From positions 496,001-560,000 of the forward strand of contig JASCNX010000002.1 of assembly GCA_029968055.1 (NCBI GenBank): a stretch of 64,000 nt of DNA. Direction: 5' to 3'. The notes below the pieces were generated by a model. That model had not been told where the DNA came from. It did no database searches and saw only the letters and a list, made by a program, of their open reading frames with translations. The translations under genes and the position numbers were made by a program. The stretch's first letter is position 1. Each line of letters opens with the position of its first letter. Origin of the DNA: Xenophilus aerolatus (GTDB lineage: Bacteria > Pseudomonadota > Gammaproteobacteria > Burkholderiales > Burkholderiaceae_C). This document shows positions 1 to 64,000 of the stretch, in pieces.

Positions 1-1398
1 GCCGGCCTGCTCCAGGTCGAGCACCGTCAGGCGCTCCGGCGGCACGCCCTTGGCGCGGAAGTAGCCGGAGGTGGCCAGCGTGCTGGTGAAGTTCACCGTC
101 GGGTCCTGCGCGCCGCCGCACATGAGCACGGGGCGCGTGGGCGTCCAGTTGCGCAGGTCGTTGGCCACCGCCGCACGGCGCAGCCCGAGGGTGGGGCGGC
201 AGTCGAGCGGGGCGGCCGTCGACAGCGACGCCGAGGTGGGCGGCAGCGCATTGCCCGGGCAGGGCGAGGCCGCGATGTCGCTGGCCGCCTGCGTCAGGTA
301 GCTCTGCCGCACGAGGTTGTTCGGCCCGTAGAACACCGAGAGGGCCGGGTTGATCGGACCGGGTGTGCCGTTGGCCGGGAACAGGGCCGTCTGCGGCAGC
401 TTCCCGGCGCCGACCAGGGTCGACAGCGGCGTGAGGCTGGGCAGCAGCGTCTCGATGGTCGGCGCGTACTGCGCCTCGTAGATGTCCGAGGTGCTGTTGT
501 AGACGTTGCCGAACTGCTTCTGCCAGCTGGTGGTGATCATCGGCACGAAGACGGTGCTGCCCAGCGCCGGCCAGCCGCTGAAGGCGTAGTCCATCAGCAG
601 GCTGATGGCCGATGGCGCCGACAGCGGGGCCGACGCGGTCACGTTCTGGCCGGCGGCCTGCAAGGCGCGGTGGGTGGCCAGCGCGACGAAGCCGCCCTGC
701 GAGTAGCCGGTGACCAGCAGCGAGCCGGCATCGCCGACGCCGTCCAGTGGCAGCGACGTGCGCGCGGCCTTCAGCGCATCGATCATGTCCTTGGACTGCT
801 GGTCGGCGTTGAGGTAGGGGTGGTAGGGCAGCGGCGAGGCGTCGTAGCCCGCGTAGTTGGGGGCCACCACGGTGTAGCCCTGGGCGGCGAACATGGCGGC
901 CACGCTCACGCCTTCGGCGGCAGCGGGCTGGTTGGGATCGATCCAGCGGGCGAGGTTGTAGTCGCGCGCGGTGGTGGTGCCGTGCGCATAGAGCACGATG
1001 GGGCGGTTGCCGTTGCACGCGGCGTCGGTGCCCGCGGGCACCATCACGGCCGCGGTGGCGGTGGTGTCCTCGCCCGCGCCGCCGACGGTGCGGTAGGTGA
1101 TGCTGCGCAGCGCCACGCCGCAGATGGGCGTGCCGGTGACCTGCAGCAGCGCCCTGCCCTTGGCGTCGGCCTGCAGCAGCGAGCGGAACTCGTTGACCGA
1201 CAGGCGGGCGACCGTGGTGGGCGTGCCGACCACCGAGCCGCGGCCCGTGTCCGGCGCCGTGCCTCCCCCGCCGGCGCCGGGGAGAAAAAAGCCACCGCCT
1301 CCGCCCCCGCCGCCTCCGCAGCCGGCGAGGAGCAGCCCCGCCAGTGCGGCCGCGCCGGCCAGTCGAACGAGGGTGGGCGGGCGAGCGCTGGGGGGCAT
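1..1398 (-). CDS. Alpha/beta-hydrolase (lipase/esterase) lipoprotein, 3' end cut by window edge
   Basis: The frame opens at the ATG whose first base is 1398 and runs 466 codons without a stop to base 1, so the C-terminus lies outside the window. The N-terminus is a lipoprotein signal ending in LAGC followed by a glycine run, so the protein should be secreted and lipid-anchored. An oxyanion-type YAHGTT segment, a nucleophile elbow GYSQGG (about residues 229-234) and a late CGGAQDPTV segment that may hold the acid residue place it with secreted alpha/beta hydrolases; the catalytic His would lie beyond the edge. It probably hydrolyses esters or lipids at the cell surface, but the substrate cannot be told. 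It faces a gene-free, palindrome-rich gap upstream. Confidence 0.8.
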   Translation of the reverse strand, partial: MPPSARPPTLVRLAGAAALAGLLLAGCGGGGGGGGGFFLPGAGGGGTAPDTGRGSVVGTPTTVARLSVNEFRSLLQADAKGRALLQVTGTPICGVALRSITYRTVGGAGEDTTATAAVMVPAGTDAACNGNRPIVLYAHGTTTARDYNLARWIDPNQPAAAEGVSVAAMFAAQGYTVVAPNYAGYDASPLPYHPYLNADQQSKDMIDALKAARTSLPLDGVGDAGSLLVTGYSQGGFVALATHRALQAAGQNVTASAPLSAPSAISLLMDYAFSGWPALGSTVFVPMITTSWQKQFGNVYNSTSDIYEAQYAPTIETLLPSLTPLSTLVGAGKLPQTALFPANGTPGPINPALSVFYGPNNLVRQSYLTQAASDIAASPCPGNALPPTSASLSTAAPLDCRPTLGLRRAAVANDLRNWTPTRPVLMCGGAQDPTVNFTSTLATSGYFRAKGVPPERLTVLDLEQAG

Positions 1399-1597
1399 GG
1401 TCGGTGTCTCCGGATGTTTTTGGTGCGGCGGCCATTCTGGCGAGCGCGGGGGGTAGTGCGCAATGGGTGGTGGACTACATGGGGGCTGTGGTTTCTCGTT
1501 GGGCTGGTGGGCCGGTTGGTTTGTTTGGGGTCTGTATTGGCGGCGGTTGGTGATCGACCGGCACGACGGGCGGGGGCGCTGGCGGCGGCCGCGGGCC

Positions 1598-2000
1598 TGC
1601 GTTCTCCGGCGCAGGCTCGCGCTGACCGGCTTGTTGTGCGGGCTGGGTGCTCGCTGTCCATCGACGTGCTTGAGGGACTGCACGGCGCCGCGAATGGCGC
1701 CTGCGCCCGCAGGCCCACGACCACCGCCCTGAACCGCTGCGCTGCGCTTCCCTGCGTTTTGGTGCCCCATCCCCGTTCGCGCTGAGCCCGTCGAAGCGCT
1801 GCGCAAGGCTTCGACAAGCTCAGCCCGAACGGGTGGGGAAGGATGCCGGCCGATCACCCCCACCGTCCAGGCCGGTGGTGCCGGTGTGCGGGCGCAGGCG
1901 CCATTCGCGGCGCCGTGCAGTGCCCAAAGCACGTCGATTCCAGGCGAGCACATCCGTCGTGCCGCACGACAGTCAGCGCGAGCCTGCGCCGGAGAACGCA
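1598..2000. repeat. 403-bp quasi-palindrome with 114-bp arms
   Basis: The arms 1598-1711 and 1887-2000 are inverted copies: both ends are symmetric about position 1799 (1598+2000 equals 1711+1887). The outer 29 bp and the inner 35 bp or so (for example gcgccattcgcggcgccgtg on the right arm) match exactly as reverse complements, while the middle of the arms has diverged. A smaller REP-like inverted repeat sits at the centre. Such a structure could fold into a long hairpin or be a remnant of a small mobile palindromic element. Origin is unknown. Confidence 0.8.
1772..1833. repeat. REP-like inverted repeat
   Basis: Arms 1772-1797 and 1808-1833 are near-complementary, with a core reading cttcgacaagctcagcccga on the right arm. 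The motif GGGCTGAGCTTGTCGAAG is, from general knowledge, a widespread intergenic REP-type repeat in proteobacterial genomes. It forms the centre of the larger palindrome and could act as a transcription terminator or a REP-associated transposase target. Confidence 0.7.
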
Positions 2001-2184
2001 TACCGGCGCCGCCGGCCGGGTTCAGACCTGCACCGGTCAACCAACCCAGGACCCAAGCCCCAAAAAGGGCCATCAGCCATCACTCCCCCAAGCAGAAGTG
2101 ATGAGCCATCAAGTCCCCCAAACAGCACAGCCAGCCGTCCCAGCGCCCCAGCCCATCACCAACGCGACGATCGGCAGAGAAAGC

Positions 2185-3654
2185 TCACCGCTCCCCTTGC
2201 TGGTCGCGGGTTGCCCAATCCACCAGCGCATCGAAGGCCGGCCGCGCCGCCGCGGCATTGGCGTCGTTGGCGATCGCCACCACCACCCAGCGCCGGCCGC
2301 TGGCGCCGTCCACGTAGCCGGCGACGCCGGCGGCGTCGCGCAGCGTGCCGGTCTTCAGATGCGCCGAGCCGCCGCCCCGCAGCTGGCGGCGCTTGAGCGT
2401 GCCGTCGACCCCGATCGAGGGCATCGAACCCATCAGCTCCGGCATCGCCGGCGAGCGCCAGGCCACCTGCAGCATCTTGCCCAGCGCCGCTGCGCTGATG
2501 CGCTCGTTGCGCGACAGGCCCGAGCCGTTGTCCAGCACGGGCTGCCCTTCGCCCGTGCCGATGCGGTCGTTCCACCATTGCCGCACCACGCCGCGCGCGG
2601 TCTCGAAGCTGCCGCGCTTGCGCTGTTGCAGCCCCAGCGTGAGGAACACCTGCTGCGCCATCACGTTGTTGCTGTACTTGTTGATGTCGCGCACCACCTC
2701 GGCCAGCGGCGGCGACTCGAGCTCGAAGGCCGGCCTCAGGCCCGCAGGCACCGGGCCTTCGCGCACCTGGCCGCGCAGCGTGTTGCCCATCTCGGCCCAC
2801 ATCCCGCCGATGGCGCGCAGCGCATAGCTGCGCGGGTCGGCGTACGCGATGGCCCAGCTCTTCTCGCCGCAGGCCGCGGGCAGGCCGCCGGCGAAGCCGA
2901 TGCGCGCCGGGTCGGCCAGGTCGGCACGCAGCCCGCCTCGCCAGTCGCCGCATTCGCCGGCGGTGAGTGGCACCGTCGCCTGTGTGGTGACGCCGGCCAG
3001 CGGCGGGTCGTAGCTCACCTGCGCCGCGTTGCCGCCCACGCCCGGCGTGAAGGTCATCACCACCGACTTGAAGTTGATCAGCAGCGCATCGGGCGAGGCG
3101 TTGTAGGGCCGCAGCGGCTCGCCGTCGAAGGCGGCCGGGTCGCCGTCCACCGTGGTGTCGAAGGCGCTGCGGTCCAGCACGATGTCGCCGGCGATCTGGC
3201 GGATGCCCAGCCCCTGCACGCGGCGCAGCAGCAGCCACAGCCGTTCGACCACCAGGTTCGGATCGCCCCGGCCCTGGATGTACAGGTTGCCGTGCAGCGT
3301 GCCGTCGATCACGCGCCCGTCGGCGTACACCGGCGTGCTCCAGGTGTAGGCCGGGCCGAGCAGGTCGAGCGCGGCGTAGGTCGTCACCAGCTTCATGATC
3401 GACGCCGGGTTGACCGGCACCTGCGTGCGCCAGGCCAGGCGCGGCGGGCGCAGGCCCTCGGCGTCGGCCACCAGCATCGTCACCGCATCGCGCGGCACCT
3501 TGGCGCGCGCCAGCGCCGCATCGACCTCGGGCGGGAGCACCTGCTGCGCCTGTGCGGCCATGCCGATGAGCAGGGCCGCCCCGGCCACGGCGCCGGTGCG
3601 CAGGAAGGAGATCAAGGCGGAGCGGGAAGAGAGCGTGGGAAGGCGCAGTGGCAT
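2185..3654 (-). CDS. dacB: D-alanyl-D-alanine carboxypeptidase/endopeptidase (PBP4)
   Basis: This 489-residue periplasmic enzyme trims or cuts peptidoglycan cross-links. It has an N-terminal signal peptide ending near AQA (about residue 36). The three penicillin-binding signatures are in order: SxxK at S85-K88 (PASIMK), SxN at S328-N330 (YSNN), and KTG at 434-436 (HLKTGTL). The long insert between the first two motifs and the total length are those of the class C PBP4 family. The start ATG at 3654 lies 8 nt after a GATAAT hexamer, so the transcript may be nearly leaderless. It is a stand-alone gene followed by the palindromic gap. Confidence 0.95.
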   Translation of the reverse strand: MPLRLPTLSSRSALISFLRTGAVAGAALLIGMAAQAQQVLPPEVDAALARAKVPRDAVTMLVADAEGLRPPRLAWRTQVPVNPASIMKLVTTYAALDLLGPAYTWSTPVYADGRVIDGTLHGNLYIQGRGDPNLVVERLWLLLRRVQGLGIRQIAGDIVLDRSAFDTTVDGDPAAFDGEPLRPYNASPDALLINFKSVVMTFTPGVGGNAAQVSYDPPLAGVTTQATVPLTAGECGDWRGGLRADLADPARIGFAGGLPAACGEKSWAIAYADPRSYALRAIGGMWAEMGNTLRGQVREGPVPAGLRPAFELESPPLAEVVRDINKYSNNVMAQQVFLTLGLQQRKRGSFETARGVVRQWWNDRIGTGEGQPVLDNGSGLSRNERISAAALGKMLQVAWRSPAMPELMGSMPSIGVDGTLKRRQLRGGGSAHLKTGTLRDAAGVAGYVDGASGRRWVVVAIANDANAAAARPAFDALVDWATRDQQGER

Positions 3655-3662
3655 GGCCGGGG

Positions 3663-3668
3663 ATTATC
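3663..3668 (-). promoter_or_regulatory. Candidate -10 of dacB, near-leaderless
   Basis: On the minus strand GATAAT is followed by 8 nt and then the dacB ATG. With a usual 6-8 nt distance from -10 to the transcription start, the mRNA would begin at or next to the start codon. No Shine-Dalgarno sequence is present. Confidence 0.45.
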
Positions 3669-3827
3669 CAAACCCCTCGCGTCCGAGACGCTCGGCGCGC
3701 TTCGCCCCATGGCACCGCGCCGCTGAAGGCGGCGGCGACCGTGCGCGTGGCGCCCGAGGCGCCCCGGGCCGCGCTGGCACCCCTGCGGCAGGAGCGGTGC
3801 CGGTGGTGGCCCGATCCGGTCCGGCGC

Positions 3828-4403
3828 TCAGGGCCCGAGCGACGCATACCAGTCGTGGTACGGCGTGTTCCTCACCATCCTGCGGTTGTAATCCGGCGCG
3901 CCGTCGGTCCACCACACGGGCCCGCGTTCGCCCAGCGCCTGCTTGGCGCGGTCGACCTCGTCGCGGGCCGCGCGGCGCTCGGCCGGCGACAGGGGCCGGG
4001 CGAGCGCGCGCCGCGCATCCATGAGCGCGTGGACGAGCGACTGCCGCAGGTCCTCGGGCAAGCCAGGGTTCGCCTTGCGCCAGAGCCGCCCGCGCACGAC
4101 CAGGTAGCGCCCGTCGGGCGTGGTCGGGGCATCGGCTTCCCGCGCTGCCGCCTGCACGTGTCCGAGCCGGATCGGCCCGCGCGGCGGCGGGTCGGGCGGC
4201 ACGGGCCGGCCCTTCTGCCGGACCTCGATCCGCCCCTGGCGCGCCATCGCGAAGGCCGCCTCGCGCACCCGCGGCATCAGCGGGCGCCACGCATCGGGTG
4301 CGGCGGCGCGAGCGACTTCGGAAGGGCAGATCGTGGCCGGCGGCTCGCGCGCTGCCAGGAGCGTCGTGATCGCCTTGCGCAGCTGTGCATCCGTGGGGGC
4401 CAT
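3828..4403 (-). CDS. DUF3253 domain protein
   Basis: The protein is 191 residues from the ATG at 4403; longer upstream readings are low-complexity and overlap the divergent transporter. The N-terminal 75 residues or so (starting [20 protein letters not shown]) look like a DUF3253 winged-helix-type domain. The remainder carries a conserved-looking block, WRKANPGLP and later [13 protein letters not shown] and MVRNTPY, that is often fused to DUF3253 in related proteins as far as I recall. Function is unknown; DUF3253 is suspected to bind nucleic acid. It is divergent from the EamA transporter, 82 nt away. Confidence 0.7.
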
Positions 4404-4473
4404 CGGACCACATGATGACAGCCGCGCGTCGGCCGCGGATGTCCCGTGCCGGGCAGCGACGAGGGGCGCCCTG

Positions 4474-4479
4474 GATAAT
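4474..4479 (+). promoter_or_regulatory. Candidate -10 of the EamA gene, leaderless
   Basis: GATAAT is separated from the ATG at 4486 by only 6 nt (GCCCCG), and no ribosome-binding sequence intervenes, as expected for a leaderless mRNA. Confidence 0.45.
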
Positions 4480-4485
4480 GCCCCG

Positions 4486-5517
4486 ATGCCCGCCGCCGAG
4501 CCCTCGACCTTCCGCCTGTCCCCTCGGGCCGTGGGCATCGGCGCGGCCGTGGTCACGGTGCTGGTGTGGACCGGCTTCATCATCGTCGCGCGTGCTTCGG
4601 CGGCCCGATCGCTGAGCCCGCTGGACCTCGCGGTGGCCCGCATCCTGGGTGCGAGCCTGGTCCTGGTGCCCTGGGGCGCCTGGCTGGTGGCGCAGCAGCG
4701 CCGGGCCGCGGGCGCGGAGCGCGGCTCGCTCTTCGGTCTCTCGCCGCTGTCGCTGCGCCTGAGTGCGCTGGCCGGCATCTTCGGTGGCGTGGCGTACGCC
4801 GTGCTGGCCTACAGCGGCTTCTTCTTCGCGCCGGCGGCCCATGCGTCCGTGCTGCTCCCCGGCAGCCTGCCGCTGTGGACGGCCCTGCTGGCGGCCCTCG
4901 TGCTGGGCGACCGCATCACGCCGATGCGCGCGGCGGGGCTGGCCCTCATCGTGCTGGGCGACCTGCTGGTGGGTGGGCGCAGCCTGTTGCACGCCTTCGA
5001 GGGCGGCGACGTGTGGAAGGGCGACCTGCTGTTCATGAGCGCCGCCTTCTCCTGGGCCTGCTACAGCATCATCGTGCGGCGCAATGCGCTCGATGCAGTG
5101 CGCACGACCATTGCCATCACCGTCTTCGCATTGCTGAGCTATGTGCCGGTCTACGCGCTGCTGGTCGCGGCGGGCGCGCTGCACAGCCGGCTGCCCGCGG
5201 CGCCGTGGGGCGAGATCGCTTTCCAGATGCTGTTCCAGGGCGGCGGCTCGGTGGTCGTCTCGGGCATCACCTTCACCAAGATGATCGGCTACTTCGGCCC
5301 CGTGCGCTCGACCATGATCACGGCCCTGGTGCCCGGCCTGTCGGCCCTGGGTGCCGTGCTCCTCCTGGGCGAGCCCATGCACTGGACGCTGCTCGCCGGG
5401 CTGGGCCTGGTCACGGCGGGCATTCTCTTCGGGGTGCAGCGAAGCGCCGTCAGGACGGCCGCCGTGCCCGCTGTACCCGCCGTCCCGGTGGGCGCCAGGG
5501 GGCGATGCGATGCCTAG
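4486..5517 (+). CDS. EamA/DMT-family transporter
   Basis: This is a 343-residue inner-membrane protein with about ten hydrophobic segments arranged as two EamA repeats, the hallmark of drug/metabolite transporters that usually export small metabolites or amino acids. Recognisable pieces are the first-helix [16 protein letters not shown] and the repeat-end segments [13 protein letters not shown] and [12 protein letters not shown]. The ATG at 4486 is chosen because it sits just before the first membrane helix; the longer reading would add an unlikely Arg-rich extension across the DUF3253 gene. Its last 8 bases overlap the tsaB start, so the two are probably co-transcribed. Substrate is not predictable. 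Confidence 0.85.
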
Positions 5518-6214
5518 GCTGCTCGCCTTCGACACCAGTACCGACCAACTCTGCGTCGGCGTGCGCCATGGCGAGGCGGTCTGGTCGCGCCAGGCGCCCG
5601 GCGGCGCGCAGGCCTCGTCCACGCTGATCCCGCTGGTGCAGGAACTGCTGGCCGAGGCCGGCCTCGCGCTGCGCGGGCTCGACGCCATCTGCTTCGGCCG
5701 CGGGCCGGGCTCCTTCACCGGCCTGCGCACCGCCTGCTCGGTGGCGCAGGGGCTGGCCTTCGGTGCCGGCCTGCCGGTGCTGCCGGTCGACACGCTGCAC
5801 GCGGTGGCCGAAGAGGCCCGCGTGCTCGGCGGTGCCACGCGCATCGTCGCCGTGCTCGATGCCCGCATGGACGAGGTCTACACCGCCGCCTATTCCTTCG
5901 ACGGCGCGCCGCACCCGCTGGGCGATGGGGCCGGCAAGGCGCGTTTGATGGCGCCCGAGGACGTGGTCGTGCCGCCGGGCTGGACGCTGGCCGGCAACGC
6001 CTTCGCCGCGTATGGCGAGCGCCTGCCCGCCGGCGTGCCGCGCCAGGAGGCGCTGCCCACCGCGGCCGCCCTGCTGCGCCTGGCGCCCGGCCTGCTCGCC
6101 GCGGGCGCGGCCGTGCCGGCCGACCGTGCCTGGCCGCTCTACGTCCGCGATAAAGTGGCGCAGACCACGGCCGAGCGTGCCGCGGCCAAGGAAGCACAGG
6201 CTGTTCGTTCATGA
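5510..6214 (+). CDS. tsaB: tRNA threonylcarbamoyladenosine biosynthesis protein TsaB
   Basis: TsaB (234 residues) is the ASKHA-fold scaffold partner of TsaD in making t6A37 on ANN-decoding tRNAs in the cytoplasm. The N-terminal phosphate-1 loop [10 protein letters not shown] and the family signature [12 protein letters not shown] (residues 62-73) are clear, followed by the [10 protein letters not shown] segment. The length fits the family. The ATG at 5510 overlaps the stop of the upstream transporter by 8 nt, which points to translational coupling. rimI and a UDG-like gene follow on the same strand, an arrangement commonly seen in betaproteobacteria. Confidence 0.95.
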
Positions 6215-6296
6215 GCGCAGCGCCATACCGCCCCGAGCCAGCGCGCACTCCTGCGGGAGCGCGCACGGCCGGGCCGTGCCGGGCAAGGAGGTGGCC

Positions 6297-6806
6297 ATGA
6301 GCGCCGTTCTCGATGCCAGGGAAGCCCGGCTCGAGCCAATGACCGTCGCCCACGTGGACGCGGTGGTCGCGGTCGAGCAGCAGGCCTATTCGCACCCGTG
6401 GACGCGCGGCAACTTCGTCGATTCGCTGCATGCCGGCTACCACTGCCAGGTGCTCACCGCCGGCGATCCCGAATCGCTGCTCGGCTACTTCGTCGCCATG
6501 CAGGGGGTGGACGAGGTCCACCTGCTCAACATCACCGTCGCGCCGGCCTTCCAGCGCCAGGGCTGGGCGCCGCTGATGCTCGAGGCCCTGGGCGGCTGGG
6601 CGCGCGGCCAGCGGGCGCAGTGGCTGTGGCTCGAGGTGCGCACGAGCAACGAGCGGGCGCAGGACGTCTACCTGCGCCACGGGTTTCGCCGGGTCGGCGT
6701 GCGCAAGGCCTACTACCCCGCTGCAGGCGGACGGCGCGAGGACGCCATCGTCATGAGCCTGCGGCTGAACGAACCGGCCAGTGCCTGGGGAGCGCTGCGG
6801 CGATGA
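6297..6806 (+). CDS. rimI: Ribosomal protein S18-alanine N-acetyltransferase RimI
   Basis: A 169-residue GNAT acetyltransferase that in characterised species acetylates the N-terminal Ala of ribosomal protein S18. The acetyl-CoA loop appears as VAPAFQRQGWAPLML (about residues 81-95) and the C-terminal GNAT motif as NERAQDVYLRHGF. The ATG at 6297 follows a strong ribosome-binding site, AAGGAG at 6285-6290. The canonical RxxGxG loop reads QRQGWA, so its third position differs from consensus. It lies 82 nt after tsaB and its end is close to the UDG-like gene, which supports an operon. Confidence 0.9.
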   Translation: MSAVLDAREARLEPMTVAHVDAVVAVEQQAYSHPWTRGNFVDSLHAGYHCQVLTAGDPESLLGYFVAMQGVDEVHLLNITVAPAFQRQGWAPLMLEALGGWARGQRAQWLWLEVRTSNERAQDVYLRHGFRRVGVRKAYYPAAGGRREDAIVMSLRLNEPASAWGALRR

Positions 6807-6867
6807 AGCGCGCATTCCTCCCCGGCACGCCGCTGGAGTCGCCCTGCGCGACGCGAAAGGATCGGCC

Positions 6868-7656
6868 GTGACCCTGGTGCTCGACGCGCGCCAGCGCGCG
6901 ATGCTGGAAGAGATGGGCGTCAAGGTCTGGCTGCCCACGGCGCGCCATGCGCCCGTGCCGGTGCCCGAGGCGCCGCCGCCGGACGACGCGCCTGCCCCGG
7001 TGGCCGCTCCCGAGGTCCGGCCGGTGGCGCCTGCCCCCGCGCCTGCTCCCGCTCCCGTGGTGGCCTCGCCGCGCCCTGCGCCCACTGCACCCGCGGTGCC
7101 TGCCACCGCGACGGCCGCCGCGTCGGGCGCGTCCGACCTGCGCATCGCGACCCCCCAGGCGCTCTACGCCGGCGACGGGCGCGGGGCCACGGGCGGATGG
7201 CTGGTGGTGGCCGACATGCCGCCCGGTGCCGACGGCCGCCACGGTGCACCGCTGGCCGGCGATGCCGGCCGGCTGCTCGACCAGATGCTGCGCGCCCTGC
7301 AGTTGCACACCGGCACGGCGCCGGTGCACCTGGTGCGCGCGCACCGCGCCGTCGCGGGCGCCCCCGCGGCCGAGGACGATGCGGACTTCGACGCGGCCTT
7401 CGACGCCTGGGCCGCGCCGCTGGCGCCGCGCATCGTGCTGGCGATGGGACCGCTGTCGGCGCAGCGCCTGCTCGGCCGCCAGGAGCCGCTGGGCCGCCTG
7501 CGGGGCCAGGCCTGTCCGCTGCCGGCCCTGGGCCCGGCCACGCACGTGGTGGCCACCTACCACCCGGCCTATCTGCTGCGCAACGGCGCCGACAAAGCGC
7601 GCGCCTGGGCCGACCTGTGCCTGGCGGCGGCGCACTTCGACGGCAACGCCGGCTGA
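6868..7656 (+). CDS. Degenerate uracil-DNA glycosylase family 4/5-like protein
   Basis: The protein has 262 residues from a GTG at 6868, chosen because it is preceded by AAAGGA and begins with the family-like MTLVLDARQRAMLEEMG. A Pro/Ala-rich linker (about 24-85) leads to a UDG fold: the expected GEAPG loop is replaced by ADMPPGAD, then GAPLAGDAGRLLDQML, IVLAMGPLSAQRLLG and the HPAYLLRNG motif near the C-terminus. The cysteines that ligate the 4Fe-4S cluster in family 4 enzymes are missing from their usual positions. The fold is recognisable, but glycosylase activity is doubtful; it may be a structural or regulatory relative. Confidence 0.75.
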   Translation: MTLVLDARQRAMLEEMGVKVWLPTARHAPVPVPEAPPPDDAPAPVAAPEVRPVAPAPAPAPAPVVASPRPAPTAPAVPATATAAASGASDLRIATPQALYAGDGRGATGGWLVVADMPPGADGRHGAPLAGDAGRLLDQMLRALQLHTGTAPVHLVRAHRAVAGAPAAEDDADFDAAFDAWAAPLAPRIVLAMGPLSAQRLLGRQEPLGRLRGQACPLPALGPATHVVATYHPAYLLRNGADKARAWADLCLAAAHFDGNAG

Positions 7657-7694
7657 GCCGCCGTCCGGCCCACGGCCGGCCCTGGGGGGCCACC

Positions 7695-7700
7695 TAGAAT
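7695..7700 (+). promoter_or_regulatory. Candidate -10 of pyrF, leaderless
   Basis: TAGAAT ends 6 nt before the pyrF ATG at 7707, which places the expected transcription start on the start codon. No Shine-Dalgarno-like sequence lies between. The -35 region is GC-rich and not recognisable. Confidence 0.4.
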
Positions 7701-7706
7701 CGCGGC

Positions 7707-8531
7707 ATGGCTTTCATCGACCAGTTGCGCGCGGCAGAGCGCCAGAACCGTTCCCTGCTGTGCGTGGGCCTGGATCCGGAGCCATCGCGATTTCCCGGTG
7801 CGTTGAGGGCCGATGCGTCGAAGATCTATGACTTTTGCGCGCAGATCGTTGAGGCGACCGCCGATTGCGTGATCGCCTTCAAGCCGCAGATCGCCTACTT
7901 CGCCGCCCACCGGGCCGAACTGCAGCTCGAAAGGCTCATCGCCCACATCCGCGCCGTGGCGCCGGGCGTGCCGGTCATCCTCGATGCCAAGCGTGGCGAC
8001 ATCGGTTCGACGGCGGAGCAGTACGCGCTCGAGGCCTTCGAGCGCTACGGCGCCGACGCGGTGACGCTGTCGCCCTTCATGGGCTTCGACTCCGTGTCGC
8101 CCTACCTCCAGTACCAGGACAAGGGCGCCTTCCTCCTGTGCCGCACCAGCAACCCGGGCGGCGACGACCTGCAGTCGCAGCGGCTGGGCAGCGTCGCGGG
8201 CGAGCCCTTGCTGTACGAGCACGTGGCGCGGCTCGCGCAGGGGCCATGGAACCTCAACGGCCAGCTGGGCCTCGTGGTCGGCGCCACCTATCCGGAAGAG
8301 ATCGAGCGCGTGCGCGTGCTGGCCCCGACGGCGCCGCTGCTGATCCCCGGCGTCGGCGCCCAGGGCGGCGATGCCGTGGCCACCGTCCGCGCCGGCTGGC
8401 GGCCCGACGCCCCGATCGTGGTGAACTCCTCCCGCGCGATCTGCTACGCCTCGTCGGGCGACGACTTCGCCGCCGCGGCCCGCCGCGAAGCGATGCGCAC
8501 CCGCGATCTGCTCGAAGCGGCGAAAAGCTGA
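7707..8531 (+). CDS. pyrF: Orotidine 5'-phosphate decarboxylase
   Basis: This enzyme converts OMP to UMP in the last step of de novo pyrimidine synthesis in the cytoplasm. The 274-residue length and the catalytic block DAKRGDIGST (D93, K95, D98) mark the longer group of PyrF proteins found in many proteobacteria and mycobacteria. The C-terminal phosphate-binding part IPGVGAQGGD and VVNSSRAI is also intact. It follows the UDG-like gene by 50 nt but appears to have its own promoter directly at the ATG. Confidence 0.95.
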   Translation: MAFIDQLRAAERQNRSLLCVGLDPEPSRFPGALRADASKIYDFCAQIVEATADCVIAFKPQIAYFAAHRAELQLERLIAHIRAVAPGVPVILDAKRGDIGSTAEQYALEAFERYGADAVTLSPFMGFDSVSPYLQYQDKGAFLLCRTSNPGGDDLQSQRLGSVAGEPLLYEHVARLAQGPWNLNGQLGLVVGATYPEEIERVRVLAPTAPLLIPGVGAQGGDAVATVRAGWRPDAPIVVNSSRAICYASSGDDFAAAARREAMRTRDLLEAAKS

Positions 8532-8576
8532 CCCATCCCGCGTGCCATCCGGCACGGCGCTGCTGTCACCGCGTGA

Positions 8577-8608
8577 CGCGAAACTGACAGAAAAGTCACA
8601 ATTTCGCG
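8577..8608. promoter_or_regulatory. Nested inverted repeat between pyrF and the DUF1800 gene
   Basis: CGCGAAA (8577-8583) pairs with TTTCGCG (8602-8608), and inside it TGAC (8585-8588) pairs with GTCA (8595-8598). The segment is AT-richer than its surroundings. It could be a terminator for pyrF, although no T-run follows on the plus strand, or an operator in front of the DUF1800/DUF1501 pair. Confidence 0.4.
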
Positions 8609-8746
8609 AGAAAAACGCCGTTCAGGCGCTCCTACAGTCCGTTCGCCCGGGTTGGCCGTGGGCATGGCGATTGCCTGCGGCCAGGCGGGGGAAGAAAAAG
8701 AGCCAGAACGGACGAGGCGGCCGACGCCGCTGGAGCGAGGGGTTCC

Positions 8747-10660
8747 ATGATCGAAGACATCGAGGTCCACCAGGCCGTGGCCGGGGACGACGCGCAGCTG
8801 CCCGCGGCCATGCGCGAGGGCGTGCAGCCACCAGGCCGCCGGGACGCCGCAGGACGTCGCGGCGCCGCGTCCGGCGTGGCCTTGTCTGCGGTGGCAGCCG
8901 CCGCGCTGTCGGCATGCGGCGGTGGCGGGGGCGGCGGTGGTGGTGGTGTCGGCCTGCTGGGCACCGGCACCGGCACCGGCAGTTCCGGAAGTACGGGCAC
9001 CGGCACGGGCGGCTCGACGACGCCCGCCGCCGGCTCGCTCACGCCGCTGGCCGAAACGCCCACCGCGGCGACCTACCTCTATCCCGAAGCCAAGAGCGAC
9101 GCCGAAGCCGCGCGCTTCCTGCTGCAGGCGCAGTTCTCCGCCTCGCCGGAAGAGATCGCGGCCGTGCGGGCCAAGGGCTACCTGCCCTGGCTGGGCGAGC
9201 AGTTCGACGCACCGCCGAGCCAGGGCGCCTGGGCCTGGCTGGAAACGCTGCCCTACGCCACCACCGCCAACACGCTCGACCTCGACGCGATGGTGTGGAA
9301 GCAGCTCATCACCTCGCCCGACGGGCTGCGCAAGCGGGTGGCGCTGGCCTTCTCCGAGATCTTCGTCGTCTCGGGCAACGACATCGGCTCCAACTGGCCG
9401 GTGCACATGATGGCCCAGTACTGGGACGTGCTGGTTGCCGGCGCGACGACCAACTTCCGCAAGCTGATCGAGGACATCACCCTCAATCCGGCGATGGGGT
9501 TCTACCTGAACACCAAGGGCAACCAGAAGGAGAACACCGCCACCGGCCGCCAGCCCGACGAGAACTACGCCCGCGAGGTCATGCAGCTCATGACCATCGG
9601 GCTGGTGCAGCTCAACGCCGACGGCAGCGTGAAGACGGACGGCGCCGGCAAGCCGCTGGACAGCTACAGCCAGGACGACGTGACCAACCTGGCGCGCGTC
9701 TTCACCGGCTACGACCTCGACATCCGCACCGCCGAGCGCAACGCCGTCACGCCGCCCGGCGCCAGCTACACCATCGAGAGCAACGCCTGGACGCAACGGC
9801 CGATGGTGCTCACCGCCTCGCGCCATTCCACGCTCGCCGCCACCTTCCTCGGCACCACGGTTGCCGCCGGCACGCCGGGGGACCAGGCGCTGAAGGCCGC
9901 GCTCGATGCGCTGGTCGCGCACCCCAACACCGCGCCCTTCATCAGCCGGCAGCTGATCCAGCGCCTGGTGACGAGCAACCCTTCGGCCGCCTACGTCAAG
10001 CGCGTGGCCGACGTGTTCGCGAACAACGGCGCCGGCGTGCGCGGCGACATGAAGAGCGTGATCGCCGCCATCCTGCTGGACAACGAGGCGCGCAGCCCCG
10101 CGGGCCTGGCCGGTGCCGACTTCGGCCACGTGCGCGAGCCCATGGTGCGCTTCGTGCAATGGGCCCGCACCTGCGGCGTCGCGTCGGCGGCCGGCACCTG
10201 GCGCATCGGCAACCTCTCGAGCACGTCCAACGGGCTGGGCCAGAGCCCGCTGCGCTCGCCCTCGGTCTTCAACTTCTACCGCCCCGGCTACGTGCCGCCC
10301 TCCACGGCGATCGCGGCCAAGGGCATGGTGGCGCCGGAGTTCCAGATCGTCACCGAGACCTCGGTCGGCGGCTACATCAACTTCCTCGGCGGCATCCTGC
10401 AGAACGGGTTCAACAGCAAGGACGTGGTCGCCGCGTATGCGAACGAGAAGGCCCTGGTGCTCGACCCCGGCGCGCTGGTCGATCGCCTCGCGCTGCTGTT
10501 CACGGCCAACCAGCTGTCGGCGGCCACCCGGGCCGTGATCGTCGACGCGCTGAGCGACCCCGCGGTCACGGCCAACAGCACCGACGCCGTCAAGCTCAAC
10601 CGCATCACCGCGGCCGTGCTGCTGGTGATGGCGTGCCCCGAATACCTCGTCCAGAAGTGA
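8747..10660 (+). CDS. DUF1800 family secreted protein
   Basis: The protein is 637 residues. A long N-terminal export region with two Arg pairs ends in LSAC followed by a run of glycines, so it is probably a lipoprotein (possibly exported by the Tat route). Family features of DUF1800 are visible: DENYAREVMQLMTIG, then VFTGYDLD, and a C-terminal half with HPNTAPFISRQLIQRLV. DUF1800 proteins have no settled function. The gene is followed 16 nt later by a DUF1501 gene; the two families are very often paired and presumably act together outside the cytoplasm. An alternative start at an internal Met would shorten the export region. Confidence 0.88.
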   Translation: MIEDIEVHQAVAGDDAQLPAAMREGVQPPGRRDAAGRRGAASGVALSAVAAAALSACGGGGGGGGGGVGLLGTGTGTGSSGSTGTGTGGSTTPAAGSLTPLAETPTAATYLYPEAKSDAEAARFLLQAQFSASPEEIAAVRAKGYLPWLGEQFDAPPSQGAWAWLETLPYATTANTLDLDAMVWKQLITSPDGLRKRVALAFSEIFVVSGNDIGSNWPVHMMAQYWDVLVAGATTNFRKLIEDITLNPAMGFYLNTKGNQKENTATGRQPDENYAREVMQLMTIGLVQLNADGSVKTDGAGKPLDSYSQDDVTNLARVFTGYDLDIRTAERNAVTPPGASYTIESNAWTQRPMVLTASRHSTLAATFLGTTVAAGTPGDQALKAALDALVAHPNTAPFISRQLIQRLVTSNPSAAYVKRVADVFANNGAGVRGDMKSVIAAILLDNEARSPAGLAGADFGHVREPMVRFVQWARTCGVASAAGTWRIGNLSSTSNGLGQSPLRSPSVFNFYRPGYVPPSTAIAAKGMVAPEFQIVTETSVGGYINFLGGILQNGFNSKDVVAAYANEKALVLDPGALVDRLALLFTANQLSAATRAVIVDALSDPAVTANSTDAVKLNRITAAVLLVMACPEYLVQK

Positions 10661-10676
10661 AAGCCCGGAGACGACC

Positions 10677-12146
10677 ATGCACCTGATCGAATCCGATGCC
10701 CGCCACAGCCGCCGCGCCTTCCTGCGCCGCATGGGCCACCTCGGCATCGCCGGCAGCGCCGCGCCGTGGGCGCTGAGCCTGGCCGGCATGGGCGAGGCCG
10801 CGGCGCAGACCGCCACCGACTACAAGGCGCTGGTCTGCGTCTTCCTCTATGGCGGCAACGACTACGCCAACACCGTCGTCACCTACGACGAACCCAGCTA
10901 CAACGCCTATTCGACCATCCGCGGCGGCGGCGCCAACCAGACGGCCGGCGGCATCGCCATCGCCAAGGCCGATCTCGCGGCCACGCTGCTGAATCCCACC
11001 GTCGCGCTGCCGGGCGGCCGGCAGTACGCCTTCCATCCGGCCATGACCGGCCTGGCCAGCCTCTTCGATGCCGGGCAGGCGGCGGTCCAGCTCAACGTCG
11101 GCCCGCTGGTGGTGCCGCTCACGCGCTCGCAGTACGCCAGCAGCAACCGCGCGCTGTACCCCATCCCGCCCAAGCTCTTCTCGCACAACGACCAGCAGTC
11201 GACCTGGCAGTCCTCCTCGCCCGAGGGCTCCACCATCGGCTGGGGCGGCAACATCGGCGACGAGGTCCTCAGCCAGAACGGCAACGCGCTGTTCACCTGC
11301 ATCTCGGTGGCGGGCAATGCGGTCTTCCTCTCGGGCGACAACGCGCTGTGCTACCAGGTGGGCACGGGCGGCGCGGTGGCGATCAACTCGGTGCGCAGCG
11401 GCGGCTCGACCTTCGGCTCGCGCAAGGTCAATGCCGCGATGAGCGCGCTGGTGCAGCAGGCCCGCACCCACACGCTCGAGAACGAATACAACCGTGTCAC
11501 CGCGCGGGCCGTCGGCGCGGCCGACACCGTCAACGGCGCCATCGGCAGCGGCTACCCGGCCGGCACCTTCCCGGCCAACAACGGGCTGGCCAGCCAGCTC
11601 GCCATGGTCGCTCGCCTGATCCGCGGGCGCAGCACGCTGGGCGCCAAGCGGCAGGTGTTCTTCGTCTCCATGGGCGGCTTCGACCTGCACGACAACCTGA
11701 TCGCCAACCAGGTCGGGCTGATGCGCAGCCTGTCCGACGCGCTCAAGGCCTTCCAGGCCGAGATGGTGGTGCAGGGCCTGGACCAGAACGTCACCAGCTT
11801 CACCGCCTCGGACTTCGGCCGCACGCTGGCCAGCAACGGCGACGGCACCGACCACGGATGGGGCAGCCACCACATCGTCGTGGGCGGCGCGGTGAAGGGC
11901 AAGGCGATCTACGGCGTGGCACCGCCGGTGAGCACCGGCAACACCAACGGCGACATCGACCAGTGGCATGTCGGCCAGGGCCGCCTGATCCCGAGCACCT
12001 CGGTCGACCAGTACGCCGCCACGCTGGCCAAGTGGTTCGGCGTGTCCGACGCCGACCAGCTGCGCATCCTGCCCAACCTGAAGAACTTCGGCGGCAACGC
12101 GAACGGCATCGCCTACCCGCGCGACGTCGGCTTCATGAAGCCCTGA
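10677..12146 (+). CDS. DUF1501 family protein with Tat signal
   Basis: The 489-residue protein starts with a twin-arginine signal containing SRRAFLRR followed by a hydrophobic stretch and a cleavage-like AAAQT. The DUF1501 family is related to alkaline-phosphatase/sulfatase folds; visible family segments are VFLYGGND, MGGFDLHDN and DHGWGSHHIVVGG. It is expected to be folded before export and to work with the DUF1800 lipoprotein upstream (16-nt gap). Substrate unknown. It converges on the IclR gene with only 7 nt between the stop codons. Confidence 0.88.
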   Translation: MHLIESDARHSRRAFLRRMGHLGIAGSAAPWALSLAGMGEAAAQTATDYKALVCVFLYGGNDYANTVVTYDEPSYNAYSTIRGGGANQTAGGIAIAKADLAATLLNPTVALPGGRQYAFHPAMTGLASLFDAGQAAVQLNVGPLVVPLTRSQYASSNRALYPIPPKLFSHNDQQSTWQSSSPEGSTIGWGGNIGDEVLSQNGNALFTCISVAGNAVFLSGDNALCYQVGTGGAVAINSVRSGGSTFGSRKVNAAMSALVQQARTHTLENEYNRVTARAVGAADTVNGAIGSGYPAGTFPANNGLASQLAMVARLIRGRSTLGAKRQVFFVSMGGFDLHDNLIANQVGLMRSLSDALKAFQAEMVVQGLDQNVTSFTASDFGRTLASNGDGTDHGWGSHHIVVGGAVKGKAIYGVAPPVSTGNTNGDIDQWHVGQGRLIPSTSVDQYAATLAKWFGVSDADQLRILPNLKNFGGNANGIAYPRDVGFMKP

Positions 12147-12153
12147 GGGACGT

Positions 12154-13011
12154 TCAGCCGGCCCGCGCGCCCAGCCGCTGCGAGATCTCGTCGGCGCAGG
12201 CCTTGAGCGCCCGCGCCGTCGTGCCGTCCCAGCGGCTGTCGAAGATGCCGGCGGGGCCGATGGCGGTGACGGCCAGCACGATCGCGCCGGTGTGGTCGAA
12301 CACCGGCGCCGACATGGCGCTCACGCCGGGCACGATCTCGCCCTCGGAGCGGCTCACGCCGTGCCGGCGGACTTCCGCCAGCTGCGCCTCGAAGGCCGCC
12401 CAGCCAGGCAGCGGCTGCGGCGGCGGCATGCCGGGCAGGGCGCGCTCGGCCGCTTCCTTGGGGACGCGGCGGCGCTCGGCCTCCAGCAGCGCGCGCACCG
12501 TGTCGGCCGGCAGCCAGGCGCCGAAGAGCCGGCCCGAGGCCGTGTTGGCGAGCGAGAACACCGTGCCGTGCCGCATGTTCACGTGCACCGGCGAGGGCGC
12601 CTCGGCCAGCCGCACGATGGTCGCACCGCGGTCGCCCCAGACGGCGATCGCCACCGTATGGCCCACCTCGCGCGCCAGCCCCGCCAGCAGCGGTGTGGCC
12701 ACATGCACCGGGTCGGCCTGCTGCAGCCCGATCAGCCCCAGTTGCAGCGCCAGCGGCCCGAGCCGATAGTGGCCGCTGCTGCGGTCCTGCTCGACCAGCC
12801 CGAGGCGACCGAAGCTCACCATGTAGGGGTGCGCCTTGGCCGGCGTCATGTCGGCATCGCGCGCCAGGTCCTTGAGCGCCATCGGCCGGCCGTGGTGGAC
12901 CAGCGCCTTGAGCAACTGCCCGCCGACCTCGATGCTCTGGATGCCGCGCTGCGTGCGGTCGCCCTCGGCCTCGTCGGGCCGGACGAGCGCGGCGGCTTTG
13001 GATTCGTTCAT
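12154..13011 (-). CDS. IclR-family regulator, probable regulator of the homogentisate operon
   Basis: This 285-residue protein has an N-terminal winged helix-turn-helix (RGIQSIEVGGQLLKALVHHG, then MALKDLARDADMTPAKAHPY) and an IclR effector-binding domain ending VTAIGPAGIFD. The ATG at 13011 is preferred to one 29 codons upstream because the extra residues are not IclR-like. It is divergent from the homogentisate operon. In Pseudomonas putida the homogentisate regulator HmgR is also of the IclR family, so a matching role is likely, though inferred from position. A perfect inverted repeat in the shared promoter region is the candidate binding site. Confidence 0.88.
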   Translation of the reverse strand: MNESKAAALVRPDEAEGDRTQRGIQSIEVGGQLLKALVHHGRPMALKDLARDADMTPAKAHPYMVSFGRLGLVEQDRSSGHYRLGPLALQLGLIGLQQADPVHVATPLLAGLAREVGHTVAIAVWGDRGATIVRLAEAPSPVHVNMRHGTVFSLANTASGRLFGAWLPADTVRALLEAERRRVPKEAAERALPGMPPPQPLPGWAAFEAQLAEVRRHGVSRSEGEIVPGVSAMSAPVFDHTGAIVLAVTAIGPAGIFDSRWDGTTARALKACADEISQRLGARAG

Positions 13012-13075
13012 GGTGAATGGATTAGACAACGGCAGCCTGCCCGCATTACACTGCCGAAAATTCGTTGAATGCAAA

Positions 13076-13098
13076 TTGATTTGTCTAAAACAAATCAA
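13076..13098. promoter_or_regulatory. Candidate IclR operator in the divergent promoter region
   Basis: TTGATTTGT (13076-13084) and ACAAATCAA (13090-13098) form a perfect 9-bp inverted repeat around CTAAA in an AT-rich island. TTAGACAA at 13022-13029 is also the reverse complement of TTGTCTAA at 13081-13088, giving a second, distant half-site. The repeat ends 35 nt before the MBL-gene start, where a repressor would block transcription. Confidence 0.65.
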
Positions 13099-13133
13099 CG
13101 ACGCAACCCCACCGACCTCCAGGAGACAACACG

Positions 13134-14096
13134 ATGACCCAGACCAAAGCCTTCGCCAGCCAGGCCGACCTCGAAGAGAAGAAGGTCACCTTCAGCCAGA
13201 TTTCCGAGCACGCCTGGGCCTACACGGCCGAGGGCGACCCCAACACCGGGATCGTCATCGGCGACGATGCGGTGCTGGTGGCCGACACGCAGGCCACGCC
13301 CGCCATGGCGGCCGACGTGATCCGCCGCATCCGCGAGGTGACCGACAAGCCGATCAAGTACGTCGTGCTCACCCACTACCACGCGGTGCGCGTGCTGGGT
13401 GCCAGCGCCTACGGTGCGCAGCAGATCCTCGCCAGCCAGGACACCTACGACCTCATCGTCGAGCGCGGCGAGGCCGACAAGGCCAGCGAGATCGGCCGCT
13501 TCCCGCGCCTGTTCGCGGGCGTCGAAACCGTGCCGCCGGGCATGACCTGGCCCACCATGACCTTCGCCGGCAAGATGACCGTGTGGCTGGGCAAGCTCGA
13601 GGTGCAGTTGCTGCAGCTGGGCCGCGGCCACACCAAGGGCGACACGGTGGTGTGGCTGCCGGGCGAGAAGGCGCTGCTCTCGGGCGACCTGGTCGAGTTC
13701 GGTGCCACGCCCTATGCCGGCGACGCCTACTTCCAGGACTGGCCGCAGACGCTCGACAACATCGCCGCGCTGCAGCCCAAGGCGCTGGTGCCCGGCCGCG
13801 GTGCCGCGCTCACCACGCCGGCCGACGTGGCCCGGGGCCTGGCCGAGACCCGCGCCTTCATCGCCGACGTGTGGACGAACGTGAGCGCCGGCGCGCGCGC
13901 CGGCAAGGACCTCAACACCGTCTACCGCGAGACCTACGAGAAGCTCAAGCCCACCTACGGCCAGTGGGTCATCTTCGACCACTGCATGCCCTTCGACGTG
14001 ACGCGCTGCTACGACGAGGCCACGAAGTACGCCGACCCGCGCGTGTGGACCGCCGAGCGCGACATCGAGATGTGGAAGGCGCTGGAAAACCAGTAA
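13134..14096 (+). CDS. MBL-fold protein with altered metal motif
   Basis: A 320-residue metallo-beta-lactamase-fold protein that opens the homogentisate operon and follows a good ribosome-binding site (CCAGGAG). The usual HxHxDH motif reads HYHAVR (residues 81-86), so the Asp and last His are replaced by Val and Arg. The later ligand positions GRGHTKGD (H166) and LLSGDLVEFG (D185) are kept. It may therefore bind one metal ion or use a different chemistry. No signal peptide is seen, so it is cytoplasmic. The role could be hydrolysis of a thioester or lactone intermediate, which is speculation. Confidence 0.85.
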   Translation: MTQTKAFASQADLEEKKVTFSQISEHAWAYTAEGDPNTGIVIGDDAVLVADTQATPAMAADVIRRIREVTDKPIKYVVLTHYHAVRVLGASAYGAQQILASQDTYDLIVERGEADKASEIGRFPRLFAGVETVPPGMTWPTMTFAGKMTVWLGKLEVQLLQLGRGHTKGDTVVWLPGEKALLSGDLVEFGATPYAGDAYFQDWPQTLDNIAALQPKALVPGRGAALTTPADVARGLAETRAFIADVWTNVSAGARAGKDLNTVYRETYEKLKPTYGQWVIFDHCMPFDVTRCYDEATKYADPRVWTAERDIEMWKALENQ

Positions 14097-14160
14097 GCGC
14101 AGCGGCCCCCATCCCCGCAGAGGGATCGGGCACGCCACGAGAACCGGCACGGAGACACAC

Positions 14161-15840
14161 GTGATCGACTACCAGAGCCTGCGTTTCGACTACCGCCGCC
14201 ATCCCGACCAGGACGCGGCCACGCCCGCGCGCCACCCCGTGGTCGTCGTGGGCGCCGGCCCCGTGGGCCTGGCACTGGCCATCGACCTCGCGCAGCGCGA
14301 CGTGCCCGTCGTGCTGCTGGACAACGACTGCCAGCTCTCCACCGGCTCGCGCGCGATCTGCTTCGCCAAGCGCACGCTGGAGATCTTCGACCGCCTCGGC
14401 TGCGGCCAGCGCATGGTCGACACCGGGGTGTCGTGGAACATCGGCAAGGTGTACTTCGGCAGCGAGCAGGTGTACCGCTTCGACCTGCTGCCCGAAGCCG
14501 GGCATGAACGGCCCGCCTTCATCAACCTGCAGCAGTACTACGTCGAGGGCTACCTCAACGAGCGCGTGGCCGAGCTGCCGAACATCGCGGTGCGCTGGAG
14601 CAACAAGGTCGTCGGCATCGAACAAGGCGCGGACGGGGCAACGCTCACCATCGAGACGCCCGAAGGCAATTACCAGCTCTCGGCCGACTGGGTCGCCGCC
14701 TGCGACGGCTCGCGCTCGCCGATGCGGCAGATGTTGGGGCAGGAGGCCACGGGTCGCGTCTTCCGCGATCGCTTCCTGATCGCCGACATCCGGCTCGACG
14801 GCGGCGACGACGCGCTGCCCACCGAGCGCAGGTTCTGGTTCGACCCGCCCTTCCACCCCGGCCAGAGCGTGCTCATGCACCGCCAGGCCGGCGGCGTGTG
14901 GCGGCTGGACTTCCAGCTCGGCTGGGACGCCGACCCGCAGGCCGAACGCCAGCCCGAACGCATCGCGCCGCGCGTGCGCGCGGTGCTCGACAGCATCGGC
15001 CAGGCGGGGCAGGGCTTTCGCATCGAGTGGGCCAGCGTCTACACCTTCGCCTGCCAGCGCATGGCGAGCTTTCGCCACGGGCGCGTGCTCTTCGCGGGCG
15101 ACTCGGCGCACGGCGTGTCGCCCTTCGGCGCGCGCGGCGCCAACTCGGGCGTGCAGGACGCCGACAACCTCGCGTGGAAGCTGGCCGCCGTCGTGCACGG
15201 CGAGGTCGAGGGCGAGGCGGCCGAGGCGCTCATCGACAGCTATGCCCGCGAACGCGAGTACGCGGCCGACGAGAACATCCTCCACTCCACCCGGGCGACC
15301 GACTTCATCACGCCCAAGAGCGCCGTGAGCCGCGTGTTTCGCGACGCGGTGCTCGCACTGTCGCGCGAGCACCCGTTTGCACGCACGCTGGTCAACAGCG
15401 GGCGCCTGTCGGTGCCGGCGGCGCTGCGCGATTCGGCACTGAACACGCCCGATGCCGATGCGGACTTCGGCCCCGGCATGGCGCCGGGCGCCGCGGCGGC
15501 CGATGCACCGGTGGTCGACGCCTCCGGCCGGGCCGATTGGCTGCTGCGCCGCTGCACCGGCGCGCGCTTCACGGCGCTGGTCTTCGGCGGCGGAGCCGGC
15601 GCGCAGCGCAGCCTGCAGGCACTGGCCGACGCCGACGCGCCGATCGACATCGTGCGCGTGCCGGGTGGCGAAGGCGGCGCGCTGGCCGCCGCGCGCTACG
15701 GTGCGCGCGACGGCACCACCTACCTGCTGCGGCCCGACCAGCACGTGTGCGCGCGCTGGCGCGCCCCCACCGCGGACGCCGTGCGCGCCGCACGCCGCCG
15801 CGCCCTCGGCCAGCTCGCCGCGCAGGAGGCCGTGGCATGA
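14161..15840 (+). CDS. FAD-dependent aromatic hydroxylase, MhaA/MhpA-like
   Basis: The 559-residue flavoprotein belongs to the PheA/TfdB/MhpA class A aromatic monooxygenases. It has the FAD dinucleotide motif [14 protein letters not shown] (G31-G36), the DG motif CDGSRSP (181-187), the GD motif [14 protein letters not shown] (about 308-321) and a thioredoxin-like C-terminal domain. It sits directly before a small DUF2783 gene and hmgA. A likely role is 3-hydroxyphenylacetate 6-hydroxylation to homogentisate, as for MhaA of P. putida U; this rests on context. Its stop overlaps the next ATG (ATGA). Other phenolic substrates are possible. Confidence 0.85.
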
Positions 15841-16082
15841 GCGGCCTCGTCACCACGCCCAACCTGCAGTCGCCCGACGACTTCTACGAGGCCCTGATCG
15901 ACACGCACCAGGGCCTGAGCGACGACCAGAGCCACGCGCTCAACGCACGCCTGGTGCTGCTGCTGGCCAACCACATCGGCGCGCTGCCGGTGCTGCGCGA
16001 AGCCCTCGCGGCCGCGCGCGCCAGCGGCGACCTCCAGGCTGCCGACTCCCCTGCAAACCACCGTTCCACGAGGACACCATGA
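15837..16082 (+). CDS. Small DUF2783-like protein, possible MhaB-type coupling protein
   Basis: This 81-residue protein overlaps the flavin hydroxylase stop by four bases (ATGA) and the hmgA start by four bases in the same way, so the three are translationally coupled. The core [14 protein letters not shown] followed by [14 protein letters not shown] is typical of the DUF2783 family, which accompanies FAD-dependent monooxygenases. In P. putida U the 3-hydroxyphenylacetate hydroxylase is reported to need a small coupling protein, MhaB; this gene is in the equivalent place. The identity with MhaB is an inference. Confidence 0.8.
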
Positions 16083-17386
16083 CCGCCTCCACCCCCGCCG
16101 GCTTGCGCTACCAGAGCGGCTTCGGCAACGAGCACGCGACCGAGGCCGTGCCCGGCGCGCTGCCGCAGGGCCGCAACAGCCCGCAGCGCGCGCCCTTCCA
16201 GCTCTACCCCGAGCTGGTCTCGGGCACCGCCTTCACCGCGCCGCGCCACGAGAACCGCCGCAGCTGGCTGTACCGCCGCCAGCCCTCGGTGGTGTCGGGC
16301 CGCTACCAGCCCTACGCGCAGGCGCACTGGACCACCGGCGGCGATCGCGGCACGCCGCTGCCGCCCGAGCCGATGCGCTGGGGCGCGATCCCTTTTGCGC
16401 CGGGCCTGGAAGCCGACTTCGTCGACGGCATGCACACGCTGGCCGCCAACGGCGATGCCGATGCGCAGGTCGGCGTGGGCTCGCTGGTGTACCTGGCGAC
16501 GAAATCCATGGAGCGGCGCGCCTTCGTCAATGCCGACGGCGAACTGCTGGTCGTGCCGCAGCAGGGGCGCCTGGTCATCACCACCGAGCTGGGCGTGATG
16601 GAGGTCGCGCCGGGCGAGATCGCGGTGCTGCCGCGCGGCGTGCTGTTCAAGGTGGCCGTCCCCGACGGGCCGTCGCGTGGCTACGTCTGCGAGAACTACG
16701 GCGCGCAGTTCCGCCTGCCCGAGCTGGGGCCCATCGGCTCCAACGGCCTGGCGAACGCGCGCGACTTCCTCGCCCCCGTGGCGGCGTTCGAAGATGCGAG
16801 CGCGCCCTACGAGGTGGTGAAGAAATTCGGCGGCCGCTTCTGGACCGCGCCGATGAAGCACACGCCCTTCAACGTCGTCGCCTGGCACGGCAACCTCGCG
16901 CCGGTGAAGTACGACACGAAGAACTTCATGACCATCGGCTCGATCAGCTTCGACCACCCCGACCCGTCGATCTTCACCGTGCTCACCTCGCCCAGCGACA
17001 CGCCCGGCACGGCCAACTGCGACTTCGTCATCTTTCCGCCGCGCTGGCTGGTCATGGAAGACACCTTCCGTCCGCCCTGGTACCACCGCAACCTTATGAG
17101 CGAGTTCATGGGCCTGGTCTACGGCGAATACGACGCCAAGCCCGGCGGCTTCAAGCCGGGTGGCGCCAGCCTGCACAACGCGATGGTGCCGCACGGCCCC
17201 GACGAAGAGGCCTTCGAGAAGGCATCGAGCATGGACCTCAAGCCTCAGAAGCTCGACCACACGCTGGCCTTCATGTTCGAGAGCCGCTACCGCTTCATCC
17301 CGACCGCGTTCGCGCTGCAGAGCCCGGCGCTGGACGCCGACTACGCCGACTGCTGGGCCGGGCTCAAGGACCGATTCCAGGCATGA
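16079..17386 (+). CDS. hmgA: Homogentisate 1,2-dioxygenase
   Basis: The 435-residue cytoplasmic Fe(II) enzyme opens the ring of homogentisate to maleylacetoacetate. The N-terminus [13 protein letters not shown], the middle [16 protein letters not shown] and the C-terminal iron region ([20 protein letters not shown], then [17 protein letters not shown] and [12 protein letters not shown]) are all family hallmarks with the expected His and Glu residues. It sits between the DUF2783 gene (4-nt overlap) and a Bug receptor gene (4-nt overlap). No maleylacetoacetate isomerase gene is present in the window, so that step must be encoded elsewhere. Confidence 0.97.
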
Positions 17387-18354
17387 AAACCTTTGCATCG
17401 CTGCGCCGCGCGGCACTCGCCCTGGCGCTGGTTTCACCGCTGCTGGCCGCTGCGGCCGACTTCCCGGCCAAGCCGATCCGCTTCATCGTGCCCTACACCG
17501 CGGGCGGCACCACCGACCTGGTGGCGCGCACCGTCGGCCAGCGCGTGGGCGAGAAGCTGGGCCAGCCGGTCGTGATCGAGAACCGCGGCGGCGCCGGCGG
17601 CAACATCGGCATGGACGCGGTGGCCAAGGCACCCGCCGACGGCTACACCATCGGCTTCGGCGCCATCTCCACGAATGCGCTGAACCCGCACATCTACAAG
17701 TCGATGGCCTTCGATCCGCGCAAGGACTTCACGGCCATCGGCCTGCTCGGCACGTCCACCATCGTGCTCGAAGTGCCGGCCGCCTCGCCCATCAAGAGCG
17801 TGCCCGATCTCATCGCAGCGGCCAAAAAGACGCCCGGCCTGCCCTACGCCACCGCGGGCGCCGGCACGTCGATGAACCTGGCCGGCGTGATGTTCGCGCA
17901 GATGACCGGCACGCAGCTCACGCACGTGGCCTACAAGGGCAGCGGCCCGGCCATCACCGACATGCTCGGCGGCACCGTGGGCGTGATGTTCGACAACCTG
18001 CCGGCGTCGCTTCCGCACATCCAGGCCGGCCGCCTGCGCGCGCTCGCCGTGGCCGGGCCGTCGCGCTCGCCCGCGCTGCCCGAGGTGCCGACCATCGCCG
18101 AGGCCGGCCTCAAGGGCTATGCGCTGGAGCCGTGGTTCGGTGTGTACGGCCCCGCCAACCTGCCGCCCGCCATCGTGAAGACGCTCAACCAGGCCTTCAA
18201 CGAGGCCCTGGCCGAGCCCGGCATCAGGGACAAGCTGCTGCAGGCCGGCTTCACGCCCCGCGGCAGCAGCGCGGAAGACCTCGCGAAGCTCACCCAATCC
18301 GAATACCAGCGCCTCGGCGACGTCGCGCGCCAGGCCGGCATGACTGCCGACTGA
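17383..18354 (+). CDS. Bug-family (TctC-like) periplasmic receptor in homogentisate operon
   Basis: The 323-residue secreted protein has a signal peptide ending AAA and the two-lobe Bug fold ([20 protein letters not shown], then [17 protein letters not shown] and PADGYT). Bug receptors bind small carboxylates in the periplasm and either feed tripartite tricarboxylate transporters or signal. Its ATG overlaps the hmgA stop (ATGA) and fahA follows 16 nt later, so it is embedded between two catabolic enzymes and probably binds an aryl-acetate or related acid. No TctA or TctB membrane subunit is nearby. Confidence 0.9.
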
Positions 18355-18370
18355 TCCCAGGAACCGAACC

Positions 18371-19639
18371 ATGACCGCCCTCGACATCACCCACGACCCG
18401 AAGCGCACGAGCTGGGTCGCCTCCGCCAACGTGGCGGGCTGCGACTTCCCGATCCAGAACCTGCCCTTCGGGCGCTTTCGCGCGGCCGGCAGCCAGGCGG
18501 CCTTGCGCATCGGCGTCGCCATCGGCGACCAGGTGCTCGACCTGCGCGCCGCCGGCCTGGTCGACCACGACGACATGAATGCGCTGATGGCCGCGCCGGT
18601 GGCCGAGCGCCAGGCGCTGCGCCGCCGGCTGTCGGACGGCCTGGCCGCCGGCAGTGCGCAGCAGGCCGCGTGGTCGAAGGCGCTCGTCGCCCAGTCGGCC
18701 TGCGAATTCGCGGTGCCGTGCAAGGTCGGCGACTACACCGACTTCTACACCAGCGTGCACCACGCCACCAACATCGGCCGCCAGTTCCGCCCCGACAACC
18801 CGCTGCTGCCCAACTACAAGTGGGTGCCCATCGGCTACCACGGCCGCGCGAGTTCGCTCGTCGTCAGCGGCACGCCCATCAAGCGGCCCCAGGGCCAGAC
18901 CAAGGCGCCCGATGCCGCCGAGCCGAGCTTCGGCCCCTGCAAGCGCCTGGACTACGAGCTCGAGCTGGCCTGGTTCATCGGCCAGGGCAACGCGCTGGGC
19001 GCGCCGGTGGGCATCGACACCGCGGAGCAGCACCTGTTCGGCGTCGCCCTCTTCAACGACTGGTCGGCGCGCGACATCCAGGCCTGGGAATACCAGCCGC
19101 TGGGGCCGTTCCTGTCGAAGAATTTCGGCTCCACCGTCTCGCCGTGGATCGTGACGATGGAGGCCCTGGCGCCCTTCCGCGCGCCCTTCACGCGGCCCGA
19201 GGGCGACCCGCAGCCGCTGCCTTATCTCGACGGTGCCGACAACCGTGCGCAAGGCCACATCGCCATGACGCTGGAGGTTCTGATCCAGACCGCGAAGATG
19301 CGCGCCGAGGGCCAGGCGCCGACGCGGCTCACGCGGGGCCAGCTCGAGGACGCGGCCTACTGGACGCCCGCGCAGCTCGTGGCGCACCACACCGTCAACG
19401 GCTGCAACCTGCAGCCCGGCGACCTGTTGGGCTCGGGCACGCTGTCGGGCCCCACGCCCGACGCCGCCGGCTCGCTCACCGAGCTCAGCGTGGGTGGCAA
19501 GCAGGCGTTCACTTTGCCCAACGGCGAGCAGCGCACCTTCCTGCAGGACGGCGACACGCTGATCCTGCGTGGCTGGTGCGAGCGCGAGGGCGCGGTGCGC
19601 ATCGGCCTGGGCGAGGCGAGCGGCACCGTCGTCGCCTGA
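18371..19639 (+). CDS. fahA: Fumarylacetoacetase
   Basis: The 422-residue enzyme hydrolyses fumarylacetoacetate to fumarate and acetoacetate, the last step of the homogentisate pathway. Active-site features match the eukaryotic-type FAH: DYTDFYTSVHHATN (metal Asp at 124, catalytic His at 131), the Glu pair in DYELELAWF and the Asp in FNDWSARDIQ. Length also fits full FAH rather than the shorter fumarylpyruvate hydrolases. It ends the operon and is followed by a strong hairpin terminator shared with the convergent Bug gene. Confidence 0.96.
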   Translation: MTALDITHDPKRTSWVASANVAGCDFPIQNLPFGRFRAAGSQAALRIGVAIGDQVLDLRAAGLVDHDDMNALMAAPVAERQALRRRLSDGLAAGSAQQAAWSKALVAQSACEFAVPCKVGDYTDFYTSVHHATNIGRQFRPDNPLLPNYKWVPIGYHGRASSLVVSGTPIKRPQGQTKAPDAAEPSFGPCKRLDYELELAWFIGQGNALGAPVGIDTAEQHLFGVALFNDWSARDIQAWEYQPLGPFLSKNFGSTVSPWIVTMEALAPFRAPFTRPEGDPQPLPYLDGADNRAQGHIAMTLEVLIQTAKMRAEGQAPTRLTRGQLEDAAYWTPAQLVAHHTVNGCNLQPGDLLGSGTLSGPTPDAAGSLTELSVGGKQAFTLPNGEQRTFLQDGDTLILRGWCEREGAVRIGLGEASGTVVA

Positions 19640-19660
19640 CCGGCCGACTGGCCCCGAACG

Positions 19661-19698
19661 CAAGAAGCCCTGTCCGGCGCGCCGGACAGGGCTTCTTG
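19661..19698. terminator. Bidirectional terminator between fahA and a Bug gene
   Basis: A perfect 38-nt palindrome with 18-nt arms (CAAGAAGCCCTGTCCGGC and its complement) around GC. The outer arms read AAGAAG on the left and CTTCTT on the right, giving short T-rich tails in either direction. It lies between the convergent stops at 19639 and 19715. Confidence 0.85.
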
Positions 19699-19714
19699 CT
19701 TGGTGCGGACCGCC

Positions 19715-20689
19715 TCAGTCGACCTTCGCGCCCGAGTCCTTCACCAGCTTGCCCCAGCGCGGAATGTCGTCGCGGATCAGCTTGGCGAAGTCGGCCGCGC
19801 TGCTGCCCTGCACGTCGGCGCCCTGGCCCGCGAGCTTCTGCTTGAGCACCGGGTCCTGCAGCGCCTTGTTGATGTCGGCGTTGAGCTTGGCCACGATGTC
19901 CTTGGGCAGGCCGGCCGGCCCCGCGATGCCGAACCAGGTGATGGCGTCGAAGCCCTTGTAGCCCGATTCGGCCACCGTGGGCACCTGCGGCAGGTCGGGG
20001 GCGCGCTGCAGCGAGGTGAGGGCCAGCGGCCGCATCTTGCCGGACTTGATGTGCGCCTGCAGCGTGGGCACCGAGGACACGTACAGCTGCACCTGGCCGC
20101 TGATCACGTCGGTGATGCCCTGGGCCGCGCCCTTGTACGGGATGTGCGTGAGCCTGATGCCCGCGGCCTTCTGGAAGGACTCCATCGCCAGGTGCGACAC
20201 CGTGCCGCTGCCGGACGATGCGTAGTTGATGCTCTCGGGCTTGTCCTTGGCCGCCTTCACCAGCTCGGCCAGCGTCTTGTAGGGCGTGGCGGTGCCGGCC
20301 ACGATGACCAGCGGCGAGGTCGCCACCAGGCTGATCGGGGTCAGGTCCTTCACCGGGTCGTAGGGCAGCTTGGCGTAGAGCGTCGGGTTGATCGCCAGGT
20401 TGCTGGTCTGGCCCAGCACCAGCGTGTAGCCGTCGGGCGCGGCCTTGGCGGCGGCGTCCACGCCCAGGTTGCCGCCGGAGCCCGGCTTGTTGTCGACCAC
20501 GAAGTTGTAGCCGTAGCTGGTGAGCTTGTGGGTCAGCTCGCGGGCGATGATGTCGGTGCCGCCGCCGGCCGGGAAGGGCACGACGAGGCGGATCGGCCGG
20601 GCGGGCCAGGTCTCGGCGCGGGCGACCGAGGCAGCGGCGAAAAGGGAAAGGGCGGCGAGCGCCAACGCGGCGCGGCGGGATGTCTTCAT
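19715..20689 (-). CDS. Bug-family periplasmic receptor
   Basis: A 324-residue receptor with a signal peptide ending ARA, the typical start RPIRLVVPFPAGGGTDIIAREL, then DNKPGSGGNLGVDAAAKAAP and the C-terminal WGKLVKDSGAKVD. It is transcribed alone, divergent from an IclR regulator whose start is 108 bp away. Its promoter is almost the same as that of the nine-gene operon beginning at 30161, so it is probably induced by the same signal and may supply that pathway's substrate. Confidence 0.9.
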   Translation of the reverse strand: MKTSRRAALALAALSLFAAASVARAETWPARPIRLVVPFPAGGGTDIIARELTHKLTSYGYNFVVDNKPGSGGNLGVDAAAKAAPDGYTLVLGQTSNLAINPTLYAKLPYDPVKDLTPISLVATSPLVIVAGTATPYKTLAELVKAAKDKPESINYASSGSGTVSHLAMESFQKAAGIRLTHIPYKGAAQGITDVISGQVQLYVSSVPTLQAHIKSGKMRPLALTSLQRAPDLPQVPTVAESGYKGFDAITWFGIAGPAGLPKDIVAKLNADINKALQDPVLKQKLAGQGADVQGSSAADFAKLIRDDIPRWGKLVKDSGAKVD

Positions 20690-20734
20690 GGTCTGTCTGT
20701 CTCCGTCTGTTGGAACGCGATCGGCGTCCTGCGC

Positions 20735-20786
20735 GCACTCTAGGTGGGGGTTTCAATCCATACAATGTCGTTTCGTCCAGCGAACC
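20735..20786 (-). promoter_or_regulatory. Promoter and putative IclR operator of the Bug gene (copy 1)
   Basis: Read on the minus strand, an operator-like GGACGAAACGACATTGT overlaps a -35 TTGTAT, followed by exactly 17 nt and a -10 TAGAGT. The same arrangement occurs at 30202-30253 (ACGAAACG, TTGTGA, 17 nt, TAGAGT). On the plus strand TACAAT at 20761-20766 could serve as -10 of the divergent iclR gene, so regulator and target would share one control region. Confidence 0.65.
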
Positions 20787-20796
20787 GAGGTCCGAC

Positions 20797-21561
20797 ATGC
20801 GCAACGACGTTCCCCCTGAAGACAGCCCCGCCGAGCGCGGCGACGGCGGCGTGATCGCGGTCACGCGCGCCCTGTCGCTGATGGAGGCCTTCGAAGTCGG
20901 CGAATCCGCCCTCAGCCTGGCCGAGCTGAGCCGCCGCAGCGGCATGCACAAGACCACCGTGCTGCGCCTGGCACGCACGCTGGCGCAGTCCCACTACATG
21001 GTGCAGACAGACGCCGGCCAGTGGCGGCTCGGGCCGGCGGCCGGCTGGCTGGGTGCCCGTTACCAGGCCGGCTTCGACGTCAACAACGTGGTCGAACCGG
21101 CGCTGCACGACATGGTGCGGCTGACAGGCGAGAGCGCGTCCTTCTACGTGCGCGAGGGCGACATCCGGTCCTGCGTGGCGCGGGTGGAGGGACCGCAGTC
21201 GGTGCGGCACAACGTGCGCATCGGCGAGCGCCTGCCGCTGGACCGCGGCGCGCCGGGCCGGGTGATCCTGGCCTTCAGCGGCGCCAAGGGCGAGCCCTAC
21301 GAATCCATCCGCACCTGCGGCTACCAGATCTCGATGGGCGAGCGCGAGGCCGAGGTCTCCAGCGTGGCGGCGCCGGTGTTCCGCACCGGCTGGCACCTGC
21401 TGGGCTCGATGTGCATCTCGGGCCCCAGCTCGCGCCTCACGCGCGAGCGGCTGGAGCAGTACGCCCAGAGCGTGGTGGCGGCCGCCAACCAGCTGTCGTA
21501 TGCGCTGGCCGGCGGGCGCTCGCCGGCGACGCCGCCGGTGGTCTCACGCTGGCATCCCTGA
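20797..21561 (+). CDS. IclR-family regulator of the nine-gene operon (inferred)
   Basis: The protein has 254 residues from the ATG at 20797; the longer reading crosses the promoter. The N-terminal helix-turn-helix is clear (ALSLMEAFEVGESALSLAEL, then RSGMHKTTVLRLARTL), followed by an IclR ligand domain. It is divergent from a Bug gene and convergent, with only 4 nt between stops, with the nine-gene catabolic operon. Matching promoter/operator modules in front of the Bug gene and of the operon make this regulator the best candidate for both, probably as an activator since the operator lies just upstream of -35. That role is inferred. Confidence 0.88.
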   Translation: MRNDVPPEDSPAERGDGGVIAVTRALSLMEAFEVGESALSLAELSRRSGMHKTTVLRLARTLAQSHYMVQTDAGQWRLGPAAGWLGARYQAGFDVNNVVEPALHDMVRLTGESASFYVREGDIRSCVARVEGPQSVRHNVRIGERLPLDRGAPGRVILAFSGAKGEPYESIRTCGYQISMGEREAEVSSVAAPVFRTGWHLLGSMCISGPSSRLTRERLEQYAQSVVAAANQLSYALAGGRSPATPPVVSRWHP

Positions 21562-21565
21562 AGGC

Positions 21566-22480
21566 TCAGCGCCGCGCCAGCGGCAGCCCGGGCACGTCCA
21601 TCTCGGCCATCATCACGCAGCCGTGCGTGGAGTCGGTGACGAACACCGTGCGCCGCTCCGGCCCGCCGAAGGCCAGGTTGGTGATGGAGGCGCCCGCGGG
21701 GCCGCGCAGCACCTGCACCGGCTCGGCCCGCGTGTTGAGCACCCACAGGTAGCCCAGGCCCGGGTTGGCCACCAGCACGCGGCCCTGCGCGTCCACGGCC
21801 AGGCCGTCGGGGCCGCTGGGGCCGTAGGAGGTGAAGAACTGGCTCACCTTCGACACGCTGCCGTCGGGCAGCAGTGGCACGCGCCAGACGCAGTTGCCGC
21901 GCGTCACCGCCAGGTACAGCACCTTCTCGTCGGGCGACAGCGCCACGCCGTTGGGGCTGGGGATGTTGTCCAGCAGCAGGTCCAGCCGGCCTTCGGGCGA
22001 CAGGCGGTAGAGCCGGCCTGTGGGGTCGTGCAGCCCGGTCTGGCCCTGGTCGGTGAAGTACAGGTTGCCCGCGCGGTCGAAGACCAGGTCGTTCACGCCC
22101 TTGAAGCGCTCGCTGTTGCGCCGTGCCAGGAAGGGCGAGACGCGGCCGCTGGCCACGTCCAGCTGCATCAGGCCGTTCTTGTAGTCGGTGATGAGGATCG
22201 TGCCGGCATCGAGGAACTTCATGCCGTTGGGTTCGCCGTCGTACTCGGCCACCAGCGACCAGCGGCCCTGCGGATCGATGCGGAAGACGCGGCCCCAGGG
22301 GATGTCGGTGACGTACAGGTTGCCGGCCTCGTCGAAGACCGGCCCCTCGAGGAAGGAATCGGTGGGCGTGCCGCCGCGGTTGGCATCGGCCCAGTCGCTG
22401 CGGCGCGGGCGGCGGAATTCGTCGGGCATGGCGCTGAACAGCGTGAGTTCGCGCACCTGGGGCGGTTGGAGGAGGAACAT
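21566..22480 (-). CDS. SMP-30/gluconolactonase-like lactonase
   Basis: The 304-residue protein is a six-bladed beta-propeller of the SMP-30/gluconolactonase/LRE family: EGPVFDEAGNLYVTDIPWG with the metal Glu, GVNDLVFDRAGNLYFTD with Asn and Asp ligands, and SPNGVALSPDEKVLY. The start at 22480 has a GGAGGA ribosome-binding site (complement of 22468-22476). No signal peptide is present, so it is probably cytoplasmic and opens a sugar-acid or aliphatic lactone. It is the last gene of the operon that starts at 30161 and lies 16 nt after the second amidohydrolase. Confidence 0.88.
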   Translation of the reverse strand: MFLLQPPQVRELTLFSAMPDEFRRPRRSDWADANRGGTPTDSFLEGPVFDEAGNLYVTDIPWGRVFRIDPQGRWSLVAEYDGEPNGMKFLDAGTILITDYKNGLMQLDVASGRVSPFLARRNSERFKGVNDLVFDRAGNLYFTDQGQTGLHDPTGRLYRLSPEGRLDLLLDNIPSPNGVALSPDEKVLYLAVTRGNCVWRVPLLPDGSVSKVSQFFTSYGPSGPDGLAVDAQGRVLVANPGLGYLWVLNTRAEPVQVLRGPAGASITNLAFGGPERRTVFVTDSTHGCVMMAEMDVPGLPLARR

Positions 22481-22496
22481 GGGTCTGCGCTCGTTG

Positions 22497-23393
22497 TCAG
22501 GAGGATGGCACGGGGCCGAAGTCGTAGAGCTTCGCCGGGTTGTCGACCAGGATGCGCGCGAGCCGCTGGGCATCGCCTTCGCACCAGCGGCCGAGCAGGT
22601 CGACCAGTGCGGCGTCGTCCACGCTGCCGGGCGTCTCGGTGGTGTGGGGCCAGTCGCTGCCCCACACCAGGCGTTCGGGTGCGCGGCGCACCAGCGCCTG
22701 CCCGGCGGCCAGGGTGTCGTCGTAGCCCGGACCGCCCACCGAAGAACGCATATAGGCGCCCGACAGCTTGACCCAGGTGTTGCCCGCATCGAGCAGGCTG
22801 CACAGCAGGTCGAAGGCTTCGCCGCTCGCACCCTGCGCAGGGTCGAGCCGCGCCATGTGGTCCACCACCAGCGGCACCGGCAGCCCGCGCAGCAGCGCGG
22901 CCATGGCCAGCAGTTGCTCCGGATGCACGAAGACCTGGATGTGCCAGCCCAACGGTGCGGCCTTCGCAGCCAGCGTGGCGAGCATCTGCGGCGTGGTCGT
23001 GCCCCAGGACTGCGGCGTCACGAAGTTGACGCGCAAGCCACGCACGCCCAGGGCGTGCAGGCGCTGCAGTTCGGCCGCATCCACGCCGGCATCGACCACG
23101 GCCACGCCGCGTGCGGCCTCGCCCAGCTGCGCCAGCGCGTCGAGCGTGCAGGCGTTGTCGGTGCCGTAGGTGGAGGGCGTGACGACCACGGCGCGCTGCG
23201 TGCCCAGGCGCGCCTGCAGCTGCCGATAGGCCGCCACCGGCGCAGCGGGCGGCTGGCGCTTCCAGTGCGTCGACGGCGCGAAGCGCGGGTCGAAGATGTG
23301 CATGTGGCTGTCGCAGGCCAGCGGCGGCAGTGCGGCACTCATGCCAGCGCTCCAGGGCGCGTCGACATCGATCGAAGGGCCGCGAAGCGGCAC
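22497..23393 (-). CDS. PDC-hydrolase/galactarolactone-isomerase-like amidohydrolase (copy 2)
   Basis: The 298-residue TIM-barrel amidohydrolase has HxH metal ligands in CDSHMHIFD (H30 and H32), VVVTPSTYGTDN, the WVKLSGAY segment and a late Asp in VWGSDWPH. These fit the COG3618/LigI group, which acts on lactones such as 2-pyrone-4,6-dicarboxylate or galactarolactone. The GTG at 23393 is preferred over an ATG at 23342: a GAGGAAG ribosome site precedes it and its extra residues (PWSAG) align with PFSAG in the paralogue at 29205-30161. It lies 16 nt after a Bug gene and 16 nt before the SMP-30 gene. Confidence 0.85.
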   Translation of the reverse strand: MPLRGPSIDVDAPWSAGMSAALPPLACDSHMHIFDPRFAPSTHWKRQPPAAPVAAYRQLQARLGTQRAVVVTPSTYGTDNACTLDALAQLGEAARGVAVVDAGVDAAELQRLHALGVRGLRVNFVTPQSWGTTTPQMLATLAAKAAPLGWHIQVFVHPEQLLAMAALLRGLPVPLVVDHMARLDPAQGASGEAFDLLCSLLDAGNTWVKLSGAYMRSSVGGPGYDDTLAAGQALVRRAPERLVWGSDWPHTTETPGSVDDAALVDLLGRWCEGDAQRLARILVDNPAKLYDFGPVPSS

Positions 23394-23409
23394 GGGGGGT
23401 GCTTCCTCA

Positions 23410-24381
23410 TCAGTCCAGCTTGATGTCGCCCTTGCGCACCACCTCGCCCCACTTGGCGCCTTCCTTCTTCAGGAAGTCGGCGAAGGCCGCTGGGGTGGAG
23501 CCGACCGGCTGCGCGCCGAGGTCCTTCATGCGCTGCTGCACCTCGTCGTCCTTCAGCACCTCGGCCAGGGCCTTCTGCAGCTTGTCGGCGATGTCCTTGG
23601 GGGTCTTGGCGGGCAGCAGCATGCCGTTCCATTCGGAAGCTTCATAGCCCGGCACGACCGTCTCGGCCACGGTGGGCACATCGGGCAGGCGCGGCGAGCG
23701 CTGCGGCGAGGTGGCCGCCAGCGCGCGCAGCTTGCCGGTGGACACCAGCGGATAGCTGGCCGCCACGGTGGCGAACATGAAGTCCACCTGGCCCGCCATG
23801 ACGTCGGTGATGGCCGGGCCGCCGCTCTTGTAGGGCACGTGCACCATGTCCAGCCCCAGCTTCTGGCGGAACAGCTCGGCCGCCAGGCGCTGCACCGTGC
23901 CGCTGCCGCCCGAGGCGAAGTTGATTTTGCCGGGCTTGGCCTTCGCCGCGGCCACCAGCTCCGCCACCGTCTTGTACGGCGAGTCGGCCTTGGTGATCAG
24001 GATGTTGGGCATCGTCAGCACCAGCGACAGCGGTTGCAGCGCATCGGCCGCATAGGGCATGCGCGGGAACAGGTGCGGGTTGATGGCGTAGGGCGTGGCG
24101 TCGTAGAGCACGGTGTAGCCGTCGGGCGCGGCCTTGGCCGCATAGGCCGCACCGATGGTGCCGCTGGCGCCGGCGCGGTTGTCGACGATCACGCTGGTGC
24201 CCAGCTTGGGGCCGAGCTTGGCGGCCAGCACGCGGGCCACGGCATCGGCGGCACCGCCGGGCGCATAGGGCACGACGATGGTGATGGGGCGCTCGGGGTA
24301 GGCCGCATGCGCGGCGAGGGCCGCCGTCGCCAGGCTGGCGACGAGCAGGCGACGGATCAACGAGAAGGGGGCAGCGGCCAC
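23410..24381 (-). CDS. Bug-family periplasmic receptor
   Basis: The receptor has 323 residues from a GTG at 24381, which follows GGAG at a good distance; an upstream GTG at 24429 has no ribosome site. A signal peptide (LIRRLLVASLATAALAAHA) precedes the Bug start RPITIVVPYAPGGAADAVAR, then DNRAGASGTIGAAYAAKAAP and a C-terminal EVVRKGDIKLD. It is one of three Bug receptors in this operon and closest in wording to the one at 28222 (both have TIGAAYAAKAAP or TIGAAYVAKAAP), so the pair may be duplicates. Confidence 0.88.
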   Translation of the reverse strand: MAAAPFSLIRRLLVASLATAALAAHAAYPERPITIVVPYAPGGAADAVARVLAAKLGPKLGTSVIVDNRAGASGTIGAAYAAKAAPDGYTVLYDATPYAINPHLFPRMPYAADALQPLSLVLTMPNILITKADSPYKTVAELVAAAKAKPGKINFASGGSGTVQRLAAELFRQKLGLDMVHVPYKSGGPAITDVMAGQVDFMFATVAASYPLVSTGKLRALAATSPQRSPRLPDVPTVAETVVPGYEASEWNGMLLPAKTPKDIADKLQKALAEVLKDDEVQQRMKDLGAQPVGSTPAAFADFLKKEGAKWGEVVRKGDIKLD

Positions 24382-24489
24382 AGGCAGATCTCCGGAGTCA
24401 TGGATGAAAGTGGAAAAGGACGGCAGCACGGGCGGCTGCCTTGGTCGGAACGGGCAACGGCAGGCGACGGCGGCGAGGGCCGCCCGCCT

Positions 24490-25485
24490 TCACTCGGGCT
24501 TGAGGTCGAGCTCGCGCGCGAGCTGGCCATAGGCCTTGACCTCGCGCTCCAGCTGCGCGCCGAAGTCGGCGCCGCACACGTGCTGGCCCTCCATGCCCAG
24601 GCCGCGCAGCTTCTCCTGCGTGGCGCCCTGGCGCACGAAGTCCTGCGCGGTCTTCTGCAGCACCGCCAGTGCGGCGGGCGGCGTGCCCGCAGGCGCCAGC
24701 AGGCCGTACCAGGCATCGGCCCGGTAGCCCTTGACGCCCGCCTCGTCGAAGGTGGGCACCTGCGGCAGCAGCGGCGAGCGCTGCGGCGCGGCCACGGCCA
24801 GCGCCGTGAGCTTGCCGGCCTGCACCTGCGGCAGCACCGATCCCAGGGTGGCGAAGGAGCTGTCGACCTGGCCGCCGACCAGGTCGGTGACGGCCTGCGC
24901 CGCGCCCTTGTAGGGGATGTGGTTCATGCGCGTGCCGGTCAGCCGCGTGAACTGCTCGCTGGCGAAATGCCCCGAGCTGCCGGCGCCGGGCGTGGCATAG
25001 GTGCGCCGGCCCGCCTCGGCCTTGACCTGCTGCAGGAAGGCGGCGAAATCCGGCACCTTCATCGACGGACCCACCACCAGCACCGTGGGGCTCACCGCCA
25101 GGCTGCACACCGGCGCGAAGGAGCGCACCGCGTCGAACTTGACCCGGCTGCTGTAGAGCGCCGGGATCATGGTGTGGTTGGTGGCGCCCAGCAGCAGCGT
25201 GTAGCCGTCGGCCGGCGCGCCGGCCACGGCCTCGGCCGCGAGGATGGTGTTGGCGCCGGGCTTGTTGTCCACCACGAAGGGCTGGCCCAGCGTGCGCGCG
25301 GCGTAGTCGGCGAAGGCCCGCGCCACCACGTCGGTGGGGCCGCCGGCCGAGAAGCCGACGACCAGGCGCACGGGCTTGGCGGGGTAGGCCGGTGCCTGGG
25401 CGCGTGCGGAGCCGGCCGCCAGTGCGCAGGCGGCGAACATGCCGGTGGCAAGAAGGCGCGAGGCCTTGAGCGACGGGGTGTTCAT
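24490..25485 (-). CDS. Bug-family periplasmic receptor
   Basis: A 331-residue receptor with a signal peptide ending ARA, followed by KPVRLVVGFSAGGPTDVVAR, DNKPGANTILAAEAVAGAPA and a NHIPYKGAAQAVTDLVGGQV segment typical of Bug ligand-binding clefts. Its sequence differs clearly from the other two receptors of the operon, so it may bind a different acid. The start lies 4 nt after the MBL lipoprotein stop. A 108-nt space, which contains no gene, separates it from the next receptor. Confidence 0.9.
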   Translation of the reverse strand: MNTPSLKASRLLATGMFAACALAAGSARAQAPAYPAKPVRLVVGFSAGGPTDVVARAFADYAARTLGQPFVVDNKPGANTILAAEAVAGAPADGYTLLLGATNHTMIPALYSSRVKFDAVRSFAPVCSLAVSPTVLVVGPSMKVPDFAAFLQQVKAEAGRRTYATPGAGSSGHFASEQFTRLTGTRMNHIPYKGAAQAVTDLVGGQVDSSFATLGSVLPQVQAGKLTALAVAAPQRSPLLPQVPTFDEAGVKGYRADAWYGLLAPAGTPPAALAVLQKTAQDFVRQGATQEKLRGLGMEGQHVCGADFGAQLEREVKAYGQLARELDLKPE

Positions 25486-25489
25486 GGCG

Positions 25490-26509
25490 TCAGGGCAGCA
25501 GGGCGAAGCGGTCGCGCTGGGCCAGGGAGCATTCGTTCATCACGGTCAGCGTGCGCTCCACCGTCGGCGTGCCCACCACGAAGGGGTTGGGGCCGGTGCC
25601 ACCCGCTTCGCGCAGCCGGGCCAGCTTGCCCTGCGAGCCGTCCACGCGCGAATGGTTGGACAGCATCACGTCGATGCCCTCGGCGCGCGCGACCTGCGCC
25701 ATGCGCTGGGTGGAATGGCCATAGGTCTCCATGCGCGGGATGTCGGCGCCGAAGTTGAAGCCCGTGCCGCCCCACAGCAGCACGCGGTGCTTGCGGCCCT
25801 GCGAGCTGACGTCGAACACCGGCGACAGCGTGCCCCAGGTGTGGCCGGGTGTCACGTACAGCGTGAGGGTGGTGCCGCCCAGGGTCAGCTTGTCGCCGTC
25901 CTTGACGCTGATGTCGCGCTTGGGCGGCGCGCCCCAGATGGGCGTGGCGAATTCCAGCCGCGTTTCCATCATGGTCCAGTCGATGTCGCTCATGACCACG
26001 CGGGCGCCGTACTTCTGCGCCAGGTAGGGCGCACCGCCGTAGTGGTCGCCGTGGCCGTGGGTGACCACGATGTAGCGGATGCGCGCCGGGTCCAGTCCCA
26101 GCTTGCGCATGCCGCCCTCGATCAGCGCGGTGGCCTCGACCTGGTTGTTGAGGGCGTCGATCAGGATGATGCCCTCGGGCGTGTCGACGGCCCAGGCACT
26201 GGCCCAGTCGCCGCCCACGAAGTACAGGTTGTCGAAGGCGCGGCCGGGCGGGGGTGCCGGGCGGGCGATCAGGGCGCGCAGGCCGCGGTCGGCGGCCTCG
26301 TCCTGCACCGGCCGCGCGGTGGGCACCGGCTTGCACAGCGTCAGCACCTCGCCCAGGTCGCTGCCCGCCGCACGCGTGGCGGCTGCGACGTGCGCCGCGA
26401 TGCTGGCCTCGGACGGACGCTGCGCCGCCGGCGGTGGCGTGCTGGCGCAGCCCCACAGCGCGGTGGCGAGCGCGGCCACGAGCAGGCCGCGCGAAAGTCG
26501 ATGGGTCAT
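25490..26509 (-). CDS. MBL-fold lipoprotein, subclass B3-like
   Basis: The 339-residue exported protein has a lipobox LWGC (C21) and a complete metallo-beta-lactamase metal set: HGHGDH at 151-156, H223 in TPGHTWGT and H286 in SNHSRVD. This pattern, without a Cys ligand, is closest to subclass B3 enzymes and related periplasmic hydrolases. It sits inside a catabolic operon between a hydroxyacid dehydrogenase and a Bug gene, so lactone or ester hydrolysis in the periplasm is more likely than a role against antibiotics; that is inference. Confidence 0.85.
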   Translation of the reverse strand: MTHRLSRGLLVAALATALWGCASTPPPAAQRPSEASIAAHVAAATRAAGSDLGEVLTLCKPVPTARPVQDEAADRGLRALIARPAPPPGRAFDNLYFVGGDWASAWAVDTPEGIILIDALNNQVEATALIEGGMRKLGLDPARIRYIVVTHGHGDHYGGAPYLAQKYGARVVMSDIDWTMMETRLEFATPIWGAPPKRDISVKDGDKLTLGGTTLTLYVTPGHTWGTLSPVFDVSSQGRKHRVLLWGGTGFNFGADIPRMETYGHSTQRMAQVARAEGIDVMLSNHSRVDGSQGKLARLREAGGTGPNPFVVGTPTVERTLTVMNECSLAQRDRFALLP

Positions 26510-26582
26510 GGTCTTGTCTCCTTGTGGATGGGGCCGTCGTCGCTGGCGCCTGGCGGGCTGCCGCGCCGCCCGGCGGCGGAAC

Positions 26583-27497
26583 TCAGCCGCGGTCGAGCAC
26601 GGCCAGCAGGTTCTTCGCTGCCGCTACGCCCATGTTGACGTAGGCGTCGCTGGTCACGCCGCCGATGTGCGGGCTCAGCACGATGCGCTCCTGGCCCTGG
26701 AAGGGGTGGCCGGCGGTCATCGGCTCCACCGCGAAGCTGTCCAGGCCGGCGCCGGCCACCTGGCCCGAGCGCACGGCCGCCAGCAGCGCGGCCTCGTCGA
26801 TCAGGCCGCCACGCGCGGTGTTGACCACGATCACGCCGCGCTTGCACTGGGCCAGCGTGTCGGCATTCAGCATGCCGCGGTTCTCGTCGGTCAGCGGGCA
26901 GTGCAGCGAGATCACGTCGGCCTCGCGCCAGATCGTCGCCAGGTCCGCGGTCCGGATGGTGTCGGGCAGGTTCTTGGCGAAGGGGTCGAAGCCGATCACC
27001 CGCATGCCGATGGCATCTGCCATGCGCGCGAAGCGCTGGCCGATGGCGCCCAGGCCCACCAGGCCGACGGTGCGGCCGCCCAGTTCCAGGCTCTTGTGCG
27101 TGGCCTTGTCCCAGTGGCCGGCATGCATGCGCGCGTCCAGCGGCACCACCGACTTGGCGCAGGCCAGCATCAGCGCCAGCGCTTGCTCGGCCACGGCCGC
27201 GGCGTTGGCGCCGACGGCCGCCACCACCTCGATGCCGCGTGCCTTGGCGGCCACCTTGTCGATGGTGTCGGTGCCGCTGCCGTGCTTGGAGATGACCTTG
27301 AGCGAAGGCGCCGCATCCATCATCTCGGCGCTCACCTTGCCGTAGCGCACGATGATCGCCACCGGGTCGTGGCGCTTGCACAGCGCGATCAGGTCGTCCT
27401 CGGTCGGCGTCTTGCCGGCGTAGACCACCTCCATGTTCTTCAGCAGGGCCAGGGCCTGGGGTGCCAGGTCGGCACCCGTCACGAGAACGGTACTCAC
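26583..27497 (-). CDS. D-2-hydroxyacid dehydrogenase (NAD)
   Basis: The 304-residue enzyme of the D-3-phosphoglycerate-dehydrogenase-like family starts at a GTG at 27497 that overlaps the stop of the upstream RraA-like gene by four bases. The nucleotide motif is VGLVGLGAIG (144-153), and the catalytic trio is R229 (NTARGG), E258 (VEPM) and H277 (SPHIGG). It should oxidise a 2-hydroxyacid or reduce a 2-oxoacid in the cytoplasm. The pairing with an HMG/RraA-type aldolase suggests handling of an aldol product or of its 2-oxo precursor. No regulatory ACT domain is present, so it is not a classic SerA. Confidence 0.9.
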   Translation of the reverse strand: MSTVLVTGADLAPQALALLKNMEVVYAGKTPTEDDLIALCKRHDPVAIIVRYGKVSAEMMDAAPSLKVISKHGSGTDTIDKVAAKARGIEVVAAVGANAAAVAEQALALMLACAKSVVPLDARMHAGHWDKATHKSLELGGRTVGLVGLGAIGQRFARMADAIGMRVIGFDPFAKNLPDTIRTADLATIWREADVISLHCPLTDENRGMLNADTLAQCKRGVIVVNTARGGLIDEAALLAAVRSGQVAGAGLDSFAVEPMTAGHPFQGQERIVLSPHIGGVTSDAYVNMGVAAAKNLLAVLDRG

Positions 27498-28180
27498 AAC
27501 GCTTCCCCTTCCTTCAGAACGCCGGCCGCACGCAGCGCGGCGGGCAGCCACTTGGAGGCGGTGTCGCCGCGCGAGATGGCGTCCAGGCGGGCGGCCTCGT
27601 CGGCCACTTTCTTGTCGGCCAGGGCCAGCATGGAGGGCGCCTTCGCGCGCTCGATCACGACCACGCCGTCGGCATCGCCCACCACCAGGTCGCCCGGGTT
27701 GACGCTGGCGCCACCGGCCGAGATCGGATGGTTGATGCGGCCGGGCACGAACTTGGTGGGGCCGGCCGGGTTGAAGCCGGCGCTGAAGACCGGGAACTCC
27801 AGCTCCAGCAGCTCCAGCTTGTCGCGGATGGCACCGTCGACGATCACGCCGGCCAGGCCGCGCTTCTTGCAGGCGCTGAGCATCAGCGTGCCCATCAGCG
27901 CGGCGGTCTGGTCGCCCTTGCCGTCGATCACCAGCACGTCGCCGGGCTTCGCCAGCGCGATGGCGGCATGGATCATCAGGTTGTCGCCGGGCCGCACTTC
28001 GACGGTGAAGGCCGGGCCGGCGACGATCATCTTGTTGTCCACCGGCGCGACGCGGGCGTTCATGGTGCCGCGGCGACCGGCCACGTCGGCCAGGATGGCG
28101 GCCTGGAAGGTCTTCGCCTTGGCGACGACCTCGGGGGCGACACGCTCGATGTCGCGGATGATTTCTGGGAGTTGGCTCAT
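27494..28180 (-). CDS. RraA-family protein, likely HMG/CHA-type aldolase
   Basis: The 228-residue protein has the RraA/HMG-aldolase fold: LVIDGKGDQTAALMG and the substrate-metal motif IVDGAIRD (113-120) with the Arg and Asp used by 4-hydroxy-4-methyl-2-oxoglutarate/oxaloacetate aldolases, then FPVFSAGFNP. Residues up to 228 exceed the 160 or so of RNase-E inhibitor RraA, which favours the aldolase group. In a catabolic operon it would cleave a 4-hydroxy-2-oxo acid to pyruvate and a second product. The stop overlaps the next gene by four bases. Confidence 0.87.
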   Translation of the reverse strand: MSQLPEIIRDIERVAPEVVAKAKTFQAAILADVAGRRGTMNARVAPVDNKMIVAGPAFTVEVRPGDNLMIHAAIALAKPGDVLVIDGKGDQTAALMGTLMLSACKKRGLAGVIVDGAIRDKLELLELEFPVFSAGFNPAGPTKFVPGRINHPISAGGASVNPGDLVVGDADGVVVIERAKAPSMLALADKKVADEAARLDAISRGDTASKWLPAALRAAGVLKEGEAL

Positions 28181-28221
28181 GGCGTTGGCTCGGTTCGTGA
28201 GAGGAGAGAAGGAAGAAGGAA

Positions 28222-29208
28222 TCAGTCGGCCTTGATGCCACCCTTGCGGATGACCTCGGCCCACTTGGCGGAGTCGGACTTCTGCAGCGCGCCCAGCTGC
28301 GCAGGCGTGCCGCCCACCAGGTTCACGCCCAGCTTGTCGGCCAGCGCCACCAGGTCGGGCGTCTTGAGGGCGGCATTGATCTCGCGGTTGAGGCGATCGA
28401 CGATGGGCGCCGGCGTGCCGGCCGGCGCAAAGACGGCCTGCCACTGCTCGACGACGAAGTCCTTGATGCCGGTCTCGGCCATGGCGGGCACATCCGGCAG
28501 GGGCTTCAGGCGCGCGGCCGAGGTGACGGCCAGCGCGCGCAGCCGGCCGGACTGCACATGCGGCAGGGCCGCAGCGGCCGGCGCGAACATGAAGTTCACC
28601 TGCTCGCCCAGCGTGTCCTGCAGCGCGGGCGTGTCGCCCTTGTAGGGCACGTGGACGAAGCGGGTGCCCGTCTGCTGCGCCAGCAGCTCGCCCTGCATCT
28701 GCAGGATGGTGCCGGTGCCGCCCGAGGCGAAGGCCAGCCTGCCCGGCTGGGCCCTGGCCGCGGCCAGCAGCTCGGCCACGCTGCGGTAGGGCTGGTTCGC
28801 GCCCACCACCAGGATGTGCGGGATGGTGCCGATGATCGCCACCGGCGCGAAGCCGCCGATGGGGTCGTAGGGCAGCTTGCCCATGAGGTGCGGCGCGATG
28901 GCCTGCGGGCCGATGGAGGTGCCCAGCAGGGTGTAGCCGTCGGGGGCGGCCTTGGCGACGTAGGCCGCGCCGATGGTGCCGGTGGCGCCCGCGCGGTTGT
29001 CCACGATGACGTTGGTGCCCAGCGTGCCGGACAGTTGCTGCGCCACGGCGCGGCCCAGCACGTCGGTGCTGCCGCCGGGCGGGTAGGGCACCACCCAGGT
29101 GATGACGCGGCCGGCGGGCCAGTCGCCCTGGGCCCGGACGCTGCCGGCGGCCACCAGGGCGCCGGCAGCGGCAATAAGGGAGCGGCGGGTCAGGGAAGGC
29201 GGGGTCAT
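28222..29208 (-). CDS. Bug-family periplasmic receptor
   Basis: A 328-residue receptor whose ATG at 29208 overlaps the stop of the first amidohydrolase (ATGA). The export signal begins LTRRSLIAAAGALVAAG, so Tat-type export is possible. Bug landmarks are GRVITWVVPYPPGGSTDVLG, DNRAGATGTIGAAYVAKAAP and a C-terminal WAEVIRKGGIKAD. It is the first of three receptors in the operon. 41 nt separate it from the RraA-like gene. Confidence 0.9.
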   Translation of the reverse strand: MTPPSLTRRSLIAAAGALVAAGSVRAQGDWPAGRVITWVVPYPPGGSTDVLGRAVAQQLSGTLGTNVIVDNRAGATGTIGAAYVAKAAPDGYTLLGTSIGPQAIAPHLMGKLPYDPIGGFAPVAIIGTIPHILVVGANQPYRSVAELLAAARAQPGRLAFASGGTGTILQMQGELLAQQTGTRFVHVPYKGDTPALQDTLGEQVNFMFAPAAAALPHVQSGRLRALAVTSAARLKPLPDVPAMAETGIKDFVVEQWQAVFAPAGTPAPIVDRLNREINAALKTPDLVALADKLGVNLVGGTPAQLGALQKSDSAKWAEVIRKGGIKAD

Positions 29209-30161
29209 GTCTCGTTGTCTCCTTGCTGTTCTTGAAGCGGCCCGAAGCCGTACAGCGCGGCCGGGTTGTGCACCAGCACCTGCGCGAACAGCTCGCCGCC
29301 GCCGGTCCACTGCGCCAGCCGGTCGAGCTGTCGCGCGTCGTCGGGCAGCGGCTGCAGGCCGGCCGAGGCGGTGGCATGGGGCCAGTCGCTGCCCCAGACG
29401 ACGCGCCCGGGCGCGGCATCGAGGAAGCTGCGGGCCAGCGCATCGAGCGCGGGATCCTCGGTGCGGTGCTCAGGGCTCACCAGGTAGCCGCCCGACAGCT
29501 TGATCCAGGCCCGGCCGGCGCGCAGCAGCTCCAGCACCATGGCATGCGCAGGGTGGCGGCCGGCATCGGCGGGCGACAGCCGCGCGAAGTGGTCGAACAC
29601 CAGCGGCACGGGCAGCGCCGCCAGCACGGCGGCCTTCGCCTGCAGCACATCGGCCGGCATCAGCAGCTGCAGGTGCCAGCCCAGCGGGGCGATGCGCTGC
29701 GCGACGGGCATCAGCATGTCCGCATGCGTGCCCACGCCCAGCGAGAGGTTCAGCCGCACGCCGCGCACGCCCAGGGCGTGCAGGCTGTCGAGCTCGGCGT
29801 CGGGTTCGGTGCCGTCGATCACGGCCACGCCGCGCGCATCGGCGCCGAAGGCGGCCAGCGCCTGCAGCATCGGACGGTTGTCGCAGCCGTAGGTGGAGGG
29901 GGTGACGACGACGGCACGGCGCAGCCCGGTGCGCTGCTGCAGGCGGCGGTAGTCGGCCACGCTCGCATCGGGCGGCGTCAGGCGCGCGCCGGGCACGACG
30001 GGAAACCGGGCGTCGTACACGTGCAGGTGCGCATCGCACGCACCGGGCGGCAGGGCCGTGGCGGGGGGCTGCGTGCCGGCGGAGAAAGGAACGGTGCGCC
30101 CGGCCACGGCAGCGCAGGCCGGAAGCGGCTGCGTCGTGCGTGGGGCCAGGATGGACTGCAT
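29205..30161 (-). CDS. PDC-hydrolase/galactarolactone-isomerase-like amidohydrolase (copy 1)
   Basis: The 318-residue protein leads the nine-gene operon. It shares with the protein at 22497-23393 the blocks ACDAHLHVYD (H45, H47), AVVVTPSTYG, LHALGVRGVRLN, WIKLSGGY and VVWGSDWPHAT, so the two are paralogues of the COG3618/LigI amidohydrolase group. The family opens or isomerises lactones without always needing a metal. Having two in one operon suggests consecutive lactone intermediates or two stereoisomers. The start ATG at 30161 lies about 40 nt after the predicted -10. Confidence 0.87.
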   Translation of the reverse strand: MQSILAPRTTQPLPACAAVAGRTVPFSAGTQPPATALPPGACDAHLHVYDARFPVVPGARLTPPDASVADYRRLQQRTGLRRAVVVTPSTYGCDNRPMLQALAAFGADARGVAVIDGTEPDAELDSLHALGVRGVRLNLSLGVGTHADMLMPVAQRIAPLGWHLQLLMPADVLQAKAAVLAALPVPLVFDHFARLSPADAGRHPAHAMVLELLRAGRAWIKLSGGYLVSPEHRTEDPALDALARSFLDAAPGRVVWGSDWPHATASAGLQPLPDDARQLDRLAQWTGGGELFAQVLVHNPAALYGFGPLQEQQGDNET

Positions 30162-30201
30162 CGGTTCGTCTCCATGCCGACGTCTTCGCGTCGGGATGGG
30201 C

Positions 30202-30253
30202 GGACTCTAGACAGCCGTTGCGTCAGTCACAATACCGTTTCGTTCTGAGAAAC
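30202..30253 (-). promoter_or_regulatory. Promoter and putative IclR operator of the nine-gene operon (copy 2)
   Basis: On the minus strand the inverted repeat GTTTC-N7-GAAAC lies just upstream of -35 TTGTGA, 17 nt and -10 TAGAGT. The layout matches that in front of the Bug gene at 20689: the CTCTAG block and the operator block are 19 nt apart in both copies and the shared CGTTTCGT is identical. This is a typical position for an activator that contacts RNA polymerase at -35. Confidence 0.65.
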
Positions 30254-30386
30254 ATGTTGTGCACCTCGAAACGCCGCGCAGGGGCGCAGGGGCACGACCC
30301 CGACGGCCGGGCGGCCCGGGGAGTTCATTGAGGGGAGAGGGAAACGTCCCGGCCCAGGACAGCGTGCCGCTGCCCCCGGGGCGCTT

Positions 30387-30842
30387 TCAGCCCGGGCTCG
30401 AGGTGGCCACCGACTTGGCCGCGTCGAGGTGGACACGTGCACGCTCCGCCAGCGCCATCTCGCCGGGCGTGCCGGGCGTGAACGCATCCACCGGCAAGGG
30501 CCGCCCGTGCGAGTCGACCGCCACGAAGACGATCAGGCATTCGGTGGTCTTGGTCATCTGCCCGCCCTTCATGTCGCCGCTGCGCACCTCGACCGAGATG
30601 TTCATGCTGGTGTTGCCGGTGTAGGCCAGGCGGGCCTCCACCTCGACCAGGTCGCCGATCATGATCGGGCGGTGGAAGCGGATGCTGCCGATGAAGACGG
30701 TGACGCAGTAGTTGCGCGACCAGCTCGTGGCGCAGGCGTAGCCGGCCTCGTCGATCCACTTCATGACGGTGCCGCCATGCACCTTGCCGCCGAAGTTGAC
30801 GGTGCTGGGTTCGGCCAGGAAGCGGAGCGTGATCGACGACAT
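30387..30842 (-). CDS. Acyl-CoA thioesterase, hotdog fold (YciA/BACH type)
   Basis: The 151-residue cytoplasmic enzyme hydrolyses acyl-CoA. The active-site block NFGGKVHGGTVMKWIDEAGY holds the catalytic Asp of the YciA/BACH hotdog group, followed by FHRPIMIGDLVEVEA and TECLIVFVAVD. Length is that of single-hotdog YciA proteins. It stands alone on the minus strand between the LysR gene and the nine-gene operon. A CATAAT hexamer about 30 nt upstream of the start could be its -10. Confidence 0.9.
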   Translation of the reverse strand: MSSITLRFLAEPSTVNFGGKVHGGTVMKWIDEAGYACATSWSRNYCVTVFIGSIRFHRPIMIGDLVEVEARLAYTGNTSMNISVEVRSGDMKGGQMTKTTECLIVFVAVDSHGRPLPVDAFTPGTPGEMALAERARVHLDAAKSVATSSPG

Positions 30843-30938
30843 GGGCGCCTTCGGGGGGATGGAGGTGGGCGCGATTATGCGAGCGGCGGGCCCGCCCGGG
30901 GGCCTTGCGTCGGCGCGCCGCGGGCTGCCGCGGCCGGC

Positions 30939-31835
30939 TCAACCGCCGCCGAAGAGCTGCGCCAGGGTGCGCCGCAGCCACGCGTTGCCGGCATCGGCAT
31001 GGAAGCGGGCATGCCAGTGCTGCTTGACCGCGTAGGCCGGCAGCGCGAAAGGCAGCGCCAGGCGCTGCACCGGCTCCTGCGTGGCGAGGATCTCGCCCAG
31101 GATCGACGGCACGATCACCAGCAGTTCGGTGTGCGCCACGATGCGCGCCACGCTCAGGAAGCCCGACAGCCGCACCACCACCTGCCGCTTCACGCCCAGG
31201 CGTGCCAGGGTCTTGTCGACGATGGCATGGCCCGTGCCCGAGGTGGCGACCACCGCATGCGCCTCGGCCTCGAAGCGCCGGCGCGTCAGCCGCCCGTCGA
31301 TGCGCGGGTGGCTCTGCGACGCCAGGCAGACGAACTGCTGCATGAACAGGGTCTGCTGGTAGAAGCCGGCGTCCAGCTGCGGCATGAAGCCCACGGCCAG
31401 GTCCACCGCGCCGTCCTCCAGCCGCCGCGGGCTGTCGCTGGAGATGATCTCGGTCTCGATCTGCACGCCCGGTGCGTGCCGGCGCAGGTGGTCGAGCAGC
31501 GCCGGCAGCAGCACCACCTCGCTGATGTCGGTCATGCAGATGCGAAAGCTGCGCTCCGCCTGCGCGGGCACGAAGCCGGCGCGGCTGCCCTGCGCCAGGT
31601 CGAGCTGCGCGAGCACCTCGCGCAGGTAGGGGTAGACGCGCTGGGCATGCGGCGTGGGCAGCATGCCCTGCGCGGTGCGGATGAAGAGCCGGTCGCCGAA
31701 GTGCGCGCGCAGCTTGTTCAGCATGGTGCTGGCCGCCGCCTGCGCGATGCCCAGCCGGTCGGCCGCGCGCGTCACGCTGGCGGTCTTGTAGACCTCGTCG
31801 AAGACGGCGATCCATTCGAGGTCGAGCTTGGCCAT
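30939..31835 (-). CDS. LysR-family regulator
   Basis: The 298-residue regulator has an N-terminal helix-turn-helix (LEWIAVFDEVYKTASVTRAA, then LGIAQAAASTMLNKLRAHFG) and a LysR substrate-binding domain. It is divergent from a flavin hydroxylase resembling 3-hydroxybenzoate 6-hydroxylase and probably controls that operon. The ATG at 31835 is chosen because GATAAT lies 7 nt before it; an in-frame ATG at 31844 would fall inside that hexamer. An imperfect palindrome in the shared promoter is a likely LysR site. Confidence 0.88.
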   Translation of the reverse strand: MAKLDLEWIAVFDEVYKTASVTRAADRLGIAQAAASTMLNKLRAHFGDRLFIRTAQGMLPTPHAQRVYPYLREVLAQLDLAQGSRAGFVPAQAERSFRICMTDISEVVLLPALLDHLRRHAPGVQIETEIISSDSPRRLEDGAVDLAVGFMPQLDAGFYQQTLFMQQFVCLASQSHPRIDGRLTRRRFEAEAHAVVATSGTGHAIVDKTLARLGVKRQVVVRLSGFLSVARIVAHTELLVIVPSILGEILATQEPVQRLALPFALPAYAVKQHWHARFHADAGNAWLRRTLAQLFGGG

Positions 31836-31842
31836 GGCGGCC

Positions 31843-31848
31843 ATTATC
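31843..31848 (-). promoter_or_regulatory. Candidate -10 of the LysR gene, leaderless
   Basis: GATAAT on the minus strand ends 7 nt before the ATG at 31835, and there is no ribosome-binding sequence. It also decides between two possible start codons. Confidence 0.4.
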
Positions 31849-31867
31849 GAAAAACGCGATGGGCAGT

Positions 31868-31891
31868 ATCCGCCTGAGCGCTTGAGGCGAT
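31868..31891. promoter_or_regulatory. Candidate LysR operator
   Basis: ATC-CGCCT-GAGCGCTTG-AGGCG-AT is a near-palindrome with perfect CGCCT/AGGCG arms and flanking ATC/GAT, in the 125-bp space between the divergent LysR and hydroxylase genes. Position and dyad form agree with a LysR recognition site. Confidence 0.5.
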
Positions 31892-31960
31892 AGTGGGGCC
31901 TGCGAACAATGCGTGCCATGGCAGCGGCATGCACGGCTGCCGGGCTTCAGGAGACAACGC

Positions 31961-33226
31961 ATGGCCCCCCTTTCCTCTTCATCGTCTGCCGCACGTCCCA
32001 CCCTCCTGCTCGTCGGTGGCGGCATCGGCGGCATGGCCGCCGCCCTGGCGCTGGCACGCCTGGGCGTGTCGGTGGACCTGCTCGAGCAGAGCAGCGCCAT
32101 CGGCGAGATCGGTGCCGGCCTGCAGCTCGGGCCCAACGCCTTCGCCGCGCTCGACGCGCTGGGCGTGGGCGAGGCGGTGCGCCGCGGCTCGGTCTTCACC
32201 GAGCGCCTGGTCATGATGGACGCCATCGACTGCAGCGAGGTCGCCTCGGTGCCGGTGGGCGAGGCCTTCCGAAAGCGCTTCGGCAACCCCTACGCCGTGA
32301 GCCACCGCGCCGACCTGCACGGCGCCATCCACCAGGCGGTGCTCGCCCATCCGCTCATCCGCCTGCACACCTCGGCCCACGTCGAGGCGCTGGAGATCGG
32401 CACGCCCGGCGTGCTGGCCGTCACCCGCGACGGCCGGCGCTTCAGGGCCGATGCGATCGTCGGCTGCGACGGCGTCAAGTCGGTCGTGCGCGGCCACCTG
32501 GTGGGCGACGCGCCGCGCGTCTCGGGCCACGTGGTCTACCGCGCCGTGGTCCCGGTGGCCGACATGCCGGCCGACCTGCGCTGGAACGCGCCCGTGGTGT
32601 GGGCCGGACCGAACTGCCACCTCGTGCACTACCCGCTGCGCGACGGCCAGCAGTACAACCTGGTCGTCACCTTCCACAGCCGCGAGCACGAGCAGTGGGG
32701 CGTCACCGAAGGCAGCCAGGCCGAAGTGATGTCGTACTTCGAGGGCGTGCACGCGCGGCCGCGCCAGCTGCTGGACCGCCCCACCTCGTGGCGCCGCTGG
32801 AGCACCGCCGACCGCGACCCGATCGAGCGCTGGGGCGAGGGCCCCGCCACGCTGCTGGGCGACGCGGCGCATCCCATGATGCAGTACCTCGCGCAGGGCG
32901 CCTGCATGGCGATCGAGGATGCGGTCACGCTGGGCGAGGCGGTGAAGGCCTGCGACTTCGACCTGCCCGCCGCCTTCCGCCTCTACGAGTCGGCCCGCGT
33001 GGCGCGCACCGCCCGCGTGGTGCTGTCGGTGCGCGAAATGGGGCGCCTGTACCACGCCAAGGGCGTGGAACGTCTCGTGCGCAACAGCCTCTGGGTGGGC
33101 CGCACGCCCGAACGCTTCTACGATGCGGTCGAGTGGCTGTATGCGTGGCGTCCCGAGCGTTGCCTGGACGATGCGCCCGCAGCGCTTTGCCCGGCCGCGC
33201 CGGTGCCGGCCGCCACCGCCGCGTGA
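31961..33226 (+). CDS. FAD monooxygenase, 3-hydroxybenzoate 6-hydroxylase/salicylate hydroxylase-like
   Basis: The 421-residue class A flavin hydroxylase has LLLVGGGIGGMAAALALARL at the FAD site, the DG motif IVGCDGVKS and the GD motif LLGDAAHPMMQYLAQGACMA, the last being very like 3-hydroxybenzoate 6-hydroxylases. The ATG at 31961 follows a CAGGAGA ribosome site; an upstream start would add an Arg-rich tail. The likely product is gentisate, but no gentisate dioxygenase is in the window. It leads an operon with two Bug genes, an FAD oxidoreductase and a VOC protein. Salicylate or 6-hydroxynicotinate-type substrates remain possible. Confidence 0.85.
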   Translation: MAPLSSSSSAARPTLLLVGGGIGGMAAALALARLGVSVDLLEQSSAIGEIGAGLQLGPNAFAALDALGVGEAVRRGSVFTERLVMMDAIDCSEVASVPVGEAFRKRFGNPYAVSHRADLHGAIHQAVLAHPLIRLHTSAHVEALEIGTPGVLAVTRDGRRFRADAIVGCDGVKSVVRGHLVGDAPRVSGHVVYRAVVPVADMPADLRWNAPVVWAGPNCHLVHYPLRDGQQYNLVVTFHSREHEQWGVTEGSQAEVMSYFEGVHARPRQLLDRPTSWRRWSTADRDPIERWGEGPATLLGDAAHPMMQYLAQGACMAIEDAVTLGEAVKACDFDLPAAFRLYESARVARTARVVLSVREMGRLYHAKGVERLVRNSLWVGRTPERFYDAVEWLYAWRPERCLDDAPAALCPAAPVPAATAA

Positions 33227-33294
33227 GCGCGGCGCCGGCCCGGCGCCCCGTCCCCTTGCCGCCGTTCCCGCACAACCCCTGGAGACCTCTTCCC

Positions 33295-34290
33295 ATGACC
33301 TCTTCCCCTGCACGCCGCCGCGCCCTCCTCGGCGGCGTCGCCCTGCTGGCCGCGGCCGGCGTGCCGCACGCCTTCGCCCAGGCCACGGACTTCCCGAGCA
33401 AGCCGGTCGTCATCGTCACGCCATTCGCCGCCGGCAGCGGGCCCGACGCCGTGCTGCGGCTCGTGAGCGACAAGCTGGGCAAGCTGTGGAACCAACGCGT
33501 CACGATCGAGAACAAGCCGGGCGGCGGCGGCTTCATCGCCATCGACGCGGCCCGCCGCGCGGCGCCCGACGGCTACACCCTGCTGCAGCTGGACAGCGAA
33601 CACCTGGGTGCGCTGCCGCACCTGTACAAGTCGCGCAACTTCGTGCCGCTGCAGCACTTCGATCCCGTGGCCTCGCTCTTTCGCACGCCCTTCTTCGTGG
33701 CGGTGAGCAGCCAGTCGAAGTGGACCAGCATGAAGGACCTCATCGCCGACGCGAAGGCGCAGCCCGGGCAGATCACCTACGGCTCCTGGGGCGTGGGCAG
33801 CCCGGGCCACCTGGGCGGGCAGCAGCTCGATGCGCTGGCCGGCATCCAGGAGAACCATGCACCCTACCGCGAGGTCTCTCAGCTGTACTCGAACGTCGGC
33901 ACCGGCGAGGTGCCCTGGGCCTTCGCCAGCATCCCGTCGAGCCAGGGCATCTACAAGGCCGGCAAGCTCAAGTACATCGCCGTCGCCGCGCTCAAGCGCG
34001 TGCCGCAGATGCCCGACGTGCCGACCATGGCCGAATCGGGCGGCCCGGCCGGGCTGGAGGTGAACTCCTTCGTCTCGCTCGTCGCGCCCAAGGGCGTGCC
34101 CGCCGCCGTCAAGGCAAAGATCAACGCCGACGTGGCCAAGGTCATCGCCGACCCCGAGATCCGCGCCCGCTTCGACACCTTCGCCTTCGAGCCGCTGGCC
34201 TGGTCGCCCGAGGAGATCGAGAAGCAGGCGGACATCAAGTCGAAGACTTACGGGGAACTGGTCAGGCGTGGCAATATCAGCCTTGAATAG
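33295..34290 (+). CDS. Bug-family periplasmic receptor
   Basis: A 331-residue receptor with an Arg-rich export signal (ARRRALLGGVALLAAAG) ending AFAQ, then KPVVIVTPFAAGSGPDAVLR and ENKPGGGGFIAIDAARRAAP. It departs from most Bug proteins in the cleft: PFFVAVSSQSKWTSM and the GTGEVPWAFASIPSSQG block. It lies 68 nt downstream of the flavin hydroxylase, so it probably binds that enzyme's aromatic substrate. A hairpin terminator follows the gene. Confidence 0.9.
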   Translation: MTSSPARRRALLGGVALLAAAGVPHAFAQATDFPSKPVVIVTPFAAGSGPDAVLRLVSDKLGKLWNQRVTIENKPGGGGFIAIDAARRAAPDGYTLLQLDSEHLGALPHLYKSRNFVPLQHFDPVASLFRTPFFVAVSSQSKWTSMKDLIADAKAQPGQITYGSWGVGSPGHLGGQQLDALAGIQENHAPYREVSQLYSNVGTGEVPWAFASIPSSQGIYKAGKLKYIAVAALKRVPQMPDVPTMAESGGPAGLEVNSFVSLVAPKGVPAAVKAKINADVAKVIADPEIRARFDTFAFEPLAWSPEEIEKQADIKSKTYGELVRRGNISLE

Positions 34291-34318
34291 CGTGCACCGG
34301 CGGCCGCTGTCCGCACAT

Positions 34319-34352
34319 CGGCGAGCCGTCGGGCTCGCCGTTTCATTTCTTC
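34319..34352 (+). terminator. Rho-independent terminator after the Bug gene
   Basis: CGGCGAGCC (34319-34327) pairs with GGCTCGCCG (34332-34340) around GTCG, followed by TTTCATTTCTTCT. It lies between two Bug genes and would separate or attenuate the hydroxylase-Bug transcript from the downstream Bug-oxidoreductase-VOC genes. Confidence 0.8.
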
Positions 34353-34375
34353 TCCACCCGTTGTCCTGAAAGTCC

Positions 34376-35350
34376 ATGCACCCCTCCAAGAGAGCGCTCA
34401 TCGCCGCCGCTGCCTGCGGCCTCGTCGCCGCCCTGCCGTTCGCGGCCGCGGCGCAGACCGCCTGGCCCACCAAGCCGATCCGCCTGGTGGTCGGCTTCCC
34501 CGGCGGCTCGACGCCCGACATCGCGGCGCGCACCATCGCCGAGCCGCTGGCCAAGCTGCTGGGCCAGCCCGTGGTGGTGGACAACAAGCCGGGCGCCTCC
34601 GGCAACATCGCGGCCGACACGGTGGCCAAGGCCACCGACGATCACACGCTGGGCATGGTCATCAACGGCAACCTCACCTCGTCGAAGATGCTGTACCCCA
34701 CGCTGCCCTACGACCCGGCCAAGGACTTCAGCTACCTCTCGCTCATCGCCACCGCGCCGCTGGTGCTGATCGCGACCAACGACCTGCCCGCCGGCAAGGC
34801 GTTTCTCGACGCGGCCAAGGCCTCGGGCGACAAGTGGAACTACGGCTCCGTCGGCGTGGGCTCGGTCGGCCACCTGGGCATGGAGCTCATCAAGAGCCGG
34901 CTGCCCGGCCTGCAGGCCCAGCACGTGCCCTACGCCGGCAACCCGCAGGTGGTGACGGCCATGGTCGGCGGCCAGATCCAGATGGCGCTGGTGCCGCCGG
35001 GCATCGCCATCCCGCAGGTCAAGTCCGGCAAGGTCAAGGCCATCGGCCTGACCAGCGGCCGCAGCACGCTCGCCCCCGACTACGTGCCGCTGGCCGACCT
35101 GGGCGTGAAGGACGCCAACCTCGAGGTGTGGACTGCCCTGCTCGGCCCGGCCAAGCTGTCGCCGGCCGCGCGCACCCGCATCACCGAGGCGGTGGCCCAG
35201 GTCATGAAGATGCCCGAGGTGCGCCAATCGCTGTTCGACCGCGGCTGGCAGCCGGTGGGCACCTCGCCCGAGGGCATGCGCCTGCGTGTGCAGGACGAAG
35301 CGGCCATCATGACCAAGATCATCCAGTCGCGCGGCATCAAAATCCAATGA
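34376..35350 (+). CDS. Bug-family periplasmic receptor
   Basis: A 324-residue receptor with signal peptide (KRALIAAAACGLVAALPFAA) ending AAAQ, then KPIRLVVGFPGGSTPDIAAR and DNKPGASGNIAADTVAKATD. The stop overlaps the ATG of an FAD-dependent oxidoreductase (ATGA), so the two are translationally coupled and the receptor's ligand is probably related to that enzyme's substrate. It is a second receptor within 1 kb, separated from the first by a terminator. Confidence 0.9.
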   Translation: MHPSKRALIAAAACGLVAALPFAAAAQTAWPTKPIRLVVGFPGGSTPDIAARTIAEPLAKLLGQPVVVDNKPGASGNIAADTVAKATDDHTLGMVINGNLTSSKMLYPTLPYDPAKDFSYLSLIATAPLVLIATNDLPAGKAFLDAAKASGDKWNYGSVGVGSVGHLGMELIKSRLPGLQAQHVPYAGNPQVVTAMVGGQIQMALVPPGIAIPQVKSGKVKAIGLTSGRSTLAPDYVPLADLGVKDANLEVWTALLGPAKLSPAARTRITEAVAQVMKMPEVRQSLFDRGWQPVGTSPEGMRLRVQDEAAIMTKIIQSRGIKIQ

Positions 35351-36693
35351 GCGCCGTTCTTCAGGAACCGGCACGCGAATTGCCGGTGTTCGGCGCCTGG
35401 GACGTCGTCGTCGTGGGCGGCGGGCCGGCCGGCATCGCGGCCGCAGTCGGCGCGGCGAAGCACGGCGCGCGCACGCTGCTGGTCGAGCGCTACGGCTTCC
35501 TCGGCGGCATGGGCACGGCGGGAGGCGTCACCAACTTCGCGGGCCTGTACGGCAGGCGGCGCGGCGAGATGCAGCAGCTGGTGCACGGCGTGGCCGACGA
35601 GCTGCTCGCGCGCATCGATGCGCTCGGCGGCCTCAACAAACCGCAGGACGGCATGGGCGGGCGCATCCGCGTGCGCTCGTACGACACCTCGGTCTACAAG
35701 ATCGCGGCCGACCAGCTCATGGCGGCCGCGGGGGTCGAGCTGCTCTTCCACGCCTGGGCGGCGGCGGTGCTGATGGACGGCGCGCGCGTGCAGGCCCTGG
35801 TGGTCGAGACCAAGTCCGGCCGCCAGGCGATCCGCGCCAACGCCGTGATCGACGCCAGCGGCGATGCCGACGTGGCGGCCTTCGCCGGCGTGCCCTTCAC
35901 GGTGGGCGACGGGCACGGCAGCGGCCTGTTTCCCACCACCATGTTCCGCATCGGCCAGGTCGATGCACAGCCGGCGCTCGCGTCGGTGGGCGAGTTCAAG
36001 GCCATCAACGAACGCATGGCCGAGGTCGAGGCCGCCAAGCCGGGCGTCTACCGCTTTCCGCGCGAGGGCGCGATCCTGCGGCCGAACATCGACCCGCGCG
36101 AGTGGCGCGCCAACGTCACGCAGATCCGCAATGCGCAGGGCAAGGCGATGAACGGCGTCGACGCGCGCGAACTGAGCGAAGGCGAGCTCGAGGGCCGGCG
36201 CCAGATCGCCGAGTACTTCCGCTTTCTGAAGGCCGAGGTGCCGGGCTTCGCGCAGTCGGCCATCGTCGAGATCGCGCCCCAGGTGGGCCTGCGCGAGACG
36301 CGCCGCATCGAGGGGGCCTACGCCCTGGCCGGCGATGACATCCTGTCGAGCGCGAAGTTCGACGACGTCATCGGCCTCAATGCCTGGCCGATGGAGATGC
36401 ACGCCGACGGCCGCATCGAATGGGCCTTCCCGCGCGATGCCGGCAACGCCTACAACCACCTGCCCTGGCGCATGCTGGTGCCCCAGGCGGTCGACAACCT
36501 GCTGGTGGCCGGGCGCTGCGCATCGATGACGCACGAGGGCCAGTCGGCGGCGCGCGCGAGCGGCGGCTGCTTCGTGATGGGCCAGGCCGCGGGCACGGCA
36601 GCCGCATCGCTGGGCAGCGGCCGCTTCGCCGACGTCGACGTGTCCGCGCTGCAGGCCAGGCTGCGGGCCGACGGCGCCGACCTGGACGGCTGA
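35347..36693 (+). CDS. FAD-dependent oxidoreductase (FAD_oxidored family)
   Basis: The 448-residue flavoprotein has an N-terminal FAD motif VVVVGGGPAGIAAAVGAAKH and the typical ERYGFLGGMGTAGGVTN segment of the FAD_oxidored (pfam12831) group, plus a C-terminal FAD-binding end DNLLVAGRCASMTHEGQSAA. Family members are poorly characterised oxidoreductases, often linked to sugar or organic-acid use. It has no signal peptide and is coupled to the preceding Bug gene by a 4-base overlap. A VOC protein gene follows after 27 nt. Confidence 0.87.
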   Translation: MSAVLQEPARELPVFGAWDVVVVGGGPAGIAAAVGAAKHGARTLLVERYGFLGGMGTAGGVTNFAGLYGRRRGEMQQLVHGVADELLARIDALGGLNKPQDGMGGRIRVRSYDTSVYKIAADQLMAAAGVELLFHAWAAAVLMDGARVQALVVETKSGRQAIRANAVIDASGDADVAAFAGVPFTVGDGHGSGLFPTTMFRIGQVDAQPALASVGEFKAINERMAEVEAAKPGVYRFPREGAILRPNIDPREWRANVTQIRNAQGKAMNGVDARELSEGELEGRRQIAEYFRFLKAEVPGFAQSAIVEIAPQVGLRETRRIEGAYALAGDDILSSAKFDDVIGLNAWPMEMHADGRIEWAFPRDAGNAYNHLPWRMLVPQAVDNLLVAGRCASMTHEGQSAARASGGCFVMGQAAGTAAASLGSGRFADVDVSALQARLRADGADLDG

Positions 36694-36720
36694 ATCCCGA
36701 GTCCGGAGGAAGCTCGCGCC

Positions 36721-37149
36721 ATGCTGCTGTCCCATGTCTTCATCGGCGTCGCCGACTTCGATCGCGCCTTCGCCTTCTACGAACCGCTGATGGCGCGGCT
36801 GGGCCATCGGCTGCGCTTCGTCGAGCGTGCCGGCGAGAGTCCGCCGCTGGTGCAGCACTGGTGCGGCTGGCAGGCCACCGACGCCGACCGGCCGCTGCTG
36901 CTGGTGGGCACGGCCTTCGACGGCCAGCCCGCGACGCCGGGCCACGGCCAGATGGTGGCGCTGCTCGCGCCCGACCGTGCCACCGTCGATGCGGTGCATG
37001 CCCTGGCCCTGTCGCTCGGCGGCCGCTGCGACGGGCCGCCGGGCCCGCGTCCGCACTACCACGCCCACTACTACGGCGCCTATGTGCGCGACCCCGACGG
37101 CAACAAGCTGTGCGTGTGCTGCCACGCGGCCGAGGGCGCGGCCGCCTGA
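36721..37149 (+). CDS. VOC (glyoxalase/dioxygenase superfamily) protein
   Basis: The 142-residue protein has the paired beta-alpha-beta-beta-beta units of the vicinal-oxygen-chelate superfamily: MLLSHVFIGVADFDRAFAFY at the start and YVRDPDGNKLCVCCH at the end. A plausible metal set is His5 and the late Glu/His region; the last block ends in CVCCH, which is unusual for the family. Glyoxalase-like isomerase or ring-cleaving activity cannot be decided. A GGAGG ribosome site precedes it and it ends the operon. Confidence 0.85.
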   Translation: MLLSHVFIGVADFDRAFAFYEPLMARLGHRLRFVERAGESPPLVQHWCGWQATDADRPLLLVGTAFDGQPATPGHGQMVALLAPDRATVDAVHALALSLGGRCDGPPGPRPHYHAHYYGAYVRDPDGNKLCVCCHAAEGAAA

Positions 37150-37162
37150 ATGCCCGGCCGCC

Positions 37163-38083
37163 TCAGCGCGTGCCCGGCTCGTTCGGGTTGTGGATGATCC
37201 AGATCAGGTAGCCGTTGCTGAAGTCGCCCATGCTGCCGCCGGCGAAGATCAGCCGGCCCTGGCCCTTGTAGACCATCTCGAAGCGGTGGCGGTCGCCGCC
37301 GAAGTAGAACGGAATCCAGGCCTTGCCCGTCATGTAGGCGCCCTGGTCGGTCGGCGGGCCGATCTGGCTCGTCACCTGGAAGGCCGACATGCCGATCTGC
37401 AACTGGCCGAACTTGCTGCCCGGGCCGGGGTTGCCGGTGATCTCGCCCTCGTAGTCGTTCAGGCCCTTCACCGTGCGGCCGCTGCCGGCCTCGACCTTGG
37501 ACGAGTCGACCACGTTGCCGCGTGCGTCCAGGCCGGGCTTGCCGGCACCGACCGTGCCGGCGCCGGCGGCCGCAGCGGCGGGTGCGGCAGGTGCTGAGGC
37601 GGCCGCGGGCGCCGCGGCTGCGGCTGCCGCGGGCGGCGCCGCGGTGGCGCAGCGGGCCAGGTCCACCGTTTTCTGCTTGCCCGCGACCCGGACGGCGCGC
37701 ACCTCGGCCGTCACCGGGCCGCCGCGGAAGTTGGGGGCGGTGACCAGGCAGCGGAAGCCCACCTCGTCGCCCTGGCTCGCCACCCAACTGCCGGCCGGCG
37801 CGTTGCGTGCGGCCGGCCGCTGCAGGTCGAGCTGGAAGCTCTTGCCCACCAGCGCCTGGCGTGCGCTGGCGACGTTGCCGCCGTCGAAGGCGGCCGCGAT
37901 GTCGGCATAGCCGGGCGGCGGGGGCGGTGGCGGCGGGGCCGGCGGTGCGCTGGGCGCGGCCGCGGCGGCCTTGGGCGTGCCGGCGTCGGCCGCGGTGCTG
38001 CCCGACTTGGAGGCGCAGCCGGCCAGGAACAGGGCGCCGGCGGCGGCCAGCGCGAGGGCGGTCAGGGGAGAAGGGGTGGTCAT
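37163..38083 (-). CDS. Lipoprotein with Pro/Ala-rich linker and BamE-like C-terminal domain
   Basis: The 306-residue protein has lipobox LAGC (C23) and then long low-complexity stretches, including ten consecutive prolines (about residues 48-57) and a 60-residue Ala-rich segment. Two ordered parts remain: a middle domain (GYADIAAAFDGGNV to VDLARCATA) and a C-terminal domain GQLQIGMSAFQVTSQIGPPT and MVYKGQGRLIFAG that resembles the BamE/SmpA fold of outer-membrane proteins. A role in the envelope is likely, but the function is unknown. Translation from earlier codons is unlikely because the signal peptide begins at MTTPSPLTALAL. Divergent from tesB. Confidence 0.8.
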   Translation of the reverse strand: MTTPSPLTALALAAAGALFLAGCASKSGSTAADAGTPKAAAAAPSAPPAPPPPPPPPGYADIAAAFDGGNVASARQALVGKSFQLDLQRPAARNAPAGSWVASQGDEVGFRCLVTAPNFRGGPVTAEVRAVRVAGKQKTVDLARCATAAPPAAAAAAAPAAASAPAAPAAAAAGAGTVGAGKPGLDARGNVVDSSKVEAGSGRTVKGLNDYEGEITGNPGPGSKFGQLQIGMSAFQVTSQIGPPTDQGAYMTGKAWIPFYFGGDRHRFEMVYKGQGRLIFAGGSMGDFSNGYLIWIIHNPNEPGTR

Positions 38084-38208
38084 GGCGCGTGGAGCGGTTG
38101 GAGGTTGGAACGGCAGCGCCACGGCCGCTGGCCCTGGCCGCGGAATTGTGTCCCAAGCGTGCCGGCCCCCGATCGCGTGCGACAGGCATCGGGCCTGGGC
38201 TTTGCTAT

Positions 38209-38230
38209 GGTTCAGGGTTATCCCTGAACC
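38209..38230. promoter_or_regulatory. Inverted repeat upstream of tesB
   Basis: GGTTCAGGG (38209-38217) and CCCTGAACC (38222-38230) form a 9-bp perfect dyad around TTAT, ending 12 nt before the tesB ATG. A TATGGT hexamer at 38206-38211 could be the -10, which would place the dyad over the transcription start as an operator or as a 5' hairpin that limits translation. Confidence 0.5.
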
Positions 38231-38242
38231 GCCGCGCGCCCG

Positions 38243-39127
38243 ATGACCGATTCCCCCACCACCGCCTGCCTCGTCGACGACCTCGTGGCGCTCATGCGCC
38301 TGGAGCCCGTCGGCGAGGACCGCTTCCGCGCGCAGAGCGAGGACATCGGCACGCCCGCCGTCTTCGGCGGCCAGGTGCTCGGCCAGGCGCTGATGGCGGC
38401 CAGCCTCACGGTCGAGGCCACGCGGCCCGTGCACTCGATGCACGCCTACTTCCTGCTGCCCGGCGAGCACGCGCCCATCGACTACAGCGTGGACCGCGTG
38501 CGCGACGGCCGCAGCTTCACCACGCGGCATGTGCTGGCGCGCCAGGAGGGCCGCATCATCTTCGAGATGGCGGCGTCCTTCCAGACCGTGGATCGGGGCG
38601 TGGAGCATCAGTTGCCGATGCCTGCGGTGGACGGCCCCGACGGCCTGCCGAGCGAGCTGGAGCAGCGCCTGTCCATCGGCGCACGCATGCCCGAGCGCTG
38701 GCGCATCAAGGCCACCGCACCGCACGGCATCGAGTACCGCCGCGTCGAGCAGGACGACCCGCTCGCCCCCGCGCCGCGCGAGGGCGGCAGCGCCCTCTGG
38801 ATGCGCGCCGTGGCCCCGCTGCCCGACGACCCGATGGTGCACCGTGCGCTGCTGGCCTACGCCTCCGACCACGGCCTGCTGCGTGCCGCGCTGGTGCCGC
38901 ACGGCCTGAGCTTCCTGGCCGGCGACGTGCGCGCGGCCAGCCTCGACCATGCCATGTGGTTCCACCGCGACTTCCGCTTCGACGACTGGCTGCTCTACGT
39001 CGTCGACTCGCCCAGCGCCGGCGGCGCACGCGGCCTGTGCCGCGGCAGCGTGTTCGCGCGCGACGGCCGGCTGGTCGCCTCCACCGCGCAGGAAGGCATG
39101 CTGCGCGTGGTCGATCGCAAGGGCTGA
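38243..39127 (+). CDS. tesB: Acyl-CoA thioesterase II
   Basis: The 294-residue double-hotdog thioesterase hydrolyses medium and long acyl-CoA. The family block TPAVFGGQVLGQALMAA, the catalytic-triad region HSMHAYFLLPGEH and the C-terminal SLDHAMWFHRDFRFDDWLLY are all intact, as is the length. It is monocistronic and divergent from a lipoprotein gene; an inverted repeat just before the start may control it. No convincing ribosome-binding sequence is present. Confidence 0.93.
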   Translation: MTDSPTTACLVDDLVALMRLEPVGEDRFRAQSEDIGTPAVFGGQVLGQALMAASLTVEATRPVHSMHAYFLLPGEHAPIDYSVDRVRDGRSFTTRHVLARQEGRIIFEMAASFQTVDRGVEHQLPMPAVDGPDGLPSELEQRLSIGARMPERWRIKATAPHGIEYRRVEQDDPLAPAPREGGSALWMRAVAPLPDDPMVHRALLAYASDHGLLRAALVPHGLSFLAGDVRAASLDHAMWFHRDFRFDDWLLYVVDSPSAGGARGLCRGSVFARDGRLVASTAQEGMLRVVDRKG

Positions 39128-39170
39128 CGCCGGCCGTCCGAAGCTCCGGGTTCTCCCTGAAGCGTGGGCC

Positions 39171-39203
39171 GCATCGCGCGGCGCGATGCATGTCCATGCA
39201 TCG
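39171..39203. promoter_or_regulatory. Two overlapping palindromes upstream of the LIV-type receptor gene
   Basis: GCATCGCGC-G-GCGCGATGC (39171-39189) and CGATGCATG-TC-CATGCATCG (39184-39203) are each perfect, and they share CGATGC. Only one can form at a time in a single strand. They lie about 125 nt before the start at 39328 and could be a compound operator or alternative hairpins in a leader. The leader between tesB and the receptor shows no gene. Confidence 0.55.
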
Positions 39204-39327
39204 AATGAATGGCCTGCGGGCGTTGCAGTCGCGCAGTTGACTCCGCGCCGCCCGACGCGGGTGATGTACTGCGCCGCGACGCACCGGTGCAGGTGCGTCG
39301 CCCACAACGATTCAGGAGACATCACTC

Positions 39328-40560
39328 ATGTTCAAGCGTGTACGGCGCGGCGCCCTGGCGGCCGCGTTCCTCGGTGCCTTCGCCGCGCTGCCGGCCCTGG
39401 CGCAGATCAAGGTGGCCTACATCGACCCGCTCTCGGGCCCCTTCGCCAACGTGGGCGAGCAGCAGCTGCAGCACTTCCTGCTCGCGGCCGAGCAGATCAA
39501 CGCCAAGGGCGGCGTGCTGGGCCAGAAGATCGAGGTCCTGCCCTTCGACGGCAAGTCCAGCGCCAACGAGAGCGCCAGCGCGCTGCGTGCCGCCTACGAC
39601 AAGGGCGCGCGCTATGTGTTCCAGGGCAACGGCTCGAACGTCACGGCCGCGCTGGTCGATGCGGTGCAGAAGATGGTCGCGCGCGGCGAGGAGCCGATGC
39701 TGGTCATGAACTACTCGGCCTTCGACCCCGACATGACCGGCCCCAAGTGCACCTTCTGGCACTTCCGCTTCATCCAGAACATCGACATGAGCATGAACGC
39801 GATCACCTCGGCGATCGCGGCCCGCCCCGAGATCAAGAAGGTCCACCAGGTCCACCAGGACTACGTGGCCGGCTACCAGGCGCAGAAGGCCTTCAAGGAG
39901 ATGCTGCCGAAGAAGCGCGCCGACCTGCAGCTGGTGGGCGACGACCTGGTGCCGCTGGGCAAGGTCAAGGACTTCGCGCCCTACGCGGCCAAGATCAAGG
40001 CCTCGGGCGCCGACACGGTGCTCACCAGCAACTGGGGCAACGACCTCACGCTGCTCATCAAGGCCATCAAGGAAGCGGGCCTGAAGGTCAACATCTACAC
40101 GCTGTACGCCAACACCATCGGCGTGCCCACCGTGCTGCAGGACAGCGGCATCGGCACTGTGTTCAGCCTGTCCGAATGGCATGCCAACGTCGAGAACAAC
40201 GGTGCCGAGGCCTTCGCCAACGAGTACAAGAAGAAGTTCAAGAACGACTTCCTGCTGCTGCGCGCCAAGAACGCGCTGGACATGCTGGCCGAGGCCATGA
40301 AGCAGGCCAACTCCACCAAGGCCATCGACGTCGGCCGCAAGCTGGAGAACATGCGCTACAAGACCGACATCGGCGAAGTGTGGATGCGCCCCGACGACCA
40401 CCAGCTGCAGCAGGACCTGTTCGTGCAGACCTTCGCCAAGGTGGGCGACAAGGGCGTGAAGTACGACCTGGAGAACACCGGCGTCGGCGTCTACACGGCC
40501 AGGAAGATCACGGCGCAGGAGGCGATGCTGCCGAACACCTGCGAGATGAAGCGACCCTGA
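39328..40560 (+). CDS. LIV-type ABC transporter substrate-binding protein (solitary)
   Basis: The 410-residue secreted protein has signal peptide MFKRVRRGALAAAFLGAFAA (cleavage near LAQ) and the periplasmic-binding type I (Leu/Ile/Val) fold: IKVAYIDPLSGPFANVGEQQ, then AEQINAKGGVLG and YDKGARYVFQGNGSN. Such receptors in Burkholderiales often bind aromatic or other organic acids. No permease or ATPase gene is next to it on this strand; a complete LIV-type transporter with its own binding protein lies on the other strand 1.8 kb away. It may use that transporter or one elsewhere. Confidence 0.9.
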   Translation: MFKRVRRGALAAAFLGAFAALPALAQIKVAYIDPLSGPFANVGEQQLQHFLLAAEQINAKGGVLGQKIEVLPFDGKSSANESASALRAAYDKGARYVFQGNGSNVTAALVDAVQKMVARGEEPMLVMNYSAFDPDMTGPKCTFWHFRFIQNIDMSMNAITSAIAARPEIKKVHQVHQDYVAGYQAQKAFKEMLPKKRADLQLVGDDLVPLGKVKDFAPYAAKIKASGADTVLTSNWGNDLTLLIKAIKEAGLKVNIYTLYANTIGVPTVLQDSGIGTVFSLSEWHANVENNGAEAFANEYKKKFKNDFLLLRAKNALDMLAEAMKQANSTKAIDVGRKLENMRYKTDIGEVWMRPDDHQLQQDLFVQTFAKVGDKGVKYDLENTGVGVYTARKITAQEAMLPNTCEMKRP

Positions 40561-40563
40561 GTC

Positions 40564-40635
40564 GCCGAACTGCCGAACTGCCGAACTGCCGAACTGCCGA
40601 ACTGCCGAACTGCCGAACTGCCGAACGGCCGAACG
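40564..40635. repeat. Octamer tandem repeat, nine units
   Basis: Seven exact copies of GCCGAACT are followed by two of GCCGAACG in the gap between convergent genes. An 8-bp unit is prone to slippage, so copy number probably varies between strains. It is outside any gene. Confidence 0.95.
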
Positions 40636-40660
40636 GCCGGGCTGCACGCGAGCCCGGCCG
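40634..40660. terminator. Hairpin between convergent genes
   Basis: CGGCCGGGCT (40634-40643) and AGCCCGGCCG (40651-40660) form a 10-bp stem with a 7-nt loop, directly after the octamer array and 5 bp before the stop of the convergent lipoprotein gene. There is no clear T-run, so termination may be partial. Confidence 0.6.
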
Positions 40661-40664
40661 ATGG

Positions 40665-42278
40665 TCAACGCTTCGCCTGCTGAAAGCCCGATGGGCGAGG
40701 GAAGGTTGTCGTCCAGGTCTTCCCCATGTCCGTCGACGAAAAGACCGCAAAACCGCCTTGCGCGACGATCTCTTTGTCGTCGGCGTAAATGATGCGTGCC
40801 GCCAGGTCTCTGGTCGTGAAAGCCTTGCCAATGGGGGTCCATGTCTTGCCAGCATCGGTTGTCCGGGTGACCTGATTGCTCACAGTGTTGAACCCCGGCG
40901 TTGGACTGATCGCGTAAGCGACACTCGAATCCGCCCAGTGGACGCCGTGTGGCAAGACCAGGTCGGTGTTCTTCCAACTCTTTCCGGCGTCGGTCGAGAG
41001 CGTGAAGTAGTTGGTGAGGCCATTCATGCGGTTGACCTGGATCTGTCCATTCGGCAATGCCTGCCAACCCGAAACCCAGAAGTTCTCCCGCGTCGTGCTC
41101 ACTGTCAGCGAGCTCTTGTCGATGCGCGTCAGTACGACTTCGCGCCGAAACCCTGGGACATTCCTGGCGATCAGAACGGCCTCGGGATGATCGAGAAGCA
41201 CGGCGGGAAGCTTCGCTTCATCGGCATCCTTCAAGTTGACGTCAAGTACCTTCGGTGCTGCGGTGCCAGGAACCAGTTCAGGCGTCACTAGGGCGCGCAG
41301 GCCTTTCGATCGATCGCTCAGGAGAAAAAGTACCTCGCCATTGGGGAGCTTCTGAACGGAGGCGACTTGTCCACGCTCGCCGGGGATAGCGTGAAGGCGC
41401 CAATTCCCCTCGGGCTGCCTTGTTGCATAGCGGCCAAATTCAGAACCGGCAATCCAGGTCCCGTCCGTCCATCGGGTAGCGAAAGTGACCCGTATCAACT
41501 CGCTTAGCGCAGATTCCCGCCACTGGGACGGACCTGTGCGTTCGAATACCTCACCGAGGTGCGAGCCGACAACCAAATGTCCGTTGCCTGCGGCATCGGA
41601 TGGTGCAGAAATCATCGCCACCAGCGCGCGCGCTTGGTCGACGGGTTCCGCCGGTTCGCCTGGTTCTTGGCGTTGCCAACCACCGCCCGGGGGTGGGAGT
41701 GCAGCACGGGCGCTGTCATCCTGCAGTGCGCGAAGGCTCTCGGCCCGGCCTCGGGCGCCGTCCAACAGCACCAGCTGCGCCGGCTCCTTGTCGGCCGACG
41801 GGGCAAAGACGATGGTGCCCAGATTCGCCAGCCGACCCTTCTCGATCCTGAGCCGGGGCATCTTCCGGTCCAACGAGGCGTGATCGCTCATGATGAGCGC
41901 CATGAGCAGGCCTGGACCGGGGCCAATACTTCCGGCATTGGCGAACTCGTACTCTCCGGGAGGCAGCCTCCCGAAATGCAATGACTCCGTCACGACCGTG
42001 CCGTCCCCGGCGAAGCCAAGGCTCATTGGCGTCACATCGGGAACTTCATGCCGGACGCCTTGAGCGGACATGAGCGCCACATGCTGCCACTTTGGATTGA
42101 GCAGGCTGATCGGTCGCGTCGATACGACCCGCACCAGAACATACCCGTCCTGGCTGTCCTTGGGTATCTCGACTTTGAGCAGGCCGTCGGGCGCGCGTGT
42201 CGCAATCGAGGTCGCGCAGCCAGTCATCAGCACGAACGCGAGCAGGCTCAGCCAGCGACTCACGGAACATACGTTCAT
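40665..42278 (-). CDS. Beta-propeller (BNR/VPS10-like) lipoprotein of lower GC
   Basis: The 537-residue protein has lipobox MTGC (C21) and several propeller-like blades, the clearest being LSTDAGKSWKNTD, RTTDAGKTWTPIG and SSTDMGKTWTTTF in the C-terminal half (Asp-box type SxDxGxxW). The N-terminal 180 residues are a separate, unrecognised domain. The ATG at 42278 has an excellent GGAGGAG ribosome site. GC is about 60 percent in the line 41461-41520 against about 70 percent next door, and codon use is less biased, so recent transfer is likely. Its function is unknown; surface binding or photosystem-assembly-like roles are known for distant relatives. Confidence 0.8.
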   Translation of the reverse strand: MNVCSVSRWLSLLAFVLMTGCATSIATRAPDGLLKVEIPKDSQDGYVLVRVVSTRPISLLNPKWQHVALMSAQGVRHEVPDVTPMSLGFAGDGTVVTESLHFGRLPPGEYEFANAGSIGPGPGLLMALIMSDHASLDRKMPRLRIEKGRLANLGTIVFAPSADKEPAQLVLLDGARGRAESLRALQDDSARAALPPPGGGWQRQEPGEPAEPVDQARALVAMISAPSDAAGNGHLVVGSHLGEVFERTGPSQWRESALSELIRVTFATRWTDGTWIAGSEFGRYATRQPEGNWRLHAIPGERGQVASVQKLPNGEVLFLLSDRSKGLRALVTPELVPGTAAPKVLDVNLKDADEAKLPAVLLDHPEAVLIARNVPGFRREVVLTRIDKSSLTVSTTRENFWVSGWQALPNGQIQVNRMNGLTNYFTLSTDAGKSWKNTDLVLPHGVHWADSSVAYAISPTPGFNTVSNQVTRTTDAGKTWTPIGKAFTTRDLAARIIYADDKEIVAQGGFAVFSSTDMGKTWTTTFPRPSGFQQAKR

Positions 42279-42374
42279 AACTCCTCCATCCTTCTTAGAT
42301 GGCAGGGAGTCTAAATGTGCGCAATATTCGCCGTGGCCCCTGCGCCGCGTGGCGGTCGAACACACCGTAAGTTT

Positions 42375-43093
<719 letters not shown>

Positions 43094-43094
<1 letters not shown>

Positions 43095-43858
43095 CAGGCG
43101 GCCTCCGCCATCGTGTCCTCGGTGCCGAGGTACACCGCCTGCACCTGCGGGTTGCCGCGGATCTCATCCACGCTGCCCGACACCAGCACCCGCCCGTAGA
43201 CCAGCACCGAGATGCGGTCGGCCAGCGCGAAGACGGCCTTCATGTCGTGTTCGATCAGCAGGATCGCCATGTCGGCCTTCAGCCGGTGGATCAGCTCGGT
43301 CATGCGTTCGGAATCTTCCGGGCCCATGCCGGCCATCGGTTCGTCGAGCAGCAGCAGCTTCGGCCGCGCGGCCAGCGCGAGCGCCACGTCGAGCTTGCGC
43401 TGCGCGCCATGCGGCAGCGTGCCGGCCGTGCGGTCGAGCTCGTGCAGCAGGCCCACGCGCTCGGCCAGCGCGTGGGCCGTGTCGGCCAGCGGCTGCTCGT
43501 GCCGGCGGTCGCGCAGCCAACGCAGGCTGCTGCCGGCATGCGCCTGCGCGGCCAGCAGCAGGTTGTCCATCACCGTCGCCTCGCGGAAGATGCTCGTGAT
43601 CTGGAAGCAGCGCGACAGCCCGGCGCGCACGCGCGCATGCATCGGCAGCGGCGTGAGGCTCACGCCGTCGAGCACGATGTGCCCCGCGTCGGCCGGGACC
43701 AGCCCCGAGATGAGGTTGACCAGCGTGGACTTGCCCGCGCCGTTGGGGCCGATCAGCGCATGCACCTCGCCCGCGTTCACGGCCAGCGACACGTGGTCGG
43801 TCGCCACCAGGGCGCCGAAGCGCTTGACCAGCCCGTCGACCTGGAAGAGGCTGCTCAT
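43094..43858 (-). CDS. livG: Branched-chain-type ABC transporter ATPase LivG
   Basis: The 254-residue ATPase has Walker A IGPNGAGKSTLVNLISGL, a signature LPHGAQRKLDVALAL (the LSGGQ serine region is altered, as is usual in LivG-like proteins of this branch), Walker B LLLLDEPMAGM and the C-terminal LivG extension. It is translationally coupled at both ends: the ATG at 43858 overlaps the livM stop and the stop overlaps the livF start. Confidence 0.92.
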
Positions 43859-44838
43859 GGTGTGGCCTCCGCGGGCTGCCGGTCTGCGGCGGGCGCGACC
43901 GATGCGGCGCGGCGGCGCCGCTCGAGCACACCCGCGATGCCGCGCGGCGCAAGGAACACGATCGCCACCAGCAGCACGCCCAGCGGCAGGTGCCAGTACT
44001 CGGTGTGCTGCCTGGCGATCTCTTCCAGCCCGATCCACACCGCGGCGCCCACCGGCCCGCCCCAGCGCCGCCCGACGCCGCCGATGACCACCATCACCAC
44101 CAGCGTGGCCGACTGCGTCCAGTGCATGACCGAGGGGCTGACGAAGCTGTTGTGCGACACCAGCAGTGCGCCCGCCAGCCCGGCCACCGCGCCGGCCAGC
44201 GCGAAGGCCGCGAGCCGCAGCCGGAACACCGGGTAGCCCATGGCCTGCATGCGCACCTCGTTGTCGCGGATGCCCATCAGCGCATGGCCGAAGCGCGACA
44301 CGGTGGCGCGGTTGAGCAGCGCCATCACACCGGCGAAAAGGGCGAGCACCACCCAGTAGAAGGTCGGTTCGTGCGTGCTGTCCAGGCCCAGGCCGAAGGT
44401 GGGCCGCGCCATGAGGTTGTAGCCGTCGTCGCCGCCGTAGGCGCGCAGCGACACGGCTGCGAAGTACAGCATCTGCGCGAACGCCAGCGTGATCATGATG
44501 AAGTACACGCCGCGCGTGCGCAGCGCCACGCTGCCGATCGCCGCGGCGACGAGGCCGCCCGCGACGGCGCCCGCGGGCCACATCAGCCAGGCCGATGCGT
44601 GGCCGGCGTCGGACAGCGCGACGAGCGTGTACGCGCCCACGCCGACGAAGCCCATGTGGCCCAGCGCCGCCATGCCCCCGAAGCCGAGGATGAAGTTCAG
44701 GCTGGCCGCGGCCAGCGCGAAGATCAGCGCCCGCCGCACGAAGTTGACGTAGAACTCCAGCCCCATCGCGGGCGCCAGCAGCGGGAAGACGGCGAGTGCG
44801 GCCAGTGCGCACCAGGGGAGCCAGCGTTCGAGCTTCAT
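43855..44838 (-). CDS. livM: Branched-chain-type ABC transporter permease LivM
   Basis: The 327-residue inner-membrane permease has about nine hydrophobic segments and the family segments LNFILGFGGMAALGHMGFVG and VVMVVIGGVGRRWGGPVGA (the cytoplasmic coupling region). The long C-terminal basic tail is typical of LivM. It lies 28 nt after livH and overlaps livG by four bases. Confidence 0.92.
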   Translation of the reverse strand: MKLERWLPWCALAALAVFPLLAPAMGLEFYVNFVRRALIFALAAASLNFILGFGGMAALGHMGFVGVGAYTLVALSDAGHASAWLMWPAGAVAGGLVAAAIGSVALRTRGVYFIMITLAFAQMLYFAAVSLRAYGGDDGYNLMARPTFGLGLDSTHEPTFYWVVLALFAGVMALLNRATVSRFGHALMGIRDNEVRMQAMGYPVFRLRLAAFALAGAVAGLAGALLVSHNSFVSPSVMHWTQSATLVVMVVIGGVGRRWGGPVGAAVWIGLEEIARQHTEYWHLPLGVLLVAIVFLAPRGIAGVLERRRRAASVAPAADRQPAEATP

Positions 44839-44866
44839 CGCAAGAAAGAAACGGGTCGCAGCGGCC

Positions 44867-45787
44867 TCAGCCGCGAGCGGGGAAGAGCCCGGTGGGCTTG
44901 AAGGCGAGCACCGCCGCCATCAGCGCATAGGTGGCCAGGCCGGCGATCAGCGCGCTCAGGTCCGACACCAGCGTGGGCGGCAGCAGCGGGCGCAGCGCCA
45001 GCGGCACGAAGGCGCGGCCGATGGTGTCGACCAGGCCGACCAGCATCGCCGCCACGAAGGCCCCGCGGATCGAGCCGATGCCGCCGATGACCAGCACCAC
45101 CAGCGAGGGAATGAGGATCTCCTCGCCCATGCCCACCTGCACCGCGGTGAGCGGCCCCATCAGCGCGCCGGCCAGCGCCGCGAGCGCCGCGCCGACCAGG
45201 AACACCAGCGAGAAGATGCGCCCCACGCGCACGCCCATGAACTCGGCCATCGCGCGGTTCGAGGCGCCGGCGCGCACCAGCATGCCCACGCGCGTGTGGT
45301 TGACCAGCAGGTACAGCCCGCCCGCCACCGCCAGCCCGGCCACGAGGATGACGAGCCGGTAGGCCGGGTAGGGCAGGCCCGGCAGGATCTCGACCGCGCC
45401 CGACAGCGCGGCCGGGGCCGAGGCCATGATCGGCGCCGGGCCCCAGGCCATCTTCACCAGGTCGTCGGCCACGAGGATGATGCCGAAGGTCGCCAGCACC
45501 TGCGCGAGGTGGTCGCGGCCGTACAGCCGGCGCACCAGCAGCGCCTCCAGCACCAGGGCCACGAGCACCACCACCACCAGCGCCGCCAGCACCGCGCCCA
45601 CGAACGAGTCCGTGCGCGTGTGCACGCTCGCTGCCACGTAGGCTCCGCCCATGAACAGCGAGCCGTGCGCCAGGTTCATCACGTCCATGATCCCGAACAC
45701 CAGCGTCAGCCCCGCGGCCAGCAGGAACAGCATCAGCCCGTAGCCCAGGCCGTTGAGCATCTGCTCGATGAAGAGGATGGGCGTCAT
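44867..45787 (-). CDS. livH: Branched-chain-type ABC transporter permease LivH
   Basis: The 306-residue permease starts MTPILFIEQMLNGLGYGLML and contains the LivH segments FGIMDVMNLAHGSLFMGGAY and IGGIGSIRGAFVAAMLVGL. The start at 45787 is fixed by the family N-terminus. 161 nt without a gene separate it from the binding-protein gene upstream, while livM follows closely. Confidence 0.92.
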   Translation of the reverse strand: MTPILFIEQMLNGLGYGLMLFLLAAGLTLVFGIMDVMNLAHGSLFMGGAYVAASVHTRTDSFVGAVLAALVVVVLVALVLEALLVRRLYGRDHLAQVLATFGIILVADDLVKMAWGPAPIMASAPAALSGAVEILPGLPYPAYRLVILVAGLAVAGGLYLLVNHTRVGMLVRAGASNRAMAEFMGVRVGRIFSLVFLVGAALAALAGALMGPLTAVQVGMGEEILIPSLVVLVIGGIGSIRGAFVAAMLVGLVDTIGRAFVPLALRPLLPPTLVSDLSALIAGLATYALMAAVLAFKPTGLFPARG

Positions 45788-45948
45788 GCTAGAAGGTTCG
45801 ATGTCTGCAGGGATTGATGCCGGTTCAGCGGTCGGTCGGAGTGGTTCCACGCGCGTGCACCCGCGGAACCGGCTCTGCCGGGCCGCTGGGTGCGCCCCCT
45901 TGAGGGGGGATTCGGCTACACGAAGTGAGCAAGAAACGGGGGGTGGGT

Positions 45949-47154
45949 CTATTTCATCTTGCACTGTGCGTGGTAGGCGTCTCGGTAGCCCTTGAGCGGC
46001 GTGGAGAGCGTCTTGTTGGTGATGCGGCCCTCGCTGTCCTTGCCGATCACGCGCAGGTAGTAGTCCTGGATCGGGAAGTTGTTGGTGTCGTACTTGAAGG
46101 GCCCGCGGATGGACTGGAAGTTGGCCGCCTTCAGCGCCTTGAGCACGGCCTCCTTGTTCTTCACGTCGCCCTTCACGTCCTTGGCCGCGGCGTCCATGGC
46201 CAGGATGGCGTCGTAGGCCTGCGCGGCATAGAAGGTCGGGTAGCGGTTGTAGGCCTTGCGGAACTCGGCCACGAACTTCTGGTTGGCCGCGTTGGGCAGG
46301 TCGTGCGACCACTGCGAGGTCGAGAACAGGCCCAGCATCGGGTCGCCGACGGCGGCGATGGTGTCCTCGTCGGCCGAGGCCGGGCTGGTGACCAGCTTCA
46401 CGTCCTTCGACAGGCCCGCGCCCACGAACTGCTTGATGAAGTTGATGCCCATGCCGCCGGGCAGGAAGAAGTACACCGCCTCGGGCTTGGCGGCGCGGAT
46501 CTGTGCCAGCTCGGCGGCATAGTCCAGCTGGCCCACCTTGCCGTACACCTCGGCCACCACCTGGCCCTTGTAGGTGCGCTTGAAGCCGGTGAGGTGGTCG
46601 CGGCCCGCCGGGTAGTTGGGCGCGATGATGAAGGCAGTCTTGAGCTTCTGGTCGGTGGCCCACTGGCCGGCGGCCTCGTCCCAGGTGTCGTTCTGGTAGC
46701 TCTGGCCGAAGAAGTAGGGGTTGCACTGCGCGCCGGCGTACTGGCTGGGGCCGGGGTTGCTGGTGACGAAGGGCACCTTGGCCGCGAAGAGCGCCGGGCC
46801 CACGGCCAGCGCCACGTTCGAGGGCGTGGGGCCGGTGAAGAAGTCGATCCTGTTCTGCTGGATGAAGCGGTCGACGATCTGCTTGGCCTGGTCCGGGCTG
46901 CCCGCGGTGTCGGCCTGGATGAACTCCGCCGGGTAGCCGCCGAGCTTGTTGCCCAGCAGCTTCACCGCGAGGTTGATCGCGTCGCGCGTCTCGGCGCCGC
47001 CGGCCGCGAAGGGGCCGGAGATGTCGAGCGCGAGACCCACCTTGATCGGATCGGCCGCATGGGCCGGCACGCCGGCCGCCAGGGACAGCACCGTGAACAG
47101 TGCGACGGACAGGGCGCTGCGGCGCGATGCGGGGCGGCTCTGGGAAGCGGGCAT
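45949..47154 (-). CDS. ABC transporter substrate-binding protein of the LIV system
   Basis: The 401-residue periplasmic receptor has a signal peptide ending AHA and the type I binding fold (PIKVGLALDISGPFAAGGAE, then DTAGSPDQAKQIVDRFIQQN). The ATG at 47154 follows GGAGCC; a longer reading is not signal-like. It lies 60 nt downstream of the ferredoxin gene and upstream of livH, so ring-hydroxylating dioxygenase and transporter probably form one operon and the receptor should bind the aromatic substrate of the dioxygenase. Confidence 0.92.
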   Translation of the reverse strand: MPASQSRPASRRSALSVALFTVLSLAAGVPAHAADPIKVGLALDISGPFAAGGAETRDAINLAVKLLGNKLGGYPAEFIQADTAGSPDQAKQIVDRFIQQNRIDFFTGPTPSNVALAVGPALFAAKVPFVTSNPGPSQYAGAQCNPYFFGQSYQNDTWDEAAGQWATDQKLKTAFIIAPNYPAGRDHLTGFKRTYKGQVVAEVYGKVGQLDYAAELAQIRAAKPEAVYFFLPGGMGINFIKQFVGAGLSKDVKLVTSPASADEDTIAAVGDPMLGLFSTSQWSHDLPNAANQKFVAEFRKAYNRYPTFYAAQAYDAILAMDAAAKDVKGDVKNKEAVLKALKAANFQSIRGPFKYDTNNFPIQDYYLRVIGKDSEGRITNKTLSTPLKGYRDAYHAQCKMK

Positions 47155-47214
47155 GGAGGCTCCGGAAAAGTGAAGAGAAAAATCGGAATGGAGGCGGGGC
47201 GGCAACGCGGGCGG

Positions 47215-47541
47215 CTAGACCGCCACCTCGACGCGGCCGTCGCGGATCTGGATCGGGAAGACGCGCACGTCCTCGGTGGCCGGCTCGCCGCACGCGGCGC
47301 CGGTGCAGATGTCGAACAGCCCCTGGTGCAGCGGGCATTCCACCTTGCCGTTCTCGATCCAGCCTTCCGACAGGCGCGCGTTGCCGTGCGTGCACAGGTC
47401 GTGCAGCGCGTGCAGCGATTCGCCCTGGCGGAAGACGGCGACCGGCAGGCCGCCGGCGATCACCGGCCACACGGCGCCATCGGGAAAGTCGTCGGGCTCG
47501 CCGACGTCGTGCCACTGGGTCGCTTCGGTCGTGGTGCTCAT
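47215..47541 (-). CDS. andAb: Rieske ferredoxin component of ring-hydroxylating dioxygenase (AndAb-like)
   Basis: The 108-residue protein carries the Rieske [2Fe-2S] motif CTHGNARLSEG followed by CPLHQGLFD and shuttles electrons to the oxygenase. Its start overlaps the stop of the beta-subunit gene (ATGA). The order alpha-beta-ferredoxin is that of andAcAdAb for anthranilate 1,2-dioxygenase of Burkholderia cepacia DBO1. The ferredoxin reductase that should follow (AndAa) is not encoded here. The gene symbol rests on organisation and motif, not on a search. Confidence 0.8.
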   Translation of the reverse strand: MSTTTEATQWHDVGEPDDFPDGAVWPVIAGGLPVAVFRQGESLHALHDLCTHGNARLSEGWIENGKVECPLHQGLFDICTGAACGEPATEDVRVFPIQIRDGRVEVAV

Positions 47542-48062
47542 ATCGGGGTCGCCAGCAAAGTGATGACGCGCGAGGTGTCGTAGATCACCCGCCGCTGCGC
47601 ATAGCGCCAGCCCGCGGGGGTGCGCACGATGCGGTCCAGGTAGCGGCCCGCCTGGTAGACGAAGGACTCGCCGTTGGTGCGCGTCTGGATCACGACGTAG
47701 CTCGACTCGGCCTGCACCGTGTCCTCGTCCACCGGCGTGATCACCAGGCCGCTGGTCATGTGGCGGCAGCTGTGCTCCTCGTAGATGCTCGCGTGGCGCA
47801 GCGACACCACGCGGTCGCGCAGCATGCGCTGGTTGTTGCAGTAAATGAGGCCGATGGGCAGGCCCAGGTCGGCGTTCTCCTTGGGCACGATCTCGTAGAG
47901 GCAGTCCTCGGTGAAGAGCGTGGCCCATTCCTCCAGGCGGTCGTTGTCCAGCGCGGCGCTGTAGCGCTCCTGCAGCTGGTGGATCTCGAACCAGAGCTGC
48001 ATCGGCACCGGCGCGGCAGCCGCGGCGGCCGGGCGTTCGTCCAGGGTGGTGGCGTCCATCAT
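47538..48062 (-). CDS. andAd: Ring-hydroxylating dioxygenase beta subunit (AndAd-like)
   Basis: The 174-residue small subunit has the aromatic-ring-hydroxylating-beta (NTF2-like) fold: EIHQLQERYSAALDNDRLEE, WATLFTEDCLYEIVPKENA and RYLDRIVRTPAGWRYAQRRV. It stabilises the catalytic alpha subunit. The reading starts at ATGATG overlapping the alpha stop (second Met at 48059 is also possible) and ends overlapping the ferredoxin start. Confidence 0.85.
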   Translation of the reverse strand: MMDATTLDERPAAAAAAPVPMQLWFEIHQLQERYSAALDNDRLEEWATLFTEDCLYEIVPKENADLGLPIGLIYCNNQRMLRDRVVSLRHASIYEEHSCRHMTSGLVITPVDEDTVQAESSYVVIQTRTNGESFVYQAGRYLDRIVRTPAGWRYAQRRVIYDTSRVITLLATPI

Positions 48063-49348
48063 CAATACCCCATGAGTCCTTGGTAGCCGGTCCAGAATTT
48101 GCGGATCAGGTTCTCCGTCACCATCGTGTCCTCGCGGTTCGGGTCGGAGCGGCCCAGCTCGATCACCGAGGTGGCGCCGGCGTCGCGTGCGGTGCCGCGC
48201 TGCACCAGCTCGGTGGCCTCGGTGTCCTCCATCGAGATGTAGCCTGCGGGGCCGACCAGGTTGGCCTGCTTGATGCGCAGCGCGCGCAGCTCGGGCGTGT
48301 CGTCGGCATAGCCGAAGAAGTGGAAGACCAGCTCGAACTCGCCCGGCCCCTTGGGCAGCACCTGGCGCGCCACCAGCGTGTTGTGGATCTGCTGCAGCAC
48401 CAGCTGCGGGAAGATGGTCTGGATGTGGTTGGTGCAGTCCTCCTCGTACTCCGACACGAAGCCGAGCACCGAGTCGTCCTCGAGGTGGAAGCCCTCGTCC
48501 ATCGAGCGGATCGCCTGCTGCTTGTAGGCCGAGGCGGTGTCGCCCTCGTCCACCTTGGTGGCGGTGATGATGCTGTGCAGCCCGTGGCGCTGGTCGGCCA
48601 TCGAGCGTGCCTTCATGCCCACGCGGAAGATGTTGAAGGTGGTGTGGAACAGGTGCAGCAGGCTCGCGTGGTAGGGGTCCTTCACGTTCTCGTAGTAGAG
48701 CTTCCAGTTGCTGCGCGCGTACTGCCGCGTGCAGCCCAGGTACACCACCGGCTTGTGCATCACGCGGTCGACCCAGGGCGCCATCTGCGGGCCGATGTAC
48801 TCGGGCAGCGGCGGAGCCTGGTCGCTGAAGCTGGCGAACACCAGGCCGCGGTAGCTCTCGGCGCGCAGCTTGCGCAGGCCGTGGTTCTTGGGGTCGAAGT
48901 CGGCCGGCATGCCCGGCGCGCCGTCCTTGCCGCGGCGGAAGGGCACGCCCTGCAGGTTGCCGCGGGCGTCGAAGCTCCACTGGTGGTAGACGCAGGTGTG
49001 CGACTTCGCGTTGCCGCGCGCGTTGCGGCAGACGATGGCGCCGCGGTGCGCGCAGCGGTTCACCCAGGCCGCGACGCCGCCGTCGTCGGTGCGTGTCACC
49101 ACCACCGGCGTGTCGCCGACGAAGGTGCTCTTGTAGTCGCCCGCGTTCGGGATCTCGGCGTCGAGCGCGACGAAGCTCCAGGTCGGGCCGCGGTAGATGC
49201 GTTCCTGCTCGCGCTCGAACACCTCCTGCGAGCTGAACACGGCGTAGGGCACGCGCGAGCCGTCCGGCTGCGGAAAGTGCACCAGCCGCGAGGGTGCGGC
49301 GGCGGCGTCGGCCGCCTTCAGGGCGCTGATGTCGACGATGTGGTTCAT
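48062..49348 (-). CDS. andAc: Ring-hydroxylating dioxygenase alpha subunit (AndAc-like)
   Basis: The 428-residue catalytic subunit has a Rieske centre in CAHRGAIVCRNARGN and CVYHQWSF, and the mononuclear-iron facial triad in ENVKDPYHASLLH with a distal Asp. Start ATG 49348 follows AAGGAAGG. Length, gene order and a divergent AraC regulator match the anthranilate 1,2-dioxygenase system of B. cepacia DBO1, which converts anthranilate to catechol. Salicylate 5-hydroxylase or another aminobenzoate dioxygenase remains possible. No catechol dioxygenase is in the window. Confidence 0.8.
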   Translation of the reverse strand: MNHIVDISALKAADAAAAPSRLVHFPQPDGSRVPYAVFSSQEVFEREQERIYRGPTWSFVALDAEIPNAGDYKSTFVGDTPVVVTRTDDGGVAAWVNRCAHRGAIVCRNARGNAKSHTCVYHQWSFDARGNLQGVPFRRGKDGAPGMPADFDPKNHGLRKLRAESYRGLVFASFSDQAPPLPEYIGPQMAPWVDRVMHKPVVYLGCTRQYARSNWKLYYENVKDPYHASLLHLFHTTFNIFRVGMKARSMADQRHGLHSIITATKVDEGDTASAYKQQAIRSMDEGFHLEDDSVLGFVSEYEEDCTNHIQTIFPQLVLQQIHNTLVARQVLPKGPGEFELVFHFFGYADDTPELRALRIKQANLVGPAGYISMEDTEATELVQRGTARDAGATSVIELGRSDPNREDTMVTENLIRKFWTGYQGLMGY

Positions 49349-49430
49349 GGGGCCTTCCTTTGCTTGCGGGCGCACCGCGCGGCGGCGGTGCGGATGCGCT
49401 TCATTCTTGGGAGGGCGGGCGCGGGCGGCT

Positions 49431-49476
49431 ATCCGTTTTGCGCGGGCGCGCGCAGGCCTTGTCCGTTTCGCGCAGG
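49431..49476. promoter_or_regulatory. Direct repeat, candidate AraC/AndR operator
   Basis: ATCCGTTTTGCGCGGG (49431-49446) and GTCCGTTTCGCGCAGG (49461-49476) match at 13 of 16 positions and are exactly 30 bp apart, about three helical turns. They lie in the divergent promoter between the dioxygenase operon and the AraC regulator. On the minus strand AAGAAT about 25 nt downstream could be the dioxygenase -10, so the proximal half-site would touch the -35 region, as is usual for AraC/XylS activators. Confidence 0.6.
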
Positions 49477-49572
49477 AAAGTGCGGCGCGTCATGGTGGTG
49501 CGCGCCGCGCGCCATCGTGTGGCATGGCGCGCTTCTTGCGCGGGGTGCAGGCTTTTGCGAAGCCACACGCCC

Positions 49573-50577
49573 ATGCGCACCGCCATCGCCCCCTCCGCCC
49601 CCCGCGCGTCCGCCTTCGAGCCCGCGTTGCTGCGCGCCAACCGGCTCTTCGAGTCGCAGGACCTCGACGACACGCGCGAGCGCATCTCGCGCGTGATGCA
49701 GCCGCACCACCTGCGCCCGCTCGGCCGGCCCGAGGGTGGGCGCTCGCACATGGACTTCCTGCGCCTGGGCGGCATCGGCGTGGGCACCATCGACTTCGGC
49801 GAGGCGATGCGGGTCGACGTCGAACACGTCGAGGACTACCACCTGCTGATGTTCTGCCTGCGCGGCAACGCGCAGGCGCGCGTGGGCGACCGCGCGCTCG
49901 ACGTCGACGTGCAGCGCGGCATGGTCTGCGCCCCGGGCGCGCGCTTCGTGGCCGACCTGTCGGCCGACTGCGAGCAGTTCGTGCTGCGGCTCGACCGCGC
50001 GATGGTCGAGGCGCACGTGGGCCGGCCGATCCGCTTCGACGAGGTGCTCGACCTGCGCCGGCCCGCGATGCAGGCCTGGCTCGACCAGCTGCGCCTGCTG
50101 CTGACCTCCGAGGCGCTGATGGACGCGGTGCGCCGCCATCCGCTCATCGCCCTGGAGATGGAGCGGCTGCTGCTGCGTCTGCTGCTCGACGGCCAGGCCT
50201 GGGACGACGCGCCGCTGCGCGCCCCATCACCGCGCGCCGCGCACGGCGCCAGCCCCGGCTGCGTGCGCCGCGCCGAGGTGTTCATGCAGGCGCATGCCGA
50301 CGAGCCGCTGCGCCTGGGCGACATCGCCCAGGCCGCCGGCGTACCGGTGCGCACGCTGCTCGAGGCCTTTCGCCGTGCGCGCGACTGCAGCCCGATGCAG
50401 TACCTGCGCGACATGCGCCTGGACGTGGCGCAGCGCCGCCTGCGCGAGCCGCAGGCCGGCACCACCGTCTCGGCGGTGGCGATGGACTGCGGCTTCGCGC
50501 ACCTCGGGCGCTTCTCGCAGTGCTACCGCGCGCGCTTCGGCGAATCGCCCTCCGACACGCTGCGCCGCGCCGGCTGA
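49573..50577 (+). CDS. AraC-family regulator, AndR-like
   Basis: The 334-residue protein has an N-terminal cupin-like sensor region and a C-terminal pair of helix-turn-helix motifs (LRLGDIAQAAGVPVRTLLEA, then GCGFAHLGRFSQCYRARFGE-type ending FGESPSDTL). Start at 49573, the first Met before a protein-like N-terminus; a longer reading is Arg-rich. It is divergent from the dioxygenase operon as in the andR/andA system and presumably activates it when the aromatic acid is present. The second helix block reads CGFAHLGRFSQCYRARFG, the AraC signature. Confidence 0.85.
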   Translation: MRTAIAPSAPRASAFEPALLRANRLFESQDLDDTRERISRVMQPHHLRPLGRPEGGRSHMDFLRLGGIGVGTIDFGEAMRVDVEHVEDYHLLMFCLRGNAQARVGDRALDVDVQRGMVCAPGARFVADLSADCEQFVLRLDRAMVEAHVGRPIRFDEVLDLRRPAMQAWLDQLRLLLTSEALMDAVRRHPLIALEMERLLLRLLLDGQAWDDAPLRAPSPRAAHGASPGCVRRAEVFMQAHADEPLRLGDIAQAAGVPVRTLLEAFRRARDCSPMQYLRDMRLDVAQRRLREPQAGTTVSAVAMDCGFAHLGRFSQCYRARFGESPSDTLRRAG

Positions 50578-50587
50578 AGGCCGCGCC

Positions 50588-50830
50588 TCACTTGAAAGGG
50601 CTGGCGGTGGCGAACCACAGCCCGATGCCGGTGGCGATGATGAAGGCGCCGTCGGTCACGCCGGCCGCCAGGAAGAACCTCGACTGCAGTTCCTGCATCA
50701 GGTCGGGCTGGCGCGCCGTGCCTTCGATCAGCTTGCTGCCGAGCATCGCGATGCCGATGCACGAGCCCACGGCGCTCATGCCGATGAGCAGCGCCACGGC
50801 CAGCGGAAGGATGTCGAAGCCGGTGTTCAT
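50588..50830 (-). CDS. Orphan ATP synthase c subunit-like protein
   Basis: The 80-residue, two-helix membrane protein has all c-ring landmarks: a Gly/Ala/Ser-rich first helix (GMSAVGSCIGIAMLG), the polar loop ARQP at 39-42 and an ion-binding carboxylate D60 in AAGVTDGAFIIA, the same place as Asp61 of E. coli. The ATG at 50830 has an AGGAGA ribosome site. No other ATP synthase gene is in the window, so it is not part of an atp operon. It is the last gene on the minus strand before the convergent AraC gene. It may be a second c subunit or have an unrelated membrane role. Confidence 0.85.
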   Translation of the reverse strand: MNTGFDILPLAVALLIGMSAVGSCIGIAMLGSKLIEGTARQPDLMQELQSRFFLAAGVTDGAFIIATGIGLWFATASPFK

Positions 50831-50914
50831 GCGAGTTCTCCTGGGGTTGTCGATGGCCCCACTGTCCGCGCGCCGGGTCGGGCGGTCGATGACGCCGCAG
50901 GTCATGGGCGTCGC

Positions 50915-51844
50915 TCAGGCCTCCTGCCGACGGCGCGCCGCACCGGGCACGAGGCGCGGCCCGAGCATCACCACCGCCAGCGCCGCCACCACGCAGGCGC
51001 TGCCGGCCCATTGCCAGGGCGAGACGGTCTCGCCCAGCGTCAGCATGCCGGCCGCCAGCCCGATCACCGGCACGCCCAGGCTGAAGGGCGCGACGCGGTT
51101 GGCCGGGTGCCGCTTGAGCAGCCCCGTCCACAGGGCGTAGGCCGCGATGGTGGCGAACCAGCCGAGGTAGGCCACGCCGGCCCAGGCGCCCGCGCTCGCG
51201 TGCGTCCACTGCCAGCGCGTGGCCGCCGGCTCGAAGAGCCAGGCCATGGCGGCGAAGGGGAGGATCGGCACCAGCGACATCCACACCACGAACTGCAGCG
51301 CGTCGTAGCCGGGCTGCGCCGCCTGCGCCTTGCGGGCGATGATGTTCGACGCCGCCCACATCGTCGCGGCCAACAGGTTCAGCACGAGGCTCAGCACGGT
51401 GATGCCGCCGGCCACGGCATGCCCGCTGAAGTTCATCGCGAAGCAGGCCAGGCCCAGCGCCGCCAGCGTGAGGCCGGCGCGCATCGCGCCGCTCAGGCGC
51501 TCGTGCAGCAGCAGCACGCCCAGCAGCGTGGTGAAGAACACCTGCGTCTGCATCAGCACCGACGCGAGCGCGGCGGTCATGCCGACCTGCAGCGCGACGA
51601 AGAGCAGGCCGAACTGTCCCAGCTGCGCCAGGCCGCCGAAGACGAGCCAGCGCCACGACAGCTGCGGCTTGCGCACGAAGAAGACCAGCGGCAGCACCGC
51701 GAAGATGTAGCGGAAGGTGCCGAGCTGGAAGGGCGTGAAGTCGCGCAGCGAGTACTTCATGGCCACGAAATTCAGGCCCCAGATGACGACGACGCCGAGC
51801 GCGGCCGCGAGGTCGCGGCCGCCGAAGGATGTGCTTGGTTTCAT
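50915..51844 (-). CDS. EamA/DMT-family transporter
   Basis: The 309-residue inner-membrane protein has ten hydrophobic segments in two EamA repeats (ALGVVVIWGLNFVAMKYSLR at the start, then LGVPVIGLAAGMLTLGETVS near the end), typical of the O-acetylserine/amino-acid exporter branch (YdeD/RhtA-like). The ATG at 51844 overlaps the stop of the COG0523 GTPase (ATGA). It may export a product of the metal-dependent amidohydrolase pathway. Confidence 0.87.
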   Translation of the reverse strand: MKPSTSFGGRDLAAALGVVVIWGLNFVAMKYSLRDFTPFQLGTFRYIFAVLPLVFFVRKPQLSWRWLVFGGLAQLGQFGLLFVALQVGMTAALASVLMQTQVFFTTLLGVLLLHERLSGAMRAGLTLAALGLACFAMNFSGHAVAGGITVLSLVLNLLAATMWAASNIIARKAQAAQPGYDALQFVVWMSLVPILPFAAMAWLFEPAATRWQWTHASAGAWAGVAYLGWFATIAAYALWTGLLKRHPANRVAPFSLGVPVIGLAAGMLTLGETVSPWQWAGSACVVAALAVVMLGPRLVPGAARRRQEA

Positions 51845-52803
51845 GGATGAGACGGTGTGGGGAGGGCGGCCGCGGCCTCGAAGGCCTGTGCCAGCGCGTC
51901 GGACGGCAGCCGGCCCTGCAGGCCGATCGCCACCACGCCGCAGCGCCCGCAGGGGTCGGCCGCGGCGCGCAGCGAGCCGTGCTGGCCGGCGAACTGCAGC
52001 TCGGCCCGCGCGTGCTCGTCGGTGCGCACCAGGCCCTTGAGCCGCAGCACGCCCGCCGGCATGGCCTTGAGCAGGGCGCGCAGTGCGCGCGCATTGAATG
52101 GCGGCGGATCGTCCAGCGCCCAGGTGTCGAAGAGGGCGCCGTGGCCGGGGTCGGCGGCCTGCAGGCGCGGCGAGCGGCCCAGCACGGGCGCCGCGGGGCC
52201 GGCGTGCAGCGCGGCAAAGCCCAGCAACGGCGCGGGCACGCGGCCGCGCGTGGTCTCGAAGCGCGGACGGCCGGGCGCCTGCGTGTCGAGCCACAGGCGC
52301 AGCGCGGCCAGCGACGCCGCGTCGATGCGGTCGCACTGGTTGATCACCAGCAGGTCGGCGGCGCGCAGCTGGCGCTGCACCGTGTCGGCCAGCAGCGGGT
52401 CGGCCGCCTGCGCGCGCACCGCCCCGGCATCCACCAGCACGATCACGCCGTCCAGGCTCAGCGCCGGGTCGGCGATCCCCACCTGCGCGATGCGCCAGGG
52501 GTCGGAGACTCCGCTGGCCTCGACCACGATGGCGTCGGGCGGCCGGGGCGATTCGATGAGGCCGATCAGCGCAGCCGTGAGGTCGTCGCCGATCTGGCAG
52601 CACACGCAGCCGTTGGTGAGCTCGATGGCGCCGGCCTCCTCGGTCGCGATCAGCGCACGGTCGAGGTTGATGGCGCCGAAGTCGTTCACCAGCACCGCGA
52701 TGCGCCGGCCGTCCGCCTGCGTCAGCAGGTGGTTCAGCAGCGTCGTCTTGCCGGCGCCGAGGAAGCCGCCGATGACGGTCAGAGGGATGCGGGGCGCGCG
52801 CAT
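51841..52803 (-). CDS. COG0523 metallochaperone GTPase
   Basis: The 320-residue G3E-family GTPase has Walker A GGFLGAGKTTLLNH (12-25), the COG0523 metal-binding motif CVCC (66-69 in NGCVCCQIGDD), the Walker B EASGVSDP region and a CobW C-terminal domain. Family members bind Zn, Co or Fe and help deliver metal to client enzymes. It lies 14 nt after a metal-dependent YtcJ-type amidohydrolase and overlaps the EamA gene, so that amidohydrolase is the obvious client; this is inference. No zinc-responsive Zur box was seen in front of it. Confidence 0.88.
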   Translation of the reverse strand: MRAPRIPLTVIGGFLGAGKTTLLNHLLTQADGRRIAVLVNDFGAINLDRALIATEEAGAIELTNGCVCCQIGDDLTAALIGLIESPRPPDAIVVEASGVSDPWRIAQVGIADPALSLDGVIVLVDAGAVRAQAADPLLADTVQRQLRAADLLVINQCDRIDAASLAALRLWLDTQAPGRPRFETTRGRVPAPLLGFAALHAGPAAPVLGRSPRLQAADPGHGALFDTWALDDPPPFNARALRALLKAMPAGVLRLKGLVRTDEHARAELQFAGQHGSLRAAADPCGRCGVVAIGLQGRLPSDALAQAFEAAAALPTPSHP

Positions 52804-52817
52804 GGGCAGACGACGGC

Positions 52818-54476
52818 TCACGCCTGGCCGGGCAGCGGCAGCGGACGGCCGCCGATCACCGTGCCGGCGATGCGCACGTCCTTGAGCCGCTCGGGCGCGG
52901 CGGCCAGCGGGTCGTCGTCCAGCACGCAGAAGTCGGCGAACTTGCCGACCTCCACCGAGCCGACGAGGTGGTCCATCGACAGCGTGAAGGCCGCGCCCAT
53001 GGTGATGGCATAGAGCGCGTCGGCCACCGGGATGCACTCGGCCGTGCCGAGCTGCCGGCCGCTGGAGGTGAGCCGGTTGACCGCGCACCAGGCAGTGAAG
53101 AGCGGCCCCAGCGGCGTGATCGGCGCGTCGGAGTGGATGGCCATCGGCACGCCGTGGCGCAGCGCGGTGGCGCAGGCGTCCATGCGGAAGGCGCGGTCCT
53201 CGCCCATCGTCAGCTCGCGGTGCGCGTCGCCCCAGTAGTACAGGTGGTTGGCGAACAGGTTGGCGCACACGCCCAGCCGCGCCATGCGGCGGAACTGCGC
53301 CTCGTCGGCCATCTGGCAGTGCTGCAGCGTGTGGCGGTGGTCCCAGCGCGGGTGCGCGGCCAGGGCCTCCTCGATGCCGTCGAGCGCGACCTCGGTGGCC
53401 TCGTCGCCGTTGGTGTGGATGTGCAGCTGGAAGCCCTGCGCGTGGAAGTCCTTGATGGCCGCCTTGAGCTCGGCCGGCGGCAGGATCCAGATGCCGTTGG
53501 GCGCACCGTTGTGGTAGCCGGGCCAGCGCAGGCGCGCGGTGAAGCCCTGGATCGAGCCGTCGGCCACGATCTTCACCAGGCCGTAGTGCAGCTTGTCGTT
53601 GCCGGCGGCCTGGCGCGCGCGGATGCGTTCGCCGCCCTGCGCACGGTTCATCGCGCCGTCCATGCTGATGTACGCCGGCACGAAGCGCACCGGGAAGTCG
53701 GGGTCGGCCGTCACCTCGGCCAGCGCCGCGTGGTTGCCGTCTGACAGGTCGTTGACCAGATCGGTCGCGGTGGTCACGCCCGCCAGCTGCGCCATCCGGC
53801 CGAACATGCGCAGGCACTTCGGGTCGGAGCCGGTCACGCGGAACACGTTGCCGGTGAGCCGCGTGATCGGGAACATGGCGGCGAACTCCTGCAGCTCGCC
53901 GTTGGGTTCGCCCGCGTGCTCGCCGCCCGTGAAGCGCGCCACGCCCTCGATCTCGGTGTCGCGCGTGATGCCCGCCTGTTCCAGCGCGGCGCGGTTCACG
54001 TTCATCAAATGCTGGCTGGCATGCAGGACGACCACGGGACGCGTGGTCGACACGCGGTCCAGGTGCTCGACCGTCATGCGCTCGGTGCCGAAGAAGATCG
54101 GGTCGAAGCCCCAGGCCAGCAGCGGCGCCTTCGGGTCCGGCATGCCGCGCTCGACCTCGATCAGGCGCGCGATCACCTCCTCGAAGTCGCGGCAACCTTC
54201 CCACACCTTGCCGTCGGGCGAGGTGCGGGCGTGGTAGCCGACGAAGGTGAACATCCACAGGCCGCCGGCCATGAGGTGCGAGTGGCCCTCGACCAGGCCG
54301 GGCATGAGCACCCGGTCCGCGTAGCGGTCGTCGAGGATGAAGCTGCCGACGGACCGCATGCGCGCCAGGTCGCCCACCGCGAGCACGCGGCCGTCGCGCA
54401 CGGCGACGTGCGTGGCCTCGGGCTGCTGCGGGTTCATGGTGAGGATCTTGCGGGCCTGGAAGACGGTGACGGTCAT
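52818..54476 (-). CDS. YtcJ-like metal-dependent amidohydrolase
   Basis: The 552-residue protein is of the amidohydrolase superfamily, YtcJ/COG1574 branch, which includes N-substituted formamide deformylase-like and related hydrolases. Metal ligands are in MPGLVEGHSHLMAGG, the HIHTNGDEAT block and the Asp in AIHSDAPITPLGP. No signal peptide is seen. It lies between the peptide-type ABC transporter and the metallochaperone GTPase and probably acts on an imported amide or peptide-like compound. Substrate unknown. Confidence 0.87.
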   Translation of the reverse strand: MTVTVFQARKILTMNPQQPEATHVAVRDGRVLAVGDLARMRSVGSFILDDRYADRVLMPGLVEGHSHLMAGGLWMFTFVGYHARTSPDGKVWEGCRDFEEVIARLIEVERGMPDPKAPLLAWGFDPIFFGTERMTVEHLDRVSTTRPVVVLHASQHLMNVNRAALEQAGITRDTEIEGVARFTGGEHAGEPNGELQEFAAMFPITRLTGNVFRVTGSDPKCLRMFGRMAQLAGVTTATDLVNDLSDGNHAALAEVTADPDFPVRFVPAYISMDGAMNRAQGGERIRARQAAGNDKLHYGLVKIVADGSIQGFTARLRWPGYHNGAPNGIWILPPAELKAAIKDFHAQGFQLHIHTNGDEATEVALDGIEEALAAHPRWDHRHTLQHCQMADEAQFRRMARLGVCANLFANHLYYWGDAHRELTMGEDRAFRMDACATALRHGVPMAIHSDAPITPLGPLFTAWCAVNRLTSSGRQLGTAECIPVADALYAITMGAAFTLSMDHLVGSVEVGKFADFCVLDDDPLAAAPERLKDVRIAGTVIGGRPLPLPGQA

Positions 54477-54516
54477 GGTGGAGGGGCGACGGAGAGGGGG
54501 GGAAGGGATGAGGCGC

Positions 54517-55580
54517 TCAGGCTGCCGCGGGCATCTGCAGGGGGCCGACGGGTTGGCCGTCCACGCGCGTCACGCGGTGGCAGGCGACCCAGTGGCCGGG
54601 CTGCATCTCGCGCAGCGTCTGGGGCGCCTCGCAGCCCGGGCCGGCCGCCGGGCAGCGGCCAGCGAAGCGGCAGCCGGCCGGCGGGTCGATGGGGCTCGGC
54701 GGATCGCCCACGAGCCTGATGCGCTGCGCCGCGCGCGTGCGGCCGCCCTGCACGGTGGGCACCGCCGACATCAGCGCCGCGCTGTACGGGTGCAGCGGCC
54801 GCGCGAAGAAGGCCTGGCGCGGCGCGCGCTCGACGACCTGGCCCAGGTACATCACGGCGATCTCGTCGCAGATGTGCTCCACCACCGCCATGTCGTGCGA
54901 GATGAAGAGGTAGGTCAGGCCCAGCTCGCGCTGCAGGCGCGCCAGCAGGTTCAGGATCTGCGCGCGGATTGCGATGTCCAGCGCCGACACCGGCTCGTCG
55001 CACACCACCAGCTCCGGGTTGGTGGCCAGCGCCCGTGCGATGTTGATGCGCTGGCGCTGCCCGCCCGAGAACTGGTGCGGGAACAGATGCTGCTGCTCGG
55101 GCCGCAGGCCTACGGCGGCGAAGAGTTCGTCCACGCGCGCGGCGCGCTCGGCCTTCGTGCCGATGCCCATCAGGTCCAGCGGCGCGCGCACCGCGTCGCC
55201 CACGCGCTGGCGCGGGTTGAGCGAGGAGTACGGGTCCTGGAAGATCATCTGCACGCGCCGGCGGGCCTGGCGCATCGCCTCGTCGCCCAGCAGGCTCAGG
55301 TCGGTGAGGCCCAGGCGCACGCTGCCGGCGGTGATGGGCGCCAGGCGCATCACGGCCAGCGCCGTCGTGGTCTTGCCGGAACCGGACTCGCCCACCACGG
55401 CCAGCGTGGTGCCGCGGCGCACCTCGAAGTTCACGCCGTCGACCGCGCGCACCACCTCCGGCTTGGCCATCAGGCCGTTGCGCGGGCGCGGGAAGTGCAC
55501 CTTCAGGTCGGTGACCGACAGCAGCACGGGCGGGGGCGGTTCGGCGGGGGCGGGCATGTGGGGGAATGGAATCAGATTGG

Positions 55581-55584
<4 letters not shown>
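54517..55584 (-). CDS. Peptide-type ABC transporter ATPase (DppF/OppF-like)
   Basis: The 355-residue ATPase has Walker A GESGSGKTTTALAVMRL, signature FSGGQRQRINIARAL, Walker B ELVVCDEPVSALD and the oligopeptide-transporter C-terminal Cys cluster (CRFAGRCPAAGPGC). The start overlaps the stop of the partner ATPase gene (ATGA). It drives uptake of short peptides or other small amides together with the next three genes. Confidence 0.92.
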
Positions 55585-56615
<1,031 letters not shown>

Positions 56616-57521
56616 CTATCGCTCCCGGAGCTTGGGGTTGAGGGCATCGTTCAAGCCGTCGCCGATCAGGCTCACGGCCAGCACCGTGAGGAAGATCGCC
56701 GCGCCGGGAATGGCCACCGCCCACCAGGACGAGAGCACGTACTGGCGACTGGAGCCGATCATCATTCCCCAGCTCATGAGGTTGGGGTCGCCCAGGCCGA
56801 GGAAGGACAGGCCCGCCTCGAACAGGATCGCCGAGCCGATCGCGAGCGTGGCCGACACCACCAGCGGCGCGATGCAGTTGGGCAGGATCACCTTCCAGAT
56901 GATGCGGGCGTCGCGTGCGCCGATGGAGCGCTCGGCGCGCACGAACTCCATGTCGCGCACCTTCATGAATTCGGCCCGCGCCAGGCGCGCCGTGCCGGGC
57001 CAGCTCACCAGCCCGATCGACAGCGTCACCGTCAGCAGGCTGGGCGAGAACAGCGTGACCACGACCATCGCGAAGAGCAGCGCCGGCAGCACCTGGAAGA
57101 ATTCGGTCACGCGCGAGAGCGCGGCGTCGACCCGGCCGCCGTAGTAGCCCGAGAGGGCGCCGATGGTGATGCCGATGGCCACCGACAGCAGGGCCGCCAC
57201 GGCGCCCACCAGCAGCGTGGCGCGCCCGCCGTACAGCAGCGAGATGGCGACGTCGCGCCCCAGGTAGTCGGTGCCGAGCCAGGCGTCTTCGGCGAGCGGC
57301 GGCGTGAGCGGCGCGGCGCGGATCTCGAAAGGGTCGACGGCGTACACCAGCGGGCCGATGAGGGCGACCAGCACGATGGCCAGCAGCAGCACGAGCCCCG
57401 CCACCGCGGCCGGGTTGCGGGCGAACATGCGCGCGGCCTCGGCCAGCGGCGAGGGCGCCGCGGGCACGGGCAGCACCGGCGCGGCGGCCGGTGCGCTCTT
57501 GGAGAGGGGGAGTGTGGACAT
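56616..57521 (-). CDS. Peptide-type ABC transporter permease (DppC-like)
   Basis: The 301-residue permease has the DppC layout: a cytoplasmic N-terminus, six membrane segments and the EAA coupling loop in IEWKVI-type sequence ([20 protein letters not shown]). The start at 57521 follows a Shine-Dalgarno-like GGAAGCG. 12 nt separate it from the DppB stop. Confidence 0.9.
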
Positions 57522-57533
57522 GGAACGCGCTTC

Positions 57534-58508
57534 CTAGCGCTTCTGGATGCGGGGATCGACCAGGCGATAGCACAGGTCGGTGAGCAGGTTCATCACCAGC
57601 ACGACCACCGCCGACAGCAGCAGCACGCCGAGGATCGTGGGGTAGTCGCGGCGCAGCACCGACTCGAAGGCCAGGCGGCCCAGGCCCGGCCAGTTGAAGA
57701 CCGTCTCGACCAGGATGGCGCCGGCCAGCACGTTGCCGAACTGCAGGCCCAGCACGGTGACCACCGGCAGGATGGCGTTGCGCAGCGCGTGCTTGTAGAG
57801 CACCACGCGGTCGGCCAGGCCCTTGGCCCGCGCGGTGCGGATGAAGTCCGAGCCCAGCACCTCGAGCATGCTGGCGCGCGCCAGGCGGCTGTAGTGCGCC
57901 AGGTACACCAGCGACAGCGTGAAGGTGGGCAGCACCAGGTGCCAGAGCACGTCGAGCACGCCGGCCAGGCCCTTGTCGCTGCCGTCGATGGAGCGCATGT
58001 CGGCCACCGGGAAGATCGGCAGCACCGAGGCGAACAGGATCACCAGCAGCATGCCGGTCCAGAACACCGGCGCCGCGAAGCCCACCAGCGAGAGCACCGT
58101 GATGGTCTGCGACAGCCAGCCGTTGGGCTTGCGCGCGGCCAGCACGCCGATGCCGGTGCCCGCCACGAAGGCGCAGATCACCGAGCTCAGCACCAGCAGC
58201 AGCGTGGCCGGGATGCGCTCGCCGATCAGGTCGACCACCGGCAGGTTGAAGAAGTACGAGTAGCCCAGGTCCAGCCGGGCCACGCGCGAGAGGTAAACGC
58301 CCAGCTGCACGGGCAGCGGCTTGTCCAGCCCGTAGCTCTGGCGCAGCTCGGCCTTCAACTCCTCGGACATGCCGCCGCTGGCCCCCGCGATGGTCTCCAC
58401 CGGGTCGCCGGGCGCGGCATGCACCAGCGCGAAGTTGAGCACCACCACGGCCACCACCAGCAGCAGGGCCTGGGCGAGGCGCGAGGCGAGGAGTCGAAGC
58501 AGGTTCAT
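57534..58508 (-). CDS. Peptide-type ABC transporter permease (DppB-like)
   Basis: The 324-residue permease begins with a hydrophobic segment (RLAQALLLVVAVVVLNFALV) and the family PGDPVETIAG loop, and contains the EAA loop GSDFIRTARAKGLADRVVLY. It lies 10 nt after the binding-protein gene and 12 nt before the DppC gene. Confidence 0.92.
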   Translation of the reverse strand: MNLLRLLASRLAQALLLVVAVVVLNFALVHAAPGDPVETIAGASGGMSEELKAELRQSYGLDKPLPVQLGVYLSRVARLDLGYSYFFNLPVVDLIGERIPATLLLVLSSVICAFVAGTGIGVLAARKPNGWLSQTITVLSLVGFAAPVFWTGMLLVILFASVLPIFPVADMRSIDGSDKGLAGVLDVLWHLVLPTFTLSLVYLAHYSRLARASMLEVLGSDFIRTARAKGLADRVVLYKHALRNAILPVVTVLGLQFGNVLAGAILVETVFNWPGLGRLAFESVLRRDYPTILGVLLLSAVVVLVMNLLTDLCYRLVDPRIQKR

Positions 58509-58518
58509 GGCCGGCGCG

Positions 58519-60117
58519 TCACTTCATGTAGACATCGTCCATGGGCGATGCCGGGCCCCAGATCGTGGTCGGCAGGTTGCCCACCTTCTTGCTCGCCACC
58601 GTGTGGTAGGGCGTGAGGTTGATGAAGACGATCGGCACCTCGTCGGTCACGATCTTCTCGAAGGTGGCGTAGTAGGCCTTGCGCTTGACCGGGTCGACGA
58701 TGGTGCCGGCGGCGTTGAGCAGCTCGTCCACCTTGGGGTTGCTGTACGACTGGGTGTTGGTCCAGACGATGGGCTTGATGTTGGTCGACAGGTAGGTGCG
58801 GTGCACGCCGATCACCGGGTCGCCCCAGTTGAAGACGGTGTCCATCGTCATGTCGAAGTCGTGCGCGGCGATGCGCCGGGCCCAGGCCGGGAAGTCGGCC
58901 GAGGCGCGCACCTCCACCGTGATGCCCACCTTCTTGAGTTGCGAGCGCAGGTACTCGGCCACGTTCTTCTGCTGCTCGTCGACGCCGGGCAGGTAGTCGA
59001 TGCTCAGCTTGAAGCGTTCGCCGTTGGCGCCGGCCTTGTAGCCGGCGGCGTCCAGCATCTCGGCCGACCTCTTCAGGTCGAGCGGGTACTTCACGAGGTC
59101 GGGCACGGCGAAGGGGCTGCTCGGCACGATCGGGCCGTCGGCCACGGTGGCGAAGCCGCCCATCAGCGCCTTGGTGATGAAGTTCTTGTCGATCGCGAAG
59201 GCGATGGCCTTGCGCACGTTGACGTCGTTGAGCGGCTTCTTGGCGGTGTTGAAGGCCAGCCAGTTGATGGAGCCGATGCCTTCGTAGCCCTTGTCGGTGA
59301 TCTGCAGGTTGGGGTTGGTCTTCAGGCGCTTGAGGTCCACCGCGCCCACGGCGTAGGGCAGCATCTGGATGTCGCCGCGCTCGACGCCGAGCACCAGCGA
59401 CTGCGTGTCCGGCGTGATGCTGATGATGATCTTGTCCAGGTGCGGCTTGCCGGGAAGGAAGAACTTGTCGAACTTCTCCATCACGATGCGCTGGCCGGGC
59501 TTGAACTCGGTGAGCCTGAAGGGGCCCGACCCCACCACGTCCTGGCTGTTGCGCGCATGGGTCTTCAGGTCGGTGCCGTCGCCGTAGATGTGCTTGGGCA
59601 GGATCGGGCACAGCGCCGGCGACATGGCGAGCACGATGGCCGGGTGCGGCGTGGCCATGCGGATGACGGCGGTGTAGGGGTCGGGCGTGTCCACCTTCTC
59701 GACCGGGCCGAGCATGGTCGAGAACGGGTGGTTGGCCTTGATCGCCATGATCGAGAAGGCGACGTCGGCCGAGGTGATGGGCTTGCCGTCGTGGAACACC
59801 GCGTTCTTGCGCAGGTTGAGGGTGAGCGACCTGGCGTCGTCCGACAGCTTCCACGTCTCGGCCAGGTAGGGCTGCGGGTTCCACTTGTCGTCGAAGCGCA
59901 GCGGGCTGGCGAAGATCTGCGTCGAGGGCAGCGCGGTGGCGATGCCCGACTGCACCGCGCCGTTGAGGTGGCGCGGCGCCTGCGGCGTGCCGATGACCAG
60001 CGTGCCGCCTTCCTTCACGGCCTGGGCCGATGCGGGCAGGGCGAGCAGGCTGCCGCCGGCCACGAGCGTGGCGGCCGCGACGGCGAGGGCACGGCGCGAG
60101 AGGGAAGGGGTGTTCAT
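58519..60117 (-). CDS. Peptide-type ABC transporter substrate-binding protein
   Basis: The 532-residue solute-binding family 5 protein has a signal peptide with RRALAVAAATLVAGGSLLAL ending ASAQA, then GGTLVIGTPQAPRHLN and the SDDARSLTLNLRKNAVFHDG block of SBP_bac_5. Lengthy periplasmic receptors of this family bind peptides, opines, nickel complexes or other amides. It lies 76 nt after the FAD oxidase gene. The ligand may be the compound later oxidised or hydrolysed by its neighbours. Confidence 0.92.
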   Translation of the reverse strand: MNTPSLSRRALAVAAATLVAGGSLLALPASAQAVKEGGTLVIGTPQAPRHLNGAVQSGIATALPSTQIFASPLRFDDKWNPQPYLAETWKLSDDARSLTLNLRKNAVFHDGKPITSADVAFSIMAIKANHPFSTMLGPVEKVDTPDPYTAVIRMATPHPAIVLAMSPALCPILPKHIYGDGTDLKTHARNSQDVVGSGPFRLTEFKPGQRIVMEKFDKFFLPGKPHLDKIIISITPDTQSLVLGVERGDIQMLPYAVGAVDLKRLKTNPNLQITDKGYEGIGSINWLAFNTAKKPLNDVNVRKAIAFAIDKNFITKALMGGFATVADGPIVPSSPFAVPDLVKYPLDLKRSAEMLDAAGYKAGANGERFKLSIDYLPGVDEQQKNVAEYLRSQLKKVGITVEVRASADFPAWARRIAAHDFDMTMDTVFNWGDPVIGVHRTYLSTNIKPIVWTNTQSYSNPKVDELLNAAGTIVDPVKRKAYYATFEKIVTDEVPIVFINLTPYHTVASKKVGNLPTTIWGPASPMDDVYMK

Positions 60118-60193
60118 GCGGTTCACTCCGGATTCGAGAAATAGGAAGAGGGGCGGGGATGTGCAGGACGCGTGCCGCGGCCGGGGGCGTGGC

Positions 60194-61600
60194 TCAGAGC
60201 ACCTCGTCCTTGAGCCAGTACCACTTGTAGAGAAAGCTCTGCCCGAAGCGGCGGAAGGGCGCCGCCCATTCGCCCTGCGCGGGGAAGGGCAGTGCATCGC
60301 GGTAGATGGGCAGCAGCTCGGCGGTGGCGTCGCGCGCGCCCGCGATGCGCTGCGCCATGCGCCGGCCCGCGTGGGCCGAGAAGGACACGCCGTTGCCGCC
60401 GTAGCCCAGCGCGTAGAAGACCTGCTGCGTCGCGTCGGGCTGCGCGACGCGCGGCATCATGTCGTGGCTCACGTCGACCCAGCCCCACCACGAATGGTCG
60501 ACCTGGATGCCGGCGAGCGCCGGGAACTTGCGCGCGATGCCGTCGGTGAGCAGCCGGTAGTGCTGTTCGCGGTGCGCATCGGCGCCGGTGATCGAGCTGC
60601 GGCTGCCGATCTGCAGGCGGTTGCCGGGCAGCAGGCGGTAGTAGTAGCGCAGCGTGCGCGTGTCGGTGATGGCGATGCGGGTCTTGAAGTTGGTCGCCTT
60701 CAGCTCCTCGTCGGTCAGCGGCCGCGTGACCAGGCAGTTCGACAGCACCGGGAAGTAGCGGTTCGTGAGGCTGCGATGCAGCCCCGGCGCGGTGTACGCG
60801 CCGGTGGCGATGCCCACGGCGCGCGCGCGCACCGTGCCGCCGGGCGTGCGCAGGTGGTGCACGCCGTTCTTCGTCTCCCAGTCGATCACGGGGCTGCCCG
60901 GGTGCACGCGCACACCCAGTTCGCGCGCCATCTTCAGGTAGCCGTAGGCCAGCTTGAGCGGATGCACCGAGATGCCCTCGGACTCGTACTGCGCGCCCAC
61001 CGCGTCGCGGTCGTCGAGCCAGTCGCGCCGCACCTCCTCGGCACCGAGCATGCGTGCGTCGTAGCCGAAGTGCTTGCGCATCACCTCGGTCTCGTGGCGC
61101 AGGAACGCCATCTTCTTCTCGCGGTGGGCGACGAAGAGGTGGCCGCCGTGCTGGGCGTCGCAGTCCACCTGGGCGACCAGGTCGGTGAAGGTCTGGAAGC
61201 CGTAGCGGATCTCGGCGTCGAGCTTCTTCGCCACGTCCAGGCCCCAGCGTTCGATCCACTGCGAGCGGTACAGCCGGCCGCTGGCGTTCTGGCCCTGGCC
61301 GCCGTTGCGGCTGGTGCATCCCCAGGCCACACGGTTGGCCTCGAGCACCGTGGCCTTGATGCCGTGCTCCCGGGCGAGGAAGAGGGCGGTGGCCAGGCCG
61401 GTGAAGCCCGAACCGATGATGACCACGTCGGCGTCCGTGTCCTGCGTGACCGGCCTGTCGTCGTCCGGCGGCAGGCCGGCCGAGGCGGCCCACCACGTGG
61501 GTGCGTAGTCGCGGTTGCGGCCCGGCCCGTCGGAGACCAGCGGGTCGTAGGCCGGGTCGTAGGCGGCGAACATCTCGCGCGGTGTGGCGATGCCCATCAT
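60194..61600 (-). CDS. FAD-dependent oxidoreductase, PuuB/DadA-like
   Basis: The 468-residue flavoenzyme has the FAD motif VVIIGSGFTGLATALFLARE (about 59-78) and the strong VAWGCTSRNGGQGQNASGR block typical of gamma-glutamylputrescine oxidase and related amine oxidases. The start ATGATG at 61600 follows GAGGAG. It should oxidise an amine or amino acid, giving an aldehyde or keto acid and peroxide. A peptide-type transporter follows and a MocR-type regulator is nearby, in keeping with amino acid or polyamine use. Confidence 0.88.
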   Translation of the reverse strand: MMGIATPREMFAAYDPAYDPLVSDGPGRNRDYAPTWWAASAGLPPDDDRPVTQDTDADVVIIGSGFTGLATALFLAREHGIKATVLEANRVAWGCTSRNGGQGQNASGRLYRSQWIERWGLDVAKKLDAEIRYGFQTFTDLVAQVDCDAQHGGHLFVAHREKKMAFLRHETEVMRKHFGYDARMLGAEEVRRDWLDDRDAVGAQYESEGISVHPLKLAYGYLKMARELGVRVHPGSPVIDWETKNGVHHLRTPGGTVRARAVGIATGAYTAPGLHRSLTNRYFPVLSNCLVTRPLTDEELKATNFKTRIAITDTRTLRYYYRLLPGNRLQIGSRSSITGADAHREQHYRLLTDGIARKFPALAGIQVDHSWWGWVDVSHDMMPRVAQPDATQQVFYALGYGGNGVSFSAHAGRRMAQRIAGARDATAELLPIYRDALPFPAQGEWAAPFRRFGQSFLYKWYWLKDEVL

Positions 61601-61607
61601 GTGCTCC

Positions 61608-62009
61608 TCAGGCTGCCGGCAGCGCAGGCCGGTTCTTGCGGAACACGTTCTTGACGAGGATCTTGCCTTCCTTGAAGGTGAAGAGGTCCACGCCGTCCGA
61701 CTCGCTGCGCGTGCCGTCGGCGGCGGTGCCGGTGAAGGTCCATTCCGAGACCCCGCGGTCGCCGGCGACGAAGTGGCGGCCGTTGCGCCACTGGGCGTCG
61801 GGGAAGTTCTTCCAGGCCGACTCGAAGGCCGCGGCAACCGCCGCGTGCCCTTCGTGGCGCGTGCCGCAGGCCAGCGGCCCGGCGGCGGTCTCGAACACGC
61901 AGTCGGCGTGCATGAAGGACATCAGGGCCGGCAGGTCGTGGCGGTTCCAGGCGTCGGAGAAGGCGGCCAGCATCTCGACGCTGGCGGGGGGGTGTTCGGC
62001 GAAAGACAT
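61608..62009 (-). CDS. SnoaL-like (NTF2-fold) protein
   Basis: The 133-residue protein has an NTF2-like pocket fold (MLAAFSDAWNRHDLPALMSF, HADCVFETAAGP, VDLFTFKEGKILVKNVFRK). Such proteins are isomerases, hydrolases or small ligand binders. It opens the operon 7 nt before the FAD oxidase and is divergent from the MocR-type regulator. Function cannot be assigned from sequence. Confidence 0.85.
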   Translation of the reverse strand: MSFAEHPPASVEMLAAFSDAWNRHDLPALMSFMHADCVFETAAGPLACGTRHEGHAAVAAAFESAWKNFPDAQWRNGRHFVAGDRGVSEWTFTGTAADGTRSESDGVDLFTFKEGKILVKNVFRKNRPALPAA

Positions 62010-62072
62010 GGCGATTCGGTGGTGGCGCGAAAGATGCAGGGCAGTCTAGGAATCGACCCTCCGAATCCCATA

Positions 62073-62106
62073 GAGCCAGATGCTCCCGATCGTTCGAGCC
62101 ACACGT
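62073..62106. promoter_or_regulatory. Direct repeat, candidate MocR-type operator
   Basis: AGAGCCAGATG at 62072-62082 and CGAGCCACACG at 62095-62105 match in 7 of 11 bases with a 23-bp period, between the divergent SnoaL-like and regulator genes. MocR-type regulators commonly bind two direct half-sites about 20-25 bp apart. The match is short, so this is tentative. Confidence 0.35.
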
Positions 62107-62180
62107 GGCCAGCCATGCACCAACAGCGGGACCGCGCCCCGGCTGTGTGCGCATTCACGCATCGCCCGCAGGGGCAAGGC

Positions 62181-63746
62181 ATGAGCGCGCCCGACCGACC
62201 CGACGCCGGGCTGCCGCTCTGGGCGCGGCTGTTCAAGCTGCCCGAGCATCCGGGGCTGCCGATCCAGGTCCGCCTGCGCGCGGTGGTGGTGCAGGCCATC
62301 CTCGACGGACGCCTGGGGCCCGGCACGGCGCTGCCCTCCTCGCGCGACCTGGCGCAGGCGCTCTCGCTGAGCCGCAACACCGTCACCGCCGCCTACGAGC
62401 AGCTGGTGGAAGAAGGCTTCCTGGAGGCGCGCCCGCGCCGCGGCGTGTTCGTCGCGGCCAATGCCGCGCCTGCGCGCGCCGACGTCGCGGTGCTGCCCGA
62501 CGATCCCTTCCGCACCGCGAGCGCGCCGGCCACCCAGCGGCCGCCCGACTGGCGCCGCCGCGTGCTGCGCTCGCAGACGCAGCGGCCCACGCTGGCCAAG
62601 CCCGAGCACTGGCACGACTACCCCTACCAGTTCGTCTACGGCACCTACGACCCCGAGCTGTTCCCCACCGACGACTTCCGCGAGTGCTGCGTGCGCAGCC
62701 TGAGCCGCGTGCAGCTGCCGCAGTGGACGCCCGACTTCGAGAAGGTCGACGTCGAGGCGCTGGTCGAGCAGATCCGCCAGCGCCTGCTGCCGCAGCGCGG
62801 CGTGTTCGCCCTGGCCGACGAGATCCTCATCACCGTGGGCTCGCAGCACGCCTGCTACCTGCTGGCGGAGGCGCTGTTCGACCGCGGCTCGCGCGTCGGC
62901 TTCGAGGAGCCGGGCCATCCGCACGCGCGCAATTCCTTCTCGGTGCGCGGGCCGCAGATGGTCAACATCGCGGTCGACGACGAGGGCCTGGTGGTCGACG
63001 CCATGCCCGACATCGACTACGTCTTCGTCACGCCCTCGCACCAGAGCCCGACCACGCGCACGCTGAGCCTGGAGCGCCGACAGTGGCTGCTGCGCAAGGC
63101 CGAGCTGCACGACTTCGTCATCATCGAGGACGACTACGAGGCCGAGAACCTCTACGCCGGCGCACCGATGCCGGCGCTCAAGAGCCTGGACACGAGCGGC
63201 CGCGTCATCTACATCGGCTCGCTGTCCAAGAGCCTGTCGCCCGCGCTGCGGCTGGGCTACATCGTGGCGCCGCGCGAGCTGATCGCGGAGCTGCGGGTGC
63301 TGCGCCATGCGCAGGTGCGCCACCCCAGCGCCTTCCTGCAGCACGCGTATGCGATGTTCCTCTCGCTGGGCCACCACGAGTCGCATGCGCGGCGCGTCAA
63401 CGCCATCGTGCAGGAGCGCCTGGCGCGCGCGGCCGACGCGCTGCAACGCCACCTGCCCGACTTCCGCTTCACGCTGCCGCAGGGCGGTGCGTCGCTGTGG
63501 GTCGAGGGGCCCGACTGGCTCGACTCGGCCGAGCTGGCCGACGTGGCGCGCGGCCACGGCGTGCTGATCGAGGCGGGGCGCGTGTTCTACGACCAGCCGC
63601 CGTACCCGTGCCCGCAGTTCCGGCTGCGGCTGTCGTCCATCTCGGGCGCGCAGATCGACGCGGGCATCCGCGCGCTGGCGCTCGCGGTGCAGGAACTGGC
63701 GGCGGCGCGCGGCATCCGCCGCAGCGGCGCCGGGCTCGTGCACTGA
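62181..63746 (+). CDS. MocR/PdxR-type regulator (GntR helix-turn-helix fused to aminotransferase)
   Basis: The 521-residue regulator has a GntR winged helix (VQAILDGRLGPGTALPSSRD, then ALSLSRNTVTAAYEQL) in residues 25-92 and a fold-type I aminotransferase domain with the PLP lysine K350 (YIGSLSKSLSP) and the Asp in IIEDDYE. PLP bound there usually senses an amino compound. The ATG at 62181 follows AAGG and is preferred to earlier codons that cross the divergent promoter. It is divergent from the SnoaL-PuuB-peptide transporter operon and is likely its activator. Confidence 0.9.
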   Translation: MSAPDRPDAGLPLWARLFKLPEHPGLPIQVRLRAVVVQAILDGRLGPGTALPSSRDLAQALSLSRNTVTAAYEQLVEEGFLEARPRRGVFVAANAAPARADVAVLPDDPFRTASAPATQRPPDWRRRVLRSQTQRPTLAKPEHWHDYPYQFVYGTYDPELFPTDDFRECCVRSLSRVQLPQWTPDFEKVDVEALVEQIRQRLLPQRGVFALADEILITVGSQHACYLLAEALFDRGSRVGFEEPGHPHARNSFSVRGPQMVNIAVDDEGLVVDAMPDIDYVFVTPSHQSPTTRTLSLERRQWLLRKAELHDFVIIEDDYEAENLYAGAPMPALKSLDTSGRVIYIGSLSKSLSPALRLGYIVAPRELIAELRVLRHAQVRHPSAFLQHAYAMFLSLGHHESHARRVNAIVQERLARAADALQRHLPDFRFTLPQGGASLWVEGPDWLDSAELADVARGHGVLIEAGRVFYDQPPYPCPQFRLRLSSISGAQIDAGIRALALAVQELAAARGIRRSGAGLVH

Positions 63747-64000
63747 CGGCGCCCGCCCTTGCTCGGTAGGCGCATGAGCTTCTGAGGAACGCGTCCTTCG
63801 CGCCCGCGCGCTGGCCGCACAGAATGCGCCGGCCCTGCGCGCCGGCGGCCGCTGCAGGCCGGTCGCCCTGCGTGCCCAGCGCCGCCAGGCTGCGCCGAAG
63901 CGGTGCCGCGCAGCCGGCATCGCACCAGCCGGGTGCCGGCGCCGCGGTGCTGGCTCCAGCGATCGCGCATCGCTGGCACTTGGTGGCGCCCGGTCCGGGC
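63747..64000. other. No gene seen at right end
   Basis: The last 254 bases after the MocR-type gene show no supported open frame, hairpin of note or repeat. They may hold the promoter or the end of a gene beyond the window. Confidence 0.5.

Follow-up and report, generated by a model that had tools for sequence, protein, structure and literature searches.

The question raised by this locus is what single metabolic task might unite nine closely packed genes for periplasmic receptors, amidohydrolases, a lactonase-like protein and two further enzymes. The window, i.e. the whole stretch of 64,000 nt that was analysed, is from the forward strand of Xenophilus aerolatus (assembly GCA_029968055.1, contig JASCNX010000002.1, positions 496,001-560,000), and the nine open reading frames lie on its minus strand between 30161 and 21566. 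In transcriptional order they are AH1, an amidohydrolase and predicted lactonase (29205-30161; PF04909, 141.3 bits); BugA, a TctC-family periplasmic receptor (28222-29208; PF03401, 242.2 bits); an RraA-type class II pyruvate aldolase/decarboxylase (27494-28180; PF03737, 159.6 bits); HADH, a D-2-hydroxyacid dehydrogenase with a GTG start (26583-27497; PF02826/PF00389); an MBL-fold lipoprotein (25490-26509); BugB (24490-25485; PF03401, 213.6 bits); BugC (23410-24381 or 23410-24429, the start being unsure; 250.9 bits for PF03401 when scored as 23410-24402); AH2, a second amidohydrolase, whose long GTG start is backed by the N-termini of its relatives (22497-23393); and a predicted lactonase of the SMP-30/gluconolactonase beta-propeller family (21566-22480). 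Overlaps of 4 nt join AH1 to BugA and RraA to HADH, and elsewhere the genes are separated by gaps of 4-108 nt. Reading frames and Pfam profiles thus bear out the families, order and tight spacing that the earlier note had described, and the folds of the proteins can be assigned clearly from their sequences.

The nine genes constitute a real and widely conserved bacterial operon. Of 14 same-genus genomes other than the source, 10 have an AH1 orthologue with at least 81% identity (81-89%). Eight of these ten keep all nine gene types in an unchanged order; of the other two, one is without the MBL gene and one has the locus cut off by a contig edge. The retention of this order across same-genus genomes argues that the gene set did not come together by chance. 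Conservation also reaches past the genus, which here includes Pseudacidovorax. A collection of 94 loci was assembled with AH1 as the query (79 from the best 80 of a larger number of AH1 matches, and 15 stretches from 62 plasmid records), and an amidohydrolase, RraA, a dehydrogenase and SMP-30 occur together in 41 of them, a count that is biased toward amidohydrolase-bearing clusters by the choice of query; gene names in the unannotated stretches are our own reading-frame picks, with a Pfam/NCBIfam check for part of them. Many of the Comamonadaceae loci retrieved share the gene order, with close variants in the Alcaligenaceae, and the order is therefore not unique to the source genome.

The regulon is larger than the operon. 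A gene for an IclR-family regulator (20797-21561, plus strand; PF01614 and PF09339) is convergent with the SMP-30 gene and divergent from a fourth TctC-family receptor gene, Bug0 (19715-20689, minus strand), which is associated with the core genes in relatives. The palindromic pattern GTTTC-N7-GAAAC has two matches in the 64 kb when one mismatch is allowed: a perfect one, the source of the pattern, at 30237-30253, 75 nt before AH1, and one with a single mismatch at 20770-20786, between iclR and Bug0 and 10 nt before iclR. Since this operator is common to both promoters and the arrangement is syntenic in relatives, we count Bug0 and IclR in the unit; the earlier tally of three Bug receptors holds for the operon, and the regulon has at least four. 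Shuffled versions of the window gave a mean of 0.28 matches, and two were reached in 1 of 100 shuffles, as judged with a pattern that was itself derived from the first site. The operator occupies equivalent positions in the loci of relatives: 53 of 62 matches in 59 loci precede AH1, Bug0 or iclR by no more than 350 nt (gene matches below 55% identity being dropped), as compared with 2 matches in 584 kb of single-base shuffles of 30 of the 59 loci, although the 53 are not independent, since several loci represent the same genome twice (L024/L033, L025/L034, L027/L073 and L028/L035) and L022 and L023 gave identical numbers. The pattern was not found in five of the loci sampled with HADH, as described below (L144-L146, L150 and L152), and a stricter palindrome test (7 of 8 pairs matching) detected nothing at either promoter of the window, where the one-mismatch pattern did find sites.

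Such a conserved palindrome at the regulated promoters fits the GTT-11-AAC operator class of IclR factors, and the regulator encoded here probably binds these sites. GTT-11-AAC is one of the site classes described for IclR regulogs in an extract (section 15) of PMC8222616, where genes of COG3618 and COG3181 are likewise co-regulated by IclR factors; that section, unlike the regulon under study, names no RraA-HADH core. A scan of 10 kb for promoters yielded no promoter-like site. A terminator scan of the same length yielded two terminator-like sites against 2.7 expected, one of them a hairpin at 24440-24422 between BugB and BugC that would count against a single unit, though the number of sites does not exceed expectation. 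Rfam and tRNA scans of the whole window found no members.

Which of these genes form the conserved core became apparent from a second sample, fairer than that based on AH1, in which HADH served as the query (15 of 300 genomes including the source, E <= 1e-80, with up to seven candidates scored per genome). RraA lies beside HADH in all 14 further loci, a Bug gene is present in all 14 and an IclR gene in 12, and eight of the 14 have no amidohydrolase, SMP-30 or cyclase gene within the 16-kb stretch examined. IclR-RraA-HADH sets without lactonase genes also occur on at least two Pantoea plasmids and at least one Enterobacter plasmid, where an MFS gene adjoins the set; a search of E. coli genomes for close matches to the Enterobacter core found none. 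The conserved centre is an importer together with RraA and HADH, usually with IclR, and the lactonase-type genes are optional. The earlier note had proposed a complete route in which two lactones are opened, a 2-hydroxyacid is oxidised or reduced and pyruvate is formed; a single co-regulated catabolic unit with lactone opening, oxidation of a 2-hydroxyacid and cleavage to pyruvate fits our observations, but passage through two lactones is not central to it, because the lactonase-type genes are optional among the HADH-sampled loci and on the plasmids.

Relatives differ in what surrounds the core. A PF04199 cyclase-family gene replaces AH2 in some of them. Two Methylobacterium loci lack HADH, and there RraA is accompanied by a YdiJ-type D-2-hydroxyglutarate dehydrogenase (1466.9 bits against a cut-off of 1350, from scoring one of the two loci) and a DUF1932 protein. 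A Ramlibacter locus has YdiJ (1501.3 bits) plus two HADH-type genes, and in another locus (L072) a DUF1932 relative is paired with RraA and HADH is absent, so that it may be the DUF1932 protein rather than YdiJ that replaces HADH in Methylobacterium. TctAB adjoins the Bug genes in one relative (L076) and a CitMHS citrate-type symporter is found in another.

From this distribution we infer, at a probability of roughly 55%, that the regulon serves catabolism under the control of IclR, two enzymes making up its core and a lactone-opening layer being optional, and that its substrate would be a D-2-hydroxyacid of the C5-dicarboxylate type. A Bug receptor (in other bacteria an MFS permease) would import the acid, HADH would oxidise it to the 2-oxo acid, and the RraA-type enzyme would cleave the latter, by retro-aldol reaction or beta-decarboxylation, to pyruvate and another central metabolite. 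Lactones of this acid might be opened by AH1, AH2 (or the PF04199 hydrolase in place of AH2) and SMP-30, while the additional Bug proteins might broaden uptake. We count in favour of this proposal the tight packing, the common operator, the set shared by 41 of 94 loci, the core present in 14 of 14, the retained catalytic residues of RraA and the YdiJ and TctAB/CitMHS neighbours. An acid resembling 2,4-dihydroxyglutarate would be the best-fitting substrate: it is expected to lactonise readily, and its 2-oxo form would be of the C4-hydroxy 2-oxoglutarate type that is cleaved by HMG/CHA aldolases. The YdiJ neighbours are suggestive in this respect: according to PMC9504171, D-2-hydroxyglutarate, a product of SerA, was the one acid of those tested that YdiJ accepted. 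The DUF1932 alternative in Methylobacterium counts against the proposal.

The RraA protein itself retains the residues N71, H75, G101, R123, D124, G144 and K147 of the aldolase 3NOJ, whose roles are taken from an extract of PMC5065237; the catalytic R123 and the metal ligand D124 correspond to R119 and D120 of the protein encoded in the window. Counted against the proposal are its departures from 3NOJ at positions 102, 145, 195 and 199 (at 199 E is replaced by D, with an E next to it) and its score of 137.2 bits with the LigK model TIGR02798, below the cut-off of 304.5. The same extract of PMC5065237 reports that HMG/CHA aldolases also decarboxylate oxaloacetate, and RraA might accordingly be a beta-decarboxylase acting on oxaloacetates formed by HADH from 3-substituted D-malates, as for example from opened isocitrate-type lactones. 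Two enzymes would suffice for such a minimal core, and the CitMHS neighbour would be in keeping with it; the YdiJ enzymes of E. coli and Pantoea ananatis, however, did not use D-malate according to PMC9504171, and we consider this alternative distinctly unlikely.

The direction in which HADH operates can likewise be questioned. It has an NAD domain with GLGAIG (a GxGxxG motif), NTARGG, AVEP and SPH, which we take to be the nucleotide-binding and the Arg, Glu and His motifs of the family. In NCBIfam and the PDB it comes closest to phosphoglycerate dehydrogenases and to glyoxylate/hydroxypyruvate reductases, a similarity that counts against the proposal, since HADH could instead reduce a cleavage product such as hydroxypyruvate or glyoxylate while RraA acts on a 4-hydroxy-2-oxo acid derived straight from lactone opening. 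That arrangement is hard to reconcile with the eight loci in which RraA and HADH occur with no lactonase-type gene in the stretch, or with the presence of the FAD/Fe-S dehydrogenase YdiJ in HADH-less Methylobacterium clusters, and appears improbable to us.

The ring-openers bring to mind the protocatechuate 4,5-cleavage and gallate pathways, in which an amidohydrolase-fold lactonase (LigI) is likewise used with an RraA-type pyruvate aldolase (LigK) and LigJ is an Amidohydro_2 protein. A copy of that route would explain why the superfamilies are the same, two members of the operon being Amidohydro_2 proteins and a third an aldolase of the RraA type. The nearest solved relative of AH1 is LigI (4d8l), and 4mup is another solved relative. 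AH1 and AH2 retain H31, H33, H180, D248 and R124 of LigI, which we assume to be the amidohydrolase core. At R130, Y156 and R217, presumably the substrate residues, AH1 has S/L/L and AH2 has Q/F/M. The LigK of this genome (382 bits against the cut-off of 304.5) is encoded on a different contig, where a single Bug gene separates it from an amidohydrolase (L135) with R/Y/R at these positions; the operon includes no ring-cleavage gene and adds HADH and SMP-30. We reject the canonical LigI/J/K pathway on the basis of this separate site and the missing LigI residues, and a copy of it is very improbable indeed. Because AH1 and AH2 are without the three residues kept by the genome's own LigI-like protein, 2-pyrone-4,6-dicarboxylate is also an unlikely substrate for either, judging from sequence. 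With the 4-sulfomuconolactone hydrolase model NF042924 the pair score 140.5 and 171.7 bits, below the cut-off of 500. Although both belong to the Amidohydro_2 family, as the earlier note had it in calling them paralogous, they are not a recent pair: a quick LG+G4 tree with long branches and without bootstrap (L033 and L034 omitted as repeats) placed them in separate, non-sister clades of 35 and 24 rows, each with an SH-aLRT of 99, and on this basis we reject a recent tandem duplication.

Lactonases of the SMP-30 and COG3618 families act on sugar lactones, and the SMP-30 protein of the operon (PF08450, 152.6 bits against a gathering score of 26.3) has as its best solved relatives 7ris and 8djf, both named lactonases. 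The operon might therefore serve a sugar-acid pathway, in which lactones of 3-deoxy-aldonic acids or of aldaric acids are opened, HADH yields a 2-keto-3-deoxy acid and RraA releases pyruvate and an aldehyde. COG3618 and SMP-30 lactonases are found together in D-galactarolactone isomerase/oxidative uronate clusters, but the nine genes include no uronate dehydrogenase, cycloisomerase or dehydratase, and the isomerase 4mup has Q at the first position of HxH where AH1 and AH2 have H. Lactonases of the gluconolactonase family and the amidohydrolase superfamily also occur together in the L-ascorbate cluster of Cupriavidus necator, which proceeds by a PdxA-type decarboxylation in place of the RraA and HADH core seen here. 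Other indications of sugar acids, counted against our proposal, are the link of the GTT-11-AAC class to sugar and sugar-acid regulons in the extract of PMC8222616 and a locus (L152) where an IlvD/Edd-type dehydratase on the opposite strand and a Gfo/Idh dehydrogenase adjoin the core; the MFS genes of relatives are closest to the HpaX and D-galactonate transporter models, with scores under their cut-offs. Yet the nine genes are without a sugar dehydrogenase or acid-sugar dehydratase, and the tripartite tricarboxylate transporter (TTT) receptors, CitMHS and YdiJ of the relatives indicate carboxylates, which makes a sugar-acid pathway unlikely.

To return to the C5-dicarboxylate reading, its most specific form is tentative, and we rate it as doubtful: a pathway of Beta-, Alpha- and Gammaproteobacteria that would import 2,4-dihydroxyglutarate-type acids and their gamma-lactones, oxidise them with a SerA-like enzyme and cleave the resulting 4-hydroxy-2-oxoglutarates to pyruvate with RraA. 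It would be a new one: among the literature matches listed, none describes a pathway made up of these genes, in agreement with the earlier note, and the matches listed for isosaccharinate, dihydroxyglutarate and YdiJ did not include one either. If this form is true, many proteins that now carry the label "RraA family", or indeed "diguanylate cyclase", would be aldolases of such a pathway. A defined and widely conserved regulon allows unassigned RraA proteins, SerA-like dehydrogenases, COG3618 amidohydrolases and several orphan Bug proteins to be assigned together, its minimal form reduces the pathway to two enzymes, and its build is two-layered, with a fixed core and exchangeable importers and ring-openers.

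The importers and the lipoprotein deserve separate mention. No TctAB gene is present among the nine, and the genome holds 6 TctA and 109 TctC matches; Bug0 gave several similar scores with solved relatives, with no single ligand class standing out. The MBL protein has a lipobox-like LWGC and the motif HGHGDH, and its metallo-beta-lactamase fold is as the earlier note had it; it is B3-like but scores under the cut-off of the subclass B3 model NF033105 (127.1 of 240 bits). A defence role was considered and set aside, there being no PADLOC match. It appears to be an accessory and is the least conserved member of the operon, its gene being present in 8 of 12 stretches (L021-L032) and in 4 of the 94 loci.

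The nine-gene set is a real, conserved catabolic module built from known enzyme families, and it is apparently co-regulated. The ORFs run on the minus strand from 30161 to 21566 of the window, which is C2:496001-560000 of a 5.1 Mb genome, with 4 nt shared by AH1 and BugA and again by RraA and HADH, and with gaps of 4-108 nt elsewhere. Pfam and NCBIfam assign them to two Amidohydro_2 amidohydrolases (AH1 and AH2), three TctC-family periplasmic receptors (BugA, BugB and BugC), an RraA-like protein, a D-isomer-specific 2-hydroxyacid dehydrogenase (HADH), a metallo-beta-lactamase-fold protein (MBL) and an SMP-30 protein, which bears out the gene row described in the earlier note. The B3-like MBL protein (25490-26509, minus strand, inside the operon) has an HGHGDH motif and a lipobox-like LWGC, and among the fetched loci this lipoprotein occurs in same-genus copies and Acidovorax sp. 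CCYZU-2555 only. As far as these searches show, the module is undescribed: among the literature matches listed, from a coverage that mostly excludes subscription papers, none describes the nine-gene set, in agreement with the earlier statement that no pathway with these genes was known.

The operon as originally drawn had its nine genes right but missed its regulator, operators and a fourth receptor. An IclR gene (20797-21561, plus strand) is convergent with the neighbouring SMP-30 gene and divergent from that receptor gene, Bug0 (19715-20689, minus strand). The sequence GTTTCTCAGAACGAAAC, spotted upstream of AH1, was the source of the search pattern GTTTC-N7-GAAAC, for which the entire 64 kb holds two sites with at most one mismatch (shuffle mean 0.28; a count of 2 reached in 1 of 100 shuffles). 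The first, at 30237-30253, precedes AH1 by 75 nt; the second separates iclR from Bug0 at 20770-20786. Since the pattern was derived from the first site, independent support comes from the second site and the relatives. The 59 loci searched (1.13 Mb, including some repeats of one genome) hold 62 sites, 53 of them on the upstream side of AH1, Bug0 or iclR at a distance of up to 350 nt, as compared with two in 584 kb of shuffled control. Most fetched Acidovorax, Comamonas and Delftia loci have iclR divergent from a Bug0-AH1-BugA-RraA-HADH-Bugs-AH2-SMP30 row, with the site in between.

AH1 is found at 81% identity or more in 10 of 14 other genomes of the genus, eight of which have all nine gene types in order; of the other two, one (L029) is without MBL and one (L025) is broken off at a contig end. 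Within the genus, AH1, AH2, RraA, HADH and SMP-30 are 81-97% identical, while the middle receptor pair is BugB/BugC in five stretches and two different Bugs (40-49% identical) in four, so that receptors are swapped while the enzymes stay fixed. The swap lies at 23410-25485 relative to L021-L024, where the flanking enzymes are 85-95% identical. A search for the gene order, which the earlier note had proposed for other Burkholderiales, revealed conserved clusters: among 94 loci (79 from the best 80 matches of an AH1 scan of named genomes, plus 15 plasmid stretches), 41 contain amidohydrolase, RraA, HADH and SMP-30 genes together. Two amidohydrolases are present in 28 of these, one plus a PF04199 cyclase-family gene in six and one only in seven; 35 have Bugs without MFS permeases and six have MFS permeases.

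Loci found by AH1 favour amidohydrolase-bearing clusters; HADH-based sampling of 300 genomes of the order gave matches at E <= 1e-80 in 15 genomes, from 13 of 135 genera. With the window's own locus left out, RraA immediately adjoins HADH in all 14, a Bug is present in 14, IclR in 12, SMP-30 in six, an amidohydrolase in four and a cyclase in three, and none of the last three was detected in the 16-kb stretch searched for eight loci. An operator-like site lies beside iclR in nine of the 14. IclR-RraA-HADH rows also occur on plasmids of Pantoea vagans and P. agglomerans, and MFS-IclR-RraA-HADH on an Enterobacter roggenkampii plasmid; P. vagans has a similar MFS gene ~4 kb further on. The RraA proteins of these plasmids show 56-59% identity (the one that was scored reaches 155.1 bits with PF03737), their IclR proteins only 35-39%, and no GTTTC-N7-GAAAC operator was found near IclR on those examined; the RraA genes carry the annotation "diguanylate cyclase". 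From such loci without ring-openers we conclude that the heart of the system is importer, HADH and RraA, on which amidohydrolases, SMP-30 and further Bugs are layered. The scheme first proposed, of lactone opening, a 2-hydroxyacid redox step and RraA-type cleavage to pyruvate, was thus right in outline but misplaced the centre. In a genome of 1.8 Mb, HADH-RraA is kept with TctA and a Bug, a DctP receptor gene of TRAP type lies nearby, and the stretch has no IclR and no lactonases. The window's genome as a whole has 109 TctC matches versus six for TctA (one weak), so the majority of Bugs must either rely on common membrane components or have another role.

HMG and CHA are C4-substituted 4-hydroxy-2-oxoglutarates, and in sequence comparison with the HMG/CHA aldolase of P. 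putida, RraA retains N71, H75, G101, R123, D124, G144 and K147; positions 102, 145, 195 and 199 differ, with T, P, K and D in the window's protein. The roles of these aldolase residues are taken from PMC5065237. In HADH the GxGxxG motif is present, along with those of Arg, Glu and His. On two Methylobacterium plasmids the cluster is without HADH and has a YdiJ-family D-2-hydroxyglutarate dehydrogenase (1466.9 bits against a cut-off of 1350 in the one scored) and a DUF1932 protein. The latter rather than YdiJ may replace HADH, as a DUF1932 relative is paired with RraA in another locus (L072) where HADH is absent. In Ramlibacter, YdiJ (1501.3 bits) directly precedes AH1 and HADH-type genes flank the cluster on both sides; the window's genome has no YdiJ above the cut-off. 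According to PMC9504171, the YdiJ proteins from E. coli and Pantoea ananatis used D-2-hydroxyglutarate alone among the acids tested, and SerA forms it from 2-oxoglutarate. Together, these residues, motifs and relatives and this literature point to a D-2-hydroxyglutarate-like acid that HADH would oxidise, RraA then cleaving the product. A CitMHS citrate-type symporter in one relative and TctAB in another fit a di- or tricarboxylate substrate. The possible replacement of HADH by the DUF1932 protein counts against this reading, as do two features that would suit a sugar acid. One is the spacing of the operators, which is that of the GTT-11-AAC class of IclR sites, tied to sugar and sugar-acid genes in PMC8222616. 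The other is a locus (L152, 9002-12845) whose Bug0-RraA-HADH core is adjoined by a Bug and by genes for a dehydratase of IlvD/Edd type and a Gfo/Idh dehydrogenase.

Clusters with MFS permeases (Herbaspirillum, Noviherbaspirillum, Paraburkholderia, Caballeronia, Trinickia, Bradyrhizobium and Azospirillum) have a twin-arginine-like N-terminus on 13 of 14 amidohydrolases, whereas those of Comamonadaceae Bug-type clusters mostly do not, a loose pattern to which L064, L066 and an additional gene of L062 are exceptions. Uptake may therefore follow ring opening in one cluster type and precede it in the other.

AH1 and AH2 form separate, well-supported clades of 35 and 24 rows, and both score below the cut-off for 4-sulfomuconolactone hydrolase. 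The canonical LigI/LigK route of protocatechuate 4,5-cleavage was rejected for the operon. The genome's own LigK (382 bits versus a cut-off of 304.5) lies on another contig, C3, at 349710-350375, separated by one Bug gene from an amidohydrolase, L135 (347745-348614), that retains the LigI substrate residues R130, Y156 and R217; these three positions hold S, L and L in AH1, with Q, F and M in AH2.

Genes of other aromatic pathways in the window include those for 3-hydroxybenzoate 6-monooxygenase (31964-33226) and the anthranilate 1,2-dioxygenase large subunit (48062-49375), both above cut-off. The regulon is adjoined by hmgA (homogentisate 1,2-dioxygenase, 652.8 bits) and fumarylacetoacetase genes at 16022-19639, and genes of these two families are close to the core in L141. 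Beside the Methylobacterium nodulans cluster (L118, 15917-20672) lie genes for a DASS symporter, a CoA transferase, a citryl-CoA lyase and a further amidohydrolase.
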